From positions 1-64,000 of the forward strand of contig NZ_LT607753.1 of NCBI RefSeq assembly GCF_900090295.1: a stretch of DNA of 64,000 nucleotides. Direction: 5' to 3'. A program made the position numbers and the translations under genes. The stretch comes from Micromonospora coxensis (GTDB lineage Bacteria; Actinomycetota; Actinomycetes; Mycobacteriales; Micromonosporaceae). Below the pieces are notes generated by a model. The model was given only the letters and a program-made list of their open reading frames with translations. It was not told the DNA's origin and did not search any database. This document shows positions 1 through 64,000 of the stretch, piece by piece; position 1 is the first letter of the stretch, and each line of letters opens with the position of its first letter.

Positions 1-1088
1 CGCGCGTACTGGGACGAGACGGCCAAGGCGTTCCAGGCGGCCAACCCGGACGTCGAGGTCAAGACCGAGATCTTCCCGTGGGCCAACCGCGACCAGGCGC
101 TGGCCACGGCGATCGCCGGCAACAAGGGCCCGACGTCGTCTACCTCATCCCCGACCAGCTGCCCAAGTACGCCCGCAACATCGAGCCGGTCGACAAGTAC
201 CTCGACGACGCCGCCAAGGCCGACTACCTGCCCAACGTCGTCACGTCCGTCACCATCGACGGCAAGATGATGGGCGCCCCCGTGCTCACCAGCGCGGTGA
301 CCCCGATCTGCAACAAGAAGGTCTTCGCCGCCGTCGGCCAGACCAGCTACCCGACCAGCTGGAACGACCTGCTGGCCATGGCGCCGGCGTTCAAGGCCAA
401 GGGCTACGACGTCACCGCGTACGCCGGCGACGTCAAGAACACCCTCAACCAGACCTTCTACCCGCTGCTGTGGCAGGCCGGTGGCGACGTGTTCAGCCCG
501 ACGGCAAGTCGGTCGCCTTCAACGGCCCGAGGGCCGCAAGGCGCTGAGCTTCGCCAAGCAGCTCGTCGACGGCGGCTACGTGGACAAGAGCCTGCTCACC
601 ACCCTGCCGCCATCGAGCAGACCCGCATCGCGCAGAACAAGGTCGGCTGCGTCTGGCACGTCCTGCCGGCCGAGATCGAGAAGTTCTGGGGCAAGGAGAA
701 CATCCAGGCCCTTCCGCACTTCACCGAGTCCAAGCAGATCGGCTACGGCACCGTCGGCTCCCTGTCGATGCTGCGTAACTCGAAGAACAAGGACGCGGCC
801 GGCAAGTGGATCGCGTTCGCCTCCAACGCCGAGAACTCCAAGAAGTACGACCTGGCCGCCAGCTTCTTCTCGGCCAAGAAGTCGGTCGGCGCGCTCTACG
901 CCTCCGACCCGGTCCTCGGTGAGCAGGAGAAGCAGGTCGCCAACAGCACCGTCGGCCCGCTCAACGAGAAGGCACGCGACGTCCAGGGTGTGCTCGCCCC
1001 GGAGATCCAGGCCGCCCTGCTCGGCAAGAAGTCCGTCGAGCAGGCGCTCGACGACGCGGCCAAGGCCGCCGACCCGCTGCTCGGCTAG
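1..1088 (+). pseudogene. ABC sugar transporter substrate-binding protein, 5'-truncated by the window edge and frame-broken
   Basis: This is an extracellular solute-binding protein of the family 1 carbohydrate class, which captures a sugar outside the membrane and delivers it to the two permeases that follow. The readable parts include a KAFQAANPDVEVK-type N-lobe start, YLIPDQLPKYA, and a C-terminal helix ending in KAADPLLG; the N terminus and lipobox lie before the window. Reading moves between frames near 130, 500, 531 and 608. At all four points, one extra G in a CCG context restores the family sequence. That pattern favours sequencing error over decay. The stop is at 1086-1088. Substrate is unknown. 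Confidence 0.85.
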
Positions 1089-1099
1089 TCACCACGGGC

Positions 1100-1130
1100 C
1101 TCGCGGTGGTGGTGACCCCACCACCGCGAG
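1100..1130 (+). terminator. Hairpin between the binding-protein and permease genes
   Basis: A perfect 13 bp stem (1100-1112 with 1118-1130) and a 5 nt loop lie just after the binding-protein stop and before the permease start. There is no U-tract. In sugar ABC operons such a stem often raises binding-protein mRNA over permease mRNA by partial termination or 3'-end protection; that role is inferred. Confidence 0.55.
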
Positions 1131-1150
1131 GGCCTCGGAAAGGTTGCCAG

Positions 1151-2022
1151 ATGGTTGCACTACCGGTGCGTCGCCAACGACGCGTCCGTCGTCCGTCCGC
1201 CCGGGAAGCCGGGACGGCGCTGCTGTTCGTCCTGCCGTTCCTGGTGCTGTTCGCCCTGTTCCGTTCGGGCCGGCGATCGCCGGGTGTTCCTCGGATTCAC
1301 CGACTACACCATCGGCGGGGACACCGGCCTCGTCGGCCTGGAGAACTTCCGCCGGCTGCTCGACGATCCCACGTTCTGGTCGGCGCTACGGGTGACCGTC
1401 GTGTTCACCGCGCTGTCGGTGCCCCTGTCGATGCTGCGTCGTTGGGCGTGGCCCTGCTGACCCGCCGGGTGTTCCGCGGCGTGAAGCTGTTCCGGTCGGT
1501 GTTCTTCCTGCCGGTGGTGACCAGCCTGGTGCTGGCCGGGGTGGTCTTCACCTGGGTGTTCGCCGAGGGTGGGCCCCTGGTCGCGGGCGATGGGCGCGCT
1601 GGGCCTGCCGGCCGGTTCCTGGCTGGCCGACAGTGTGCTGGTCGTCCCCGCGCTGGTGCTGGTCTCGGTCTGGTCCCGCTTCGGCTACGGCATGCTCATC
1701 CTGCTCGCCCGCCTGCAGGACATCCCCGCCGAGTTGGAGGGCGGCGCTGACCGACGGCGCCTCGGCCTGGCAGCGGTTCCGCTACGTCACGCTGCCGCAG
1801 TTGCGACCCGCGCTGTTCTTCGTGGCCGTCATCGAGACCACCGTGGCGGTGCAGGTCTTCGACATGATCTACGTGATGACCGGCGGCGGCCCGGTGCGCG
1901 CCAGCTACAGCCTGGTCTACCTCCTCTACGACCAGGGCTTCAAGTACTTCGACCTGGGCTACGCCAGCGCCATCGGGGTGGCGCTGTCGTTCGTTTTGGC
2001 CAAAGACCCTCGGGAGGGAAGA
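1151..2022 (+). pseudogene. ABC sugar transporter permease 1 (MalF/UgpA type), frame-broken and lacking its C-terminal end
   Basis: This is the first inner-membrane subunit of a carbohydrate ABC importer. ATG 1151 begins VALPVRRQRR, followed by a hydrophobic helix (LLFVLPFLVLFAL). The conserved cytoplasmic loop reads LQDIPAELE, then LTDGAS and the end region YASAIGVALSFV. About five frame breaks occur (near 1265, 1285, 1437, 1585 and 1741). After ALSFV the family normally has some 20-25 more residues and a stop. Here the frame runs straight through the next ribosome site into permease 2, so tens of bases appear to be missing. No ATPase gene follows; in actinomycetes a shared MsiK-type ATPase usually serves these permeases. 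Confidence 0.8.
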
Positions 2023-2920
2023 ATGACCGACACCGTGGCACCCCCGCCCGTCGCCGTCGTCGCCGAGGCCCCCGCCGGCGGGCGTCGACGCCCGTACCGG
2101 GTGGGTCGACCCGGCCGGAGCTGGCTCGTCACCCGTACCGTGCTGCTGCTGATCGGCGCGGCGATCACCCTGTTCCCCTTCTACGCGATGGTCGTGCTGT
2201 CGTTCAAACCGACGGCCCGGTCACCTTCCCCGACAGCCTGCTGCCCTGGCCGATCTCCACCGAGGCGTACGACCAGGTCATCGGCGCCAAGAGCGTGCTG
2301 CGCTGGATGTGGAACACCATCGTCTACTCGGTGGTGTCGGTGATCGGGGTGCTGCTGTTCGCCTCGATGGCCGGCTACGCCTTCGCCAAGAAGCGCTTCC
2401 CCGGCAAGGAGACGATGTTCTGGTCGTTCCTGGCCATGCTGATGGTGCCGTACCACGTGACCATGATCCCGACGTTCATCGTCATCTCCGAGCTGGGCGG
2501 GGTCGACACCTACTGGGGCATGATCCTGCCGACCCTGGCCAACGCCCAGGCGGTGTTCCTCATGCGACAGTTCATCGCCTCGCTGCCCGACTCACTGTTC
2601 GAGGCGGCCCGCCTCGACGGCTGCTCGAGTGGCGGGTGTACGTCTCGATCGTGCTGCCGCTGATCAAGCCGATCCTCGCCACCCTGGGCGTGTTCGTCTT
2701 CCTCTGGCACTGGAACGACTTCCTCTGGCCGCTCATCGTGGGACAGAGCCTGGACATGCGTACCCTGACCACCGGCATCGCCTCCCTGCAACAGGAGAAC
2801 GTCGCGTTGAACATGCTGCTGGCGGGCTCGGTGGTGGCCTTCGTACCGATCTTCATGGCCTACCTGATCGGGCAGCGCTACTTCCAGGAGGGCGTCGCGA
2901 CCACCGGCATCAAGGGATGA
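2023..2920 (+). pseudogene. ABC sugar transporter permease 2 (MalG/UgpE type), two frame breaks
   Basis: This is the second permease subunit, pairing with the one upstream. ATG 2023 follows a GGGAGGG ribosome site by 3-4 bases. A cytoplasmic N-terminus of about 35 residues leads into helix LLLIGAAITLFPFY. The EAA-type loop reads SLFEAARLDGCSEWR, and the protein ends VATTGIKG, typical of MalG-like proteins. The frame breaks near 2215 (KPT to DGPVT) and near 2630 (GCS to EWR); a single added base repairs each. The stop overlaps the next start (ATGA), so the dehydrogenase is translationally coupled and probably acts on the imported compound. Confidence 0.82.
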
Positions 2921-3919
2921 GCGGCACCGTCATCGCGCTGGCGGTGTCACCACAGGTGCGGCAGATGTTCCTCGACGACGCCACGGTGGCGCAGCTGGCC
3001 CGACTGGGCCGGCTGCGGGCCACCGCCCGACGCCGACGTCGGCGACCCGGCGGTACTGGCCCCGTTGCTCGCCGACGCCGACGTCGTCGTCACCGGCTGG
3101 GGCACCGCCGCGCTGACCGCCGAGCTGCTCACCGCGGCTCCCCGGCTGCGTCTGCTCGCGCACACCGGGGCCAGCGTGAAACCGTTCGTCACCCCGGCCA
3201 GCTTCGCCCGGGGCGTACGCGTCACCCAGGCCGGCGACGCGATGGCCTACGCGGGGGAGCAGGCCCTCGCGCTCACCCTCGCCCTGCTGCACCGGCTGCA
3301 CCGCTTCGACCACGCGTTGCGTACCGGGGAGGACTGGGCGACGGCGAAGGCCGCCCGCCGCGTCAGGAACTACGTGGCGCCATCGTCGGGTCGTCGGCGC
3401 GTCCCGGACCGGCCGGGCCTACCTCGAGCTGGTCCGGGCGCTCGGCGCGCGGGTGCTGGTCGCCGACCCGTACCTGTCGGCCGAGCAGGCCGATCGGCTC
3501 GGTGCGACGCGGGTCGACCTGGACGACCTGCTGGCCGGCTCGCTGGTGGTCTCCCTGCACGCGCCGGTGCTGCCGGAGACCACCGGGATGATCGGCGCGC
3601 GGGAGTTGGCCCTGCTGCCCGACGGCGCCCTGCTGGTCAACACCGCCCGCGCCGCGCTGGTCGACGAGGCCGCGCTGCTGGCCGTCCTGTCCACCGGCAG
3701 GATCGACGCGGCGTTGGACGTCTTCGACGCCGAGCCGCTGCCGGTGGACCACCCGCTGCGGGCGCTGCCGAACGTGCTGCTGACCCCGCACGAGTCGGCG
3801 GGGACGGTGCAGTCGCGGCGGCGGCCGGGGCGATCGTGGCGGCGGAGGTCGCGCGGTTCCTGCGCGGTGAGCCGCTGCGTCACGAGGTGACCCCGGACCT
3901 GCTCACCAGCACGGGATGA
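2917..3919 (+). pseudogene. D-isomer-specific 2-hydroxyacid dehydrogenase, frame-broken
   Basis: This is an NAD-dependent oxidoreductase acting on a 2-hydroxy or 2-keto acid. The start ATG 2917 overlaps the permease stop. The N-terminal substrate domain includes DADVVVTGWGTAAL. The Rossmann part reads GAIVGVVGASRTGRA once the frame is repaired. The catalytic triad typical of the family is visible: Arg in NTARAALVDE, Glu in DVFDAEPLP and His in LTPHESAGT. Breaks lie near 3015, 3358, 3390 and 3810. The stop TGA is at 3917-3919. Family assignment is firm, but the substrate is unknown; context suggests a sugar-derived acid. Confidence 0.82.
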
Positions 3920-4007
3920 CCAGCTCCCGTCACCGGCGCCGGCGCGCCTGTGGCCGTGCTGACCTGCGGTGGCGGGCCCACCGCGACACTGAGTAGCCTC
4001 TGCGATC

Positions 4008-4889
4008 ATGCGCATCGCCCTCGCCGGACTCGCCACCAGCCACCCCTACACCGACGCCCGCGCGCTGCGCGACGTCGCGCAGTTGACGGTGTGGGAGCCC
4101 GACCCGCACCGGCTGGACCGCTTCCGCGCCGAACACCCGCACGCCACGGTGCTGCCCGACCTCGACGCGCTGCTCGCCGCGGACCCGGACGGCGTGGTCC
4201 TCACCGTGCCCACCCCGGACGTGCCGCCGGCACTGGACAAGGTCCTGCACCGCGGGCTGCCGTGCTTCGTCAACAAGCCCGCCGCGGCCACCCGTGAGCA
4301 GCTCGACCAGCTGGAACGGGTGGTCTCGCGGGCGCCGGAGCTGGTGCTGACCTCCTCCGTGCTGCGCTTCGCCCCGCAGTTCGTCGCGTTCGACGTGCCG
4401 CGCGAGCAGGTGCTGGCGGTCCGGGCGACGGTGCGCCACGACGTGGGCCTGTGGGCCACCGGCTACAACCCCTGGCAGGACGACCCGGCGGTGGGCGGCG
4501 GCACCCTGGTCATGATGGGCCTGCACGGGGTGGAGCTGCTGGTGGCGTTGCTGGGTCCGGCGGTACGGCTGGTCGGCGCCGCCGGCGCGGTGCGCCGCCA
4601 CCACGGTCTGCGCTCGGAGGACACCGGCGTGCTCGCGCTGCGCTGGGACGACGGGGTGACCGGCACCGTCGAGGTGCTCGGGGTCAGCGCCGCCGAGACG
4701 TACGAGGTCACCGTGCACACGGTCGACGGAGAACGTCGGGTGCTCCTGCGTGGCGGCGCGGAGGAGCTGGGGTACCGGTCCACCGTCGAGGCGTTCGTGG
4801 CCATGGTGGGCGGCGCGCCGAGTCCGGTGCCGTGGTCGCAGACCCGCGCGGTGCTCGACGTGCTCACCTCCGCCCGGGCGCTGGCCTGA
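4008..4889 (+). CDS. Gfo/Idh/MocA-family oxidoreductase
   Basis: This intact 293-residue NAD(P)-dependent sugar or inositol dehydrogenase-like protein is the only large gene in the first 12 kb with no frame break. The N-terminal Rossmann strand is IALAGLATSHPY, so the usual GxGxxG is replaced by GLATSH. The family lysine motif appears as CFVNKPAA. The C-terminal half carries GGGTLVMMGLHGVELL, where the His lies in the usual catalytic position. It is shorter than most members (330-390 residues). The 88 bp gap from the dehydrogenase upstream has no clear terminator, so it may be in the same transcript. It probably oxidises or epimerises the imported sugar. Confidence 0.85.
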   Translation: MRIALAGLATSHPYTDARALRDVAQLTVWEPDPHRLDRFRAEHPHATVLPDLDALLAADPDGVVLTVPTPDVPPALDKVLHRGLPCFVNKPAAATREQLDQLERVVSRAPELVLTSSVLRFAPQFVAFDVPREQVLAVRATVRHDVGLWATGYNPWQDDPAVGGGTLVMMGLHGVELLVALLGPAVRLVGAAGAVRRHHGLRSEDTGVLALRWDDGVTGTVEVLGVSAAETYEVTVHTVDGERRVLLRGGAEELGYRSTVEAFVAMVGGAPSPVPWSQTRAVLDVLTSARALA

Positions 4890-4935
4890 GATCGCCCGAC
4901 GTCGCGCGCGAGGGGCGCGTCCGTAATTCACGCGC

Positions 4936-4966
4936 AGGGCCTGTCTCCCATCGGGAGGCAGGCCCT
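4936..4966 (+). terminator. Strong hairpin ending the transporter-oxidoreductase transcript
   Basis: AGGGCCTGTCTCCC (4936-4949) pairs with GGGAGGCAGGCCCT across a 3 nt loop, giving a 14 bp stem with one G-T pair. It lies between the oxidoreductase stop and the next promoter. There is no U-tract, as is common in high-GC actinomycetes. Confidence 0.7.
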
Positions 4967-4973
4967 ACGGCTC

Positions 4974-5013
4974 TTGACGCCCCCACAGACGGAAGTTACG
5001 GTCATGACCGTTA
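4974..5013 (+). promoter_or_regulatory. Promoter with an 18 bp inverted-repeat operator on its -10
   Basis: A -35 TTGACG at 4974-4979 is followed after 16 bp by TTACGGTCATGACCGTTA at 4996-5013. That element contains the perfect 14 bp palindrome ACGGTCATGACCGT and covers the -10 region, so a bound protein would repress. The same layout recurs at 8388-8427 and on the minus strand at 14081-14041. The binder is inferred to be the regulator encoded at 7147-8366. Confidence 0.65.
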
Positions 5014-5026
5014 ATCAGGAAGGGGT

Positions 5027-6046
5027 GTGGCTGTCATGCGTACGGTGGCGGAACTGGAGGAGCGGCTCTCGCGCCCGCGGGACGTCCTGGTGGACCTGCG
5101 CAAGCTCGACGGCGACATCCTCATCCTCGGGGCGGGCGGGAAACTCGGCCCGAGCCTGGTGCGGCTGGCGCTGCGCGGCGTCGCCGAGGCGGGCACCGGC
5201 GCCCGGGTGATCGCGGTGTCCCGCTTCTCCGAACCCGGACTCGCCGACGCCCTGCGCGCCCAGGGCGCGGTGATCGTCGAGGCCGACGTCGCCGACGACG
5301 CCGCCCTGGCCGCCCTGCCCGACGCGGCGAACGTGCTCTTCCTCGTCGGGGCGAAGTTCGGCACCTCCGGCCGGGAGCACGCCACCTGGGCCACCAACGC
5401 CTACCTGCCCGGGCGCGTCGCACAGCGCTTCGCCGGCTCGCGCATCGTCGCGCTGAGCACCGGCAACGTCTACCCCCTGGTGCCGGTCACCACCGGCGGC
5501 TGCGTCGAGCAGACCCCGGTACAGCCCGTCGGCGAGTACGCCATGTCCTGCCTCGGCCGCGAACGCGTGCTGAGCCACTTCAGCGTGCGCGACGACACCC
5601 CGATGGCGCTGATCCGCCTCAACTACGCCGTCGAGATGCGCTACGGCGTCCTCGTCGACGTCGCCGCCGCGGTCCTGGGCGGACACCCGATCGACCTGAC
5701 CATGGGGCACGCCAACATCGTCTGGCAGGGCTACGCCAACGAGGTCACCCTGCGCCCTGCACCACACGGCGACGCCGCCGTTCGTGTTGAACCTGACCGG
5801 CCGGAGCTGGTCTCCATCCGCCAGGTCGCCCACCGCCCTGGCCGCCGGATGGGCCGCGAGGCGCACCTCACCGGCACCGAGGCACCGACCGCGCTGCTGT
5901 CCAACGCCCAGCTCTGCCACCGGCTCTTCGGATACCCCGACGTGCCGGTCGCCGAGCTGATCGACCTGACGGCGCAGTGGGTCGCCGACGGCAATCCCCT
6001 GCTCGGCAAGCCGACCGGATTCCAGCGCCGCGACGGCAATTTCTAG
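5027..6046 (+). CDS. NAD-dependent epimerase/dehydratase-like protein (extended SDR)
   Basis: This is a probable NAD(P)-binding epimerase or dehydratase of 339 residues. GAGGKLGPS at about residue 35 is the cofactor loop, and ALSTGNVYP carries the usual Ser. The active-site Tyr sits in YAMSCLGRE, so the standard YxxxK reads YxxxC. Either the lysine was lost or the enzyme uses a different base. Between about 5755 and 5850 several compensating shifts garble roughly 30 residues without closing the frame. GTG 5027 has AGGA six bases upstream; ATG 5036 is an equal alternative. The stop is 8 bp before the next start, so the two form an operon. Confidence 0.75.
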   Translation: MAVMRTVAELEERLSRPRDVLVDLRKLDGDILILGAGGKLGPSLVRLALRGVAEAGTGARVIAVSRFSEPGLADALRAQGAVIVEADVADDAALAALPDAANVLFLVGAKFGTSGREHATWATNAYLPGRVAQRFAGSRIVALSTGNVYPLVPVTTGGCVEQTPVQPVGEYAMSCLGRERVLSHFSVRDDTPMALIRLNYAVEMRYGVLVDVAAAVLGGHPIDLTMGHANIVWQGYANEVTLRPAPHGDAAVRVEPDRPELVSIRQVAHRPGRRMGREAHLTGTEAPTALLSNAQLCHRLFGYPDVPVAELIDLTAQWVADGNPLLGKPTGFQRRDGNF

Positions 6047-6054
6047 GAGAGACC

Positions 6055-7102
6055 GTGTTGACCGCATCGGACACCCGACAGACCACCGCCCTGGCGCGGT
6101 TCGCGCGGGGCTGTGCCATTCCCGCCCACCCGCTCGCCCTCGACGCCGAGCGTCGCCTCGACGAGCGCCGGCAGCGGGCGCTGACCCGCTACTACCTCGC
6201 CTCCGGCGCCGGCGGCATCGCCGTCGGCGTGCACACCACCCAGTTCGCCATCCACGACCCCAAGGTCGGTCTGCTCGCTCCCGTGCTGGAACTGGCCGCC
6301 GAGACCGCCGCCGGCTCCGAGGCCGTCATGGTCGCCGGCGCCTGCGACACCGCCCAGGCGGTCCGCGAGGCCGAACTCGCCGCCTCGCTCGGCTACCACC
6401 TGGTGCTGCTGTCGCCGTACGCCCCGCTGGACGAGGACGCCCTGATCGAGCGGGCCCGCGCCGTCGGCGAGGTGCTGCCGGTCATCGGCTTCTACCTGCA
6501 ACCCGCCGTCGGCGGTCGGCAACTGTCCGCGGCTTCTGGGCGCGACTGGCCGCGCTGGAGTCCGTGGTCGGCATCAAGGTGGCACCCTTCGACCGCTACC
6601 GGACCCTGGACGTGCTGCACGGCGTGTGCGCCGCCGGCCGCCAGGGCGACCTGGCCCTGTACACCGGCAAACGACCACATCCTCGCCGACCTGGTCGCTC
6701 CGCACCGGGTGGTGGTGGACGGGCAGCCGGTGCAGGTGGAGTTCGTCGGCGGACTGCTCGGGCAGTGGGCCGTGTGGGCGCGCACCGCGGTGGGCCTGCT
6801 CGACGACGCCCGGGCCGCCCGCGGCGGCGACGACGCCGCGCTGCCGCCTGCTCACCCTGGACGGGCACCTCACCGACGCCAACGCCGCCATCTTCGACGC
6901 CGCGAACGGCTACCACGGTTGCATCCCCGGCATCCACGAGGTGCTGCGCCGCCAGGGGCTGCTGGCCGGCCGCTGGTGCCTCGACCCGGCCGAGGAGCTC
7001 TCGCCCGGCCAGCTCGCCGAACTCGACCGCGTCCACGCGGCGTACCCGCACCTGCGCGACGACGACTTCGTCGCCGAGCACCTGGACCAGTGGATGTCCT
7101 GA
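6055..7102 (+). pseudogene. Dihydrodipicolinate synthase-family aldolase/lyase (copy 1), frame-broken
   Basis: This is a class I aldolase or dehydratase of the DapA/NanA superfamily, which acts through a lysine Schiff base on pyruvate-like or keto-sugar substrates. GTG 6055 follows TAGGAGA. The early GARFARG-like segment is replaced by RFARGCAIPAHPL. The helper tyrosine lies in PVIGFYLQPAVGG and the Schiff-base lysine in VVGIKVAPFD. Breaks near 6525, 6668 and 6848 are each repaired by one base. At about 345 residues it is longer than DapA (about 290), with a C-terminal extension ending EHLDQWMS. Its position after the epimerase suggests it cleaves or dehydrates the product. It is unlikely to serve lysine biosynthesis. 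Confidence 0.8.
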
Positions 7103-7111
7103 CCCTGCCGG

Positions 7112-7144
7112 GGCCGGCCCGCGCCACGGGGGCGCGGGCCGGCC
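7112..7144. terminator. Bidirectional terminator between convergent genes
   Basis: A perfect 14 bp stem, GGCCGGCCCGCGCC with its complement, encloses a 5 nt loop. It lies between the lyase stop (7102) and the end of the minus-strand regulator (7147) and can serve both transcripts. Confidence 0.8.
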
Positions 7145-7146
7145 GG

Positions 7147-8366
7147 TCAGAGGGTCAGGCGGTACAGGGTCAGCGGGCGACCGCTGGTGCCGGAGGCCAG
7201 GTTGCCCAGCCGCTCGGCCAGACCCGCCAGCTCGAGGCGGTGCAGCATCCGGCGGGCCGTGCGCTGCTGCACGCTGAGATGCTCGGCCACCTCCCGGCTG
7301 GTCAGCGGCGTCTCACCGGCGGCGGCACGGACCTCGCGCAGCCGCAGCAGGGTCGGCACCGACAGGCCGACCCGCTGTGCGACAACCGCCAGATTGGCCT
7401 CGGCGGGCTGCGGCGGCGGCATCGTCGTCTCCAGCACGATGTCGGTGTCGCCGCGCAGCGACAGCACCGCCGTGGTGGGCCCGACCCGGCGGGCGCGGCT
7501 CAACGCGCGGCGGGCCAGGTTCTCCGCCTCCGCCGCGCTGCGGCCGAGCCCGAAGCCGATCTGCACCCGCTCGTGCCGGTCGGCGAGGCGGCGCAGCATC
7601 GGCAACGTGGTGAACCCCGCCGTGGCGTCGTGCAGCGGCCCGCGGGTGGTGACGATCAGGTAGGTGTCCGGTGCGAACCGCGCCAGCGTGGCACCGAGGG
7701 CGGCGACCTCCTTGAGCAGCCCGCCGTCGCCGTCGGAGAGGCTGGCCAGGCCGAGCGCGATCTGGGCGTCCTCCTGGGCCTGGCTGTCGGCGTGCAGCAG
7801 CACCTGGCGCAGCGCTGTACGCACCGAATGCGCCGACGGGGCGAGACGGTACGCCGGCATCTCGTGCCGCAGCACCTCGTAGACCGAACTGATGCAGGTG
7901 ACGGCGACCCGGGCGCCGGCGCGGTGCTGACGGCGGTGGAAGGCCACCACGTCGTCGGAGCTGAGCTGACCCCGGTACGGCAGGCAGCGCACCTGGTCGA
8001 CCGGCAGTCCCGCCTCCCCGAAGGTCGCCGCCACGTCCGCGCCGGTGACCGTGTCGATCGAGATGCGGGCCACGTCGTGCCCGTCGCGCAGCAGCCGCAC
8101 CGTGGCCTGCAGCAGCGTCGCCCCGGTGTAGTCGACGAAGGCCGCCGGACGGTGCAGGACGTTCGCCCGCCGCGCCAGGGGTGTAGGGCACCACACCGGT
8201 GAACAGCCACGCCTGCACGTGCGCGCCGTGGGCCTCCACCAGGGCCGGCGCCTGCGACTCGTGGTCGTAGTGCAGCCGCCGCACGGTGACACCCGGCTGC
8301 TCCTCGCAGGTGGCTGCCACGTCGTCGACCAGGTCGTGCGGTCCGACGACCGATCTCGATGGTCAC
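7147..8366 (-). CDS. Transcriptional regulator with C-terminal winged helix, probable regulator of the island
   Basis: This is a roughly 405-residue regulator. The N-terminal half, once two single-base insertions near 8180 and 8352 are removed, looks like a ligand-sensing alpha/beta domain (VVGPHDLVDD, ATCEEQPGVTVRRL, DVARISIDTVTG). A middle alpha/beta domain follows (VQIGFGLGRSAAEAENLARRAL). The C-terminal helix-turn-helix reads TSREVAEHLSVQQRTARRMLHRL and ends in a wing. GTG 8366 has AGGAGG six bases upstream, better than ATG 8393. I cannot name the family with confidence. It lies between two copies of the 18 bp operator, one in its divergent promoter region, so it is the natural candidate binder; an effector from the pathway is likely. 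Confidence 0.65.
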
Positions 8367-8387
8367 GCCCGGCCTCCTGTCGAAGGG

Positions 8388-8427
8388 TTGCATGTTCCGT
8401 AGCTCAAGATTACGGTCAGGCCCGGTA
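8388..8427 (+). promoter_or_regulatory. Promoter with second copy of the island operator
   Basis: TTGCAT at 8388-8393, a 16 bp spacer, then TTACGGTCAGGCCCGGTA at 8410-8427. The last element matches the 4996 site at 15 of 18 bases. It faces the aminotransferase operon and also lies upstream of the divergent regulator gene, so autoregulation is possible. Confidence 0.6.
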
Positions 8428-8450
8428 TTGGTGAAACCCCGGGAGGGTAC

Positions 8451-9619
8451 GTGTCGTTTCCCAGCATGGCCGACGCCGACGGTCGAACCCTCGGGCAGGA
8501 GGAGATCGACGGCGTCACCCGGGTGCTCCGGACGGGCATGCTCAGCTCCGTGTGGGGCACCGAGGTGCGCGCCCTGGAACGCGAGATGGCCGACCGTCAC
8601 GCAGTCTCGCACGCCGTGGCCGCCAGCTCCGGCACCGCTGCGCTGCACCTGGCCGTCGCCCCGTCGCCCCCGACCCCGGCGACGAGATCATCACCTCGCC
8701 CATCAGCGACTTCGGCACCGTCGCGCCCATCCTGGCGCAGAACGCCGTGCCGGTCTTCGCCGATGTCGACCCGTACACCGGCAATCTCGACCCCGCGGCC
8801 GTCGCCGCCGCGATCGGACCGCGCACCCGCGCGATCATCGCGGTGCACCTTCGGCGCCGCCGCCGACCTGCGCGCCGTCGCCGCCGACGCCGGTGTGCCG
8901 CTGATCGAGGACTGCGCAGGCGTGGCTCGCCCGCTATCCCGACGGCACCCTCGTCGGCACCGCCGGCGCGATCGGCTGCTTCAGCCTCCAGCAGTGGAAG
9001 CACATCACCTGTGGTGACGGAGGGCTGGCCATCACCGACGACCCGGCGCTCGCCCGGCGATGCGCCTGTTCGCCGACAAGGGCTGGCCCCGCGACGGCGG
9101 ACGCCGCCAGCACGTCGGCCTCGGCCTCAACTACCGGATGACCGAACTCGCCGGCGCCGTCGCCCGGGCTCAGCTCGCCAAACTCTCCGGCGTCCTCGCC
9201 GACCGACGCCGCACCGCGACCCGGCTGCACGCCGCCCTGTCCGACGTGCCCGGCCTGCACCTGCCCACCGACGTCGACGCGCACGCCTGGTGGCTGTTCC
9301 CGATCGTGCTGCGACCACCGCTGGACAACCGCAGCGTCGCCGCCCGTCTCGCCGCCGCCGGAATCCCCGCCCGCCCCGGCTACCTCGACCAGCCGCTGCA
9401 CTGCGCGCCCGCGCTCACCGAGGCCCCATCTACGGCAGCTCCCGCTATCCGCTCGCGGTGCCGCCCGCCGACCGGCTGCCCACCTATGGGCCGGGGCTGT
9501 GCCCGGTCGCCGAACGGCTCGTCGACTCCACCCTGCTGGTGATCGACTGGAACGAGCGCTACACCGACGCGCACGTCGACGAGATCGCCCACGCCGTCCG
9601 TGTCGCGGTGACCTCGTGA
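8451..9619 (+). pseudogene. DegT/DnrJ/EryC1/StrS-family PLP aminotransferase, frame-broken
   Basis: This is a sugar aminotransferase-type protein that would exchange an amino and a keto group on a sugar-derived substrate. GTG 8451 follows GGGAGGG. Family signs in order are SSGTAALHLAV, DVDPYTGNLDP, IEDCAQAW, the PLP lysine in SLQQWKHITCGDGG, and LGLNYRMTELAGAV. About five breaks (near 8660, 8850, 8922, 9060 and 9422) interrupt the frame, and each restores with one or two bases. The stop overlaps the next GTG start (GTGA). Most family members build amino sugars, but the neighbours here are catabolic, so the reverse (deaminating) direction is my inference. Confidence 0.82.
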
Positions 9620-10516
9620 TCGCCCCGGCCGCCGCCGCCCTGCGCGACCGGCTGCGCTGGCAGCTCGTCGCCGCTGCCGCGACCCCCATGGACGCCACCG
9701 GCGCCACCGACCCCGCGCTGTGCCGGCGGTACCTTGCGCGGCCTGCTCACCGACGGCGCCGACGCCCTCGCCGTCCTCGCCCACACCGGCCGCGGCCCAC
9801 ACCTCGACGCCGGCCACCCGCGACGTGGATCACCGGCTTGCGCGGTCGACACCGGCGTGCCGGTGATCGTCGGCGTGGGCGGCCCGGCCGGGGGAGCACA
9901 CCGACCAGGTCGCCACCGAGGCCGCCCGGGCCGCCAGCCTCGGCGCCGCCGGCGTGCTGCTCTTCCCCGTCGACGGCGACCCGCTCGCCCACCACGACGC
10001 GATCTGGCAGGCCTCGGGACTGCCCATGCTCGCCTTCGACCTGTACCTGCGGCCCTACCGCCCGGCCCACCTCACCGCCCTGCTCACCACCCCGGCGTCG
10101 CCGGCGTCAAGGTCGCCCGGCTGCACGACGCGATGGCCTGCCAGGCCACCCTCGCCGCCGCCCACGCCGCCGACCGCCTCGCCGTCACCGGCGAGGACCG
10201 CATGTTCGGGCCGTCGCTGATGTGGGGCGCCCAGGCCGCCCTGGTCGGTCTCGCCGCCGCCGCGGTGCCCGTCGCCGCCACCGTGCTGCGTGCCTTCGCC
10301 GAGCAGCGCTACGCCGACTTCGTCGCCGCCTCCGCGCGCCTGGACCGGCTCGCCGAGGTGACCTTCACCGAGCCCATGGAGGGCTACGTGCGTCGCATGC
10401 TCTGGATCGCCGCCGACGAGGGCCGCATCCCGCCCGGCTACGCCGTCGACCCGTACGGCCCGGCGCTGACCGAGGACGACCGTGCCCGGGTGCTGGCCGT
10501 GGCGAGGCGAGCGTGA
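9616..10516 (+). pseudogene. Dihydrodipicolinate synthase-family aldolase/lyase (copy 2), frame-broken
   Basis: This is a second DapA-superfamily protein of about 300 residues. Visible parts are TPMDATG near the N terminus, ALAVLAHTGRG, DTGVPVIVGVGG, AAGVLLFPVDGDPLAHHDAI, and the Schiff-base lysine in VAGVKVARLHDA. GEDRMFGPSLMWGAQA is the expected GxD-type loop. Breaks occur near 9731, 9815, 9888 and 10092. The start GTG 9616 overlaps the aminotransferase stop, and its own stop overlaps the next start, so four genes here are translationally coupled. Two lyases of one family in one island imply two carbon-carbon or dehydration steps, or a hetero-oligomer. Confidence 0.8.
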
Positions 10517-11249
10517 ACCCGTTCGTCGCCGGCGACCTGCCGGCGGTCACCCTCGACGTCGACGTGCTGGTCGGACGGCCACCCCGACCGACCCGGGTCC
10601 CGACGCAGACACACGCCAGGTCATCGCCGCGCTGTCCACCCACGGCATCGCCCGGGCGGCCGTGGCCAGCCTGCGCGCCGCCCTGTTCGACGTCGCCGAC
10701 GGCAACGACGAGGCCGCGGCCCTCGCCGGGCCCCGCGTGCTCCCGGTCGGCGCAGTCGACCTGCGGGACCCGCTCGGCGCCGAGCGGGAGATCGACCGGC
10801 TGGCCGAGCGGGGCGTACGCGCCGTGCGGCTCTTCCCCGACGAGCAACGGGTCGAGGCGGACTTCCCGTCGGTACGGCACGTGGCCCGCCGCGCCGCCCG
10901 GGCCGGCCTGGTGATCCTCGCCGGCGGCGACGTGCGCCGCTTCTGGCGCCCACTGCGCGGCACGACCGTCGTCTTCCTCGACACGCACTTCTACCACCTG
11001 GGCGACTTCGTGGTCGCCGCCCGCGACGAACCGGGCTTCCACACCTCGACCCGCCTGCTCAACTCTCCCGACGCGTTGGAGACCGTCGCGGAGCACCTGG
11101 GCGTCGACCGTCTGCTCTACGGCTCCCGCACCCCCTGGTACGAGGCCGTCGTACCCCGGCTGCGGCTGGCCCGCAGCGGCCTCACGCCGGACCAGGTCGC
11201 CGCCGTGGCCGGCGGCAACGCCCACCGGATCCTGGAGCCGCCGGCATGA
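10513..11249 (+). CDS. Amidohydrolase_2-like protein lacking the HxH metal motif
   Basis: This TIM-barrel protein of about 245 residues is related to its downstream neighbour. GTG 10513 overlaps the preceding stop. One or two frame breaks lie near 10580, within the first 30 codons; the rest is open. Where the neighbour has IIDVHAHWG, this protein has a VTLDVDVLVG-type start, so the two metal histidines are absent. The late Asp of the family (FGTDATL in the neighbour) is replaced at YGSRTPW. His in FYHLGDF remains. Loss of several metal ligands suggests a non-catalytic partner of the next gene, with which it is coupled by an ATGA overlap. Alternatively it could use a different chemistry. Confidence 0.72.
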
Positions 11250-11981
11250 TCATCGACGTGCACGCCCACTGGGGGCCGTGGTTCTTCAGCATGCAGGTCG
11301 GCGACCTCGCCACCAACCTCGCCGTCATGGACCGCTACGGCATCGACCTCGCCGTCGTCTCGGCCACCGAGGCGGTGATCTACGACGTGACCGCCGGCAA
11401 CCGGGCGATGGCCCGCACGCTGGAGGACAGCGACCGGCTGCTCGGCTACCTCACGGTCAACCCGCGCCGGCTCGACGACGCCGAACGCGACCTGCGGGAG
11501 CTGCTGCCCACGGGCCGATTCGTCGGGGTGAAGATCCACACCGACTACACGGGGTCCCCGGTGGCCTCCCCCCAGACCCGGGCGGCCCTGGAGCTGGTCG
11601 CCGCGCACGACCTGCCCGCCCTGGTGCACACCTGGGACGCCACCCCGCTGGACCTGGCCCAGGCCTGCGCCGACATCCCCCGGCTGCGGGCCATCGCGGG
11701 CCACATGGGCGCCAACGGGTGGCGCCATGCCGTCGAGGCCGCGAACGCGGTGGACAACCTCTGGCTCGAACCCTGCTTCTCCCACACCGAGGCCGGACGC
11801 TTCGCCGCGGTCGCGGCGGCCGTCGACCCCCGGCGGCTGCTGTTCGGCACCGACGCCACCCTCATCGACCCGGCCGCCGCCTACGGGGCCGTGCTCGCCG
11901 CCGACCTCGACCCCGAGCTGGCCGAGCGGGTCGCCTGGCCGCAACGCCGCCGACCTGTTCCGGCTCGACGTCGACGGCTGA
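11246..11981 (+). CDS. Amidohydrolase_2-family metal-dependent hydrolase or decarboxylase
   Basis: This is a TIM-barrel metalloenzyme of the COG2159 type, which hydrolyses lactones or amides or decarboxylates acids. All key residues can be seen: HAH at the N-terminal strand (DVHAHWG), Lys or His in GVKIHTDY, His in ALVHTWDA, His in IAGHMGANG, and Asp in LLFGTDATL. ATG 11246 overlaps the previous stop. A single frame break near 11940 sends the reading past the natural end (NAADLFRLDVDG, stop 11979-11981) into the opposite-strand gene. Context suggests hydrolysis of a lactone or acylated intermediate late in the pathway. Confidence 0.82.
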
Positions 11982-11987
11982 CCCCGA

Positions 11988-12038
11988 CCCCCGCGCACAC
12001 GACGCGGGGGCCGCCTCCCGAACCGGGAAGCGGCCCCC
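11988..12038. terminator. Double hairpin between convergent transcripts
   Basis: CCCCCGCG (11988-11995) pairs with CGCGGGGG (12003-12010). Overlapping it, a 15 base arm at 12006-12020 pairs with 12024-12038 with one mismatch. The two stems are mutually exclusive and suit termination in either direction. Confidence 0.75.
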
Positions 12039-12057
12039 GCCGTCGTACGCCCGCCGA

Positions 12058-14016
12058 CTACTTCTTCGGCAGCGGGAACCGGGCCAGGTCGTTGCCGAGC
12101 ATGCCCCAGGTGGCCCTGCCGTCCGGGGTGAAGTGGAACGACGGGTTGTTGTACCAGCCGCGCGGCACGTTGTCGTACAGCACGGTGGTCTCGCCGCCGG
12201 GCACCGTCGGCAGCTCGCAGATGTCGTTGGTCCAGTGCACCCAGGAGAACACCCGACCGTCGACCCCGTTGAACTGGCCGTAGCCGCCCAGGTCGCCCTC
12301 CATCACGATCCTGCGGGTGTGCAGGTCGTAGGCGAACCACGCGCCGCGCGGGCGGCGACCCATGGCGTACAGCAGGTTGCCCACCACGTGCAGGCTCTCG
12401 TACGACAGCCAGTCCGGCTTGATCTCCTCGCGCCACAGCAGCTGCCGGGTGACGATGTCGACGGCCGCCACCTGCGCGACCTTGCGGATCGGGCCGCTGG
12501 TGCCCTCACCGTAGGTGTCACCGGCGAGGTACGCGGTGGTGCCCTGCACCACGACGTCCATCACGCTCTGCTCGGGCAGGAACTCCCGGTGCGTGTCGAA
12601 GCTGTTGTCGGTCAGGTCGATGAAGGTCAGCGCGCCGGTGTGCCTGGTGGTCTGCGGGCTGGAGGCCACGATCAGCTGGTTGCGGGGCTTGTCGTGGTGG
12701 ATCCGCTTGGTGCGCAGCTGCTCGTTGCCGAGCAGCCCGAGCACCGTGACGTCGAAGCTGTCCGGGTCGACCGACACGATCTGCGTGCTCGGGTACAGGC
12801 CGGCGTACACGACACCGGCCTTGCCCTCGGCCATCGCCTTGACCTCACCGTTGATGTCGAAACGGTCGCTCGTGCCGGCCTCCGGCCGGTGCACCGTCAT
12901 CGCGTAGTGCCCGCCCACCCAGATCGTGTTGCGGGTGTGCCGCATCATCGACTGGATCGTCTCCGGGTAGCCGAAGCCGCGGGTGGCCGTCTGCCACACG
13001 GTCGCCGCGCCGCCCGGGGTCGCCTTCCACACGTGCCCGAGCCCGGTCACCCCGAGCAGCGCGCCACCGGGCAGCGGCGCGAGCAACTGGTTCTCCACGT
13101 TGGCCAGGGGCTGTCCCACCTTGGCCAGGCCGTCGGCCGTCACCTCGTACAGGTTGGTGGTCAGCCGGCACAGCGCGTACACGGTGCCGTCGCTGCCGAC
13201 CGTCAGCTGGTCGATGTAGCGGTCCTCGGCCGGGATGTCGCGCGACACCCGGCCGGAGCCGTCCGGAGCGAAGGAGATCAGCTGCCGGCCGCAGGCCACG
13301 TAGACGACACCGTCGTGGACCAGCATGTCGAGGATGCCGACGGGGGAGGAGCTCAGGTACGACGTCAGGTTGGTCGGCGCTCCGCCGGCCTTCGGCCACC
13401 TCAGCAGGGTGCCGGGGGCGGCCGACCCGCCGTAGACGTACTCGTCGTCGACCGCCACGGCCGCCGCGTACTGGGAGGTGGAGATCCGGCCGTACGTCTC
13501 GACGCTGCCGTCGGCCAGTCGGATCCGCTTGACCGTGCAGTCCGGGTACGTGCCGATGTACAGGTGCTCCCCGTGCACCACCATGTCGTAGTACCAGGTG
13601 GTGGCCCCGCCGGCTCGGGACCAGGCCACGACCTCACGGCTCTGCGGATCGTAGCGGTAGACGTACGCGCTGCCGGCCGGACCGAGGTAGACGTAGCGCC
13701 CATCTGCCGCCGCCTTCTGACCGCCGTTGCTCGGGATCGGCAGATCGACGATCGCGCGGTTCTCACCGGTGTGCACGTCGAACTCGCCCAGACGCATCCT
13801 GCCCTCAGGGGTGTTGAACCGCGAGGTGATGAAGACGCTGTCGCCGATGACGGCGGCGCCACGGACCGCAGCGGTCAATGAGGCCGGTCCGAAACTGGTC
13901 GGCGTGAGAGCGTCCTCCGCTGCGGACGCCGGCGCGAGGAACGTGCCCTGCCCGACTGCCAGGGCCGCTCCGGTGGCGGCGCTACCCGCGAGAAGTGTGC
14001 GTCGGCTCAGGGGCAT
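12058..14016 (-). CDS. Tat-exported beta-propeller protein (PQQ/WD-like repeats)
   Basis: This is a secreted protein of about 652 residues with no recognisable catalytic motif. The second in-frame ATG (14016) is preferred because GGAG lies seven bases upstream. It gives MPLSRRTLLAGSAATG, a twin-arginine signal cut after ASA near residue 33. The remainder is about a dozen blade-like repeats with GDSVFITSRF, DGRYVYLGPAGSAYVYRYD, HGEHLYIGTYPD, DGTVYALCRLTTNLYEV and DLHTRRIVMEGDLGGYG, ending LARFPLPKK. Oligogalacturonide lyases are also propellers, but I see no matching active site. Its promoter carries the island operator, so it is probably co-regulated with uptake and may bind or process the polymer outside the cell. 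Confidence 0.75.
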   Translation of the reverse strand: MPLSRRTLLAGSAATGAALAVGQGTFLAPASAAEDALTPTSFGPASLTAAVRGAAVIGDSVFITSRFNTPEGRMRLGEFDVHTGENRAIVDLPIPSNGGQKAAADGRYVYLGPAGSAYVYRYDPQSREVVAWSRAGGATTWYYDMVVHGEHLYIGTYPDCTVKRIRLADGSVETYGRISTSQYAAAVAVDDEYVYGGSAAPGTLLRWPKAGGAPTNLTSYLSSSPVGILDMLVHDGVVYVACGRQLISFAPDGSGRVSRDIPAEDRYIDQLTVGSDGTVYALCRLTTNLYEVTADGLAKVGQPLANVENQLLAPLPGGALLGVTGLGHVWKATPGGAATVWQTATRGFGYPETIQSMMRHTRNTIWVGGHYAMTVHRPEAGTSDRFDINGEVKAMAEGKAGVVYAGLYPSTQIVSVDPDSFDVTVLGLLGNEQLRTKRIHHDKPRNQLIVASSPQTTRHTGALTFIDLTDNSFDTHREFLPEQSVMDVVVQGTTAYLAGDTYGEGTSGPIRKVAQVAAVDIVTRQLLWREEIKPDWLSYESLHVVGNLLYAMGRRPRGAWFAYDLHTRRIVMEGDLGGYGQFNGVDGRVFSWVHWTNDICELPTVPGGETTVLYDNVPRGWYNNPSFHFTPDGRATWGMLGNDLARFPLPKK

Positions 14017-14040
14017 CAGCATCTCCGTTCGTCAGCATCA

Positions 14041-14081
14041 TTACGGCCCGGACCTTAATCGGGGGGCTCGGGATGCGTCAA
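14041..14081 (-). promoter_or_regulatory. Promoter with third copy of the island operator
   Basis: On the minus strand TTGACG (14081-14076), a 17 bp spacer and TTAAGGTCCGGGCCGTAA (14058-14041) reproduce the layout at 4974-5013. The element matches each of the other two copies at 13 of 18 bases and is itself an imperfect inverted repeat. Transcription would start about 30 bases before ATG 14016. Confidence 0.55.
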
Positions 14082-14433
14082 GGGTGCGGGCGGCTCCGCG
14101 TCCATGCCGGACACACCGCGCCGACGTGCTGCCCGACGCGCTCGCGGCCGGCTGGCCGTCGTCGATGAGGGCGGGGTGGTCCGCCTGTCGTCCCGGCCGC
14201 TCGGACGGCCCGGCGTGCCGGCGGAGCGCGCGGTCGGTGACGACGTCGTGCGGCGTCCACACGTCGCTGGCGGCCGGCGACGGGTCGCGCGTACAGGCCG
14301 AGGGGCGGGGCGTCGTGGAGGACGGCCCCGCCCCTCGGTTGCGGTGCGGATCGGTGGCGGCGGCGTACGTCGATGCCGGACGGGCCGCTGCTTCCCGGCA
14401 GGCCCCGGGCCTACGGACGGTGCCGCTGCGCTG
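14082..14433. other. Gene-free stretch with pectate lyase terminator
   Basis: Short open frames here lack ribosome sites and recognisable similarity. The only feature I see is a hairpin at 14298-14338. Confidence 0.5.
14298..14338 (-). terminator. Hairpin downstream of the pectate lyase
   Basis: A perfect 14 bp stem (CCGAGGGGCGGGGC with its complement) and a 13 nt loop lie about 95 bases beyond the lyase stop on the minus strand. Confidence 0.7.
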
Positions 14434-16026
14434 CTACCCGGCGTACGTCTCGAACTCGGCGACCTTCGGCGTGCCGTTCGAGCTGTTGATCTTGAAGGTG
14501 ATCTTGGTCAGTGAGGTCCGGGGGATGCCGATGACGCCCGCGCCGCTGCCGGAGGCCAGGACGGCGCCGGTGTTGTAGTTGATGACCTGCCAGGATCCGA
14601 TGGAGCCCTGGGTGCCCGACGGTTCACGGATGGCCACCGTGGAGACCGTGGTGGCCGAGCCCCACTTGATCGAGACGGAACCGGTCGCGCCCGCCGGCGA
14701 CCAGTAGGTGCTCAGGTTGCCGTCGCGCACGTTGCCGTAGCTCGTCCCGTCGGCCTTGCTGGAACCGTCGGAGCCCGCCCCGATGCTGAGGTTGGTCCCA
14801 CCGGGCTGGGTCGGGCCCGGCGTGGGGCTGGTCGGCGCCGGGGTGGGGGTGGTCGGTGCCGGCGTGGGACTGGTCGGACCCGGGGTGGGGCTGGTCGGTC
14901 CCGCCGTCGGCGACTGCGGCGTGCAGTTGCCGTCCGACACCTGCAGGCCCTTGTTGGCGCCGGCGGTCTGACTGACGACGCTCGGCACGCAGTTGGCCGC
15001 GTCGAGGCGGTAGGTGTAGGGGATGCTGACGGTGGTGTTGGACTGCGGGTTGGGGCCGGCGGGGTTGTTCTCGCTGCTGCGGCTGGACCAGGTCACGTTG
15101 TCGAAGGTGTTGCCGCTGACCTGCCAGTAGCCGGCTTCGCTGGTGTAGAAGGTGCCCAGGACGTCCTTGGAGTCCTTGAAGTAGTTGTTGTCGACCTTGG
15201 CCTTGGCGCCGGCGCGGGAGTTGATGCCGGACTCGTGCAGGCCCACGTAGTGGTTGTTGTAGATGTGGGCGATGCCGCCGCGCAGCAGGGGCGTGCGGGA
15301 GTCGATGTTCTGGTACAGGTTGTGGTGGAAGGTGACGTAGCCGTTGGAGCGGTCGCTCTCGCTGGAGCCGATGAGTCCGCCCCGGCCGGAGTTGCGCAGG
15401 ATGCTGTAGGACAGCGTCACGTACTGGGTGTTGTCCTTCATGTCGAAGAGGCCGTCGAAGCCTTCGGACTCCCCGCCCGAGGCCTCCAGGGTGACGTGGT
15501 CGACCCAGACGTTACGGACGTTGCTCTCCATGCCGATGGCGTCACCGCCGTTGGACGTGGGCGAGCCGGACTTCTTGACGTTGCGGACGGTCACGTTCTG
15601 GATGACGATGTTGCGCGAGTCGCGGATGTGGATGCCCAGCTGGTCGAAGACCGCCCCGCTGCCGACGCCGATGATCGAGACGTTGCTGATCTGCTTCAGC
15701 TCGATCACGCCGTCCGCGGTGCTGCAGCTTCCGCCCGACACCTTGCTGGTGTTGCCGTGGTTGATGGTCCCCTCGACCTGGATGATGATCGGGGTGCTGC
15801 TGCTGGCCCGATTGCACAGGGCCGCGTGGATCTGGGTCCCCGTGGTGGCGCGCACCGTCTGCCCGCCGGCGCCACCGGTCGTCCCACCGTTCTGCGTCGC
15901 GAAGCCGGTGGCGCTGCCGACCGCTGCCGATGCCTGCGGCGCCGCCAGGGCCACTACTGCGATCACGCCTCCGATGGCCGTCGTGGCCAGCGCCGCCTGG
16001 AGTCCTCGTACGACTGGTCGTCTCAT
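14434..16026 (-). CDS. Secreted PL1-type pectate lyase with C-terminal carbohydrate-binding domain
   Basis: This enzyme cleaves polygalacturonate outside the cell by beta-elimination. A Sec signal (RRPVVRGLQAALATT, cut after ASA near residue 34) leads into a right-handed beta-helix domain of about 340 residues. Landmarks are DGVIELKQISNVSIIG, NVWVDHVTLEASGG (the vWiDH signature) and SRTPLLRGG, where the second Arg is the likely catalytic base. A 40-residue Pro/Thr linker (repeats of PTSPTPGPT) joins a discoidin-like (F5/8C) module with NVRDGNLSTYWSP. ATG 16026 has AGTAGG upstream. It reads against the neighbouring island and has its own operator about 350 bp upstream. Confidence 0.9.
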   Translation of the reverse strand: MRRPVVRGLQAALATTAIGGVIAVVALAAPQASAAVGSATGFATQNGGTTGGAGGQTVRATTGTQIHAALCNRASSSTPIIIQVEGTINHGNTSKVSGGSCSTADGVIELKQISNVSIIGVGSGAVFDQLGIHIRDSRNIVIQNVTVRNVKKSGSPTSNGGDAIGMESNVRNVWVDHVTLEASGGESEGFDGLFDMKDNTQYVTLSYSILRNSGRGGLIGSSESDRSNGYVTFHHNLYQNIDSRTPLLRGGIAHIYNNHYVGLHESGINSRAGAKAKVDNNYFKDSKDVLGTFYTSEAGYWQVSGNTFDNVTWSSRSSENNPAGPNPQSNTTVSIPYTYRLDAANCVPSVVSQTAGANKGLQVSDGNCTPQSPTAGPTSPTPGPTSPTPAPTTPTPAPTSPTPGPTQPGGTNLSIGAGSDGSSKADGTSYGNVRDGNLSTYWSPAGATGSVSIKWGSATTVSTVAIREPSGTQGSIGSWQVINYNTGAVLASGSGAGVIGIPRTSLTKITFKINSSNGTPKVAEFETYAG

Positions 16027-16731
16027 TCGGTCCTACTCTCTGAACTGCGGTGGTGGTGGTGCCCGAGGTGGTCGTCCGGGCAGGCCGTCGAGCTGTCGCC
16101 TGCCGCCGGACAGGTCGCTGCTCGACGCGAGGTGGTGCTCTTCACGGTGTCGATCGGCGGTGGCGCTGCAGTCGTGCCGACCTGCGCGGACGCCTGCCCG
16201 CGACGTCCCCGTAACCGTGAGCCGTCCACTGCTGCGGGTCGTGTCGCCACCGACGGCCGGAGTCGTCGGCCGAGGCGTGCGCCGCGAGGCACTGCCACCT
16301 CGCGGCGCGGACACCGGACACCCGAGGTCAGTGTGGATGCCCCGATGGTCGCCTCCGCCGGGACGTTCCACCTCGCTCTGGAAAGCGCTTTCCGAGCCGA
16401 GGATAGGGAGGTGTCTATGGGTGTGGCAAGGGGCTGTCCGGATTGCGGTACAAGGTTGCTTTGTTCCTCGCTACCGGTAGCTGCGGCACAGCGATCGGTG
16501 GCCGCGCGGTGCGCGGCGAGGTGAGGTCGACCAAGCTCGGCGGGCGGATGATCCGAGCGACCCGCTGCTCCCACACCGGCTGCCCATGGCGGTGACGCTC
16601 CCACCGGCCGGCGTTCGAATCCGCCCTGGTGGGGTCCGCTACCCTGCTCGTCTGCCGTCGGAGGACGGCTCGAGCTTGTCGTGCACTCCCTGTGCGGGTC
16701 GCGACCTTCACGGTCATCTGAGGAGGAACCC
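16027..16731. other. 705 bp gene-free interval
   Basis: No convincing gene is seen. The interval holds the pectate lyase promoter and operator (16380-16429) and a long presumed leader (16027-16380). Near 16608 is a T-loop-like TTCGAATCC, but no tRNA can be folded around it. Confidence 0.5.
16380..16429 (-). promoter_or_regulatory. Promoter with LacI-type operator for the pectate lyase
   Basis: The perfect palindrome GGAAAGCGCTTTCC (16380-16393) has the CG-centred form typical of LacI-family sites. Upstream on the minus strand lie TTGCCA (16429-16424), an 18 bp spacer and TATCCT (16405-16400), which places the operator at the start point. The leader to ATG 16026 would be about 360 nt. No LacI gene is in the window. 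Confidence 0.6.
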
Positions 16732-17481
16732 TTGACGGAACCGCAGCCGCGGGCGATCGACAGTTGGCAGAGGGCTGAGTCGAACGCAGCGGAGTGGATG
16801 CGGTACTGGGGCTTCAGTGATGCGAGGACCACCGAGGGCGGCGCCGACTCCGGCGTGGACGTCTGGTCACGCCGAGCGCTCGCCCAGGTGAAGTTCGAAG
16901 CGGTGCAGATCGGTCGCCCCGTGTTGCAGCGCCTGGTCGGCGCCCGGGGGCGCGACATCGAGAAAGCCCTGTTCGCCTTCTCCGGCGCCGGATTCTCCTC
17001 GCACGCCGTCGAGTACGCGAATGACATGGACATCTGTCTGTTCAAGTACACGCTCTCGGGTGCGATGGCACCCGAGAACGCCGTCGCCCACGCCTTCCTG
17101 CAACGGCTCGACGCTCAGCGGCTCGCGACCGGACGGACACGCGCCGCCACGGGTGGTGATGCGGAGTACGGAGACCCTGCGGCGCGAGCAGTCGTGTTGG
17201 CACAGGTGGCGACCGGACTGAGGGCTGTAGCGGCGAAGCGGTCGGCCGGGGAGGCGGAGAAGCCCGAATCCCCGGGACGGGGCCGATTGGGGTGCGGCAT
17301 TGTGCTCCTGCTGACGTGGGTCTGCCTGGCGGTCAAACTGGGGTCGTTCGGCAACAAGATCGTCATGGCGGTGTGGATCGGTGTGTCCCTCGCGCTGATC
17401 GTTTCGGGGATCGTCGCCTCGTCGCCCGGGGTCCCCGAGGAGGAATCTCCGGAGTCGGCTCATCCAGGGGTGCGGCAGTAG
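16732..17481 (+). CDS. Mrr-like restriction endonuclease domain protein with C-terminal membrane helices
   Basis: This 249-residue protein has a PD-(D/E)xK nuclease fold of the Mrr_cat group at residues 10-120. The core reads GGADSGVDVWSRRALAQVKF, where Asp and the QVK strand are the metal-binding pair, followed by IGRPVLQRLVGARG and ALFAFSGAGFSSHAVEYA. Two hydrophobic helices (about 183-203 and 208-228, CGIVLLLTWVCLAVKLG and IVMAVWIGVSLALIVSGIV) anchor the C terminus. TTG 16732 follows GAGGAGGA at a good distance. Mrr enzymes cut modified DNA, and the membrane anchor suggests sensing of incoming DNA. There is no methylase next to it, so it would act alone. Confidence 0.8.
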   Translation: MTEPQPRAIDSWQRAESNAAEWMRYWGFSDARTTEGGADSGVDVWSRRALAQVKFEAVQIGRPVLQRLVGARGRDIEKALFAFSGAGFSSHAVEYANDMDICLFKYTLSGAMAPENAVAHAFLQRLDAQRLATGRTRAATGGDAEYGDPAARAVVLAQVATGLRAVAAKRSAGEAEKPESPGRGRLGCGIVLLLTWVCLAVKLGSFGNKIVMAVWIGVSLALIVSGIVASSPGVPEEESPESAHPGVRQ

Positions 17482-17586
17482 CCCCGATGCGGTGGGCGCG
17501 GCCACCGGAGCAGGCGTGACACGGGCCGGGGACCACCCGGGTGCCCCGGGCGCCGCCGCTCGCCGGCCCTCGCCGGCGGGCTGAGG

Positions 17587-18555
17587 TCAACGTACGGCAG
17601 GCGTGGGTGGCGGCGGGTCGATCGCCAGACCCACCTCGGCGTACGGCCCGAGGTTGCCCGAGCTGTCCCGGGCGCGCACCCGCACCCAATACGTGCCGTA
17701 GCCGTGGTACGGGACGTACCCGCTGGTGCCGCCGACCGTGCTGATCAGCGTGCCGTTGAGGTAGACCTCGTAGCCGACGAGGAACGTCTCGTCCGTCGCG
17801 GCGTCCCAGCGCACCGCCAGGTTGCCCTGGGAGAGGCCCCCGATCCGCAGGTTCGCCGGGGCGGTCGGTGGCGTGGAGTCCGGCACCTGCCCGAAGTGGA
17901 TCGGCGCGAACGGGGAGATGTTGCCGGCCGCGTCGAGCGCGCGTACCCCGTAGGTGGTGACCATCGGCGGCGGCGTCGGCATGCTGAAGCTCGTCGCCGT
18001 CGTGCTGGCGACCAGGGTGGTGCGGTGGAAGATCTGGTACTCGACCACGCCGGTGTCGTCGGTCGACGGCTCCCAGGTGAGGGTGGTCGTCGGGCCGGCG
18101 AGGTAGCGGGCGTTGCCGGGGGTCGACGGTGGGGTCACGTCGACCCGCGTCGGGCCGGCGCAGGGTGCGCCGTTGACCGTGCAGCCCTGGGGAGCGCCGT
18201 GGCCCTCGGCCACCCAGCCGAAGCTGGTCGAGGCGCCGGCGGTAAGCGTGCCGTTCCAGGACAGGTTGGTGAAGACGAGACGGTCACCGGCGCGGGTCAG
18301 TTGGGCGTTCCAGTGCGAGCCGAGCGTGGTGCCGGCCGGCAGGCCGAACTCCACCCGCCAGGAGGTCAGCGTCACGTCGCTGTCGTTGCGCACGGTCATC
18401 GTGCCGACGTAACCGCTGGACCACTCGCTCGTCTTGACGAAGGACGCGGTCGCCGCGTGTGCGGGCGCGGGCAGCACGATGATCGCGGCCAGGCCCACGA
18501 CGACCGCCGTGGCGAGTCGGACGGCCCGACGCGGGAGAACGGCGCGGAGTCTCAT
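17587..18555 (-). CDS. Secreted CBM2 plus two fibronectin type III domains
   Basis: This is a secreted binding protein of 322 residues without a catalytic domain. After a signal peptide (RAVRLATAVVVGLAAIIVL, cut after AHA) comes a family 2 carbohydrate-binding module, residues about 35-135, with the flat-face aromatic pattern SEWSSGYVGTMTV, SWRVEF, GSHWNAQL and NLSWNGTL, and an end Cys pair. Two FnIII modules follow (DVTPPSTPGNARYL and DSTPPTAPANLRIGG starts). ATG 18555 is preceded by GGGGG; an upstream ATG at 18576 lacks a ribosome site. It probably helps bind cellulose or xylan near the neighbouring xylanase. Confidence 0.85.
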   Translation of the reverse strand: MRLRAVLPRRAVRLATAVVVGLAAIIVLPAPAHAATASFVKTSEWSSGYVGTMTVRNDSDVTLTSWRVEFGLPAGTTLGSHWNAQLTRAGDRLVFTNLSWNGTLTAGASTSFGWVAEGHGAPQGCTVNGAPCAGPTRVDVTPPSTPGNARYLAGPTTTLTWEPSTDDTGVVEYQIFHRTTLVASTTATSFSMPTPPPMVTTYGVRALDAAGNISPFAPIHFGQVPDSTPPTAPANLRIGGLSQGNLAVRWDAATDETFLVGYEVYLNGTLISTVGGTSGYVPYHGYGTYWVRVRARDSSGNLGPYAEVGLAIDPPPPTPAVR

Positions 18556-18631
18556 GCCCCCGGATTGTAGAGACATCTGTCGATCGATGACATCGGCCGG
18601 GCGCAGGATGTGCGACGGCGGCGCGCGGCGC

Positions 18632-20080
18632 TCACCAGGGGCAGGGCGCGTAGTCCTTGAGGAAGCAGCCGTACAGGTCCTCGCCCTGCTCGCCGCGGAC
18701 GATCGGGTCGTACACCCGGGCCGCGCCGTCGACCAGGTCCAGCGGCGCGTGGAAGCCCTCCTCCGCCAGCCGCATCTTCGTCGGGTGGGGCCGCTCGTCG
18801 GTGATCCAGCCGGTGTCGACGCTGGTCATCAGGATGCCGTCGGTCAGCATCTCCTGCGCGCTGGTGCGGGTCAGCATGTTCAGCGCCGCCTTGGCCATGT
18901 TGGTGTGCGGGTGCCCCGGCCCCTTGTAGCCGCGGGAGAACTGCCCCTCCATCGCCGAGACGTTCACCACGTACTTGCGCCGCGCCGGTGCTGCGGCCAT
19001 CGCCGGCCGCAGCCGGCTGACCAGCACGAACGGGGCCGTCACGTTGCACAGCTGCACCTCGAGCAGCTCGACCGGGTCGACCTCGTGCACCCGCTGCACC
19101 CAGCTGTTGACCGGGTCGAGGTCCGGCACCAGGCCGCCGGCGTCGATGGCGGTGGCCGCCGCGATCCGCTCCGGTGAGGCGGAGCCGCTGGTCAGCGCCA
19201 GGGCGGTCAGCGCCTGCGGGGTGATCCCGCTCGACTGCGGCAGGCCGGCCGGCTCGCCCCCGCCGCCCGCCTTGGTGAACGTGATCATCTCGGGCAGGGG
19301 GCCGTCCGGCAGGGCCGCGGCCTCGGCGGCGACGAGCTGCGCGTACGCCCCGGGTGAGCGGCGGACGGTCTGCGCCGCGTTGTTGATCAGGATGTCCAGG
19401 GGCCCCTGGGCGCTGACGGAGTCGGCGAGGGCGATCACCTGGGCCGGGTCGCGCAGGTCGATCCCGGCGATCCGCAGGCGGTGCAGCCAGTCCGCGCTGT
19501 CGGGCATCGCCGCGAACCGGCGCACCGCGTCGTGCGGGAACCGGGTGGTCACCGTGGTGTGCGCGCCGTCGCGCAGCAGCCGCAGCGCGATGTACATGCC
19601 GATCTTCGCCCGGCCGCCGGTGAGCAGCGCGCGCCGGCCGGTCAGGTCGGTGCGGGCGTCGCGGCGCTCCCGGTTGAGCGCGGCGCAGGGCGGGCAGAGC
19701 TGGTGGTAGAAGGCGTCCACCTCGCGGTAGCGCTGCTTGCAGACGTAGCAGCCGCGTGGGTGGTGCAGGATGCCGGCGGTGGCGCCGGTGGTGGGGGAGG
19801 CCAGCGGGATCCCCTGGGTCTCGTCGTCGATCCGCCCCGGCGCGCCGGTGGCGGTGGCGGCCGTCACCGCGCGGTCGGCCGTGAGCAGGGCCTCCCGCCG
19901 TTCCTCCCGCCGCCGCTGCTTGATCACCTTGTAGAGCTTCGCGGTCGCCCGCTGTACCCGCACCACGTCCGGGTGATCGGAGGGCAGGGACTCCAGCGCC
20001 TCGAAGACGCCGAGGCAGGTCTCCAGCAGGCTCGGGTCGATTCCGTTCTGACCGCTGTGTGCAGTGGTGTCCGCCGTCAT
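18632..20080 (-). CDS. Short-chain dehydrogenase with N-terminal zinc ribbon
   Basis: This is a 482-residue SDR-like oxidoreductase. The N-terminal 110 residues are helical ([28 protein letters not shown]). A four-cysteine ribbon follows, [13 protein letters not shown] with [10 protein letters not shown], which should bind one zinc. The Rossmann segment starts at [14 protein letters not shown], and [10 protein letters not shown] is the NNA motif. The usual Ser-Tyr-Lys appears as [15 protein letters not shown], then [18 protein letters not shown], so an extended loop separates the catalytic Tyr and Lys. VDTGWITDE matches the SDR end. The fused ribbon is unusual for the family. I can name neither substrate nor pathway; neighbours give no hint. 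Confidence 0.78.
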
Positions 20081-20672
20081 CCGTGCTGTCTCGTTCCGTT
20101 CCCTGCGCCGGATCTCCCCGGCCCGCCCCACGTCCGACCCGGAACTGTACGCACCGCACCGCCGCCGACGCATCCCGCACCTGCCGGTGGGTCCGACCGC
20201 CGCCGCGTCGGCCTGTCTGGCGTACGGAGCCGTGCGCGGCGCGCCGTGCCGAAAGAGCGGGACGGAGCCGGTCGGTGGGTGCAGGCTCCGAAAGGTATCG
20301 AAACTTCCGCCGGCACAGTCCGCGCCCGTTGCTCGACGGAGGGTGGAGCCGGTCATCGCACGGAGTCGGCGACGGGTCGCGGATCAGGGTAGAGGGCGCG
20401 AGCCGGGCCATGATCGTGTCACTGAAACATTTCCGAAAGTTGTTGACACCCGTCGGTGTCCGGCCGATGCTTTCGGCATCGGCAGGCTTCCACCACTGTC
20501 GATCCGGATCGCCCCGCCGGGATCCGGTTTCCCCGGTCGTCGGGCACCCGGCGACCGGCCCACCTCGCCGCGCGGTGCGACGTCCGACGCATGGGCGCCC
20601 GTCCCGGCCACCCCACGTCCCGGCACGTCGTGTCGCGCTGCCCGGCTCCCGTCCCGAGGAGGAAGCACGAAC
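20081..20672. other. 592 bp gene-free interval with the xylanase promoter
   Basis: No coding region is convincing here. The xylanase control region is at 20421-20480, including a small perfect hairpin, CCGATGC-TTTCG-GCATCGG, at 20464-20482. Confidence 0.5.
20421..20471 (+). promoter_or_regulatory. Candidate xylanase promoter and operator
   Basis: Interleaved inverted repeats GAAACATTTC and TTTCCGAAA (20424-20438) resemble the GAAA/TTTC sites at actinomycete xylanase promoters. They directly precede TTGACA (20443-20448). A weak -10, GATGCT, begins 17 bp later. The leader to ATG 20673 would be about 195 nt. Confidence 0.45.
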
Positions 20673-21665
20673 ATGAACGACGCCCCCGCACCCCCGAAGG
20701 GTCGCCGACGCGGCCCCCTCAGGCTGCTCGTCAGCGGCGCCTGTGCCGTCCTGCTGGTCGCCGCCACGATGCTGCTGCCCGGCGCCGCCCACGCGGCCGT
20801 GACCTCCAACCAGACCGGCACCCACGACGGCTACTTCTACTCGTTCTGGACCGACAGCCCCGGAACGGTCTCCATGGAACTGGGCTCCGGCGGCAACTAC
20901 AGCACCTCGTGGCGCAACACCGGCAACTTCGTCGCCGGCAAGGGCTGGAGCACCGGCGGCCGCCGCAGCGTGAGCTACTCGGGCAGCTTCAACCCGTCCG
21001 GCAACGCGTACCTGACCCTCTACGGCTGGACGACGAGCCCGCTCGTGGAGTACTACATCGTCGACAACTGGGGCACCTACCGGCCCACCGGGACGTACAA
21101 GGGCACGGTCACCAGCGACGGCGGCACGTACGACATCTACGAGACGACCCGGTACAACGCCCCCTCCATCATCGGCACCGCGACCTTCAAGCAGTTCTGG
21201 AGCGTCCGGCAGGCCAAGCGGACGGGCGGCACCATCACCAGCGGCAACCACTTCGACGCGTGGGCCCGCAACGGCATGAACATGGGTACCCACAACTACA
21301 TGATCATGGCGACCGAGGGATACCAGAGCAGCGGCAGCTCCAACATCACGCTCGGCGGCTCCTCCGGTGGTGGAGGCGGCGGCGGTGGGGGCGGTGGCGG
21401 CGGCTGCACCGCGACGCTCTCCGCCGGCCAGCAGTGGAGCGACCGGTACAACCTCAACGTCTCCGTCTCGGGCGCCACCAACTGGACCGTGACGATGACC
21501 GTCCCGTCGCCCGCGAAGGTCATCGCGACCTGGAACGTCAGCGCCAGCTACCCCAGCGCCCAGGTGCTGACCGCCCGGCCCAACGGCAACGGCAACAACT
21601 GGGGCGTGACCATCCAGCACAACGGCAACTGGACCTGGCCCACGGTCTCCTGCAGCACGGGCTGA
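20673..21665 (+). CDS. Secreted GH11 endo-1,4-beta-xylanase with C-terminal CBM2
   Basis: This 330-residue xylanase hydrolyses xylan outside the cell. The signal peptide spans about 42 residues (cut after AHA). The GH11 jelly-roll runs to about residue 230. The nucleophile Glu lies in [11 protein letters not shown] and the acid/base Glu in [30 protein letters not shown] is also typical. A run of 13 glycines links to a CBM2-type module ([16 protein letters not shown] to WPTVSCSTG) bounded by two cysteines. ATG 20673 follows GAGGAGGAA. It is intact and of normal length. Confidence 0.95.
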
Positions 21666-21686
21666 CCGTCGGCGCCCGCGCCGCGA

Positions 21687-21720
21687 CCGGGCCCGGCCAC
21701 CTCCCGGTGACCGGGCCCGG
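21687..21720 (+). terminator. Hairpin after the xylanase
   Basis: Two copies of the self-complementary CCGGGCCCGG (21687-21696, 21711-21720) can pair across a 14 nt loop just after the xylanase stop. Confidence 0.6.
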
Positions 21721-21943
21721 ACCCGTCGGGCGAGGTCGAACCGGTCCAGGTCCATGACCGTGACCCGGGCCGTGACGAAGTCCCCGGACGAAGTGCCCTG
21801 CCCGGCGCGGCCGGCGTGCACCTCCGCGGTGGCGCGCGGCGTGGAGTGCGCCGCCCCGACGCCGGGGTCGACGGGCGGGAGCAGCAGGGGTGGCGGCGCG
21901 GATCGGCCGGTGCGGGTGGTCGGGGTGACCTATCGTCGCCGTC

Positions 21944-22561
21944 ATGAGCGCCGACGAGAAGCAGCGCCGGGTCTGGGACCGGCACGCCGCCGGCTACGAC
22001 CGGCAGATGAACCTGCTCGAGCGCCGCTTCCTGCGCGACACCCGAGCCTGGATCGGCCGCCAGGCCACCGGCGACACCCTGGAGGTCGCGGTCGGCACCG
22101 GGCGGAACCTGCCGTACTACGCCGCCGACGTGCGCCTCACCGGCGTGGACCTGAGCCCCCGGATGCTGGAGATCGCCCGACGGCGGGCCGCCGAACTCGG
22201 CCGCGAGGTGGACCTGCGCCTGGGCACCGCGCACCGGTTGGAGTTCCCCGACGCCAGTTTCGACTCCGTCGTCTGCACGCTCTCGCTCTGCGCGATCCCC
22301 GACGACCAGCGGGCCGTCGCCGAGATGATCCGGGTGCTGCGCCCCGGTGGGCTGCTCCTGCTGGCCGACCACGTGGTCGGCGCCACCCGGCCGATCCGCG
22401 CCGTCCAGCGCCTCCTCGAACTGGTCAGCGTCCCGGCCGCCGGCGAGCACTTCCGACGCCGCCCGATCACCCACGTGGCGGCGGCCGGCCTGCACATCGA
22501 GAAGCACGAGCGGTTCGCCCGCGGCGTGGTCGAACGCCTCGCCGCCCGGCGACCGGCCTGA
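21944..22561 (+). CDS. Class I SAM-dependent methyltransferase (UbiE-like)
   Basis: This 205-residue protein has a Rossmann-type methyltransferase fold. The SAM-binding motif I is LEVAVGTGRNLPYY. Motif II (TGVDLSPRMLEIARRRA) and the post-motif CTLSLCAIPDDQRAVAEM with VLRPGGLLLLADHV are typical of the UbiE/COQ5 group acting on quinones, sterols or lipids. The ATG 21944 start gives SADEKQRRVWDRHAAGYDRQ. Its nearest neighbours do not suggest a substrate. Confidence 0.85.
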   Translation: MSADEKQRRVWDRHAAGYDRQMNLLERRFLRDTRAWIGRQATGDTLEVAVGTGRNLPYYAADVRLTGVDLSPRMLEIARRRAAELGREVDLRLGTAHRLEFPDASFDSVVCTLSLCAIPDDQRAVAEMIRVLRPGGLLLLADHVVGATRPIRAVQRLLELVSVPAAGEHFRRRPITHVAAAGLHIEKHERFARGVVERLAARRPA

Positions 22562-22630
22562 CGGCCGGGGCGACGGCGGCACCGGTGAGCAGGGCGACCT
22601 GGACGCGGCACCGCGGGCCGGAGCCTCGGC

Positions 22631-23149
22631 TCACCCGATGCCGCTGAGCGTCCCCGCGTCCCTCGGGCAGGACCAGACCGCCGTCCCGCCCGACAGGCGT
22701 GGCGTCGGCGGATGCGGGTGGCCCGGCCGGCAGCCCGGCCATGCCGTGTCACCCTCCTCCAGCGCCTTCTCCTGAAGGATGTCGGCGAGGGCGACGACGG
22801 CTTCCTCGACGGTCCTCACCATCGGCAGGGCGCCGACGGCGCCCGAGCGGCCCCCACCGGCGACGGCGTGCGGACCGCCCCCACCGGCGACGGCGTGCGG
22901 ACCGCCCCCACCGGCGACGGCGTGCGCGCCGCCTCCACCGGCGACGGCGTGCGGACCGCCTCCACCGGCGGCGGCGTGCGGGCCGCCCCCACCGGCGACG
23001 CGGTAGGCGACGAGGATGGCGTCCAGCGTGTCGAGCCGCACGCCGGTCGGCTCGACCGCGGCGCCCCGCGACCGGAAGTCGGCCGAGACCCGTAGCAGCG
23101 CCGTCTCGTAGTGGTCGAGGGAGTGCAGCACCTCGTCGTCCCTGCTCAT
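22631..23149 (-). CDS. Hypothetical protein with internal nonapeptide repeats and a Cys/His-rich tail
   Basis: This is a 172-residue protein of unknown function. Residues 1-50 look helical (DEVLHSLDHYETALLRVSADF). Then come five to six copies of a nonapeptide, AGGGGPHAV, encoded by a 27 bp tandem repeat. A helix follows (VEEAVVALADILQEKALEEG), and the tail PGCRPGHPHPPTPRLSGGTAVWSCPRDAG carries Cys and His residues resembling a small zinc-binding element. ATG 23149 has AAGG eight bases upstream. The repeat keeps frame in every unit, which supports translation. Confidence 0.55.
   Translation of the reverse strand: MSRDDEVLHSLDHYETALLRVSADFRSRGAAVEPTGVRLDTLDAILVAYRVAGGGGPHAAAGGGGPHAVAGGGGAHAVAGGGGPHAVAGGGGPHAVAGGGRSGAVGALPMVRTVEEAVVALADILQEKALEEGDTAWPGCRPGHPHPPTPRLSGGTAVWSCPRDAGTLSGIG
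22851..23000. repeat. 27 bp minisatellite, about 5.6 copies
   Basis: Units begin at 22851, 22878, 22905, 22932, 22959 and 22986 (partial). The first two are identical; later units differ by one to three bases, mostly silent. The period is a multiple of three, so copy number changes would keep the reading frame of the overlapping minus-strand gene. Confidence 0.9.
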
Positions 23150-23376
23150 CCGCGCCACCTTCGCACCCGACCCGCTGCCGGACCGGGAGTCGTTCCGCCC
23201 GCCGGGTGGGTCCGCGGGGCTCGCACGATCCTAGGTCGAGCCGCCGCACGACGACGGAGGTGTCCAGCTCGGGGGCTGCCGGCCGGGACTGGTGATTTTG
23301 CCGATGCGCGACCGGTGGTCGCCGCCGAAGACTGACGCACATCGATACCACTCCACGCCAGCAGGGAGTATCCGAC

Positions 23377-24276
23377 GTGCGATCACCCACCACCACCCGC
23401 CCCCGCTCCGCCGTCCGTACCGTGGCCGGGCTGGCTATGGCGGCAGTCCTGGCCGCCGGTGGCGTCCTGGCCACCTCGCCCGGCGCCCAGGCGGCGGAGA
23501 ACCCGTACGAGCGGGGTCCCGCCCCGACCAGCGCCATCCTGGAGGCCAGCCGCGGCCCCTTCGCCACCTCCTCGCAGAGCGTCTCGTCGTGGAGCGTCAC
23601 CGGCTTCGGCGGCGGCGTCATCTACTACCCGACCAGCACCAGCGAGGGCACCTTCGGCGCCATCGCCATCTCGCCCGGCTACACCGCCGCCTGGTCCAGC
23701 ATCAGCTGGCTCGGTCCGCGCATCGCCTCGCACGGGTTCGTGGTCATCGGCATCGAGACCAACAGCCGCCTGGACCAGCCGGACAGCCGGGGCCGGCAGC
23801 TGCTCGCCGCGCTCGACTACCTGGTCGAGCGCAGTTCGGTGCGCGGTCGGATCGACGGCACCCGGCTGGCCGTGGCCGGGCACTCGATGGGAGGTGGCGG
23901 CAGCCTGGAGGCCGCCGTCGCCCGGCCCTCGTTGCAGGCCGCCGTGCCGCTGGCGCCGTGGAACCTGGACAAGACCTGGTCCGACGTACGGGTGCCGACG
24001 CTGATCATCGGCGGCGAGAGCGACAGCATCGCCCCGGTCTCCTCGCACTCGGAGCCGTTCTACAGCAGCATCCCGGCCTCGTCGGAGAAGGCGTACCTGG
24101 AGCTCAACGGCGCGAGCCACTTCTTCCCGCAGACGGTGAACACGCCGACGGCCAAGCAGATGGTGGCCTGGCTGAAGCGCTTCGTCGACAACGACACCCG
24201 CTACGAGCAGTTCCTCTGCCCAGGGCCGAGCGGCTTCGAGATCCAGGAGTACCGCAACACCTGCCCGAGCTACTGA
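23377..24276 (+). CDS. Secreted polyester hydrolase (cutinase / PET hydrolase type)
   Basis: This 299-residue alpha/beta hydrolase is closely similar to Thermobifida-type cutinases that cleave aliphatic polyesters, cutin and PET. A signal peptide ends at AQA near residue 40, and the mature protein begins [18 protein letters not shown]. The nucleophile elbow is GHSMGGGG, the acid Asp lies in [10 protein letters not shown] and the His in NGASHFFPQ. The oxyanion Tyr is in [12 protein letters not shown] and the substrate-clamp Trp in [27 protein letters not shown] and the last Cys (NTCPSY) form the family's C-terminal disulfide. Family assignment is firm. Activity on PET is inference. Confidence 0.93.
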
Positions 24277-24284
24277 CCGCGACC

Positions 24285-24313
24285 CGGGGCGGCCGCCAGG
24301 CGCGGCCGCCCCG
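24285..24313 (+). terminator. Terminator after the polyester hydrolase
   Basis: A perfect 12 bp stem, CGGGGCGGCCGC with its complement, and a 5 nt loop begin 9 bases after the stop codon. Confidence 0.8.
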
Positions 24314-24350
24314 ACCCGCGTGCGGCGTCGGCGCGACGGTCCGGACGGCT

Positions 24351-24393
24351 TTCGTGGCGTGCCGGGATCGCCATATGATGCACTGTCAGTGCA
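24351..24393 (+). promoter_or_regulatory. Promoter and TGCACTG-type operator of the acyl-CoA dehydrogenase pair
   Basis: TTCGTG (24351-24356), a 17 bp spacer and TATGAT (24374-24379) are followed at once by the perfect inverted repeat TGCACTG-T-CAGTGCA (24379-24393). Near copies occur at 26713, 38603, 38701 and, more weakly, 39747. Confidence 0.65.
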
Positions 24394-24413
24394 AATTCAT
24401 TGAGGAGGCGCGG

Positions 24414-25571
24414 GTGCCCGACCACACCGCCGACGGCCTGCGCGGGCTCGTCGCCGCGTTCCTGTCCCGCCACGACCCCGGCGGTGCGCGCACCGACTTC
24501 CTCCGCGCCCGGTTCGACGCCGGCCTGGCCCGGGTCGACTTCCCGGTCGGACTCGGCGGGCTGGCCGCGCCCCGGCACCTGCAACCGGTGGTCGACGAGG
24601 CCTTCGCCCGGGCCGGCGCGCCGGACAACCGGCCCCGGCGCAACAGCATCGGACTCGGCATGGCGGCGCCCACCCTGCTGCGGCACGGCACCCCGGCGCA
24701 GCGGCAGCGGTTCCTGCGTCCGCTGTGGTCCGGCGAGGAGATCTGGTGCCAGCTGTTCAGCGAGCCGGACGCCGGCTCCGACCTCGCCGGGCTGCGCACC
24801 CGCGCCGTGCGCGACGGCGACGACTGGGTGGTCACCGGGCAGAAGGTGTGGACATCCATGGCGCACCGCGCGCGGTGGGGCATCCTGCTCGCCCGGACCG
24901 CCCCGGACGCCCCGAAGCACCGGGGGATCACCTACTTCGTCTGCGACATGACCGCCCCCGGCGTCGAGGTGCGACCGCTGCGCCAGCTCACCGGCGAGGC
25001 GGAGTTCAACGAGGTCTTCCTCGCCGATGTCCGGCTGCCGGACGCCCTGCGGGTGGGCGCCGTCGACGACGGCTGGCGGGTCGCCCGGACCACCCTGATG
25101 AACGAGCGGGTCGCCATCGGCGGTCGACCGCTGCCCCGCGAGGGCGGCATGATCGGCGTACTGACCCGCCTCTGGCGCGAGCGCCCCGAGCTGCGTACTG
25201 CCGGCCTGCACGCCGAGGTCCTGCGGGTGTGGGTACGCGCCGAGGCGGCCCGGCTGACCGCGCTGCGGCTGCGTCAGCAGCTCGCCGCCGGGGAACCCGG
25301 GCCGGAGGGATCCGCGGTCAAGCTCTCCTTCGCCGACCTGGCCCAGCGGATCAGCGGGCTGGAGGTGGAGCTGCTGGGGGAGCAGGGGCTGCGCCACGAC
25401 GACTGGGCGATGCGCCGACCGGAGGAACCCGACCTGCTCGGCCGCACCGCCGCCTACCGCTACCTGCGGGCCCGGGGCAACTCGATCGAGGGTGGCACCT
25501 CCGAGATCCTGCGCACCGTCATCGCCGAGCGGGTGCTGGGCCTGCCGGCCGAACCGCGGGCCGAGCGATGA
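24414..25571 (+). CDS. Acyl-CoA dehydrogenase, first subunit of a paired set
   Basis: This is an FAD enzyme of 385 residues that introduces the alpha,beta double bond into an acyl-CoA. GTG 24414 follows GAGGAGG. The flavin and substrate motif reads CQLFSEPDAGSDLAGL, and VVTGQKVWTSMAHRA follows. The C-terminal motif is GNSIEGGTSEILRTVIAERVLGLP. It overlaps by 4 bp a second, more divergent dehydrogenase. Adjacent gene pairs of this kind encode alpha2beta2 enzymes in steroid and branched-chain catabolism (FadE28-FadE29 is the known example). The operator upstream ties it to the importer operon and the thiolase. Confidence 0.9.
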   Translation: MPDHTADGLRGLVAAFLSRHDPGGARTDFLRARFDAGLARVDFPVGLGGLAAPRHLQPVVDEAFARAGAPDNRPRRNSIGLGMAAPTLLRHGTPAQRQRFLRPLWSGEEIWCQLFSEPDAGSDLAGLRTRAVRDGDDWVVTGQKVWTSMAHRARWGILLARTAPDAPKHRGITYFVCDMTAPGVEVRPLRQLTGEAEFNEVFLADVRLPDALRVGAVDDGWRVARTTLMNERVAIGGRPLPREGGMIGVLTRLWRERPELRTAGLHAEVLRVWVRAEAARLTALRLRQQLAAGEPGPEGSAVKLSFADLAQRISGLEVELLGEQGLRHDDWAMRRPEEPDLLGRTAAYRYLRARGNSIEGGTSEILRTVIAERVLGLPAEPRAER

Positions 25572-26671
25572 CCGACCTGCGCTACGACGACGCCGAGGAG
25601 GCGCTGCGGGCCAGCGTCCGGGCGCTGCTCACCGCCCACGCGCCCCTCGACCGCACGCTCGCCCGCGTCGACGGCGACGAGCCGTACGACAGGAGTCTGT
25701 GGGCGCGGCTGGCCGGCCGGCTCGGCGCGGCCGGTCTGGCGGTGCCCACGGAGCACGGCGGCGCGGGCGCCGGCTTCCGCGAGGTGGCCGTCGTGCTGGA
25801 GGAGCTGGGCCGGGCGGTCGCGCCGGTGCCGTACCTCGGCAGCGCCGCGGTGGCGACCCGGGCCCTGCTGCGCTGCGGCGACGCCGAGCTGCTCGGGCAG
25901 CTCGCCACCGGGCGGCGCGCCGCCGCGCTGGCGGTCTCCGTCGCCGCCGGTCCCGACGCGCCGCCGCACGCGGTCGCGGTGGCCGGCGGCCCGGTGCTCT
26001 CCGGCGCGGTGACCGGCGTCGCCGACGCCCTCCCGGTCGAGGTGCTGCTCGTCCCCGCCGACGACGGGCTGTACGCGGTCGAGGCGGACGACCCGGGCGT
26101 GCGGATGACGCCGGTGGTCTCGCTCGACGGCACCCGGCCGCTGGCCGACATCGTGCTCACCCGCGCGCCGGGGCGGCGGATCTCCACCGGGCCGGCGGCC
26201 ACGGACGCGGTGACCGACGCGTTGGTCGCCGGCGCGGCGCTGCTCGCCTCCGAACAGGTCGGGGTGGCCCAGTGGTGTCTGGACACGACGGTCGAGTACG
26301 TCCGGCTCCGGCGTCAGTTCGGCCGGCCGATCGGCTCCTTCCAGGCGGTCAAGCACCGGCTGGCCGACGTCTGGGTGGAGGTCTCCGAGGCCCGCGCGGT
26401 GGCCCGGCACGCGGCCGACCGCCTCGCCGCCGACCACCCCGAGACGGCCCTGGCGGCGTCGCTGGCCCAGGCCCACTGCGCGGAGGTCGCGGTGCGCGCC
26501 GCGGAGACCTGCGTGCAGTTGCACGGCGGCATCGGCTTCACCTGGGAGCACCCGGCGCACCTGTACCTGAAGCGGGCCAAGAGCAGCGCGGTCGCGTTCG
26601 GCACCGCCGACCGCCACCGCGGCGTGCTGGCCCGGCTGGCCACGCTGCCCGGGCCGGTACCGGGCCCGTGA
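25568..26671 (+). CDS. Acyl-CoA dehydrogenase, second (probably non-catalytic) subunit
   Basis: This 367-residue partner of the preceding gene starts at ATG 25568 inside its stop region. The fold is recognisable (YDDAEEALRASVRALL, PTEHGGAGAGFREVAVVLEELGRAVAP, RRQFGRPIGSFQAVKHRLADVWV). However, the C-terminal EGT-type segment carrying the usual base is absent; HLYLKRAKSSAVAFGTADRHR replaces it. The central sheet domain is also reduced. This is the pattern of the structural subunit in heterotetrameric acyl-CoA dehydrogenases. It is probably cotranscribed with its partner, ending 86 bp before the importer operon. Confidence 0.85.
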   Translation: MTDLRYDDAEEALRASVRALLTAHAPLDRTLARVDGDEPYDRSLWARLAGRLGAAGLAVPTEHGGAGAGFREVAVVLEELGRAVAPVPYLGSAAVATRALLRCGDAELLGQLATGRRAAALAVSVAAGPDAPPHAVAVAGGPVLSGAVTGVADALPVEVLLVPADDGLYAVEADDPGVRMTPVVSLDGTRPLADIVLTRAPGRRISTGPAATDAVTDALVAGAALLASEQVGVAQWCLDTTVEYVRLRRQFGRPIGSFQAVKHRLADVWVEVSEARAVARHAADRLAADHPETALAASLAQAHCAEVAVRAAETCVQLHGGIGFTWEHPAHLYLKRAKSSAVAFGTADRHRGVLARLATLPGPVPGP

Positions 26672-26690
26672 CGACGAGGCATCGAAGGTA

Positions 26691-26727
26691 TTGACCGCGC
26701 ACCGCGGAAACGTACACTGGCAGTGCA
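26691..26727 (+). promoter_or_regulatory. Promoter and TGCACTG-type operator of the Liv-type importer
   Basis: TTGACC (26691-26696), a 16 bp spacer, then TACACTG-G-CAGTGCA (26713-26727), whose first six bases also form the -10 (TACACT). A repressor here would block polymerase directly. Confidence 0.65.
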
Positions 26728-26757
26728 AATAATGATCGTCTGGGCGAGGGACGGGTG

Positions 26758-27546
26758 ATGGAGCAAGGACTCGCACTGCACCACATCGGGGTGCGCTTCG
26801 GCGGCCTCACCGCCCTCGACGACGTGTCGCTGCGGGTGCCCTCCGGCGCCGTGGTGGGCGTGATCGGCCCCAACGGCGCCGGCAAGACCACCCTGTTCAA
26901 CGTCATCTGCGGCTTCGTCACGCCCGACTCGGGCGCGCTGAGCCTCGACGGCGCGCCGCTGCGTCCCCGACCCCACCGGCTGACCCGCCTCGGCATCGCC
27001 CGCACCCTGCAGGGCACCGGGCTCTTCGCCGGCCTCACCGTGCTGGAGAACGTCATGGCCGGCGCGGACTGCACCGCCCGGGCCGGCTTCCTCTCCGCCC
27101 TGTTCGCCCTGCCCGGCAGCGACCGCGACGAGCGGCGGCTGCGCCGACACGCCCTCGGCATCCTCGACGAGCTGGGCATCGCCGGGCACGCCCACGCCGC
27201 GCCCGGCACCCTGCCCTTCGCCGTACGCCAACGCGTCGCCCTGGCCCGCGCGCTCGCCGCCCGCCCCCGGCTGCTCCTGCTCGACGAACCCGCCGGCGGC
27301 CTCGGCGCCACCGACATCGCCGAGCTGGCCGAGCTGATCCGGCACCTGCCCCGACGCGACGAGCACCCCTGCGCGGTGCTGCTGGTGGAACACCACATGG
27401 ACCTGGTCATGTCGGTCTGCGACGAGATCGTGGTGCTCGACTTCGGACGGGTCATCGCCACCGGCGCTCCCGACGAGATCCGGGACGCCCCGGCGGTCGC
27501 CGACGCCTACCTCGGCGCCGCCGTCGACGAGGAGAGCGCCGCATGA
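26758..27546 (+). CDS. Branched-chain-amino-acid-type ABC importer ATPase (LivG type)
   Basis: This is one of two ATPases of a LivFGHM-type importer (262 residues). The Walker A motif is GPNGAGKTT and Walker B LLLLDEPAGG. The signature motif that reads LSGG in most members is here TLPFAVRQRVALARAL, a divergent form. The start ATG 26758 has GAGGG eight bases upstream; GTG 26755 is possible. It overlaps the second ATPase by 4 bp. The importer is embedded among acyl-CoA catabolic genes, so its substrate is probably an aromatic, dicarboxylic or steroid-like acid rather than leucine; that is inference. Confidence 0.9.
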   Translation: MEQGLALHHIGVRFGGLTALDDVSLRVPSGAVVGVIGPNGAGKTTLFNVICGFVTPDSGALSLDGAPLRPRPHRLTRLGIARTLQGTGLFAGLTVLENVMAGADCTARAGFLSALFALPGSDRDERRLRRHALGILDELGIAGHAHAAPGTLPFAVRQRVALARALAARPRLLLLDEPAGGLGATDIAELAELIRHLPRRDEHPCAVLLVEHHMDLVMSVCDEIVVLDFGRVIATGAPDEIRDAPAVADAYLGAAVDEESAA

Positions 27547-28262
27547 GCGACGACCTGCTCACCGTCCGAGGGCTGGTGGCCGGCTACGGGGCGGGCGCGG
27601 TGCTGCACGGGGTCGACCTGACCGTCGCGCGCGGCAGCATCACCGCCGTCGTCGGGGCCAACGGCGCCGGCAAGACCACCCTGCTGCGCGCCCTGTCCGG
27701 GACGCTGCGCCCCGCCGCCGGGCGGATCGTCCTCGACGGCGCGGACCTGCGCGGCACCCCGGTGGAACAGCTCGTCCGGCGCGGCGTGGCCCACGTGCCC
27801 GAGGGACGCGGCGTGATCGGCGAGCTGACCGTGGACGAGAACCTGCGCCTCGGCGGACTGTGGCGCCGCGACCGCGCCGACGCCCGGCGCGCCCTCGACG
27901 AGGTCTACCAGCTCTTCGAGCCGCTGGTGCGGCGACGACGGCACCACGGCCACCAACTCTCCGGCGGCGAGCGGCAGATGCTCGCCCTCGGCCGGGCGCT
28001 CGTCGGGCGCCCCCGCCTGCTGCTGCTCGACGAGCCCTCGCTCGGCCTCGCCCCACGGGTCGTCGCCCAGACCATGGCCCTGCTGCGCCGGCTGCGTGAC
28101 AGCACCGGCCTGACCGTCCTGCTCGTCGAACAGAACGTGCGCAGCGCGCTCTCCGTCGCCGACCAGGGCGTGGTGATGTCCCTGGGCCGGGTCGTGCACA
28201 CCGCCCCCGCCGCCCGGCTGCGGGACGACGACGACCTGCGCCACGCCTACCTCGGTTTCTGA
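27543..28262 (+). CDS. Branched-chain-amino-acid-type ABC importer ATPase (LivF type)
   Basis: This is the second ATPase (239 residues), coupled to the first by an ATGA overlap. All motifs are standard: Walker A GANGAGKTT, Q-loop region HVPEGRGVIGELTVDEN, signature QLSGGERQML, Walker B LLLLDEPSLGL, and the switch region LLVEQNV. GYGAGAVLHGVDLTV at the N terminus is typical of LivF. With the degenerate signature in its partner, this subunit may supply the main active ATP site. Confidence 0.92.
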   Translation: MSDDLLTVRGLVAGYGAGAVLHGVDLTVARGSITAVVGANGAGKTTLLRALSGTLRPAAGRIVLDGADLRGTPVEQLVRRGVAHVPEGRGVIGELTVDENLRLGGLWRRDRADARRALDEVYQLFEPLVRRRRHHGHQLSGGERQMLALGRALVGRPRLLLLDEPSLGLAPRVVAQTMALLRRLRDSTGLTVLLVEQNVRSALSVADQGVVMSLGRVVHTAPAARLRDDDDLRHAYLGF

Positions 28263-28289
28263 CCACCCCGTCCCCCGGAGGGAGGACCG

Positions 28290-29168
28290 TTGGACCGCTT
28301 CCTCTTCCTCACCCTCGACGGCCTGTCGAGAGGTGCGGTCTACGCCGCGTTCGCGCTGTCCCTGGTGCTCATCTGGCGGGCCGCCCGCATCGTCAACTTC
28401 GCCCAGGGCGCGATGGCCGTCGCCGCCGTCTACGTGGCCTACAGCGTGTCCACGTCCACCGGCTCCTACTGGCTCGGGTTCCTCGCCGCGATCGCCGCCG
28501 GACTGCTCCTCGGCACCGTTGTCGACCTGGCCGTCATGCGCTTCGTCGACCACCGCTCCCCGCTCAACCCGGTGATCGTCGCGCTCGGCCTGGTGCTGCT
28601 GATCCAGGCCGTCCTGGGCATGATCTACGGCAACGAGTTCCGCCCCGCCGAGCCGCCCTTCTCCCGCTCCGCCCTGACCGTCGGCGGCCTCGCCGTCGGC
28701 TCCCCGTACGACCTGTTCGTCGTCGCCACCGTCGCCGCGGTGGTCGTCGCCCTCGCCTGGACCTTCACCCGTACCGCGATCGGCCTGCGGATGCGGGCCT
28801 CGGCCTTCGCCCCCGAGGTGTCCCGGCTGCTCGGGGTCAAGGTCGGCGGCATGCTCACCCTCGGCTGGGCGCTCGCCTCCGGAGTCGGCGCCCTGGCCGG
28901 CATGCTGATCATCCCCACCGAACTCGGCCTGCACCCGCACGCGATGGACCTGGTCTTCGTGTCGGCGTTCACCGGCGCCGTCGTCGGCGGGCTGGACAGC
29001 CCACCCGGCGCCGTCGTCGGCGGGCTGCTGGTCGGGCTGCTGCTCTCCTACGTCAGCGGCTACGCCGGCAGCGACCTCACCCCCCTCGCGGTGCTCGCGC
29101 TGCTGCTGGCGGTGCTGCTGGTCCGCCCCGCCGGCCTGTTCGCCCCGGTCACCGCGAGGCAGGTGTGA
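28290..29168 (+). CDS. Branched-chain-amino-acid-type ABC importer permease (LivH type)
   Basis: This 292-residue inner-membrane subunit has about eight helices. LSRGAVYAAFALSLVLIWRAARIVNFAQGAMA is the family hallmark near the N terminus. The coupling loop is LRMRASAFAPEVSRLLGVKVG. TTG 28290 is chosen because GGAGGGAGGA lies a few bases upstream. The stop overlaps the next start by 4 bp (GTGA). Confidence 0.9.
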   Translation: MDRFLFLTLDGLSRGAVYAAFALSLVLIWRAARIVNFAQGAMAVAAVYVAYSVSTSTGSYWLGFLAAIAAGLLLGTVVDLAVMRFVDHRSPLNPVIVALGLVLLIQAVLGMIYGNEFRPAEPPFSRSALTVGGLAVGSPYDLFVVATVAAVVVALAWTFTRTAIGLRMRASAFAPEVSRLLGVKVGGMLTLGWALASGVGALAGMLIIPTELGLHPHAMDLVFVSAFTGAVVGGLDSPPGAVVGGLLVGLLLSYVSGYAGSDLTPLAVLALLLAVLLVRPAGLFAPVTARQV

Positions 29169-30274
29169 GCGCCACCCGGGCCGCGGCCCCACCGGCCGGC
29201 CGGGTCGCCGCCGACACCCCGGCCGGGTACGACGAGCGCGGCGGCTCGACCCTGCTGCGCCACCTCGCCCTCACCGCCGCCGCCGCGATCCTGCTGGTGG
29301 CCGTCAGCTACGGGCTGGAGCCGTTCCGCACCTTCCAGCTCGCCACCGTGGCCGCCTACCTGTGCGCCACCGCCGGGCTGACCGTCCTCACCGGACTCAA
29401 CGGCCAGCTCTCGCTGGGGCACGGCGCGCTGATGGCGACCGGCGCGTACACCGTCGCCTTCTGCCAGAACGCGTTCGTCGACCGGTCGGTCCTCGCGGGC
29501 TGGACGCTCGCCGTCTCCCTGCTGGTGGCGGTGCTGGTCACCGTCGCGCTCGGCGCGGTCATCGGGGTCGCCGCGGCCCGGCTGCGCGGCCCGTACCTCG
29601 CCGGCGTCACGCTGGCCGTCGCGATCGTCGTGCCGGCGCTGACCGTCACCTTCGACGGGGTGTTCAACGGCGAACAGGGCCTCAGTGTCCCCGTCGAGCC
29701 GCCCCCGGCGGCCCTCGGGCCGTACTTCCCGTACGAGCGGTGGCAGCTCTGGGTCACCGGGGCGGCCACCCTGCTCGCCCTGCTGCTACTGGGCAACCTC
29801 GTGCGCAGCCGCTTCGGCCGCACCTTCCGGGCGGTACGCGACGACGAGGTGGCCGCCCGCCTCGCCGGCATCCACGTCGCCCGTACCCAGGTCCTCGCCT
29901 TCGTGGTCAGCGCCGGCGCCGCCGGTCTGGGCGGCGGCCTGCTCGCGGTGCTCGCGCAGAGCGCGTCACCCGGCGCGTTCTCGCTGACGCTGTCGCTCTT
30001 CCTGGTCATGGCGGTCGTCATCGGCGGGCTCGGCAGCCTCGCCGGGGCGGTGTGGGGCGCCGTGCTGCTGGTCGCCCTGCCCGACCTGACGCACACCCTG
30101 ACCGAGTCGCTCACCCTCCCGCCCGCGGTGGCGCAACGGATGGAGGGCAACCTCCCGCTGGCGCTGTTCGGCATCGCGTTGATCGTCGTCATGATCGCCG
30201 CGCCCGGCGGCGTGCAGGGCCTGCTGTCGCGTCCCGGACGGCTGCTGCGCGCCCGGTGGCGGACCCGCCGCTGA
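29165..30274 (+). CDS. Branched-chain-amino-acid-type ABC importer permease (LivM type)
   Basis: This is the second permease (369 residues), beginning at GTG 29165. A 35-residue cytoplasmic start precedes about nine helices. LTGLNGQLSLGHGALMATGAYTVA and FRAVRDDEVAARLAGIHV (the coupling helix) are diagnostic. GGLGSLAGAVWGAVLLVALPDL lies near the end, followed by GGVQGLL. It forms the channel with the LivH-type subunit. A small hairpin (GGCCGG-AACA-CCGGCC) occurs in the 90 bp before the binding-protein gene. Confidence 0.92.
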   Translation: MSATRAAAPPAGRVAADTPAGYDERGGSTLLRHLALTAAAAILLVAVSYGLEPFRTFQLATVAAYLCATAGLTVLTGLNGQLSLGHGALMATGAYTVAFCQNAFVDRSVLAGWTLAVSLLVAVLVTVALGAVIGVAAARLRGPYLAGVTLAVAIVVPALTVTFDGVFNGEQGLSVPVEPPPAALGPYFPYERWQLWVTGAATLLALLLLGNLVRSRFGRTFRAVRDDEVAARLAGIHVARTQVLAFVVSAGAAGLGGGLLAVLAQSASPGAFSLTLSLFLVMAVVIGGLGSLAGAVWGAVLLVALPDLTHTLTESLTLPPAVAQRMEGNLPLALFGIALIVVMIAAPGGVQGLLSRPGRLLRARWRTRR

Positions 30275-30364
30275 CCTGCCGCGCTGTCCCCCGGGTGGCC
30301 GGAACACCGGCCGCCGCTCCACCCCCCACCACCGAAGAACCGGACCGAGAAAGGTCGGTGTCCC

Positions 30365-31648
30365 ATGTCCCGTCCCGTACGACGCGGTCTCGCGATCGCC
30401 ACCGCCGTCACCCTGCTCGTCACCGCCGCCGGTTGCGGCGAGGGCTCCGACGCCGGCTCCGGCGCCCGGGTCCCCGGTGTCACGGCCGACGAGATCGTCG
30501 TCGGCACCCACATGCCGCTGACCGGACCGGCCTCGGCCGGCTACTCCAAGATCGCCCCGGCGACCAAGGCGTACTTCGACTACGTCAACGCCAACGGCGG
30601 GGTGCACGGCCGGAAGATCACCTACAAGATCATGGACGACGGGTACAACCCGGCCAACACCCAGCAGGTGGTCCGGCAGTTGGTCCTGCAGGACAAGGTC
30701 TTCGCCATCCTCAACGGCCTCGGCACGCCCACCCACAGCGGCGTGCTCGACTTCCTCAAGAGCAACCGGGTGCCCGACCTCTTCGTCGCCTCCGGCAGCC
30801 GCAGCTGGGACCAGCCCGAGACGTATCCGGGCACCTTCGGCTTCAACCCGGACTACACCGTCGAGGGCAAGATTCTGGCCAACCACGTCAAGACCGACCT
30901 GCCCGGCCGCAAGGTCTGCTTCCTCGGCCAGGACGACGACTTCGGCCGCGACAGCCTCGCCGGGGTGGAGAAGGTGCTCGGCGCCGGCGGGGTCGCGACC
31001 CGGCAGACGTACGTCACCAGCAACACCAACCTGGCGCCGCAGATCGGCGCCTTCAAGGCCGCCGGCTGCCAGGTCGTCATCCTCGCCACCGTGCCCGGCT
31101 TCACCGCGCTGTCCATCGGCACCGCCGCCCGGCTGGGCTTCCGGCCGCAGTGGGTGGTCTCCAACGTCGGCGCCGACCACCCGACCCTGGCCAAGCAGCT
31201 CGGCGCCGCCGCCCCGCTGCTGGAGGGCATGATCGGCGCCAACTACCTGCCCATGCAGAACGACACGGCGAACCCGTGGACCCAGCTCTTCCTCAAGATC
31301 AACAAGGAGCACAACGGCGACGCCCCGTTCGACGGCAACGTCGTGTACGGCATGGCGGTCGGCTACCTCTTCGTGCAGGTGCTCCAGGCCGCGGGCAAGG
31401 ACCTCACCCGCGAGAAGGTGCTCGACGCGGTCAGCAGGGGCGGCTACCAGGGCCCCGGCCTGGCGCCCCTGCGCTACTCCAGCACCGACCACTCCGGGTA
31501 CGGCGGGCAGCGCCTGACCAGGGTCACCGGGGGAGTGCAGAGCTACTTCGGGCCGACGTTCGAGACCGACGAGGCCGACGGCCCGGTGCGGGAGTACCCG
31601 GTGGTGCCGGCGGCCCCGCCCGCCAACGGCATCCCCACCGCCTCCTGA
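30365..31648 (+). CDS. Substrate-binding lipoprotein of the Liv-type importer
   Basis: This is a periplasmic-binding-fold lipoprotein of 427 residues, family Peripla_BP_6. The lipobox VTAAGC places the lipidated Cys at about residue 24. The N-lobe reads DEIVVGTHMPLTGPASAGYSKIAPATKAYFDYVN, with DGYNPANTQQVVRQLV and DKVFAILNGLGTPTHSGVLDFL following. These are characteristic of members that bind acids other than branched-chain amino acids, often aromatic or amide-like compounds. It is last in the operon, after which comes a strong terminator. ATG 30365 has AAAGG ten bases upstream. Confidence 0.9.
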   Translation: MSRPVRRGLAIATAVTLLVTAAGCGEGSDAGSGARVPGVTADEIVVGTHMPLTGPASAGYSKIAPATKAYFDYVNANGGVHGRKITYKIMDDGYNPANTQQVVRQLVLQDKVFAILNGLGTPTHSGVLDFLKSNRVPDLFVASGSRSWDQPETYPGTFGFNPDYTVEGKILANHVKTDLPGRKVCFLGQDDDFGRDSLAGVEKVLGAGGVATRQTYVTSNTNLAPQIGAFKAAGCQVVILATVPGFTALSIGTAARLGFRPQWVVSNVGADHPTLAKQLGAAAPLLEGMIGANYLPMQNDTANPWTQLFLKINKEHNGDAPFDGNVVYGMAVGYLFVQVLQAAGKDLTREKVLDAVSRGGYQGPGLAPLRYSSTDHSGYGGQRLTRVTGGVQSYFGPTFETDEADGPVREYPVVPAAPPANGIPTAS

Positions 31649-31674
31649 CCGGCCACCCACCGTCCGCACCGCCG

Positions 31675-31704
31675 GGCGCGGTCACGGCCCGCCGTGACCG
31701 CGCC
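31675..31704 (+). terminator. Terminator of the importer operon
   Basis: A perfect 13 bp stem (GGCGCGGTCACGG with its complement) and a 4 nt loop begin 26 bases after the binding-protein stop. Confidence 0.85.
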
Positions 31705-31919
31705 GACGTGCGCCTGGTTCGCCCGGCCGGCCGCCGACGCCGAGGCCCGGGCCCGCCGGTGACCGGGAGGCACCGGTGGCCGGACCGCGCCGCGCCGCAC
31801 TGTGATCTGCACTGCCTCCCGGGCGGGCGGGAATCAGATCGGCACGTCCGGGGTTCGGTGTGGGACGTGACGTGCACACCGTTCCCCGCCCGGCTGCTCC
31901 GCGGTCCGGAGCCGATCCG

Positions 31920-33194
31920 ATGACCGCCACCGTCGACGCCCCGGCCGCTCCCGCCGCGCCGGGTGACCTGATGAGCCGCCGGCAGCGCCTGCGCCTGGTC
32001 CTCGTGCTGGGCTCGCTGATCGCGGTGGGCCCGCTCACCATCGACATGTACCTGCCCGCGCTCCCGGCGATCGTCGCCGACTTCCACACCACCTCGGCGG
32101 CGGTGCAGCTGACCCTGACCGGAACGCTGGCGGGGCTGGCCGTCGGGCAGTTGCTGATCGGTCCGCTCTCCGACGCCGTCGGTCGCCGTACGCCGCTGAT
32201 CGCCGGCATCGCGTTGCACGTGGTGGCGTCCCTGCTCTGCGCCGTCGCACCGAACGTCGCGGTGCTCGGTGGCCTGCGGGTGGTGCAGGGCCTCGGCATC
32301 GCCGCCGCCTCGGTGGTCGCGATGGCCGTGGTGCGCGACCTGTTCAGCGGCGCGGCCTTCGCCACGCTGCTCTCCCGGCTGCTGCTGGTCATGGGCGCGG
32401 CCCCGATCCTCGCGCCGACCCTCGGTGGCGCGCTGCTGCGCTGGACGGACTGGCGCGGCGTGTTCGCGGCCCTGGCCGCCTTCGGCGTGCTGCTCGTCGT
32501 GGTCGCCGCGCTCGGTCTGCCCGAGACGCTGCCACCCGCGCGACGCCGGCGCGGCGGCGTGACCGCCACGCTGACCGTGTACGGCGCGCTGCTGCGTGAC
32601 CGCACGTTCGTGGGCCTGGTCCTGGTCGCCGGGCTGGCCATGGCGGCGTTGTTCGCCTACGTCGCCGGGTCGTCGTTCGTGCTGCAGGAGCAGTACGGCC
32701 TCGACGAGCAGCAGTTCGGCCTCGCCTTCGGCGCCGGCGCGGTCGGGCTGATCGCCGCGACCCAGTTCAACGTACGGCTGCTGCGCCGGCACCCGCCGCA
32801 GCGGATCCTGGTCACCGCGCTGGCCGTGGGGACCGTGGCCGGCCTCGCGCTGCTCGCCGTCGCCGCGACCGGCCTCGGCGGGCTGCCGAGCCTGCTGGTT
32901 CCGCTGTGGGTGGTGCTCGCCGCGACCGGCCTCGCCATGCCCAACGCGCCCGCGCTGGCGCTGTCCCGCCACGGGGAGGCGGCCGGCACCGCCTCCGCGC
33001 TGCTCGGCGCGGTGCAGTTCGGCGTCGGCGCGCTGGCCGCGCCCCTGGTGGGGGTGCTGGGCACCGGCGCGGTCGCGATGGCGCTCGTCGTCGCCGGCGG
33101 CATGGTGGCGTCGACGGCGGTCCTGCTGGTGGTCGTACGGCCGGGTCGGCTCGCCGACCTCGAGCCGGACGTGGTGGTCGTGGCGGCGCACTGA
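31920..33194 (+). CDS. MFS multidrug transporter, Bcr/CflA family
   Basis: This is a 12-helix drug:proton antiporter of 424 residues. The start of helix 1 is LVLVLGSLIAVGPLTIDMYLPALP, the Bcr/CflA signature with its acidic residue. GPLSDAVGRRTPLIAGI is the loop 2-3 motif, and GAAPILAPTLGGALL is the helix 5 antiporter motif. ATG 31920 has CGGAG about nine bases upstream. It probably expels a toxic compound. It follows the importer terminator and has no clear link to it. Confidence 0.9.
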   Translation: MTATVDAPAAPAAPGDLMSRRQRLRLVLVLGSLIAVGPLTIDMYLPALPAIVADFHTTSAAVQLTLTGTLAGLAVGQLLIGPLSDAVGRRTPLIAGIALHVVASLLCAVAPNVAVLGGLRVVQGLGIAAASVVAMAVVRDLFSGAAFATLLSRLLLVMGAAPILAPTLGGALLRWTDWRGVFAALAAFGVLLVVVAALGLPETLPPARRRRGGVTATLTVYGALLRDRTFVGLVLVAGLAMAALFAYVAGSSFVLQEQYGLDEQQFGLAFGAGAVGLIAATQFNVRLLRRHPPQRILVTALAVGTVAGLALLAVAATGLGGLPSLLVPLWVVLAATGLAMPNAPALALSRHGEAAGTASALLGAVQFGVGALAAPLVGVLGTGAVAMALVVAGGMVASTAVLLVVVRPGRLADLEPDVVVVAAH

Positions 33195-33359
33195 GGGCCG
33201 TGACCGGCTCGCGTTCGACACTCGGGAAACCGGACGCCGAACGTCGGTGCGGCCCGCTAGGGTGCCTGCGGGCCCCGCTGGCGCACTCGATGTCGGCGCT
33301 GTGACAGGGGCGGAGTCCGGTCGGCGGGGGCCGGCCGGCACGGGGATTCAGGAGATTTC

Positions 33360-34940
33360 GTGACAGACCAACCCATCGCGACGTCCGACAAACTCGACGC
33401 CGCGGTCCTCAAGGTGGCAGGGGTCGTCGTTCTCGGCGCGATCATGTCGATCCTCGACGTGACCGTCGTCAGCGTCGCCCTGCCGACGTTCCAGCGCGAG
33501 TTCAACGCGACCTACGCCGAGGTCGCCTGGACGATGACCGCCTACACGCTCGCGCTGGCCACCGTGATCCCGCTCAGCGGCTGGGCCGCCGACCGGTTCG
33601 GCACCAAGCGGCTCTACATGATCGCGCTGGTCCTGTTCACGCTCGGGTCCGGGCTGTGCGCCACCGCCGACACGATCGGGCAGTTGATCGGCTACCGGGT
33701 GCTGCAGGGCCTCGGCGGCGGCATGCTCATGCCGCTCGGCATGACGATCATGACCCGGGCGGCCGGGCCGCACCGCATCGGCCGGCTGATGGCCGTGCTC
33801 GGCATCCCGATGCTGCTCGGGCCCATCGGCGGGCCGATCCTCGGCGGCTGGCTGATCGACACCGCGAGCTGGCACTGGATCTTCCTGATCAACCTGCCGA
33901 TCGGCGCCATCGGTCTGGTCTACGCCGCGCTGGCACTACCGAAGGACGCTCCCGAACCGTCCGAGTCGTTCGACTTCCTCGGCATGCTGATGCTCTCGCC
34001 GGGACTCGCCCTGTTCCTCTACGGCATCTCCACGCTGCCGGAGACCGGCACCGTCACCGACACCGAGGTGTGGGTGCCGATGCTGATCGGCGCCGCCCTC
34101 GTGATCGGGTTCGTGCTGTACTCGTTCAAGCCCCGGCACCCACTGCTGGACCTGCGGCTGTTCACCAACCGCAACCTCACCGTGGCGACGGTGACCCTGT
34201 TCGTCTTCATCATCGCCTTCATGGGCGCCGGCCTGCTCTTCCCGAGCTACTTCCTGCAGATCCGCGGCGAGTCCACGCTGACCGCCGGCCTGCTGATGGC
34301 CCCACAGGGCATCGGCGCGATGGTGACGATGCCGATCGCCGGGATGCTGGCCGACCGGGTCCCCGTCGGCCGCACGGTGCCGTTCGCGCTGGCGCTCATC
34401 GCCGTCGGGTTCTTCACCTTCACCCAGGTCGACCCGAACACGTCGTACCTGTTGCTCTGCGGTTCGCTGTTCGTCATGGGGCTGGGCATGGGCGGCACCA
34501 TGATGCCGGTCATGACCTCGGCGCTGAAGACCCTGCAGTCGCACGACGTGGCCCGGGGCTCCACCCTGGTCAACATCATCCAGCAGATCGGCGGGTCCGT
34601 CGGGGCCGCGGTCATGTCGGTGATCCTGACCAACGAGCTGAACGGCTCCCGGCAGATCCCCGGCGCGACCGACCCCACCGGCAACCCGCTGACCGAGGCC
34701 GGCCTGGCCATCGCCGTCCAGCAGCAGCCGGAGCTGCTCCAGCAGTTCCCGGTCGAGCCGTCGCTGATCGAGCGGGGCCTGGACTTCGCCGCCGACTCGT
34801 TCGCCACCACCTTCTGGGTCGGATTCGCGCTGGTGCTGGTGACGTTCATCCCGGCCGCGTTCCTGCCCCGCCGCCGCGAGCCGTCGCACCTGCTCGACGA
34901 CCAGCCGGAGAAGGCGGCCGTCCCCGTCGCCCTGCACTGA
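33360..34940 (+). CDS. MFS multidrug efflux pump, DHA2 (EmrB/QacA) family
   Basis: This 526-residue antiporter should have 14 helices. The N-terminal part shows ILDVTVVSVALPTFQREF (motif D1), WAADRFGTKRLYMIAL (loop 2-3) and GIPMLLGPIGGPILGGWLID (antiporter motif C). GTG 33360 follows CAGGAG. The end carries a short cytoplasmic tail rich in charges. A strong hairpin follows. The pair of adjacent MFS pumps probably protects against the cell's own or competing metabolites, but no biosynthetic genes are here. Confidence 0.92.
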   Translation: MTDQPIATSDKLDAAVLKVAGVVVLGAIMSILDVTVVSVALPTFQREFNATYAEVAWTMTAYTLALATVIPLSGWAADRFGTKRLYMIALVLFTLGSGLCATADTIGQLIGYRVLQGLGGGMLMPLGMTIMTRAAGPHRIGRLMAVLGIPMLLGPIGGPILGGWLIDTASWHWIFLINLPIGAIGLVYAALALPKDAPEPSESFDFLGMLMLSPGLALFLYGISTLPETGTVTDTEVWVPMLIGAALVIGFVLYSFKPRHPLLDLRLFTNRNLTVATVTLFVFIIAFMGAGLLFPSYFLQIRGESTLTAGLLMAPQGIGAMVTMPIAGMLADRVPVGRTVPFALALIAVGFFTFTQVDPNTSYLLLCGSLFVMGLGMGGTMMPVMTSALKTLQSHDVARGSTLVNIIQQIGGSVGAAVMSVILTNELNGSRQIPGATDPTGNPLTEAGLAIAVQQQPELLQQFPVEPSLIERGLDFAADSFATTFWVGFALVLVTFIPAAFLPRRREPSHLLDDQPEKAAVPVALH

Positions 34941-34946
34941 CACCGA

Positions 34947-34984
34947 CGGTCGGGCCGCCGGGAATCACCCCGGCGGCCCGACCG
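34947..34984 (+). terminator. Terminator after the EmrB-type pump
   Basis: A perfect 16 bp stem (34947-34962 with 34969-34984) and a 6 nt loop start just after the stop codon. Confidence 0.85.
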
Positions 34985-35044
34985 GCCGTCGCCCGTCCGC
35001 CCTGCCCGATGTCGGGGTGGAGGCGGCCGTGATGGGATGGCGCC

Positions 35045-35347
35045 ATGCAGTTCACCGTGACAGACGTGCCGGAGCGGGAGCGCTTCGAGGCGCGCGACGA
35101 GACCGGCGCGCTGGCCGGACTGGTCACCTACCAGCTGACCGGCGCCATCATCGCCTACACGCACACCGAGGTGGGCGCCGAGTTCGAGGGGCGAGGGGTC
35201 GGCTCGACGTTGGCCCGCGCGGTGCTCGACGACGCCCGGGCCAGAGGCCGGACCGTCGTGCCGATCTGCCCGTTCATCAGCGAATGGCTCGGCAAGCACC
35301 CGGAGTACGACGGCATCGTCGCCCGGTCGACGCGGAAGGTGAAGTAG
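35045..35347 (+). CDS. GNAT-like N-acetyltransferase, YjdJ type
   Basis: This small protein (100 residues) has a reduced acetyltransferase fold. ALAGLVTYQLTGAIIAYTHTEV is the core sheet. FEGRGVGSTLARAVLDDARARGRTVVP contains the acetyl-CoA loop (RGxGxx). PICPFISEWLGKHPEY is the conserved end, strongly typical of the YjdJ group. The substrate is unknown for the family. ATG 35045 is the only reasonable start. Confidence 0.88.
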   Translation: MQFTVTDVPERERFEARDETGALAGLVTYQLTGAIIAYTHTEVGAEFEGRGVGSTLARAVLDDARARGRTVVPICPFISEWLGKHPEYDGIVARSTRKVK

Positions 35348-35429
35348 CCCGGCTGCGACACCCGGGCCGACCCGCCCGGGCCGACCCGACGCGCCGTCCC
35401 GGCCGCCACGGACGACGCGCCGGGCGCGG

Positions 35430-36731
35430 TCAGTGGCAGCGCCACACGACGGCCTGGATGGTGCCCGTCGCGTCGTCCGACTGCCCGCCGACGGTGCGCC
35501 CGTCGTCGCTGACCGTCGTCGCGATGGTGGACACCCCGGTCGGCTCGCCGTCGGCCAGCGCCGGCAGCACCACCGTGGCGTCGTCGGTGACGAGCACCGC
35601 CCGCTTCCGGGTGTCCGTGCCGATCTGCCAGCCCTGCGCGTTGACCGTGTTCGGGTAGGGCTCCAGGTTCTCGAAGATCCGCACCTCGCCGGTGCGGACG
35701 TTCCACCGCACCGCCGCCGTCCGCTGGCTCCTGGCCGCCGTGCCGGGGCCCGTCGAGCCGGCCGGGTCGGCCGTCGACCCGCGCCCGTCGAGCGCGCCGG
35801 CCAGGCCGGTCGCCCAGCCGTTGCGGATGCTGAAGACCCGCGCCCCCGCGGCCGGCCCGCCGTCGACCCGCGGCATCGCCAGCTCGCGGTGGGTGCCGTC
35901 CGGGAACCAGACGTACGGTCGGCCCCGGTCGACGGTGCCGACCACCGTGCCGTCCTCGTCGATGTCGCCGGCCTCGGCCTCCGACGCCCCGGCGGGCAGC
36001 GGCAGCCGGATCGGCTTCGCCGTCGCCGACGGCCAGACCAGCACCGCCCGGCGGGAGTCGTCGTCACCCACGATGGCCCCGGCGTCGTTGATCGCGTACG
36101 CCGACCCGCGCCGCACACCCGGCAACGGTGACACCCTGCCGCCCTGGTAGACGTAGGGGACCGGGCCGGTGTCGGCCTCGCTGCCCCCGACGTAGCTCCA
36201 GCCGACCGCGGTGCCCGTCGAGTTGACGTCCTGCAGCGACTCCTCCAGGTCGCCGGGGAGCATCACCTTGCGCGCCGCGCCGTCGTGCCAGATGACGGCC
36301 TGGTAGCCGCCGCCGCGCGGGTACGCGCGCCCGACGACGTACCGGCCGGTCGGGTCGGCGCCGGAGACCAGGGCCATCGGCGCGCCGTCCGGCGCGGGCA
36401 GCCGGTGCAGCGTGCAGCCGGTCGGCGGGGTCGCCGTCGGCGCGCTCCAGCCGGGGGTGCCCGGGATCGTGTACGGCGCCTTCGGCGGGGCCGGGGCGGT
36501 GCTGCGCGGCGCACCGGTCGCCGTGGTCGGCGAGGGGGCGCCGCCGACCAGCCCGCCCGCGACCGAGGCGCCGGCGACGGCGAGCGCGGTCACCGACGCC
36601 GCGCCCGCGTACCCGGCGCCACGGCGGGCCCGGCGTCGGCGTCCGGCGCTGATCGCCTGCGCCACGTCCACCGTCGACGGTGTCCGCGGCTCGTCGTCGA
36701 GGGCGCGCAGCAGCTCGATTTCGGATGGCAT
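35430..36731 (-). CDS. Membrane-anchored HAF-repeat-like protein encoded after a sigma factor
   Basis: This 433-residue protein has a short cytoplasmic N terminus (MPSEIELLRALDDEPRTPSTVD), one membrane helix (about residues 45-65, GYAGAASVTALAVAGASVAGG), a Pro/Thr stretch and an extracellular domain of repeated motifs such as INDAGAIVGDDDSRRAVLVWP, DIDEDGTVVGTVDRGRPYVWFPDG and VSDDGRTVGGQSDD. These resemble HAF repeats (beta-propeller-like). ATG 36731 has AGGAG upstream and lies 11 bp after the sigma gene. The topology resembles that of an anti-sigma factor, but I see no ZAS zinc motif, so that role is a guess. Confidence 0.75.
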   Translation of the reverse strand: MPSEIELLRALDDEPRTPSTVDVAQAISAGRRRRARRGAGYAGAASVTALAVAGASVAGGLVGGAPSPTTATGAPRSTAPAPPKAPYTIPGTPGWSAPTATPPTGCTLHRLPAPDGAPMALVSGADPTGRYVVGRAYPRGGGYQAVIWHDGAARKVMLPGDLEESLQDVNSTGTAVGWSYVGGSEADTGPVPYVYQGGRVSPLPGVRRGSAYAINDAGAIVGDDDSRRAVLVWPSATAKPIRLPLPAGASEAEAGDIDEDGTVVGTVDRGRPYVWFPDGTHRELAMPRVDGGPAAGARVFSIRNGWATGLAGALDGRGSTADPAGSTGPGTAARSQRTAAVRWNVRTGEVRIFENLEPYPNTVNAQGWQIGTDTRKRAVLVTDDATVVLPALADGEPTGVSTIATTVSDDGRTVGGQSDDATGTIQAVVWRCH

Positions 36732-36742
36732 TGTCCTGCTCC

Positions 36743-37255
36743 TCACGTCGTGGCGGAGAATCCGGCCAGTTCCCGCTCGCCGAGCAGACGCCGCAGCGTG
36801 GCCAGCCCGCGCGACGTCTGGCTCTTGACCGTTCCGGAGGAGCAGCCCAGCATCCCGGCCACCTCGTCGACCGGCAGGTCGTAGTAGAACCGCAGCACCA
36901 GCACGGCCTGCTGCCGGCGGGGCACCCGGCTCAGCGCCGCCCGTACCACCTGGCGGTCCTCGACGCCGCCGTCCTCGAACGGCGGTGGCTCGGGTGTGTC
37001 GCGGAACAGCCGCACCCGGGTCCACGCCAGCCGCCGCTCGTTGATGTACGTGCGCACCAGCATGGTCCGCACGTACGCGTCGAGCCGGTCGGCGGCCCGC
37101 GCGTGGCGCCACTTCACGTACAGCGTGGTGATGGTCTGCTGGACCAGGTCGTCGGCGCGGTGCTCGTCGCCGGCCAGGAGGTACGCCAGCCGCCGCAGCG
37201 CGGGGATGCGCGCCGTGACGTAGTCGACGTACTCCTGCTCCGAAGCATCCCGCAT
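36743..37255 (-). CDS. SigE-family ECF RNA polymerase sigma factor
   Basis: This 170-residue sigma factor has region 2 (YVDYVTARIPALRRLAYLLAGDEHRADDLVQQTITTLYVKW) and region 4 (LSRVPRRQQAVLVLRFYYDLPVDEVAGMLGCSSGTVKSQTSRGLATLRRLL), without region 1 or 3. It belongs to the SigE-like group of actinobacterial ECF factors. ATG 37255 has GGAGGG eight bases upstream, better than the upstream in-frame starts. It is cotranscribed with the membrane HAF-like protein, its likely regulator or output. Confidence 0.92.
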   Translation of the reverse strand: MRDASEQEYVDYVTARIPALRRLAYLLAGDEHRADDLVQQTITTLYVKWRHARAADRLDAYVRTMLVRTYINERRLAWTRVRLFRDTPEPPPFEDGGVEDRQVVRAALSRVPRRQQAVLVLRFYYDLPVDEVAGMLGCSSGTVKSQTSRGLATLRRLLGERELAGFSATT

Positions 37256-37349
37256 CGCCCCGTCCCTCCGTTGGTCATCACCCCTCAGACGGGCGCGGGC
37301 GACCACCCGGTTGTCCGGTCGCGCACATTGATTCGGCGGTGCGTCCGGG

Positions 37350-38570
37350 TCAGCTGAGCCGCTCGACGACCAGCGCCATGCCCTGGCCGCCGCCGACGCA
37401 CATCGTCGCCAGTCCGATCTGCCGGTCGTGCCAGCGCAGCGAGTTGATCAGGGTGGTGGTGATCCGGGCGCCGGTCATCCCGAACGGGTGCCCGACGGCG
37501 ATGGCGCCGCCGTTGACGTTGAGCCGGCCCCAGTCGACGCCCAGCTCCTGCGCGCTCGGCACCACCTGCGCGGCGAACGCCTCGTTGATCTCCACCAGGT
37601 CGACGTCGCGGATGGACATGCCGGCGCGGCGCAACGCCTGCCGGGACGCCTCGACCGGCCCGAGCCCCATGATCTCGGGGGAGAGCGCCGACAGGCCGGT
37701 GGAGACGATCCGGGCCAGCGGGGCCACCCCCAGCTCCCGGGCCCGTACGTCGGACATCACGACGAGGGCGGCGGCGCCGTCGTTGAGCGGGCAGCTGTTG
37801 CCGGCGGTGACCGTGCCGTCGGGTCGGAACACCGGTGCGAGGGCGGCGACCGCGTCGAGGGTGGTGCCGGGACGCGGCCCGTCGTCGGCGGCGACCACCG
37901 CCCCGTCGGGCACGGTGACCGGGGTGATCTCGCGGGCCCAGAAGCCGTCGGCGATCGCCTTCTCGGCCAGTTGCTGCGACCGTACGGCGAACTCGTCCTG
38001 CCGCTGCCGGGACACGCCGCGCAGCTGGGCCACGTTCTCGGCGGTCTGGCCCATGGCGATGTAGACGTCGGGCAGGTGACCGTCGAGGCGGGGGTCGCGC
38101 CAGCGCGGCGCCCCGCCGGCGGCCCGGGACGCGGTGCGGGCCGTCGCGCCGGTGAACGCGGCGTTGGTGCTGCCGGGGTGCCCGTCGCTGCGGCCGTTTC
38201 CGTACCGCGACACGCACTCGACGCCGGCGGAGACGAAGACGTGTCCCTCGCCGGCGCGGATGGCGTGCATCGCCATCCGGGTGGTCTGCAGCGACGACGA
38301 GCAGTACCGGTTGACCGTGGTGCCGGGGAGCTGGTCGAGGTCGAGCAGGGTTGCGACCACCCGCGCGAGGTTGTGGCCCTGCTCGCCGGCCGGTTGACCG
38401 CAGCCGAGCATGAGGTCGTCGATCTCGCCGGGGTCGAGCATCGGCACCTGCGCCAGCGCGGCCCGCACGATCGTGGCGGCCAGGTCGTCGGCGCGCAGCT
38501 CGCGCAGTGACCCCTTGTTCGCGCGTCCGATCGGTGACCGCGCGGCGGCGACGATGACGGCTTCCGGCAT
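37350..38570 (-). CDS. Thiolase (acetyl-CoA acyltransferase)
   Basis: This 406-residue enzyme should cleave a 3-ketoacyl-CoA with CoA. The nucleophile Cys lies in VNRYCSSSLQTT, His in NGGAIAVGHPFGMTG, and the second catalytic Cys in [25 protein letters not shown] is also characteristic. ATG 38570 (PEAVIVAAARSPIG) is preferred because GGAGG lies eight bases upstream; ATG 38585 lacks one. Its promoter has the TGCACTG operator, tying it to the paired dehydrogenases and the importer 11 kb away. Confidence 0.92.
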   Translation of the reverse strand: MPEAVIVAAARSPIGRANKGSLRELRADDLAATIVRAALAQVPMLDPGEIDDLMLGCGQPAGEQGHNLARVVATLLDLDQLPGTTVNRYCSSSLQTTRMAMHAIRAGEGHVFVSAGVECVSRYGNGRSDGHPGSTNAAFTGATARTASRAAGGAPRWRDPRLDGHLPDVYIAMGQTAENVAQLRGVSRQRQDEFAVRSQQLAEKAIADGFWAREITPVTVPDGAVVAADDGPRPGTTLDAVAALAPVFRPDGTVTAGNSCPLNDGAAALVVMSDVRARELGVAPLARIVSTGLSALSPEIMGLGPVEASRQALRRAGMSIRDVDLVEINEAFAAQVVPSAQELGVDWGRLNVNGGAIAVGHPFGMTGARITTTLINSLRWHDRQIGLATMCVGGGQGMALVVERLS

Positions 38571-38602
38571 GGCGACGTCCTCCATGGAGGCAGCGAAATA
38601 TA

Positions 38603-38617
38603 TGCACTGACAGTGCG
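38603..38617 (-). promoter_or_regulatory. TGCACTG-type operator at the thiolase promoter
   Basis: The repeat TGCACTG-A-CAGTGCG matches the other copies, with one arm imperfect at its last base. On the minus strand TTGACA lies 15 bp before it, and TATATT lies just beyond. This resembles the 26691-26727 arrangement. Confidence 0.65.
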
Positions 38618-38669
38618 GCTACCGGTCCCCAATGTCAACGCCTGGCGCGAGTGGTTGTTCTCACCGGCG

Positions 38670-38715
38670 TTGACGAGGACGAGTGGCGGTCCCTACTATC
38701 TGCACTGTAAGTGAA
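38670..38715 (+). promoter_or_regulatory. Promoter with TGCACTG-type operator (one arm decayed)
   Basis: TTGACG (38670-38675), an 18 bp spacer and TACTAT (38694-38699) are followed by TGCACTG-T-AAGTGAA (38701-38715). The promoter looks good, but the first thing downstream is a decayed gene remnant, then a TetR gene. Confidence 0.55.
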
Positions 38716-38799
38716 TATTCAGGGTCGGCTGTCGGGCCGGGTCGCGGCCGGCGCTCGGGCTGCCCCGACCGTGCCGCCGCCGGTCGCGCCCGGAGCGGA

Positions 38800-38994
38800 A
38801 CCGAGCAGTGGACCATCGACCGGGCGATCCAGGCCCACGGCGCGTCGGGCGTCGGCCAGGACACCCCGCTGGCCCGGCTCGGGGCCCGGGCCCGCGCCCT
38901 GCGGCTGGCCGACGGCCCGGACGAGGTGCACCGGCAGTCACCGGCCCGCCGGGAGCTGCGCCGGCATCGGTCCCGCGCGACGTCGCCCGTCTAG
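38800..38994 (+). pseudogene. C-terminal remnant of an acyl-CoA dehydrogenase
   Basis: About 60 codons match the end of a long-chain-type acyl-CoA dehydrogenase: [26 protein letters not shown], then [20 protein letters not shown], followed by a stop at 38992-38994. The rest of the gene (about 330 residues) is missing. No ribosome site precedes it, although a well-formed promoter and operator lie about 100 bp upstream. It looks like the product of an internal deletion that left the promoter and the tail. The remnant now separates the promoter from the TetR gene. Confidence 0.75.
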
Positions 38995-39034
38995 ACTCTG
39001 CGTGACCAGGACGGTGGTGAGGGAGGCGGCACGG

Positions 39035-39646
39035 ATGGGCAGGGTCGAGGCGCCGGGCCGGGTCGACGGACGGACCGCCCGGGCCGAACGCACCCGGGCG
39101 GCCATCGTCGAGGCGCATCTCGCGCTCATCTCCGAGGGTGACCTGCGGCCGACCGGCGAACGCATCGCCGAGCGGGCCGGGGTGTCCCTGCGCACGCTCT
39201 GGACCAACTTCAAGGACATGGAGACGCTGTTCGAGGCGAGCGGCGAGGAGCTGCTGCGTCAGCAGGACGCCGCGTACCGGCCGATCTCGCCCGCGCTGCC
39301 GCTGGCCAAGCGGGTCGACGCGTACTGCCGGCAGCGGGCCCGGCTCCTGCAGCTCATCGCGCCGTCCGCCCGGGCCGCGCAGATGCGCGAACCGGTGTCC
39401 GCGCAGTTGCGCCGCAACCGCCTCAAGCACATCGCCCGGGTCCGCGACGAGGTCGAGCAGCTCTTCGCCGCCGAGCTGGAACAGGCCGGACCGGGCCGGG
39501 AGCAGTTGGTCAACGCCGTGGTGGCCGCGAGCATGTGGCCGGCCTGGTCGATGCTGCGCGACGGCCTCGGGCTGGGCGTGGACGCCGCCCGGGCGGTGAT
39601 GGCCCGTACGGTGGCCGCGCTGCTGGCCGATCCGGCGGCGCGCTGA
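39035..39646 (+). CDS. TetR-family regulator, candidate binder of the TGCACTG operator
   Basis: This 203-residue protein has an N-terminal helix-turn-helix: RTRAAIVEAHLALISEGDLRPTGERIAERAGVSLRTLWTNFKDMETLFEA. The remainder is the helical ligand-binding domain with no strong similarity. ATG 39035 has GGGAGG eight bases upstream. It lies downstream of one operator copy and next to three others within 15 kb, so it is the most likely regulator of that set. Acyl-CoA thioesters are common effectors for such proteins; that is inference. Confidence 0.85.
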   Translation: MGRVEAPGRVDGRTARAERTRAAIVEAHLALISEGDLRPTGERIAERAGVSLRTLWTNFKDMETLFEASGEELLRQQDAAYRPISPALPLAKRVDAYCRQRARLLQLIAPSARAAQMREPVSAQLRRNRLKHIARVRDEVEQLFAAELEQAGPGREQLVNAVVAASMWPAWSMLRDGLGLGVDAARAVMARTVAALLADPAAR

Positions 39647-39738
39647 CTCCTCGCCCGGCGAGCTCCGGCGGCACCGCTGCGCCCGTGGCGAACCAGCTGC
39701 CTCTTTCCAACTGGTTACCAATGGGTGAAACTACCTGC

Positions 39739-42477
39739 ATGGTTACTGCATCAAGAGTGCAAATAACCGTGCTGCGGGGGCGCGACGACGAGTGCCGGGA
39801 GATCCGACGCCTGCTCGACGGCCCGACGGGCGGGGGAGCGCTGCTGTTCCAGGGTGAGCCCGGCTCGGGTCGCACCGCGCTGGTGACCTACGCGCACCGG
39901 CACGCCGCGCACCGCACCGCCCTCGCCGGGACCGGGCTCGCCGACGAGGCCGCCCTGCCGTACGCGGGGCTGCAACGGCTCCTCGACCCGCTGCTCGACC
40001 GGGCCGGGGCCCTGCCCGAGCGGCAGCAGAGCGTGCTGCGCCGGGCGCTGACCGGCGAGGGCTGCCCCGCCTGCCACCGGCTGGCCCTGTCGATGGCCGT
40101 GCTCGGCCTGCTCGCCGTCACCGCCCGCGAGCGTCCCCTGCTCTGCACCATGGACGACGTCGACCAGGGCGACCGGCCGACCGCCGAGGTGCTGGCCTTC
40201 GTGGCCCGACGGCTGCGCGACCTGCCGGTCGCCGTCGTGCTCACCGCCGGCGTCGACGCCACGGCCGACGGCATTCCCGGCTATCGGCTGCGACCCCTCG
40301 GCGAGGCCGACAGCCGGGCCGTCCTCGCCGACCGGCTGCCCGGACGGCCACCGGAGACGGTCGTCACCGCGCTGGCCGCCCTCGGCGGAGGCAACCCGCA
40401 GGCCCTGGTCGACCTCGCCGGTGCGCTCACCCCCGGTCAGTGCCGGGGGGAGGAGCCGCTGCCCACCGCACCACCGCCCGACGGCGGGCTCGCCCGCGCC
40501 TACCGCGCCCGCCTGGACCGGTTGCCGCCGGACACCCGGCGGGTGCTGCTGCTCGCCGCGCTCGACACCGACGGCGATCCGGCCACCCTCACCCGGGCCG
40601 CGCGGGCCGCCGGGACCACGGTGGACGCCCTCGCGCCGGCCGAGGCCGCCGGCCTGGTGCGGGTCGGCCCGCACGGGGTCACCTTCCCGCAGCCGCTGGC
40701 CCGGTCCATGGTGGAGGCCACCGCGCCCCTCGCGCGGCGCCGGGCGGCGCACCTGCTCCTCGCCGACCTGTGTGCCGGCGCCGGGCGGCGGCTGCGCCGG
40801 GCCCTGCACCTCGCCGCCGTCGCGGCCGGCCCGGATCCGCTGCTGGCGGCGGAGCTGGCGGAGGCGGCGGCCGGTGGTGAGGACGGCTGGGCCACCGCCT
40901 CGGCGGCACTGCGGCGGGCCGCCGAGCTCGACCCGGCCCACGCCGCCACCCGCCTGCTGACCGCCGCCCGTTACGCCTGGTCGGCCGGCCGACCCGACGA
41001 GGCCCGGCTGCTGCTGGCCACGCTGCCCGCCGCCGATCCGGCCGGGTCCGGCCGGGCCGACCTGCTGCGCGGCGAGCTGGAACTGCGCTGCGGCGCACCG
41101 CCGGCGGCGTTGACGACCCTGCTGGCCGGCGCCGAGGCGGTGGCCGGCACGGATCGCGCCGCGGCCCTCGGCGCGTTGGCCCGCGCCGGCGAGGCGGCCT
41201 GCTTCTCCGGCGACCAGTACCGCTACGCCGAGGTGGCGCGCCGGGCACAGCGGCTGTGCCGGCCGGACGACCCACCGGCGACGGAACTGACCGGCGCGCT
41301 GATCGCCGGGGTGGCCGCGACGCTGCGCGCCGATCACGAGCGGGCCGGGCCCGCGCTGCGCCGGGCCGTCGTGCTGGGGGACCGGCTGGCCGCGGCGGAA
41401 CTCACCCCGACCGCGCTGTGCAGCGCGGCGGTGGCCGGCCTGCTGGTGGCCGTGGACAGCGCGGCGCACCGGCTCGCCGACCGGGCCGTCGCGCTCGCCC
41501 GCGACCGGGGTGAGCTGTCGGTGCTGCCCCGGGCGCTGGACCTGCGAGCCGTCGCCGAGTACTGGCTGGGCCGGCACGAGGCGGCCGGGGAGAGCTCCCG
41601 GGAAGGACTGCGGGTCGCCCGCGCCACCGGTCAGGCCAACGGGGTCGCGGTCCACCTGGGCATGCTGGCCGTGCTGGCCGCCGTCCGGGCCGACCGGGCC
41701 ACCAGTCTGCGGCGGATCGCCGAGATCGGTGAGGCGCCGACGCCGGGCAGCCGCCCGCACGCGCTCGCGCAGTGGGCGCTGGGCGTGCTCGACCTGGTCG
41801 ACGGCCGGCACGCCGACGCGGCAGCCCGGCTGGCGTCGCTGGCCCGTACCGGCACCGGACGCGGTCAGGTCCTCGTCCAGGTGATGGCGACGCCGTACCT
41901 GGTGGAGGCCGCCGCCCACCTGGCCCACCACCCGGCGGCGAGCGCCGCGCTCGCGGTCTTCGACCGGTGGGCCAGCAGTACGGCGAGCCCGTCCCGCCGG
42001 GCCCTGTCCGCCCGGTGCCACGCGCTGCTCGCCCCGCGCGGCAGCGCCGCGGCCGAGCAGGGTTTCCGCGCCGCCTTGCGGCTGCACCCGGCCGATGCCG
42101 GCACGTTCGAGCGGGCCCGCACCGAACTGCTCTTCGGTCAGGAGCTGCGCCGCAGCCGGCGACCGCGCGACGCCCGGGCGCACCTGCACCGGGCCCGGGA
42201 GGCGTTCACCCTGCTGGGGGCGAGCACCTGGGCCGAGCAGGCCACCGCGGAGCTGCGGGCGGCGGGGGAGTCGGTCGGCCCGCCGGAGCGGGAGGCGGCG
42301 CATCTGCTGACCGGCCAGCAACTGCGCATCGCGCGGCTGGTCGCGCAGGGGGCCACCAACCGGGAGGTCGCCGCCCGGATGTTCCTGTCCACCAGGACGG
42401 TCGACCACCACCTGCGCAACATCTTCCACCGGCTCGGCGTCCGCTCCCGCATCGAACTGGCCCGTGTGCTGTCCTAG
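39739..42477 (+). CDS. LAL-type LuxR-family transcriptional regulator
   Basis: This is a large regulator (912 residues from ATG 39739). The N-terminal AAA-type ATPase has Walker A FQGEPGSGRTALV and a Walker B-like LLCTMDDVDQ; the usual final Asp-Glu is absent. The middle is a tetratricopeptide-like helical array. The C-terminal LuxR helix-turn-helix reads LTGQQLRIARLVAQGATNREVAARMFLSTRTVDHHLRNIFHRLGVRSRIELARVL. The start is uncertain: ATG 39721, ATG 39739 and GTG 39769 are in frame, none with a clear ribosome site. A half-matching TGCACTG site overlaps the beginning, which argues for GTG 39769. Confidence 0.88.
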   Translation: MVTASRVQITVLRGRDDECREIRRLLDGPTGGGALLFQGEPGSGRTALVTYAHRHAAHRTALAGTGLADEAALPYAGLQRLLDPLLDRAGALPERQQSVLRRALTGEGCPACHRLALSMAVLGLLAVTARERPLLCTMDDVDQGDRPTAEVLAFVARRLRDLPVAVVLTAGVDATADGIPGYRLRPLGEADSRAVLADRLPGRPPETVVTALAALGGGNPQALVDLAGALTPGQCRGEEPLPTAPPPDGGLARAYRARLDRLPPDTRRVLLLAALDTDGDPATLTRAARAAGTTVDALAPAEAAGLVRVGPHGVTFPQPLARSMVEATAPLARRRAAHLLLADLCAGAGRRLRRALHLAAVAAGPDPLLAAELAEAAAGGEDGWATASAALRRAAELDPAHAATRLLTAARYAWSAGRPDEARLLLATLPAADPAGSGRADLLRGELELRCGAPPAALTTLLAGAEAVAGTDRAAALGALARAGEAACFSGDQYRYAEVARRAQRLCRPDDPPATELTGALIAGVAATLRADHERAGPALRRAVVLGDRLAAAELTPTALCSAAVAGLLVAVDSAAHRLADRAVALARDRGELSVLPRALDLRAVAEYWLGRHEAAGESSREGLRVARATGQANGVAVHLGMLAVLAAVRADRATSLRRIAEIGEAPTPGSRPHALAQWALGVLDLVDGRHADAAARLASLARTGTGRGQVLVQVMATPYLVEAAAHLAHHPAASAALAVFDRWASSTASPSRRALSARCHALLAPRGSAAAEQGFRAALRLHPADAGTFERARTELLFGQELRRSRRPRDARAHLHRAREAFTLLGASTWAEQATAELRAAGESVGPPEREAAHLLTGQQLRIARLVAQGATNREVAARMFLSTRTVDHHLRNIFHRLGVRSRIELARVLS
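39747..39761 (+). promoter_or_regulatory. Weak TGCACTG-type site at the start of the LAL regulator gene
   Basis: TGCATCAAGAGTGCA keeps both outer arms (TGCA, AGTGCA) and is followed by AATAA as at 26728. It is nested in a GGTTA...TAACC repeat (39741-39768). It is the least certain of the five sites. Confidence 0.35.
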
Positions 42478-42533
42478 GCGCACCGGCCCGGACAGCGCCG
42501 CGCCCAGGTCCTCCCGGCGCTGCGGGCCCGGAC

Positions 42534-42836
42534 CTACGAGGCCAGCCGCCGACCCGCGGTGCGGCCCGATCCGGTGAACGCGGCACCGCCGTCGGACCGG
42601 TTGATCTCCGACCAGACCTCGTCGAGGGAGAGGCCGAGCACGTCGGCGATGGCGGCGATGGTCGAGAAGGCGGGGGTGGCCACCCGACCGGACTCGATCT
42701 TGCGAAGGGTCTCCGGCGAGACACCCGCGTCCAACGCGGTGCAGAGCATCGAACGCTGCCCCCGGGCGCGACGCAGGAGGGCGCCGAGACGCTGCCCGCG
42801 CTCGACCTCCTCGGGAGTGAGCGGCAACCTGACCAT
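42534..42836 (-). CDS. XRE-family helix-turn-helix protein
   Basis: This 100-residue DNA-binding protein has a Cro/C1-type helix-turn-helix: RGQRSMLCTALDAGVSPETLRKIESGRVATPAFSTIAAIADVLGLSLDEVW. The C terminus is a short polar tail. It diverges from a second-copy-type methionine aminopeptidase gene, with 66 bp between the starts. The shared spacer carries two direct copies of CCGGGATA, a plausible site for this protein. The start ATG 42836 lacks a clear ribosome site. Confidence 0.85.
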   Translation of the reverse strand: MVRLPLTPEEVERGQRLGALLRRARGQRSMLCTALDAGVSPETLRKIESGRVATPAFSTIAAIADVLGLSLDEVWSEINRSDGGAAFTGSGRTAGRRLAS

Positions 42837-42852
42837 GGCTGCGATTCTAGTA

Positions 42853-42874
42853 CCGGGATAACATGGCCGGGATA
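42853..42874. promoter_or_regulatory. Direct repeat in the XRE/map divergent promoter
   Basis: CCGGGATA occurs at 42853-42860 and 42867-42874, a 14 bp period (about 1.3 helical turns), nested in GTACC...GGGTAC. Confidence 0.4.
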
Positions 42875-42902
42875 TTTATTGGGTACGCGAGGAAGAGTCT
42901 GC

Positions 42903-43685
42903 ATGATCGAGATCCTGGATCCCACCGAACTGCCCCGCGCCAGGGAGGCAGGCGCCCTGGTCGCCGACATCCTGCAGACGCTGCGCAGCCGCTGCGAGGT
43001 GGGCACGAACCTGCTGGACATCGACCAGTGGGCCCAGGCGATGATCACCGAGGCCGGCGGGAAGTCCTGCTACGTCGACTACGAGCCGTCCTTCGGACGC
43101 GGGCCGTTCGGCCACTACATCTGCACGTCGGTCAACGACGCGGTGCTGCACGGGCTGCCGCACGACTACGCGCTCGCCGACGGCGACCTGCTCTCGCTGG
43201 ACCTCGCCGTCTCCCACGGCGGGATCGTCGCCGACTCCGCCGTCAGCTTCATCGTGGGCGACGTGCGGCCCCCGGAGAGCGTGGCGCTGATCGACGCGAC
43301 CGAACGTGCCCTGAGCGCGGGGATCGCCGCGGCGGGCCCCGGCGCGCGCATCGGTGACATCTCCCATGCCATCGGCTCGGTCCTCCGCGCGGCGGGATAC
43401 TCGGTCAACACCGAGTTCGGCGGGCACGGCGTAGGGTCGACGATGCACCAGGACCCGCACGTGTCCAACACCGGGCGGCCCGGTCGCGGGTACCGGCTGC
43501 GCCCCGGGCTGCTGCTGGCACTGGAGCCCTGGGTGATGGCGGACACCGCCGCCCTCGTCACCGACGCCGACGGCTGGACGTTGCGCAGCGCGACCGGCTG
43601 CCGCACGGCGCACAGTGAACACACCATCGCCATCACCCACGACGGCGCCGAGATCCTCACCGTGCCGAAGCAGCCGCGACCGTGA
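42903..43685 (+). CDS. map: Type I methionine aminopeptidase
   Basis: This 260-residue metalloenzyme removes N-terminal methionine from new proteins. The metal ligands appear in order: His in VLHGLPHDY, Asp in LLSLDLAVSHGGIVADSAV, His in GGHGVGSTMHQDPHV, Glu in LALEPWVMA, and Glu in HSEHTIAIT. Length is normal. ATG 42903 follows GAGGAAGA. It is not next to secY, adk or infA, where the housekeeping copy usually lies, so it is probably an additional copy, controlled by the divergent XRE protein. Confidence 0.93.
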   Translation: MIEILDPTELPRAREAGALVADILQTLRSRCEVGTNLLDIDQWAQAMITEAGGKSCYVDYEPSFGRGPFGHYICTSVNDAVLHGLPHDYALADGDLLSLDLAVSHGGIVADSAVSFIVGDVRPPESVALIDATERALSAGIAAAGPGARIGDISHAIGSVLRAAGYSVNTEFGGHGVGSTMHQDPHVSNTGRPGRGYRLRPGLLLALEPWVMADTAALVTDADGWTLRSATGCRTAHSEHTIAITHDGAEILTVPKQPRP

Positions 43686-43754
43686 GGTGACCGCCGCCGC
43701 GGTGGGGACCGCTCGGCCGACCGGCAGCCCACCCGTCGCGCGACCGCCGCGGGC

Positions 43755-44831
43755 CTAGGGCAGCAGGACCACGGTACGGGCGCCCTCGCCCCGGGCCATC
43801 CGGTCGAACGCCGCCGGGGCGTCGTCCAGCGCCACCCGGTCGGTGATCAACGGCGCCAGGTCGAGGGTGCCGTCGCGCACGGCCCGGGCGAGTTCGGGCA
43901 GGTCCCGGTCGGGGTCGGAGGAGCCGTAGACCGAGGAGCGCAGCGTCCGGGCCGAGTGGAAGATGTCCAGCGCGCCGAGCCCGACGACGTCGTCCTTGGC
44001 CCCCATGCCCACCACGGTCACCTGACCGCCCCGGCGGGTGGCCCGCCACGCCGTACGGATGGTGGCGCTGCGCCCGACGCACTCCACGGCGTGGTCGACG
44101 CCCCGGCCGCCGGTGCGCGCCCGGACCGCCCGGTTGAGGTTGTCGTCGGCGAGCAGGAAGTCGGTCGCGCCGGCGGCGACGGCCAGCTCCGCCTTGGCCG
44201 GTGACACGTCGACGGCGAGCACCGGAGCGGCCCCGGCCGCCCGGGCGGCGGCGACCACGGACAGGCCCACCCCGCCGAGGCCGATCACGGCCACCGACTC
44301 ACCGGCGGCCACCCGGGCGGTACGGCGGACCGCGCCGACGCCGGTGAGCACGGCGCAGCCGAGCAGCGCGGCGGCGGCGAAGGGCAGCTCGGCGGGGACG
44401 CCGATGACCGCCTGCTGCGGCACCACCACCTGCTCGGCGAGGGCGCCCAGACCCAGCGTGACGTGCAGCGGCGTGCCGTCGCGGGTCCGGCCCCGGGTTA
44501 ACGCCGGCGATCCGGCGGACTCGCATAGCCACGGCTCGCCGTGCCCGCAGTACCAGCACCGCCGGCACGGCGGCGCCCAGTTCAGCACCACGTGCTCGCC
44601 GGGGCGTACCCGGTCGACGCCGTCGCCGACCTCGCGCACCACGCCCGCCGCCTCGTGGCCGAGCACCAGCGGGTACGGCGGCGTCAGGGTGCCGTCGACC
44701 ATGGACAGGTCGGAGTGGCAGACCCCGGCGGCCCGGACGTCCACCCGCACCTCGCCGGGGCCCGGGGCGGGCAGGTCGATCTCCTCCACCCGGGGCGGGT
44801 CGCCGACGGCGCGGGCCACCAGGGCCCTCAT
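43755..44831 (-). CDS. Zinc-dependent alcohol dehydrogenase
   Basis: This is a medium-chain NAD(P)-dependent alcohol dehydrogenase of 358 residues. Catalytic zinc ligands appear in AGVCHSDLS and GHEAAGVV; the structural zinc uses four cysteines in PPCRRCWYCGHGEPWLC. The Rossmann motif is VIGLGGVGLSV. It overlaps the upstream aldehyde dehydrogenase gene by 4 bp, so the two act in sequence (alcohol to aldehyde to acid). The TetR-controlled promoter lies upstream of the aldehyde dehydrogenase. Confidence 0.93.
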   Translation of the reverse strand: MRALVARAVGDPPRVEEIDLPAPGPGEVRVDVRAAGVCHSDLSMVDGTLTPPYPLVLGHEAAGVVREVGDGVDRVRPGEHVVLNWAPPCRRCWYCGHGEPWLCESAGSPALTRGRTRDGTPLHVTLGLGALAEQVVVPQQAVIGVPAELPFAAAALLGCAVLTGVGAVRRTARVAAGESVAVIGLGGVGLSVVAAARAAGAAPVLAVDVSPAKAELAVAAGATDFLLADDNLNRAVRARTGGRGVDHAVECVGRSATIRTAWRATRRGGQVTVVGMGAKDDVVGLGALDIFHSARTLRSSVYGSSDPDRDLPELARAVRDGTLDLAPLITDRVALDDAPAAFDRMARGEGARTVVLLP

Positions 44832-46246
44832 CGCTGGATGGCCTTGGTCTGGAGGAACTCGTCGAGCCCGTAGCTACCCAGCTCCCGGCCGAGGCCGGAC
44901 TGCTTGTAGCCGCCGAACGGGGCGAGCGGGTTGAACGGGGCGCCGTTGATGTCCACCGCGCCGGTGCGCATCCGCCGGGCCACCGCGAGGGCCCGGTCGG
45001 TGTCGGTGGACCAGACCGCGCCGGCCAGCCCGTAGCGGGAGTTGTTGGCGACCGCGACGGCGTGCTCGTCGTCGTCGACCGGGATGACGGCGAGCACCGG
45101 GCCGAAGACCTCCTCCTGGGCCAGGGCGCTGTCCGGGTCGACGTCGGCGATGACCGTGGGCGCGACGAAGAAGCCCCGGTCCGGCACCGGGGCGTCCGGT
45201 CCACCGGCGACCAACCGACCCCCGTCGGCGAGGCCCCGGGCCACGTGCGTGCGGACCCGGTCGCGCTGCGCCGCCGAGACGAGGGGGCCGAGGCGGGTCG
45301 CCGGGTCGAACGGGTCACCGAGGCGGTACCCGGCGGCGGCCTGCGCGGCGAGCGCCACGGCCTCCTCGTAGCGGGTCCGGTGCACCAGCATCCGGGTCCA
45401 GGCGGTGCAGGTCTGCCCGGAGTTGAGGAAGGCGTTGCCGACGCCCACCTTCACCGCCGTGGCCAGGTCGGCGTCGTCGAGGATCACGTTGGCCGACTTG
45501 CCGCCGAGTTCCAGCGCCACCCGGGCGATCCGGTCGGCGGCCAGGTGCGAGATCTGCCGGCCGGTGGCGGTGGAGCCGGTGAAGGAGACCATGTCGACGT
45601 CCGGGTGGGCGGCGATGGCCGCGCCGACCTGCGGGCCGGTGCCGGTGACGAGGTTGACCACCCCGGGCGGGAACCCGGCCTCGTCGATCGCGTCGAAGAG
45701 CAGGTACGCCACCAGCGGCGTCAGCTCACTGGGCTTGAGCACCACCGGGCAGCCCGCGGCCAGCGCCGGGGCCAGCTTGGCCACCACCTGGTGCAGCGGG
45801 TAGTTCCACGGGGTGATCGCGCCGACCACGCCGACCGGCTCCCGGACCACCAGCGAGTTGCCCACCGTGTGCTCGGCCGGTGCCTGCCCGGCCAGGTCGA
45901 CGTAGCCGCGCAGCACGGTCAGCGGCAGACCGGTCTGGACCCGGGTGGCCACCTTGAGCGGGGTGCCCAGCTCCAGGGCCACCGTGCGGGCGATCTCCTC
46001 GGCGCGGGCGGCCAGCGCGGTGTGCAGCCGGTGCAGCGCCTTCGCCCGGTCGGCCGGCGCGGTGCCCGCCCAGCCGTCGAACGCGGCGCGGGCGGCGGCG
46101 ACCGCGCGGTCGACGTCGGCCGCCGAGCCCGCCGGTACGCTCCCGACGATCTCCTCGGTCGCCGGGTTCTGCACCTCGACGGTGTCCGCGCCGGACGCGG
46201 TGACCCAGCGTCCGTCCAGGTAGAAGTCGGTCCGTGCGAGTTCCAT
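44828..46246 (-). CDS. NAD(P)-dependent aldehyde dehydrogenase
   Basis: This 472-residue enzyme oxidises an aldehyde to the acid. The catalytic Cys lies in [12 protein letters not shown], the base Glu in [11 protein letters not shown], and the cofactor loop in [38 protein letters not shown] is typical. ATG 46246 has GAGGGG four bases upstream. The promoter region between it and the TetR gene holds one copy of the AAACTWGC operator (46268-46288). Confidence 0.93.
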
Positions 46247-46267
46247 CGCGCCCCTCACGTCGCCCCG

Positions 46268-46288
46268 AAACTAGCAGTGCAAGTTTTA
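46268..46288. promoter_or_regulatory. TetR operator, copy 1
   Basis: AAACTAGCAGTGCAAGTTT followed by TA has arms AAACTAGC and GCAAGTTT around a 3 bp centre. It lies upstream of the aldehyde and alcohol dehydrogenase genes and is shared with 47016-47039. Confidence 0.75.
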
Positions 46289-46290
46289 CT

Positions 46291-46956
46291 CTAGTCGGCA
46301 GTGGCGTCGGGCGGGAAGGGCGGCAGCGCGCCGACCGTGCGTTCGTAGGTGCGCGACAGCCCCTCGATGAGCGCGTCGAGGCCGAGGGTGAAGGCGCCCT
46401 CGTCGACGCGCTGCTGGTGCTCGGCGAGCCGGTGCGCCTGGGTCAGGTGCGGGTACTGCTCGGCGTACAGCCCCGGGTCCTCGACGAACCCCCGGGCGAA
46501 CGAGCCGAGCGCCGATCCGGCGACGAAGTACCGCATGAGCGCGCCGATGTGGGTGGCCCGGGCGGGTGGCCAGCCGGCGTCGACCAGTCCACCGTAGACG
46601 GCGTCGGCCATGGCCAGCGCCGCCGGACGCCGCCCGGGGCCCTGGGCCAGGTACGGCACGATGTGCGGGTGCGCGGCCAGCGCCGCCCGGTACGAGTGCC
46701 CCCACCGGCGCAGCGCCTCGCGCCAGTCCACGGCGCCGAAGAAGGACACGTCGACCTGTGCGGTGATGCTGTCGGCGACCGCGTCGAGGATCTCGTCCTT
46801 GGTGGCGAAGTGGTTGTACAGCGACGGCCCGCGCACGCCCAGCTCCGCCGCGAGTCGGCGGGTGGAGAAGCCCTCCAGGCCGTCGGCGTCGATCAGCGCG
46901 GCGGCCGTCTCGACGATGAGCTGCCGGTTGAGCAGCGCCTGCCGCGGCCGGGGCAT
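46291..46956 (-). CDS. TetR-family regulator of the alcohol oxidation module
   Basis: This 221-residue repressor-type protein has an N-terminal helix-turn-helix: LNRQLIVETAAALIDADGLEGFSTRRLAAELGVRGPSLYNHFATKDEILDAV. A TetR_C-like helical domain follows (YRAALAAHPHIVPYLAQ). ATG 46956 is placed five bases after GAGGGAGG; upstream in-frame starts would include the operator. Operators in both flanking promoters indicate control of the dehydrogenases behind it, the acyl-CoA dehydrogenase operon in front, and itself. Confidence 0.9.
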   Translation of the reverse strand: MPRPRQALLNRQLIVETAAALIDADGLEGFSTRRLAAELGVRGPSLYNHFATKDEILDAVADSITAQVDVSFFGAVDWREALRRWGHSYRAALAAHPHIVPYLAQGPGRRPAALAMADAVYGGLVDAGWPPARATHIGALMRYFVAGSALGSFARGFVEDPGLYAEQYPHLTQAHRLAEHQQRVDEGAFTLGLDALIEGLSRTYERTVGALPPFPPDATAD

Positions 46957-47015
46957 CGTTGCCTCCCTCACTCGGTGATCCGCCGCAGACTCTGCCACAC
47001 CAGGGTCTGGACGGA

Positions 47016-47039
47016 TTAAAACTTGCAGCGCTAGTTTAA
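47016..47039. promoter_or_regulatory. TetR operator, copy 2, in the divergent tetR / acyl-CoA dehydrogenase promoter
   Basis: The core AAACTTGCAGCGCTAGTTT (47019-47037) matches copy 1 read on the opposite strand. TAGTTT (47033-47038) serves as a -10 six bases before ATG 47045, so the acyl-CoA dehydrogenase mRNA is probably leaderless, and a bound repressor would cover the start. Confidence 0.75.
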
Positions 47040-47044
47040 GGGTC

Positions 47045-48193
47045 ATGGATCTCCAGCTGTCCCCGGAACAGGCGGCGGTGCGTCACCTCGCCGCCGACTT
47101 CGTCGACCGCGAGGTGACGCCGTACGCGCGGGACTGGGACCGGCGCGAGGCCGTCGACCCGGCCATCGTCGGCAAGCTCGGCGACCTCGGCTTCCTCGGA
47201 CTCACCGTCGCCGAGGAGCACGGCGGCTCCGGCGGGGACCACCTCTCGTACTGCCTGGTCCTGGAGGAGCTGGGCCGGGGCGACTCGGCGGTGCGCGGCA
47301 TCGTCTCGGTCTCGCTCGGCCTGGTCGCCAAGGCGATCGCCGCGCACGGCACCGACGCGCAGCGGGCGCGGTGGCTGCCCCCGCTCTGCTCCGGCGCGGC
47401 CCTCGGCTGCTTCGCGCTGACCGAACCCGACAGCGGCTCCGACGCCGCCGCGCTGCGCACCCGCGCGGAGCGCGCCGGCGGCGACTGGCTGCTCACCGGC
47501 ACCAAGACGTTCATCACCAACGGCACCACCGCCGACGTCGCCCTCGTCCTGGCCCGCAGCGGCGGCGACGGGCACCGGGGCATCACCGCCTTCCTGGTGC
47601 CCACCGACAGCCCGGGCCTGACCCGCCGGGAGCTGCACGGCAAGCTGGGCCTGCGGGGGCAGGCCACCGCCGAACTGCGCCTCGACGGGGTACGGGTGCC
47701 CGACTCGGCGCGCCTGGGCGAGCAGGGCGGGGGCTTCCGGCTGGCGCTGGCCACCCTCGCCAAGGGCCGGATGTCGGTGGCCGCCGGCTGCGTCGGCATC
47801 GCCCAGGGCTGCCTGGACGCCGCCGTCGCCTACGCCGGCCAGCGCACCCAGTTCGGCAAGCCGGTCGCCGCCCACCAGCTCGTCCAGCAGCTGCTCGCCT
47901 CGATCGCGGTCGACACCGCCGCCGCCCGGCTGCTGGTGTGGCGCGTCGCCGACCTCGTCGACCGCGGCGAGCCCTTCGCCACCGAGGCGTCGATGGCCAA
48001 GCTGTTCGCCAGCGAGGCCGCCGTCCGCGCGGCCAACGACGCCCTGCAGGTCTTCGGCGGGTACGGCTACCTCGACGAGTACCCGGTCGCCAAGTACCTG
48101 CGCGACGCCCGCGTCGCCACCCTCTACGAGGGCACCAGCCAGATCCAGCACCTGCTCATCGGACGCGCCCTCACCGGCGTCGACGCCTTCTAG
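47045..48193 (+). CDS. Acyl-CoA dehydrogenase
   Basis: This 382-residue FAD enzyme is of the short/medium-chain type. Landmarks are CFALTEPDSGSDAAALRTRA, LTGTKTFITNGTTADVALV, YAGQRTQFGKPVAAHQLVQQLL, the catalytic Glu in ATLYEGTSQIQHLLIGRAL, and VFGGYGYLDEYPVAKYLRDARV. It is complete. The gene seems to be read from a leaderless mRNA under TetR control. It heads an operon of dehydrogenase, SDR, second dehydrogenase, hydratase and ligase. Confidence 0.94.
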   Translation: MDLQLSPEQAAVRHLAADFVDREVTPYARDWDRREAVDPAIVGKLGDLGFLGLTVAEEHGGSGGDHLSYCLVLEELGRGDSAVRGIVSVSLGLVAKAIAAHGTDAQRARWLPPLCSGAALGCFALTEPDSGSDAAALRTRAERAGGDWLLTGTKTFITNGTTADVALVLARSGGDGHRGITAFLVPTDSPGLTRRELHGKLGLRGQATAELRLDGVRVPDSARLGEQGGGFRLALATLAKGRMSVAAGCVGIAQGCLDAAVAYAGQRTQFGKPVAAHQLVQQLLASIAVDTAAARLLVWRVADLVDRGEPFATEASMAKLFASEAAVRAANDALQVFGGYGYLDEYPVAKYLRDARVATLYEGTSQIQHLLIGRALTGVDAF

Positions 48194-48209
48194 AGTCCTG
48201 GGGAGAAGC

Positions 48210-48968
48210 ATGACCAGATTCGCCGACCGGATCGCCGTCGTCACCGGAGGGGCGCAGGGCATCGGCGCGGCCACCGCCCACCGCCTGGCCGCCGAGGGCG
48301 CGGCGGTCGCCGTGGTCGACCTCGACGCCGCGCGCAGCCAGGCCGTCGCGGACGAGATCGCCGCGGCCGGCGGCCGGGCCGTCGGCATCGGGTGCGACGT
48401 CACCGACGCCGACGCGGTGGCCGCGATGAGCGCCCGGGTGCTCCAGACGTACGGGGCGGTGCACGTGCTGGTCAACAACGCCGGCATCACCCGCGACAAC
48501 CTGCTGTTCAAGATGCCGCGCGCCGACTGGGACGCGGTGCTGACCACCAACCTGACCAGCATGTTCCTCTGCTGCCAGGCGGTGCAGGAGCACATGGTCG
48601 CCGCCCGCTACGGCCGGATCGTCAACCTCGGCAGCCGCTCCGCGCTCGGCAACCGGGGCCAGGTCAACTACGCGGCGGCCAAGGCGGGCGTGCAGGGGCT
48701 GACCGCCACGCTCGCCGTCGAGCTGGGCCCGTTCAACGTCACCGTGAACGCCGTCGCCCCCGGCTACGTCGCCACCGCCATGACGGCCGCCACCGCGCAG
48801 CGGGTCGGCAGTAACCCCGAGGAGCACCAGCGGATGGTCGCCGAGCACACCCCGCTGCGACGGGTCGCCCAGCCGGCCGAGATCGCCTCGGTGATCGCCT
48901 TCCTGGCCAGCGACGACGCCTCGTACGTCACCGGCCAGACCCTGTACGTCAACGGCGGCGCGCGCTGA
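48210..48968 (+). CDS. SDR-family oxidoreductase (FabG-like), probable 3-hydroxyacyl-CoA dehydrogenase
   Basis: This 252-residue short-chain dehydrogenase has the cofactor loop TGGAQGIGAATAHRL, VLVNNAGIT, catalytic Ser in NLGSRSALGNRGQ, and YxxxK as YAAAKAG. The C terminus GQTLYVNGGAR is FabG-like. ATG 48210 has GGGGAG upstream. Position between two acyl-CoA dehydrogenases suggests the 3-hydroxyacyl-CoA oxidation step. Confidence 0.92.
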   Translation: MTRFADRIAVVTGGAQGIGAATAHRLAAEGAAVAVVDLDAARSQAVADEIAAAGGRAVGIGCDVTDADAVAAMSARVLQTYGAVHVLVNNAGITRDNLLFKMPRADWDAVLTTNLTSMFLCCQAVQEHMVAARYGRIVNLGSRSALGNRGQVNYAAAKAGVQGLTATLAVELGPFNVTVNAVAPGYVATAMTAATAQRVGSNPEEHQRMVAEHTPLRRVAQPAEIASVIAFLASDDASYVTGQTLYVNGGAR

Positions 48969-48996
48969 CCCGCGCCCGGCGCAGAGGAGGTAGCAC

Positions 48997-50169
48997 ATGG
49001 ACTTCGCACTGTCCGACGAGGAACGGGCCGTCCGTGACACGGCCCGCGACTTCATCACCAGGGAGGTGATGCCGCTGGAACAGGAGGTGCTGCGCCGCGA
49101 ACGCGCCCACCGGCCCGGCCTGGAGCGGTCCGAGCTGCGCGAGCTGCAACTCAAGGCCAGGAAGTTCGGCTTCTGGGGCCTGGCCACCCCCGAGGAGTAC
49201 GGCGGCATGGACCTGTCCGCCGTCACGCAGTCGCTGATCTGGACCGAGATCGGCCGCACGTTCGTGCCGTTCCGCTTCGGCGGCGAGGCCGACAACATCC
49301 TGTTCCACGCCACCGACGAGCAGAAGCGCGAGTTCCTGATCCCCACCATCGAGGGGGAGCGGATCTCCTGCTTCGCGATCACCGAGCCCGGCGCCGGCTC
49401 CGACGCCGCCAACATCAGGCTCTCGGCGCGCCGCGACGGCGACGACTGGGTGCTCAACGGCGAGAAGACCTTCATCACCAACGGCGACGACGCGGACTTC
49501 GCCATCGTGGTGGCGGTGACCGACCGGGACAAGGGCGCCCGCAATGGCGGGGCGACCGCCTTCCTCGTCGACCGGGCGATGGGCTGGCGCTCGGAGTTCA
49601 TCCCGACCATGGGCGAGGGCGGCCCGGCGTCGCTGATCTTCGAGGACGTGCGGGTGCCGCACCGTAACATCCTCGGCGAGATCGGCCAGGGCTTCGCCCT
49701 GGGCATGCAGTGGATCGGCAAGGGCCGCTACACCATCCCGTCGCACGCCGTCGGCATCGCCGAACGGGCCCTGCGGATGGCGATCGAGCACGCCAACACC
49801 CGGGAGACCTTCGGCGCGAAGATCGGCACCAACCAGGCCATCCAGTGGATGATCGCCGACTCGGAGACCGAGCTGGAGGCCGCCCGCTGGCTGATCCTGC
49901 GCGCCGCCTGGACCGTCGATGCGGGCATGGACCCGCGCCACGCCTCCTCGATGGCCAAGCTGTACGGCGCCGGCATGGTCAACCGGGTCGTCGACCGGGT
50001 GCTACAGATCCACGGCGGCATGGGCTACACCCGGGAGCTGCCCATCGAACGCTGGTACCGGCAGGTCCGGCTGTACCGCATCTTCGAGGGCACCGACGAG
50101 ATGCAGCGTCTGATCATCGCGCGGGACCTGCTGCGCGGCTACACCCGGTTGGGAGGGCACCTCGGATGA
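48997..50169 (+). CDS. Acyl-CoA dehydrogenase (second in the operon)
   Basis: This 390-residue FAD enzyme carries CFAITEPGAGSDAANIRLSA, LNGEKTFITNGDDADFAIV, NTRETFGAKIGTNQAIQWMIAD, and the catalytic Glu motif RIFEGTDEMQRLIIARDLL. ATG 48997 has GAGGAGG at good distance. It overlaps the hydratase gene by 4 bp. Together with the 47045 enzyme it gives the operon two dehydrogenases of different specificity. Confidence 0.94.
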   Translation: MDFALSDEERAVRDTARDFITREVMPLEQEVLRRERAHRPGLERSELRELQLKARKFGFWGLATPEEYGGMDLSAVTQSLIWTEIGRTFVPFRFGGEADNILFHATDEQKREFLIPTIEGERISCFAITEPGAGSDAANIRLSARRDGDDWVLNGEKTFITNGDDADFAIVVAVTDRDKGARNGGATAFLVDRAMGWRSEFIPTMGEGGPASLIFEDVRVPHRNILGEIGQGFALGMQWIGKGRYTIPSHAVGIAERALRMAIEHANTRETFGAKIGTNQAIQWMIADSETELEAARWLILRAAWTVDAGMDPRHASSMAKLYGAGMVNRVVDRVLQIHGGMGYTRELPIERWYRQVRLYRIFEGTDEMQRLIIARDLLRGYTRLGGHLG

Positions 50170-50633
50170 GGACGTTCGCCTCCACCGACGAGCTGGCCGC
50201 CGCCGTCGGCGAGACCCTCGGCCCCGGGCCCTGGGAGCGCATCGGGCAGGACCGCGTCCAGCTCTTCGCCGACGCCACCGGCGACCACCAGTGGATCCAC
50301 CTCGACGCCGCGCGGGCCGCCACCGGCCCCTTCGGCGGCACGATCGCCCACGGGTACCTCACCCTGTCCCTGCTGCCGGCGCTGGCCGGCCGCCTCTACC
50401 GGGTCGAGGGCGTCCGGATGGGCATCAACTACGGGCTCAACCGGGTGCGGTTCCCCGCCCCGCTGCGCGTCGGCGCCGCCGTGCGGGCCACCGTCACCAT
50501 CGCCGACGTGTCGCCCGTCCCCGGCGGGGTGCAGCTCGTCACCTCGGCGACCGTGGACAGCGACGACGGCGGCAAGCCCGTCTGCGTCGCCGAGACGGTG
50601 AGCCGGCTGCTGACCGGGGAGCCGGCCCGGTGA
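50166..50633 (+). CDS. MaoC-family (R)-specific enoyl-CoA hydratase
   Basis: This 155-residue hot-dog-fold protein has the catalytic Asp/His in FADATGDHQWIHLD (hydratase 2 motif), with GPFGGTIAHGYLTLSLLPAL as the second conserved block. It hydrates enoyl-CoA to 3-hydroxyacyl-CoA. Overlaps at both ends (ATGA and GTGA) couple it to the dehydrogenase and ligase. Confidence 0.92.
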   Translation: MRTFASTDELAAAVGETLGPGPWERIGQDRVQLFADATGDHQWIHLDAARAATGPFGGTIAHGYLTLSLLPALAGRLYRVEGVRMGINYGLNRVRFPAPLRVGAAVRATVTIADVSPVPGGVQLVTSATVDSDDGGKPVCVAETVSRLLTGEPAR

Positions 50634-52168
50634 CCGCGCTGTCGGTGGCGATGATCCTGGCCGAGTCCGCCCGCCGGCACGCCGACACCGTCGCCGTCGT
50701 CGACGGCGACATCCGGGTGACGTACGCCGAACTGTGGCTGGAGGCCCGCTGCCACGCCGCCGGGCTGCGCGCGCTCGGCGTGCGCCCCGGCGACCGGGTC
50801 GCCCTGCTCGCCCCCAACGTGGTGGACTTCCCCCGGGTGTACTACGGCGCTCTCGCCGCCGGGGCGGTGCTCGTGCCGGTGCACCTGCTGCTGACCCCCG
50901 ACGAGGCCGCGCACGTGCTGCGCGACAGCGGCGCCACCCTGCTCGTCTGCCACACCTCCCAGCTGCCGATGGGCGCGCGGGCCGCGGCGCTGGCGGGGGT
51001 GCCGCTCGTGACGGTCGGCCCGGCGGCCGAGGCGCCCCGCCTGGAGGACGCCGGCGGGTCCGCCCCGCTGCCGTCGTACCTGACCCGGTCCGCCGAGGAC
51101 CCGGCGGTGATCCTCTACACCAGCGGCACCACCGGCACCCCGAAGGGTGCGGTGCTCACCCACCTCAACCTCGTGCTCAACGCCACGGTCAACGTCTTCG
51201 ACGCCAACGACGCGCGCAGCACCGACGTGGTGCTCGGCTGCCTCCCGCTGTTCCACAGCTTCGGGCAGACCGTGGCGATGAACGGCACCTTCCGCATCGG
51301 CGCGACGCTGGTGCTGCTCAGCCGGTTCACCGGCCCGGCGGCGATCGACCTGATGCTGCGCGAGGCGGTGACCGTCTTCCACGGCGTGCCGACCATGTAC
51401 GTCGCGCTGCTCGACGCGAGCCGGGACCTGGACACCCTGCCCGCCCTGCGCCTGTGCGTCTCCGGTGGGGCGTCGCTGCCGGTGGCCGTGCTCGAGACGT
51501 TCCACACCACCTTCCGCACGACGGTCTTCGAGGGCTACGGCCTCTCCGAGACCTCACCGACGGCCACCACCAACCAGCCGCACTTCGGCACCCGGGCCGG
51601 CACCGTCGGACACCCGGTGTGGGGCGTCGAGGTGGAGATCGCCCGGGCCGACCTGGACGACCGGATCGAGCTGCTGCCCACCGGTGAACTCGGCGAGATC
51701 GTCATCCGTGGCCACAACGTCTTCGCCGGTTACCTCGGCCGGCCGGAGGACACCGCCGAGGCCGTGGTCGACGGCTGGTTCCGCAGCGGTGACCTGGGAC
51801 GCAAGGACGCCGACGGGTTCATCACGATCGTCGACCGCACGCAGGACATCATCATCCGCGGCGGCTTCAACGTGTACCCCCGCGAGGTGGAGGAGGCGCT
51901 GATCCGGCACCCGTCGGTGGGCCAGGTGGCGGTGATCGGCCTGCCCGACGCCCGGCACGGCGAGGAGATCTGCGCGGTGGTGGTGCCGGACCCGGCGGCG
52001 TCGACGCCGCCGAGCGAGCAGGAGCTGATCGACTGGTCCCGGACGCACCTGGGCCGGCACAAGTACCCGCGCCAGGTCCGCTACGTCGACGCGCTGCCGC
52101 TCGGGCCCGGCATGAAGGTGCTCAAGCGGGAGCTGCGCCGCTCGCTGTCGACGCCCGGCGTGGACTGA
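50630..52168 (+). CDS. Acyl-CoA synthetase (AMP-forming)
   Basis: This 512-residue ligase activates a carboxylic acid to its CoA thioester. The P-loop is LYTSGTTGTPKGAVLTH. Motif A5 is FEGYGLSETSPTATTN, the hinge DRTQDIIIRGGFNVYP, and the C-terminal lysine sits in LGPGMKVLKRELR. It would activate the acid delivered by the aldehyde dehydrogenase of the neighbouring transcript. GTG 50630 overlaps the hydratase stop. Confidence 0.93.
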   Translation: MTALSVAMILAESARRHADTVAVVDGDIRVTYAELWLEARCHAAGLRALGVRPGDRVALLAPNVVDFPRVYYGALAAGAVLVPVHLLLTPDEAAHVLRDSGATLLVCHTSQLPMGARAAALAGVPLVTVGPAAEAPRLEDAGGSAPLPSYLTRSAEDPAVILYTSGTTGTPKGAVLTHLNLVLNATVNVFDANDARSTDVVLGCLPLFHSFGQTVAMNGTFRIGATLVLLSRFTGPAAIDLMLREAVTVFHGVPTMYVALLDASRDLDTLPALRLCVSGGASLPVAVLETFHTTFRTTVFEGYGLSETSPTATTNQPHFGTRAGTVGHPVWGVEVEIARADLDDRIELLPTGELGEIVIRGHNVFAGYLGRPEDTAEAVVDGWFRSGDLGRKDADGFITIVDRTQDIIIRGGFNVYPREVEEALIRHPSVGQVAVIGLPDARHGEEICAVVVPDPAASTPPSEQELIDWSRTHLGRHKYPRQVRYVDALPLGPGMKVLKRELRRSLSTPGVD

Positions 52169-52215
52169 GCCCGCGACGACGTGCCGCCGCCGCGCCGGCG
52201 ACGTACGCTGCCGCG

Positions 52216-52746
52216 GTGAGCACGCCGTCGCGCATCCTGATCTACGCGGTGTACGGCGCGGGCAAGTCCACCCTCGCCGCGCGGCTGGCCGAGCGTCTCG
52301 GACTGCCCTGGCACCCGGTCGACGACCTGCTCTGGCAGCCCGGCTGGGTCGAGGTGCCGGTCGACCGGCAGCGCAGTCGGATCGAGGCGATCTGCCGGGG
52401 CGAGCGGTGGATCCTCGACGGGGCGTACCACGGCTGGCGGGACGTGCCGCTGGCCCGCGCCGACCTGGTCGTCGGCCTGGACTACCCGCGCTGGCGCTCC
52501 TTCGGCCGCCTGCTGCGCCGTACGCTGCGCCGGCTGGTGACGGGGGAGCAGATCTGCAACGGCAACCGGGAGTCGCTGGGCAGCGTGCTCTCCCGGGACT
52601 CGATCCTGCTGTGGCACGTCACCGCGTTCGGCCGGGCCCGGCGCCGGATGCGGGCCTGGCAGGCCGACCCGTCCGGGCCGCCGGTGCTGCTGTTCCGCCG
52701 TCCGGCGGAGCTGGAACGCTGGCTGGCCGACCTGCCCCGCCGATGA
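52216..52746 (+). CDS. P-loop kinase-like protein (AAA / topology-modulation type)
   Basis: This 176-residue NTPase has the P-loop ILIYAVYGAGKSTLAARLAERLGLPWHPVDDLLWQPGW. WILDGAYHGWRDVPLARADLVVGLDYP and the Arg-rich LLRRTLRRLVTGEQICNGN lid match the DNA topology modulation protein (FlaR-like) or adenylate-kinase-like family. The cellular role is unclear for the family. GTG 52216 is the start. Confidence 0.85.
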   Translation: MSTPSRILIYAVYGAGKSTLAARLAERLGLPWHPVDDLLWQPGWVEVPVDRQRSRIEAICRGERWILDGAYHGWRDVPLARADLVVGLDYPRWRSFGRLLRRTLRRLVTGEQICNGNRESLGSVLSRDSILLWHVTAFGRARRRMRAWQADPSGPPVLLFRRPAELERWLADLPRR

Positions 52747-52762
52747 CCACCCGTCGACACCG

Positions 52763-53659
52763 TCACGGCGCCAGCTGCTTCTCGAACCAGTGGTGCGCGT
52801 ACCGCTCGGTGTTGTACGGCGCGATCTCCCGGTAGCCGGCCGCACGGTACATCGCGATCGCCTCGGTCAGCCGCCGGTTGGTGTCCAGCCGGACCGTCGT
52901 CCAGCCACGCGCGGCGGCGTGCCGTTCGAGTTCGTCCAGGATCCGCCGGCCCACGCCGAGCCCGCGCACCGCGTCCGCCACCCAGACGCGCTTGATCTCG
53001 GCGGGCGCATCGCGGTGGAGCTTGACCGCGCCGCAGCCGACGGGCTCGGAGTGCAGGGTGGCGAGCAGGAACACGCCGGCGGGCGGGACGAGGTCCTCGT
53101 CCCGCACCGGGCTGCTCAGGGCCGGGTCGAACCCGTCGTCGAACCGCTGCGCGACGTCCCGGGCGTAGGCCCGCACGCACGCGCGTGCCCTGCGGTCACC
53201 CGGCGGGCACACCTCGATCACCACCATCGACGCCATCAGCAGTCGCTCGACCTCGGCCATCGCGGCGACGAGCCGTTCGCGGCGCGGCGGGTCCAGCGGT
53301 GCGAGGATCGACCGGGCGAACTCGTCGGAGCGCGCGTCGAGTACGGCCCACTCGGCCCGCCCGGCGTCGGTGAGCACCGCCTCCCGCACCCGCCCGTCAC
53401 CCCCGGACCGGTCGGTCGGCCCGACCGCCACCAGGCCGTCGCCCTCGAGGGCGCGCAGCAGCCGACTGAGATGCCCGGAGTCCAGCCCGAGCCGGGTGCG
53501 CAACGCGGCGACCTCGGCGCCGTCGGGGCCGATCTCCCACAGCAGCCGGGCCTGGGCCAGCGGACGGCCACGGGCCATGTACCCGTCGTCGAGCGCCCCC
53601 ACCCGTTGGGTGACCGTCCGGTTGAACCGCCGCACCGCGGCGGTGAGTTCCGAGTCCAT
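52763..53659 (-). CDS. MarR-type regulator fused to GNAT acetyltransferase
   Basis: This 298-residue two-domain protein has a winged helix at residues 1-145 (MARGRPLAQARLLWEIGPDGAEVAALRTRLGLDSGHLSRLLRALEGDGLV). The second part is an acetyltransferase at 150-298 (PAEIKRVWVADAVRGLGVGRRILDELERHAAARG with the acetyl-CoA loop RGLGVG). ATG 53659 has AAGG upstream. An inverted repeat covers the region just before the start, so autorepression is likely. The acetylated substrate is unknown; this fusion is known in actinobacteria and proteobacteria. Confidence 0.92.
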   Translation of the reverse strand: MDSELTAAVRRFNRTVTQRVGALDDGYMARGRPLAQARLLWEIGPDGAEVAALRTRLGLDSGHLSRLLRALEGDGLVAVGPTDRSGGDGRVREAVLTDAGRAEWAVLDARSDEFARSILAPLDPPRRERLVAAMAEVERLLMASMVVIEVCPPGDRRARACVRAYARDVAQRFDDGFDPALSSPVRDEDLVPPAGVFLLATLHSEPVGCGAVKLHRDAPAEIKRVWVADAVRGLGVGRRILDELERHAAARGWTTVRLDTNRRLTEAIAMYRAAGYREIAPYNTERYAHHWFEKQLAP

Positions 53660-53662
53660 ATC

Positions 53663-53678
53663 CCTGACCTTAGTCAGG
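53663..53678 (-). promoter_or_regulatory. Inverted repeat at the MarR-GNAT start
   Basis: CCTGAC-CTTA-GTCAGG is a perfect 6 bp inverted repeat ending 3 bases before the ATG. It is a plausible autoregulatory operator. Confidence 0.6.
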
Positions 53679-53804
53679 TATTCGTGATTCTCGCCGACAG
53701 GGTGAGGCGTGGCGTTTCGAGGCCCGGCCCGGCGACGCGCCACCCCGCGGTGGGCGTCCCACCGGCGTCGCCGTCCGATCGCCGGGGTCTGTCATGATCG
53801 AGCG

Positions 53805-54437
53805 GTGACGACCGGCGAGCCGAGCAAGCGCCGCACCCGTCGCCGTGTCGCCCGGATGCTCCTCATCGCGGGCGTCGTCGCGGCCCTGGTCGCCGCCGCG
53901 GCGGTCGTCGTGCCGCTGCTGCTCCCGCCGGGGCCACGCCCGCCGTTCCAGCTCCCCGTCGCCTGTGGTGAGACCTGGCGGCTGAGCACCTACCCCGGCC
54001 ACGACGACTACGACGTCGACCTGTTCCCCACGAAGGGGGAGGCGTGGGGGCGTCTGGTGCTCGCGTCGTACGCCGGCGAGGTCACCGTGGCCGGGATCAA
54101 CGGCTCCCTGGGCGCCCGCACCCCGGACAACCCGAACGGCCCACGGGGTCGGGGCGGCGGGTACTGGGTGAAGATCGACCACGGCGGCAAGTGGGAGACG
54201 CACTACCTGCACCTGCTCGAACCGCCGCTGGTCCGGGTCGGTCAGCGGGTCGCCCAGGGCGAGCAGATCGGGCGGATCGGCAGCACCGGCAACTCCGGCG
54301 CGCCGCACCTGCACTACGAGCAGCGCCGGGGCTGGCAGAAGGTGGAGACCCACTTCGACGGCGTGCCGTCGGGCATCACCCGGGACGACCGCGAGTACGC
54401 GGTGCGGCTCACCAGCAACAACTGCCCACCGCGCTGA
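53805..54437 (+). CDS. M23-family peptidase (LytM type), membrane-anchored
   Basis: This 210-residue protein has a basic N terminus, one membrane helix (residues 20-42, MLLIAGVVAALVAAAAVVV), and a C-terminal peptidase domain. Zinc ligands are the His and Asp of YPGHDDYDVDLF and the second His of HLHYEQ; HYLHLLEPP supplies the other His. M23 enzymes cut peptidoglycan cross-links. GTG 53805 is the start. Confidence 0.85.
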   Translation: MTTGEPSKRRTRRRVARMLLIAGVVAALVAAAAVVVPLLLPPGPRPPFQLPVACGETWRLSTYPGHDDYDVDLFPTKGEAWGRLVLASYAGEVTVAGINGSLGARTPDNPNGPRGRGGGYWVKIDHGGKWETHYLHLLEPPLVRVGQRVAQGEQIGRIGSTGNSGAPHLHYEQRRGWQKVETHFDGVPSGITRDDREYAVRLTSNNCPPR

Positions 54438-54520
54438 CCGGCCGGCAGTTGACCTGCCCGATGCCACCGGACCGGCCTGCCGGACCGGCCGGCCCGTCCG
54501 GCGTGCGGCACGATGACAGG

Positions 54521-55264
54521 GTGGACATCGAGCCGGTCGACGCCGCGCCCGCGCAGGCGTTCCCGCGAGCGATGCTGCGGCAGCGCTGGGAGGACCTCAC
54601 CTTCCTGCACTGGGCGGTCGCGCCGGAACTCGTCGCGCCGCTGCTTCCCGCCGGCACCCGCCCGGACACCCTCGACGGACGCACGTACGTCGGGCTGATC
54701 GGCTTCCGGATGGTCGGGCTGGGTCTCGGCCGGGGGCCTGCCGTGCCGTACCTCGGCACCTTCTGGGAGACCAACGTCCGGCTCTACTCCGTCGACGGCG
54801 CCGGCCGGCGCGCGGTGGTGTTCCGCTCGCTGGACGCGTCCCGGCTGGTGCCGGTGCTGGTCGCCCGCGCCGCCCTGGGGCTGCCGTACCTGTGGTCGGC
54901 GATGCGGCTGGACCGCGACGGGGACCGCCGCACCTACCGGTGCCGTCGCCGCTGGCCCGGCCCGGCCGGCACGACCAGCCGGATGGTGGTCCGGGTGGGT
55001 GCGCCGATCGCCGAGCCGACCCCGCTGGAGCACTTCGTCACCGCCCGCTGGGGCCTGCACACCCGGGCCCACGGACGCACCCTGCACCTGCCGAACTGGC
55101 ATCCGCGCTGGCCCTTGCACCGGGCGGAGCTGCTGCACCTGGACGACGAGCTGATCGGCGCGGCCGGGTTGCCGGCGCCGGCCGGACCACCGGCCAGCGT
55201 GCTGTACTCCCCGGGCGTCCCGGTCCGGTTCGGCCCGCCGGTGACCCTGCGCCGACCGGCCTGA
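54521..55264 (+). CDS. DUF2071 / YqjF-family protein
   Basis: This 247-residue protein belongs to the YqjF-like group: LRQRWEDLTFLHWAVAPELVAPLLPAGTRPDTLDGRTYVGLIGFRM and PYLGTFWETNVRLYSVD are characteristic. The fold resembles acetoacetate decarboxylase. Function is unknown. GTG 54521 is chosen from homologue length; ATG 54461 is in frame and would add 20 residues. Confidence 0.85.
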   Translation: MDIEPVDAAPAQAFPRAMLRQRWEDLTFLHWAVAPELVAPLLPAGTRPDTLDGRTYVGLIGFRMVGLGLGRGPAVPYLGTFWETNVRLYSVDGAGRRAVVFRSLDASRLVPVLVARAALGLPYLWSAMRLDRDGDRRTYRCRRRWPGPAGTTSRMVVRVGAPIAEPTPLEHFVTARWGLHTRAHGRTLHLPNWHPRWPLHRAELLHLDDELIGAAGLPAPAGPPASVLYSPGVPVRFGPPVTLRRPA

Positions 55265-55364
55265 CCGCTCCGCCGCGCAGGGCGAGCCGGTGCCGGCCGT
55301 CGGGTGTCGGGCACGCGGTCACCGCACCGCCCGGAGACGCGCGCCGCACTGGCGGTCCGGGCGG

Positions 55365-56123
55365 TCAGCGCACCGCGGCCACGGCGGCGTCCGCGCCGTT
55401 GCGCCAGAGCACGCCGACCTCGCGGAAGCCGGCCTCCCGCAGCGCGTCGAGGTGCCACCCGGCCGAGGGTGTCCACTCCGGACTGTGTCCGCTCGGGTAG
55501 ATCGCGCGCCGCTTCTCGACCAGCGTGGCGAGGTCGGGATCGGCGGCCGCCTGCTCCCACCAGCCCTCCCAGGACAGGACGGCGCCGGCGCGCCGGCGGG
55601 CGGCGCGTCGCTGCCGGGCCTGCTCGGAGAGCCGGCCGGTGAGGGTGGGCAGGGTGTCGTCGGGCATGTGGTCGGCGTTGACGAAGACCCCGCCGGGCTT
55701 CAGTACCTGGCGGATCTCCCGGTAGAGGGTGGCCAGTCGAGGGCCGTCGAGCCAGTGCAGGGCGGTGGCGGTGAGCACGGCGTCGTACTCGTGGTGGGGG
55801 AGGGCGTCCGGCCAGTCCGGCCGGTTCAGGTCGGCGGTGACGACGCCGGCGTGCCGGGGCAGGGACGCCTCGGCGATGTGGAGCAGGACCGGGTCGAGGT
55901 CGAGCACGGTGACCTGCGCGTCGGGCCGGCGGGCCAGCGCGCGCAGGCTGATCGAGCCGGTGCCGCCGGCGAGGTCCAGCAGCCGTGGCGGCCCGTCCCC
56001 GGCGACGGCCTCGGCGGCGTCCAGCAGCGCGGCGAAGCGGTGCTCACGGTCGGGCAGGTACGCCTCCTGCTGCCGGTCCCAGCTCTCCTGCCATGCCCGC
56101 GCATCCACGATGTAAGGAGTCAT
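55365..56123 (-). CDS. Class I SAM-dependent methyltransferase
   Basis: This 252-residue methyltransferase has motif I LLDLAGGTGSISLRAL, motif II VTVLDLDPVLLHIAEASL, and LTATALHWLDGPRLATLYREIRQVLKPGGVFVNADHM. The substrate is unknown. ATG 56123 has no ribosome site; TAACTAT lies about 12 bases upstream, which suggests a leaderless mRNA. Confidence 0.88.
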   Translation of the reverse strand: MTPYIVDARAWQESWDRQQEAYLPDREHRFAALLDAAEAVAGDGPPRLLDLAGGTGSISLRALARRPDAQVTVLDLDPVLLHIAEASLPRHAGVVTADLNRPDWPDALPHHEYDAVLTATALHWLDGPRLATLYREIRQVLKPGGVFVNADHMPDDTLPTLTGRLSEQARQRRAARRRAGAVLSWEGWWEQAAADPDLATLVEKRRAIYPSGHSPEWTPSAGWHLDALREAGFREVGVLWRNGADAAVAAVR

Positions 56124-56452
56124 GACGGTGACGATAGTTACGCGGCCTGGCCGGTGTCGAGAGGTGAGAGGCACTTGTTGCACAATCTTGGCAACTACGG
56201 AATCCTGGCATCAGTGGTCGGGTGGCTCGGCACTGCGATGATCCGAACCGGTGCCGGGGCGCCCGCCCGCGCCCTCGCGCCGGACCTCGACCGTCGGGCG
56301 GCGTCGCTGCCGGATGCGCCGCCGGGGCGTCCGGACCGCTCGGGCGGCCGGGGCGCTGGTCCTTTCGGGCGGCAGCCAGCGCCCACCCGGTGACGTCCGC
56401 GCCCCGTCCGCCATGCCGCATCCACGCCCCGCACTGGTACGGTCGCCAGGTG
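56124..56452. other. 329 bp gene-free interval
   Basis: It contains the methyltransferase promoter (TAACTAT, about 56135-56141) and a small inverted repeat, GTTGC...GCAAC, near 56175-56193. I see nothing else. Confidence 0.4.
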
Positions 56453-56674
56453 ATGGTCGAGGAGCACTGGTGGAACGGGGACCCGACGCCCCGTGGGCGC
56501 CGCGATGTCTACATCCGCACGGATGGGCGTCGCTGGGAGGTTCAGGCGCAGATCGGCGGAGCGCAGGGCCGCTCCGAGGTGCTGGAGTGCGCGACCCGCA
56601 GCTCGGCCAGCATCCTCGCCGACGCCTGGCGCGCCGGCGCCCCGGGCTGGCGCGAACTGCGGCGCTCGGCGTAG
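56453..56674 (+). CDS. Small hypothetical protein
   Basis: This 73-residue protein (MVEEHWWNGDPTPRGRRDVY, then TDGRRWEVQAQIGG and LADAWRAGAPGWRELRRSA) is not recognised. Codon use is typical of the genome, and the composition (Trp-rich, balanced charges) resembles short conserved actinobacterial proteins. ATG 56453 is preferred; GTG 56450 is also in frame. Confidence 0.6.
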   Translation: MVEEHWWNGDPTPRGRRDVYIRTDGRRWEVQAQIGGAQGRSEVLECATRSSASILADAWRAGAPGWRELRRSA

Positions 56675-56784
56675 CCGCCGCCGATCCCACGCCCCGGGTG
56701 GTGCGTCCGGCGTACCGGCCGACGGCCGCCCGGCGTCACCCCGGGGGCGGGCGATCGACGCCGCCGGGATGACGCCGGACGCCG

Positions 56785-57930
56785 TCAGGACCGGGCCGGC
56801 CAGCCCGCCACGACCGCCGCCACGTCCAGCAGGTCCCGCTCCGGGTCCGGCGCCGGACGCGGGAGCGGGGCCGGGGTACGACCGAATCGGGGCGCCGGCG
56901 CGGGCTGCACCTGGCCGCCGACGCTGACGAAGGTGTCCCGGGCCGCGTTGTGCGGGTGCCGGTGCGCCTCGGTGGGGGTGAGCACCGGCGCGACGCAGGC
57001 GTCGAGACCGGCGAAGACCTCGGTCCACTCGTCACGGGTGCGCTGGGCGAACCGCTCGGTGAACCGGCGGCGCAGCCGTGGCCAGCCGCTCGGGTCGTAC
57101 TGGGCGGGCAGGTCCTCGTCGGCCAGGCCCAGCCCGGCCAGCAGCGCGGCGTAGAAGGCCGGCTCCAGCGCACCCACCGCCATGAACCCGTCGTCGGCGG
57201 TGCGGTACGTGTCGTAGAACGGCGCGCCGCCGTCGAGCAGGTTGCCGCCACGCGGCGCCGGCCACAGCCCGGCGTCGAGCATGCCGTGCAGGAACGAGGT
57301 CAGCAGCGCCGACCCGTCCACCATGGCGGCGTCGACGACCTGGCCGACGCCGGAGCGTTCCCGCTCCAGCAGCGCCGCCAGCACCCCGACGGCGAGCAGC
57401 ATCCCCCCGCCGGCGAAGTCACCGACCAGGTTCAACGGCGCGTGCGGGCGCTCCCCGGCCCGGCCCAGCGGCTCCAGCGCGCCGGCCACCGCGATGTAGT
57501 CGATGTCGTGCCCGGCCCGCTGGGCCAGCGGGCCCTCCTGACCCCAGCCGGTCATCCGGGCGTACACCAGCCGGGGGTTGCGCTCCCGGCAGGTCTGCGG
57601 CCCGAGGCCGAGCCGCTCGGCCACCCCCGGCCGGTAGGCCTCGACCAGCACGTCGGCGCGCTCCACCAGGCGCAGCAGGTCCGCCACCCCGGCCGGGGAC
57701 TTCAGATCCAGCGCGACGACCCGGCGTCCACGCTGCAACGGCCCGCCCTGCGGAGCGGCCAGCCGCCCCGCGCCGGGCCCACCGGGCCGGTCGACGCGGA
57801 CCACGTCGGCGCCGAGGTCGGCCAGCACCATGCAGCCGAACGGCGCCGGGGCGAGGCTGGCCAACTCGACGACCCGTACCCCGGCGAGCGGGCCGCCCGG
57901 CCCGCCGCCGTCGGGCACGTCGGGGCTCAC
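56785..57930 (-). CDS. CaiB/BaiF CoA-transferase family protein, probable alpha-methylacyl-CoA racemase
   Basis: This 381-residue family III CoA-transferase-like protein matches the racemase branch. The His in RAGHDIDYIAVAGAL, the Asp in NLVGDFAGGGMLLAVGV, and the Glu in VGALEPAFYAALLAGLGL align with the proton-transfer residues of mycobacterial Mcr. GADVVRVDRPGG starts the cofactor half. Such enzymes interconvert (R)- and (S)-2-methylacyl-CoA, needed when a methyl-branched or steroid side chain is oxidised. GTG 57930 overlaps the FadB-type gene stop by 4 bp. Confidence 0.85.
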   Translation of the reverse strand: MSPDVPDGGGPGGPLAGVRVVELASLAPAPFGCMVLADLGADVVRVDRPGGPGAGRLAAPQGGPLQRGRRVVALDLKSPAGVADLLRLVERADVLVEAYRPGVAERLGLGPQTCRERNPRLVYARMTGWGQEGPLAQRAGHDIDYIAVAGALEPLGRAGERPHAPLNLVGDFAGGGMLLAVGVLAALLERERSGVGQVVDAAMVDGSALLTSFLHGMLDAGLWPAPRGGNLLDGGAPFYDTYRTADDGFMAVGALEPAFYAALLAGLGLADEDLPAQYDPSGWPRLRRRFTERFAQRTRDEWTEVFAGLDACVAPVLTPTEAHRHPHNAARDTFVSVGGQVQPAPAPRFGRTPAPLPRPAPDPERDLLDVAAVVAGWPARS

Positions 57931-60098
57931 GCGGCGCCCACCGGCTGGCCGTCGCGGGCCGGGGAGCCGGCCGCCAGCCGCGCGGCGAGGTCGGCGGGGG
58001 GCGTGAACCGGTCACCGTAGCGGGCGGCGAGGTCGGCCGCCCGGGCGGCGAAACCGGCCGGCCCGCCGGCGTACTGGCGCACGTAGCGGATCACCCCGCC
58101 GGTCCAGGCCGGGAAGCCGATGCCGAGGATCGAGCCGATGTTGGCGTCGGTCTCGGTACGCAGCACCCCCTCGTCGAGGCAGCGCAGCGCGTCGAGCGCC
58201 TCGGCGAAGAGCATCCGCTCCTGCAGGTCGGGCAGCGGCACCGCCCGCCCGGCCTCGGTGGCCAGGTCGGCCAGCCCGCTCCAGAGCCGCCCCCGGGCGC
58301 CGTCGGCGTAGTCGTAGAAGCCACGCCCACCGGCCCGGCCCGGCCGGTCGTGGCGGTCCACCATGTCGTCGACGAGCCGGTGCGACGGCAGGGCCACGAA
58401 GCCCTCCCCGGCGGCCTCGAACTGCCGACGGATGCGCTGGATCAGGGTGAGGCTGACCTCGTCGGCCAGCGCGAGCGGCCCGGTCGGGTACCCGGCCTGC
58501 AACGCGGCCTGCTCGACCGACGCCGCCGGCACCCCCTCGGCCACCATGCCGACCGCCTCGTCGATGAACCTGCCGATCACCCGGCTGGTGAAGAAGCCCC
58601 GCCCGTCGTTGACCACGATCGGAGTCTTGCCGATCCGCCGGCCCAGGTCGAACGCCCGCGCCAGCGCGACGTCGCCGGTCTGCTCGCCGACCACGATCTC
58701 CAGCAGCGGCATCTTGTCCACCGGGGAGAAGAAGTGCATGCCGATGAAGTCCGCCGGTCGCGCCACCTGAGCGGCGAGACCGGTGATCGGCAGGGTGGAG
58801 GTGTTGGAGGCGAGCAGCGCGTCGGCGGCCACCACCGGCGCCACCTCGGCGAAGACGGCCTGCTTGAGCGCCGGGTCCTCGAAGACCGCCTCGATCACCG
58901 CGTCGCAGCCGGCGAGGGCGTCGAGGCCGGCGGTGGTGGTGATCCGCGCCAGCACGGCCTGCGCGTCGGCCTCCCCGAGCCGGCCCCGGCGCACCGCCCT
59001 GGCGAGCAGCTTCCCGGCGTGCTCGCGGGCCCGGCCGGCGGCCTCCTCGGAGACGTCGCGGACCACCACGTCCAGCCCGGCCTTCGCGCAGACGTACGCG
59101 ATGCCGGCGCCCATCATGCCGGCGCCGAGCACCGCCACCTTGCGCACGGCGGCGGCCTCCACCCCGGACGGCCGGGCCGCGCCGCCGTTGACCGCCCGCA
59201 GGTCGACGTGGAACGCCCCGATCATGTTCTTGGCGATCTGCCCGGTGAGCAGGGTGATCAGGTGCCGGGTCTCCACGGTCAGCGCGGTCTCCAGGTCGAC
59301 CTGGGCCCCCTCGACGGCGGTGGCGAGGATGGCCTCGGGCGCCGGCAGCCGGGCGCCCTTGAGCTGCTTGCGCAGGTTCGCCGGGTACGCCGGCAACTGC
59401 GCGGCCAGACCTCGGCTGGCCGGCGTGCCGCCGGGCATCCGGTAGTCGGGGCGGTCCCACGGCTGGGCCGGGTGCGGGTTCGCCGCGATCCACTCGCGAG
59501 CCCGGGTCAGCATCTCCTCGTCGGTGGCGACCACCTCGTCGACGAGGCCGGCGGCGAGCGCCTCGGCCGGACGCATCCGCCGGCCGGTGAGCAGCACCGT
59601 GGTCAGCGCGGCGGCCAGGCCGAGCATCCGCACCGTACGGGTCACCCCGCCCGCGCCGGGCAGCAGCCCCAGCGTCACCTCGGGCAGCCCGATCCGGGAC
59701 CCGGGCGCGTCCAGCGCGATGCGGTGGTGGCAGGCCAGCGCGATCTCCAGGCCGCCGCCGAGCGCGGCGCCGTTGATCGCCGCGACCACGGGACGGCCCA
59801 GCGTCTCCAGCCGGCGCAGGTCCCGCTTGATCGTGCCGAGCAGTTCGGCCAGCGCGGGCGCGTCGGCGCGGGTGGCGCGGCCCATCTCGTCCAGGTCGCC
59901 GCCGGCGAAGAACGTCTGCTTGGCGCTGGTGACGACGACCCCGGTCAGCTCGTCGCGTTCGGCCTCCAGCCGGTCCAGCACCGCGCTCATCGAGGCGGCG
60001 TACGCCCGGTTCATGGTGTTCGCGGACTGGTCCGGGTCGTCGAGGGTGAGGGTGACGATGCCGTCGGCGCCGCGGTCGTACCGGATGGTGTCGGTCAT
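57927..60098 (-). CDS. FadB-type bifunctional enoyl-CoA hydratase / 3-hydroxyacyl-CoA dehydrogenase
   Basis: This 723-residue protein has an N-terminal crotonase domain (oxyanion loop [18 protein letters not shown], catalytic Glu in [16 protein letters not shown]). From about residue 310 comes the dehydrogenase, with NAD motif [19 protein letters not shown] and [19 protein letters not shown]. Two C-terminal helical domains finish it. It carries out the hydration and 3-hydroxy oxidation steps of beta-oxidation. ATG 60098 has GGGAGGA seven bases upstream. It works with the thiolase just upstream in the same operon. Confidence 0.95.
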
Positions 60099-60114
60099 GG
60101 CTGGTCCTCCCGGT

Positions 60115-61335
60115 TCAGCAGCGCTCGATGACGGTGGCGACGCCCATGCCGCCGCCGATGCACAGGGTCACCACGGCCCGGCGCAGGTCGCGGCGTTCGA
60201 GTTCGTCCAGGGCGGTGCCGAGCAGCATCGCGCCGGTGGCGCCGAGCGGGTGTCCCATGGCGATCGCCCCGCCGTTGACGTTGACCGTGTCCGGGTCCAG
60301 CTCCAGGTCACGGATGTACTTCAGCACCACCGCGGCGAACGCCTCGTTGATCTCGAACAGGTCGATGTCGGCCACGCCCAGCCCGGCCACGTCGAGGGCC
60401 TTGCGGGTGGCCGGGATCGGCCCGGTCAGCATCAGCGTCGGGTCGGCGCCGCTGACCGCGGTCGCCACGATCCGCGCGCGCGGGGTCAGCCCCAGCTCCG
60501 CCCCGACCGTGTCGGAGCCGATCAGCACCAGGGCCGCGCCGTCCACGATGCCCGACGAGTTGCCCGCGTGGTGCACGTGCTCGATCGCCTCCAGCCAGTG
60601 GAACCGCTGCACCGCGACCGCGTCGAAGCCGCCCATCTCGCCGATGGTGGCGAACGACGGCGACAGCTTCGCCAGCGCCTCCCGGGTGGTCTCCGGCCTC
60701 GGGTGCTCGTCGACGGTGAGGACGTCCAGCCCGTTGGCGTCGCGGACCGGCACCACCGAGCGGGCGAAGTGCCCGCCGGCCCACGCCTTGGCGGCCCGCT
60801 CCTGCGAGCGCAGCGCGTACGAGTCGACGTCGTCGCGGGTGAAGCCCTCCAGGGTGGCGATCAGGTCGGCGCTGATGCCCTGCGGCACGAAGGACGTGGC
60901 CAGGGCGGTCTCCGGGTCCATCGCCCAGGCGGCCCCGTCGGCGCCCATCGGCACCCGGGACATCGACTCGACGCCACCGGCGAGCAGCAGGTGCTCCCAG
61001 CCGGAGCGGATCCGCGCGGCGGCCAGGTTGACCGCCTCCAGACCGGAGGCGCAGAACCGGTTGAGCTGCACCCCGCCGACGTGGTCGGGCAGCCCGGCCA
61101 GCAGCGCCGCCGCGCGGGCCAGGTCGCCGCCCTGCTCGCCGATCGGGGTGACGATGCCCAGCAGCAGGTCCTCCAGCCGCTGCGGGTCCAGCCCGGGATG
61201 CCGTTCGCGCAGCGCGTCGATCAGCCCGACGACCAGGGTGATCGGCTTGACGCCGTGCAGGGCGCCAGTGTCGCGTCCGCGCCCGCGCGGGGTGCGTACG
61301 GCGTCGTAGACGTAGGCCTCGCCGTCAGAGGGCAC
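60115..61335 (-). CDS. Thiolase (acetyl-CoA C-acyltransferase)
   Basis: This 406-residue enzyme shows the nucleophile Cys in [13 protein letters not shown], His in [15 protein letters not shown], and the second Cys in [15 protein letters not shown]. It should pair functionally with the FadB-type protein. GTG 61335 overlaps the upstream acyl-CoA dehydrogenase gene by 11 bp, so the two are coupled. Confidence 0.95.
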
Positions 61336-62491
61336 GGGCGATCAGCTCCTTCATGATCTCGTTGGTGCCGCCGTAGATCTTCTGCACCCGCGCGTCGGCG
61401 TACATCCGGGCGATCGGGTACTCGGTGGTGTAGCCGTAGCCGCCGAACAGTTGCAGGCACCGGTCGACGACCTCGCACTGCCCCTCGGTGAGCCAGGACT
61501 TCGCCATCGCCGCGGTGGCCACGTCCAACTCGCCCCGGTCGTGCCGGACGATGCAGTCGTCGAGGAACACCCGGGCGACCCGGGTCCGGGTGACGCACTC
61601 GGCCAGCACCATCCGGGTGTTCTGGTGGCCGATCAGCGGCTTGCCGAAGGCGGTGCGCTCCTTGACGTACGCGGTGGTCAGCTCGACGGCGCGCTGCATC
61701 GCGGCGACCGCGCCGACGCCGATGACCAGCCGCTCCTGGGGCAGCGCCTGCATCATCTGGAAGAAGCCGAGCCCCTCGGCGCCGCCGAGCAGGTTGGCCG
61801 CCGGCACCCGCAGGTCGTCGAAGAACAGTTCGGCGGTGTCGTTGCCGTGCAGCCCGATCTTCGACAGCAGCCGCCCCCGGCGGAAGCCGGCCGGTCCGTC
61901 GCCGACCTCGCAGACCAGCAGGGAGATGCCGGCGGCGCGCTGCTCGGGGTCGGTCTTGACGGCCACGATGATCAGGTCGGCGAGGCCGCCGTTGCTGATG
62001 AACGTCTTCGCCCCGGTGACCAGGTAGTCGTCGCCGTCGCGGACCGCCCGGGTCCGCATCGCCTGCAGGTCGGAGCCGCCGTCGGGCTCGGTCATCGCGA
62101 TCGCGCCGACGAGTTCGCCGCTGCACAGCCCGGGCAGCCAGCGCCGCTTCTGCTCCTCGGTGCCGTAGGCGACGAGGTAGCCGGTGACGATCCCGCTGTG
62201 CACGGCCAGCCCGAGGGTGCTCTCGCCGCAGTGGGCCTGCTCGTGCAGCATCACCGCCTCGTGGGTGAACCCGCCGCCCCCGCCGCCGTACTCCTCGGGC
62301 ACGGAGAGCCCGAGCAGGCCCAGCTCGCCCGCGCGCCGGTAGTGCTCGCGGTCCGGATGGCCCTGCGCCAGCAGCCGCTCGGTGTGCGGCAGCACCTCCT
62401 TGGTGAAGAAGTCGCGGGCGAGTTCGGCGAGGTCGTCGTGCTCGGGCTCGCGCCACGGCGAGGTGTAGGTGTCGAGTCCAGGCGTCGGCAT
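61325..62491 (-). CDS. Acyl-CoA dehydrogenase
   Basis: This 388-residue FAD enzyme has [62 protein letters not shown], and [41 protein letters not shown]. The YGGT form of the C-terminal motif is common in long-chain and branched-chain members. An operator of the TTGTTGACAC type lies 18 bases upstream of ATG 62491. Confidence 0.94.
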
Positions 62492-62508
62492 GGGTACACC
62501 CTCACCGC

Positions 62509-62529
62509 TTGTTGGCGACGTGTCAACAA
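62509..62529. promoter_or_regulatory. TTGTTGACAC-type operator, copy 1
   Basis: On the minus strand the arms are TTGTTGACAC and GCCAACAA separated by 3 bases. It matches copy 2 at 18 of 21 positions. It contains TTGACA and overlaps the end of the hydrolase gene. Confidence 0.7.
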
Positions 62530-63521
62530 GTCTCGATCAGCAACCGCGCGCAGGTCTCCGGTGAGTCCGCGAACGGCAGGTGCCCGCACCCGGGCAACGC
62601 GACGTGCCGGGCCGCCGGCAGCGCCGTCCGGGCCCGCCGGGCCTGACTCCGGTACGGCAGGACGAGGTCCCGGGTGCCCCAGGCGATCGTCACCGGGATC
62701 GCGGCCAGCGCGCCCGGCCCGCGGTGCCGGCCCGGCCGCCCGCCGCCCTGCCCCGGCTGCCTGCCGTCCTGTCCCGGCCGCCCGCCGTGACCTGGCTGCC
62801 CGGCCCGGTCCCGGACGGCGGGCGGGTGGCGGCGGTCAGCGGCGGTGGGTGTGGTCCGGGACGCATCGGCGGGCGCGGCGAGGGTCGCGGCGTCGTCCGG
62901 CTCCGGGTGCAGCTGCCAGTCGCCGAACGCCGACCGGGCCGCCGCGAAGCCGGGGGCGCCGGCCAGCGCCGCCGCCGCCGACACGCACTCGGCCGGCGTC
63001 AACCGTCCGGGGTGGCCGTGGAACACCCCGCACAGCGCGACCCGGCCGGCCCGGTGGGCGAACGCGCGGGGCAGCGCCGGTCGCAGCGCCGTCCCGGCGG
63101 CGCGCGCGCCGCCGACCACGAGCCGGCACCAGCGCCGTCCCAGCGGACCCCAGAACCCGATCGGCGAGAACGCGGTGACCGCCCGGGCCGCGCCCCGGCG
63201 GCCCAGCTCCAGCGCGACGCCGCCGCCGAGGGAGTTGCCGGCGACCGCGTACCCGGACACGCCGAGGGTGTCGAGGAAGGCGGCCACCCGGTCGGCGAGG
63301 TGGTCCACCGATCCGGGCCGCACCCCGGGGCCGGGGTCGGGCCAGGGCGGGGACGCGCCGAAGCCGGGCAGGTCCAGCGCGATGACGTCCCGGTGCCGGG
63401 CCAGCTCGTCGAGGACCGGCTGCCACACCTGCCAGCGGCTGCCGATGCCGTGGATCAGCACCAGTGGCGGGCCGGCGCCGCGTCGACAGTGGACCAGCCG
63501 GGTCGGGTCGGGGGAGTGCAC
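62523..63521 (-). CDS. Alpha/beta hydrolase with a low-complexity insertion
   Basis: This roughly 332-residue hydrolase has the oxyanion region VLIHGIGSRWQVWQP, nucleophile elbow VAGNSLGGGVALELG, and late His in LPGCGHLPFADSPE. Between the cap and the last strands (about 62690-62870) there is a Gly/Pro/Arg-rich stretch, with repeats such as GRPGQDGRQPGQGGGRPG, that the family lacks. GTG 63521 is chosen because upstream in-frame codons would read through the operator. It may cleave an ester or a ring-opened diketone intermediate. Confidence 0.82.
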   Translation of the reverse strand: MHSPDPTRLVHCRRGAGPPLVLIHGIGSRWQVWQPVLDELARHRDVIALDLPGFGASPPWPDPGPGVRPGSVDHLADRVAAFLDTLGVSGYAVAGNSLGGGVALELGRRGAARAVTAFSPIGFWGPLGRRWCRLVVGGARAAGTALRPALPRAFAHRAGRVALCGVFHGHPGRLTPAECVSAAAALAGAPGFAAARSAFGDWQLHPEPDDAATLAAPADASRTTPTAADRRHPPAVRDRAGQPGHGGRPGQDGRQPGQGGGRPGRHRGPGALAAIPVTIAWGTRDLVLPYRSQARRARTALPAARHVALPGCGHLPFADSPETCARLLIETC

Positions 63522-63562
63522 CCACCCACCCTGGCACCGTCGCGGGGCCGGGGGGAAGACCC

Positions 63563-63583
63563 TTGTTGACACGGTGACAACAA
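63563..63583. promoter_or_regulatory. TTGTTGACAC-type operator, copy 2, in the divergent promoter
   Basis: Arms TTGTTGACAC and GTGACAACAA flank a central G. It lies between the hydrolase and the ChoD-like oxidoreductase gene, so both may share one repressor. Inverted repeats of this type are commonly bound by TetR-family proteins. Confidence 0.7.
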
Positions 63584-63600
63584 CGGTGCCACCGTACGCC

Positions 63601-64000
63601 ATGACGTACGACTACGACGTCCTGATCATCGGCTCCGGGTTCGGCGGGAGCGTCAGCGCGCTGCGGCTGACCGAGAAGGGCTACCGGGTCGGCGTCCTGG
63701 AGGCCGGCCGCCGCTTCGCCGACACCGAGTTCCCGACCACCTCCTGGCGGCTGCGCCGCTACCTCTACGCCCCCGCGCTCGGCTGCTACGGGATCCTGCG
63801 GCTGAGCCTGCTGCGCGACGTGCTGGTGATGTCCGGCGCCGGGGTGGGCGGCGGCTCCCTCGGCTACGCCAACACCCTCTACGAACCGCCGCCGGCGTTC
63901 TTCGCCGACCCGCAGTGGGCCGACGTCACCGACTGGGCGGCCGAACTCGCCCCCTGCTACGACCAGGCGAAGCGGATGCTCGGGGTGACCGTGAACCCGG
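63601..64000 (+). CDS. ChoD-like GMC-type FAD oxidoreductase, truncated by the window end
   Basis: The first 133 residues are present. The FAD-binding start is YDVLIIGSGFGGSVSALRLTEKGYRVGVLEAGRRF, followed by TTSWRLRRYLYAPALGCYGI and MSGAGVGGGSLGYANTLY. These blocks correspond closely to mycobacterial ChoD, a protein first annotated as cholesterol oxidase whose true substrate is uncertain. ATG 63601 begins 17 bases after the operator. Next to a racemase and beta-oxidation genes, a sterol- or isoprenoid-type alcohol is a reasonable substrate. Confidence 0.88.
   Translation, partial: MTYDYDVLIIGSGFGGSVSALRLTEKGYRVGVLEAGRRFADTEFPTTSWRLRRYLYAPALGCYGILRLSLLRDVLVMSGAGVGGGSLGYANTLYEPPPAFFADPQWADVTDWAAELAPCYDQAKRMLGVTVNP

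Follow-up and report, generated by a model that had tools for sequence, protein, structure and literature searches.

A conserved 18-bp palindrome on core promoters probably defines a sugar-derivative regulon in Micromonospora coxensis and other actinomycetes

LacI- and GntR-type regulons in actinomycetes control sugar operons via palindromic operators. PucR/CdaR-type regulators carry a C-terminal helix-turn-helix (HTH), and PrpR is the regulator of propionate catabolism. Inverted-repeat sites are described for some PucR/CdaR-type members in PMC7652997. The locus presented here, in M. coxensis, shares with the LacI/GntR-type regulons a palindromic operator that overlaps core promoters, both those of catabolic genes and that of an ABC sugar-type importer. 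Sugar regulons with palindromic operators are an already known kind. Its putative regulator does not fall into either family: the HTH of LacI proteins is N-terminal, whereas that of the regulator is C-terminal, and the winged helix of GntR/FadR proteins is likewise N-terminal rather than C-terminal, PF00392 matching the first member of the regulator family at E 0.082, below the cut-off.

The window, i.e. the whole stretch that was analyzed, comprises the first 64,000 nucleotides of the chromosome contig. The circular end of this contig is untrimmed, and bases 6,751,662-6,769,693 repeat window positions 57-18,038 at 99.5%, the two copies of the 18-kb repeat differing by 2 mismatches and 60 gaps. 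This untrimmed end makes it possible to read both the DNA to the left of the window (locus L005) and a duplicate of the genes (locus L006). Several genes in the first 12 kb of the window are frameshifted, probably through sequencing error; the genes for the epimerase, aldolase 1, the regulator, and the aminotransferase have open reading frames in L006.

The island starts on the + strand, on which all genes lie unless stated otherwise, with the 3' part of a gene for an ABC solute-binding protein (sbp, 1-1088). Its start is at about -149, left of the window, and its orthologue in L052 (81% identical) matches SBP_bac_1 with an E value of 5e-33. This gene is followed by two ABC permease genes (1150-2920, BPD_transp_1 in Pfam), frameshifted in the window copy and readable in L006, a 2-hydroxyacid dehydrogenase family gene (3026-3919), also frameshifted in the window copy and matching PF02826 on L006 3004-3903, and a Gfo/Idh/MocA oxidoreductase gene identified by Pfam (4008-4889). 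A second Gfo/Idh oxidoreductase gene is divergent from the binding-protein gene, and no ABC ATPase was found among the island genes scanned. The first gene past operator 1 encodes an NAD-dependent epimerase/dehydratase family protein (epi, 5027-6046, PF01370). Next to it is aldolase 1 of the DHDPS/N-acetylneuraminate-lyase superfamily (6055-7102, PF00701; frameshifted in the window, open in L006), which shows a weak sequence match to N-acetylneuraminate lyases and what we take to be the catalytic Lys and Tyr, spotted by eye. The regulator gene (7147-8366, - strand), frameshifted in the window, encodes 406 aa in L006. Divergent from it is degT (8451-9619), again frameshifted in the window, whose product clearly belongs to the DegT/DnrJ/EryC1/StrS-type PLP aminotransferases (Pfam E 7.3e-83 on the L006 copy), the setting here being a regulon for import and degradation. 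Its nearest solved sequences are 8gyh and 1b9i/1b9h (3-amino-5-hydroxybenzoate synthase), and its scores with the NCBIfam models that it matches are all below cut-off. Downstream are DHDPS superfamily aldolase 2 (9616-10516, Pfam), amidohydrolase-like protein 1 (10513-11249, PF04909 with E 4.5e-9, and E 2e-9 on L006 10516-11250), and amidohydrolase 2 (11246-11981, PF04909). The last gene (12058-14022, - strand) encodes exported beta-propeller 1, a 654-aa protein assigned by fold comparison of its model (pLDDT 88.7) and probably made of two propellers. It has a twin-arginine motif by eye and matches the Tat model PF10518 at E 0.001, below that model's cut-off; among 31 aligned propellers, 10 match this model at E ≤0.01. 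A pectate lyase gene (PF00544, 14434-16026) adjoins the island, and the window scan placed no operator upstream of it.

Three promoters in the window carry the 18-bp inverted repeat. Promoter-operator 1 (4974-5013, + strand) has its -35 element TTGACG at 4974-4979, 16 bp from operator 1 (4996-5013, TTACGGTCATGACCGTTA). Promoter-operator 2 (8388-8427, + strand), between the divergent regulator and aminotransferase genes, has TTGCAT at 8388-8393, also 16 bp from its operator (8410-8427, TTACGGTCAGGCCCGGTA). Promoter-operator 3 (14041-14081, - strand), upstream of exported beta-propeller 1, has TTGACG at 14081-14076 and 17 bp to operator 3 (14058-14041, TTAAGGTCCGGGCCGTAA). Counted by eye, operators 1 and 2 share 15 of 18 bases, and operator 3 shares 13 of 18 with each; direct reading reproduced exactly both these identities and the coordinates given in a preliminary description of the locus. 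That description placed the repeats on the -10 elements, which holds, but the -10 itself is better read one base further to the right, as TACGGT (4997-5002, inside the operator), TACGGT, and TAAGGT for operators 1, 2, and 3, with spacers of 17, 17, and 18. This reading matches the actinomycete -10 rule, TAnnnT. The count of three promoters was too low, since there are at least five sites, two of them just left of the window. The fourth (L005 19735-19752, about -209 to -192 in window numbering, TTACGGTCCGGGCCGATA) precedes the solute-binding gene of the importer, which supports the earlier placement of the importer in the same regulon. The fifth (L005 16241-16258, TTACGGTCCCGCCCGTTA) precedes a second propeller gene, with a twin-arginine motif seen by eye.

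Within the window, the pattern TTAMGGYCNNGRCCKTAA with ≤3 mismatches gives 3 matches versus 0.69 expected, and 3 were reached in 2 of 100 shuffles, so the in-window evidence alone for a shared operator is marginal, suggestive rather than strong. The whole genome shows no enrichment at ≤3 mismatches (78 matches versus 77 for the reversed control), and among the 2-mismatch places listed, two (4276013 and 6434719) lie outside the island. Operator 2 matches TTAMGGYCNNGRCCKTAA only when 3 mismatches are allowed and, taken alone, is for this reason indistinguishable from chance; conservation backs it, Micromonospora relatives carrying an almost identical site at the corresponding position. These figures speak for a chance likeness of promoter sequences. 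A strict palindrome scan of the whole M. coxensis genome gave, among the matches listed, four distinct places, all within ∼18 kb, second-copy matches aside, and its control gave zero matches in that genome. Set against the conservation at orthologous genes, the permuted-palindrome controls, and the prediction of remote propeller genes, all described below, a chance origin is hardly credible.

Relatives were found with the regulator as bait: 101 of 300 family genomes give some regulator match, and 27, including that of the window, match at ≥43% identity (the match in G019 is split over contigs). Sites were counted in 80 named loci (L082-L161), the best 80 of 299 confirmed stretches from a species-level collection. 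The loci sampled come from Micromonospora, Plantactinospora, Rugosimonospora, Hamadaea, Virgisporangium, Nonomuraea, Streptosporangium, Pseudonocardia, Actinophytocola, Jiangella, Kribbella, and a Microbacterium MAG, among others. Upstream counts, confined to these loci, took sites with ≤3 mismatches within ≤300 bp upstream of a gene. Each locus entered with its best match, provided that identity was ≥35%, the match began in the first 60 residues, and ≥150 bp lay upstream; two of the 60 epi loci (L115 and L139) and four of the 54 sbp loci (L145 and L148-L150) dropped out. A site is found upstream of epi in 57 of the 58 testable loci, always with ≤2 mismatches, and upstream of sbp in 50 of 50, with ≤2 mismatches in only 7. 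For degT the count is 36/70, which is too low, since some sites overlap the start of the match, where the slice ends; for amh1 it is 24/51. No site precedes permA, permB, or amh2 (0/54 each), and few precede dhdps1 (1/59), dhdps2 (5/55), or hacid (1/10). Of the two epi loci left out, L139 carries a perfect site upstream of its epimerase fragment, and L115 lacks one upstream of its fragments. Orthologues of prop1 are also preceded by a site (L052, L082, L083, L086, L164, L169, and L203-L205). The preliminary description had let its proposal stand or fall with conservation upstream of orthologues, and sites are indeed kept at epi, sbp, aminotransferase, and propeller genes in many actinomycete genera. 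Sites before the orthologues of each unit and absent before internal genes are the pattern that one regulon would produce.

The controls point the same way. Across the 80 loci, the real palindrome finds 46, 57, and 74 sites at 0, 1, and 2 mismatches, compared with means of 0, 0.07, and 1.5 (maximum 0, 2, and 12) for 60 permuted palindromes. When gene order changes, the site moves with the gene, as for sbp in L065/L090 (one genome) and degT in L074, L075, and L077. Between the end of the -35 element of epi (TTGAC/TTGC-type) and the site there are 16 bp in 12 instances and 17 bp in 61, among 75 sites, a count that takes some genomes twice. Ten loci of L052-L078 share genomes with L082-L161, and pooled counts thus take some twice; L079-L081 were dropped before the permuted-palindrome, pooled-locus, and -35 spacing counts. 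Together, the comparative data make the case for a shared operator strong.

Remote or split-off places, off the island or on other contigs of regulator-bearing genomes, were hand-picked by motif from the strict-scan matches listed. Left out were places in or near islands already covered, two further epi sites (G299 C13:2030 and G094 C489:8043), and places in regulator-less genomes except L178. Regulon genes, mostly propellers, are found at 22 of the 26 places: 13/13 in a first batch (L162-L171, L177, L179, and L181) and 9/13 in a second (L194-L206), in which L196, L200, L201, and L202 have no regulon gene. All 22 have propellers except L206, an epi locus on a separate contig, and L167, L177, and L181 additionally have sbp.

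The predicted structure of the regulator consists of an N-terminal PrpR-like sensor fold, a cyclase/GGDEF-like domain (residues 202-319), and a winged helix (324-404) with the HTH at about residues 340-390. The sensor fold is like those of the PrpR sensor domain (PDB 2pju) and the NtrC-family regulator 2q5c, at 8-13% identity, but the AAA+ sigma-54 interaction domain of PrpR/NtrC-type activators is not present, because the cyclase/GGDEF-like domain and winged helix leave no room for it in 406 aa. With PucR/CdaR-type regulators, the protein shares the order sensor, GGDEF-like domain, C-terminal HTH, as well as catabolic targets; it differs in its sensor fold and in an operator position that points to repression. 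Its HTH matches, in the rows listed, HTH_23/MarR/IclR-like models, and neither a PucR-type sensor nor a PucR HTH is among the 25 listed of 57 Pfam families (E ≤1, 37 members) or among the 17 for the first member. The shared PucR-type middle domain could indicate an activator or dual regulator instead of a plain repressor, and the studied PucR regulators that PMC7652997 lists are activators, except that of B. subtilis, which is both. However, the operator overlaps the -10 before epi at near-constant spacing, so placed that a protein bound there would obstruct RNA polymerase, and the sensor fold and winged-helix matches are unlike those of PucR. We consider an activating or dual role rather unlikely; repression is likely because the sites cover the -10.

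The product of 7147-8366 had been put forward as the regulator, and its co-occurrence with the sites favors it as the candidate binder. Among 35 genomes with epi at E ≤1e-60, 26 have the regulator (≥43% identity) and 9 do not, and the strict site is found in 24/26 of the former versus 0/9 of the latter (Fisher p 8e-7, a value that is too small because related genomes are not independent and phylogeny is uncorrected). As background, 34 of 273 regulator-less family genomes have a strict match, a level close to that of the reversed control (30 of 300 genomes). In 8 of the 9 regulator-less genomes the epimerase is just 53-67% identical, and in those inspected (L173, L176, and L180) epi lies in other operons, as do the second copies in L174 and L175; 4 of the 9 have a regulator paralogue of ∼33% identity. 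The sole close orthologue among the nine is in G150 (L172 9500-13600), where epi and aldolase 1 are kept at 87-88%, only a regulator remnant of 28 residues persists, and the upstream DNA is without a site and looks replaced, with an ABC ATPase-like gene by eye. The import-epimerase-aldolase-dehydrogenase operon of loci L173, L174, and L176 is paralogous (epi 56-57% identity) and has neither the operator nor an adjacent regulator. Regulator paralogues of about 30% identity occur in other gene settings (L182-L193) and form a wider family, presumably with separate operators.

One regulon could also be governed by another DNA-binding protein encoded elsewhere, the adjacent gene being a fellow traveller. 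Consistent with this, some regulator orthologues come without sites: close to L137, L143, and L161 (61-67% identity) there is neither a site at ≤2 mismatches nor a core operon, L070 has no sites at ≤3 mismatches, and G005, G035, and G086 have the regulator without the strict site. Conversely, L178 (genome G110, where the regulator search found none) has a perfect site and no regulon gene. Against this, site presence tracks the adjacent regulator, one site lies inside the regulator's own divergent intergenic region, and in a scan of 20 other neighbour proteins DNA-binding domains were found only singly (AraC-type in L059, LuxR-type in L139). A binder encoded elsewhere seems to us quite improbable, and the product of the adjacent gene is likely to be the protein that binds the sites.

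We consider very probable a model in which the sites, with the 18-bp consensus TTACGGTCnnGACCGTAA, are operators of one regulon repressed by the 7147-8366 product. This protein would bind the palindrome as a dimer via its C-terminal winged helix and occupy the -10 region, repressing at least five transcripts: epimerase/aldolase, aminotransferase/aldolase/amidohydrolases, importer, exported propeller 1, and exported propeller 2. The repressor may be released when its PrpR-like sensor binds a compound of the pathway, probably a sugar acid or keto-acid intermediate. The regulon would import and degrade an oxidised or aminated sugar or glycan fragment. The gene set fits breakdown of an acidic, substituted, possibly amino-bearing glycan, and "unknown sugar derivative", as the preliminary description put it, remains fair wording for the substrate.

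A literature search, based on listings and covering few subscription papers, found no match for the regulator architecture, the operator, or a propeller-rich regulon. It is possible, and we say so tentatively, that the locus combines a new regulator family (PrpR-like sensor, degenerate cyclase/GGDEF-like domain, C-terminal winged helix), a new catabolic system for an acidic/aminated glycan, and, in the exported double beta-propellers (a genome has several paralogues, which have their own operators), a new glycan-binding or -cleaving class. The regulon is defined by sequence, with an operator open to testing and a candidate regulator that no curated family covers, and the pathway recurs in many soil actinomycetes. 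As a search key, the operator reaches exported propeller genes at a distance from the island, which allows proteins of unassigned role to be attached to the pathway before its substrate is named, and screening for inducers with operator reporters could reveal that substrate. Elsewhere, an AXE1 esterase, a short epimerase-family protein, and heparinase II/III-like and sulfatase-like proteins are found next to sites or next to the locus. Some loci, e.g. L113, L116, L131, L136, L141, L144, and L145, have, in addition to the first set, further homologues of the amidohydrolase and of the DegT aminotransferase, at about 26-39% identity.
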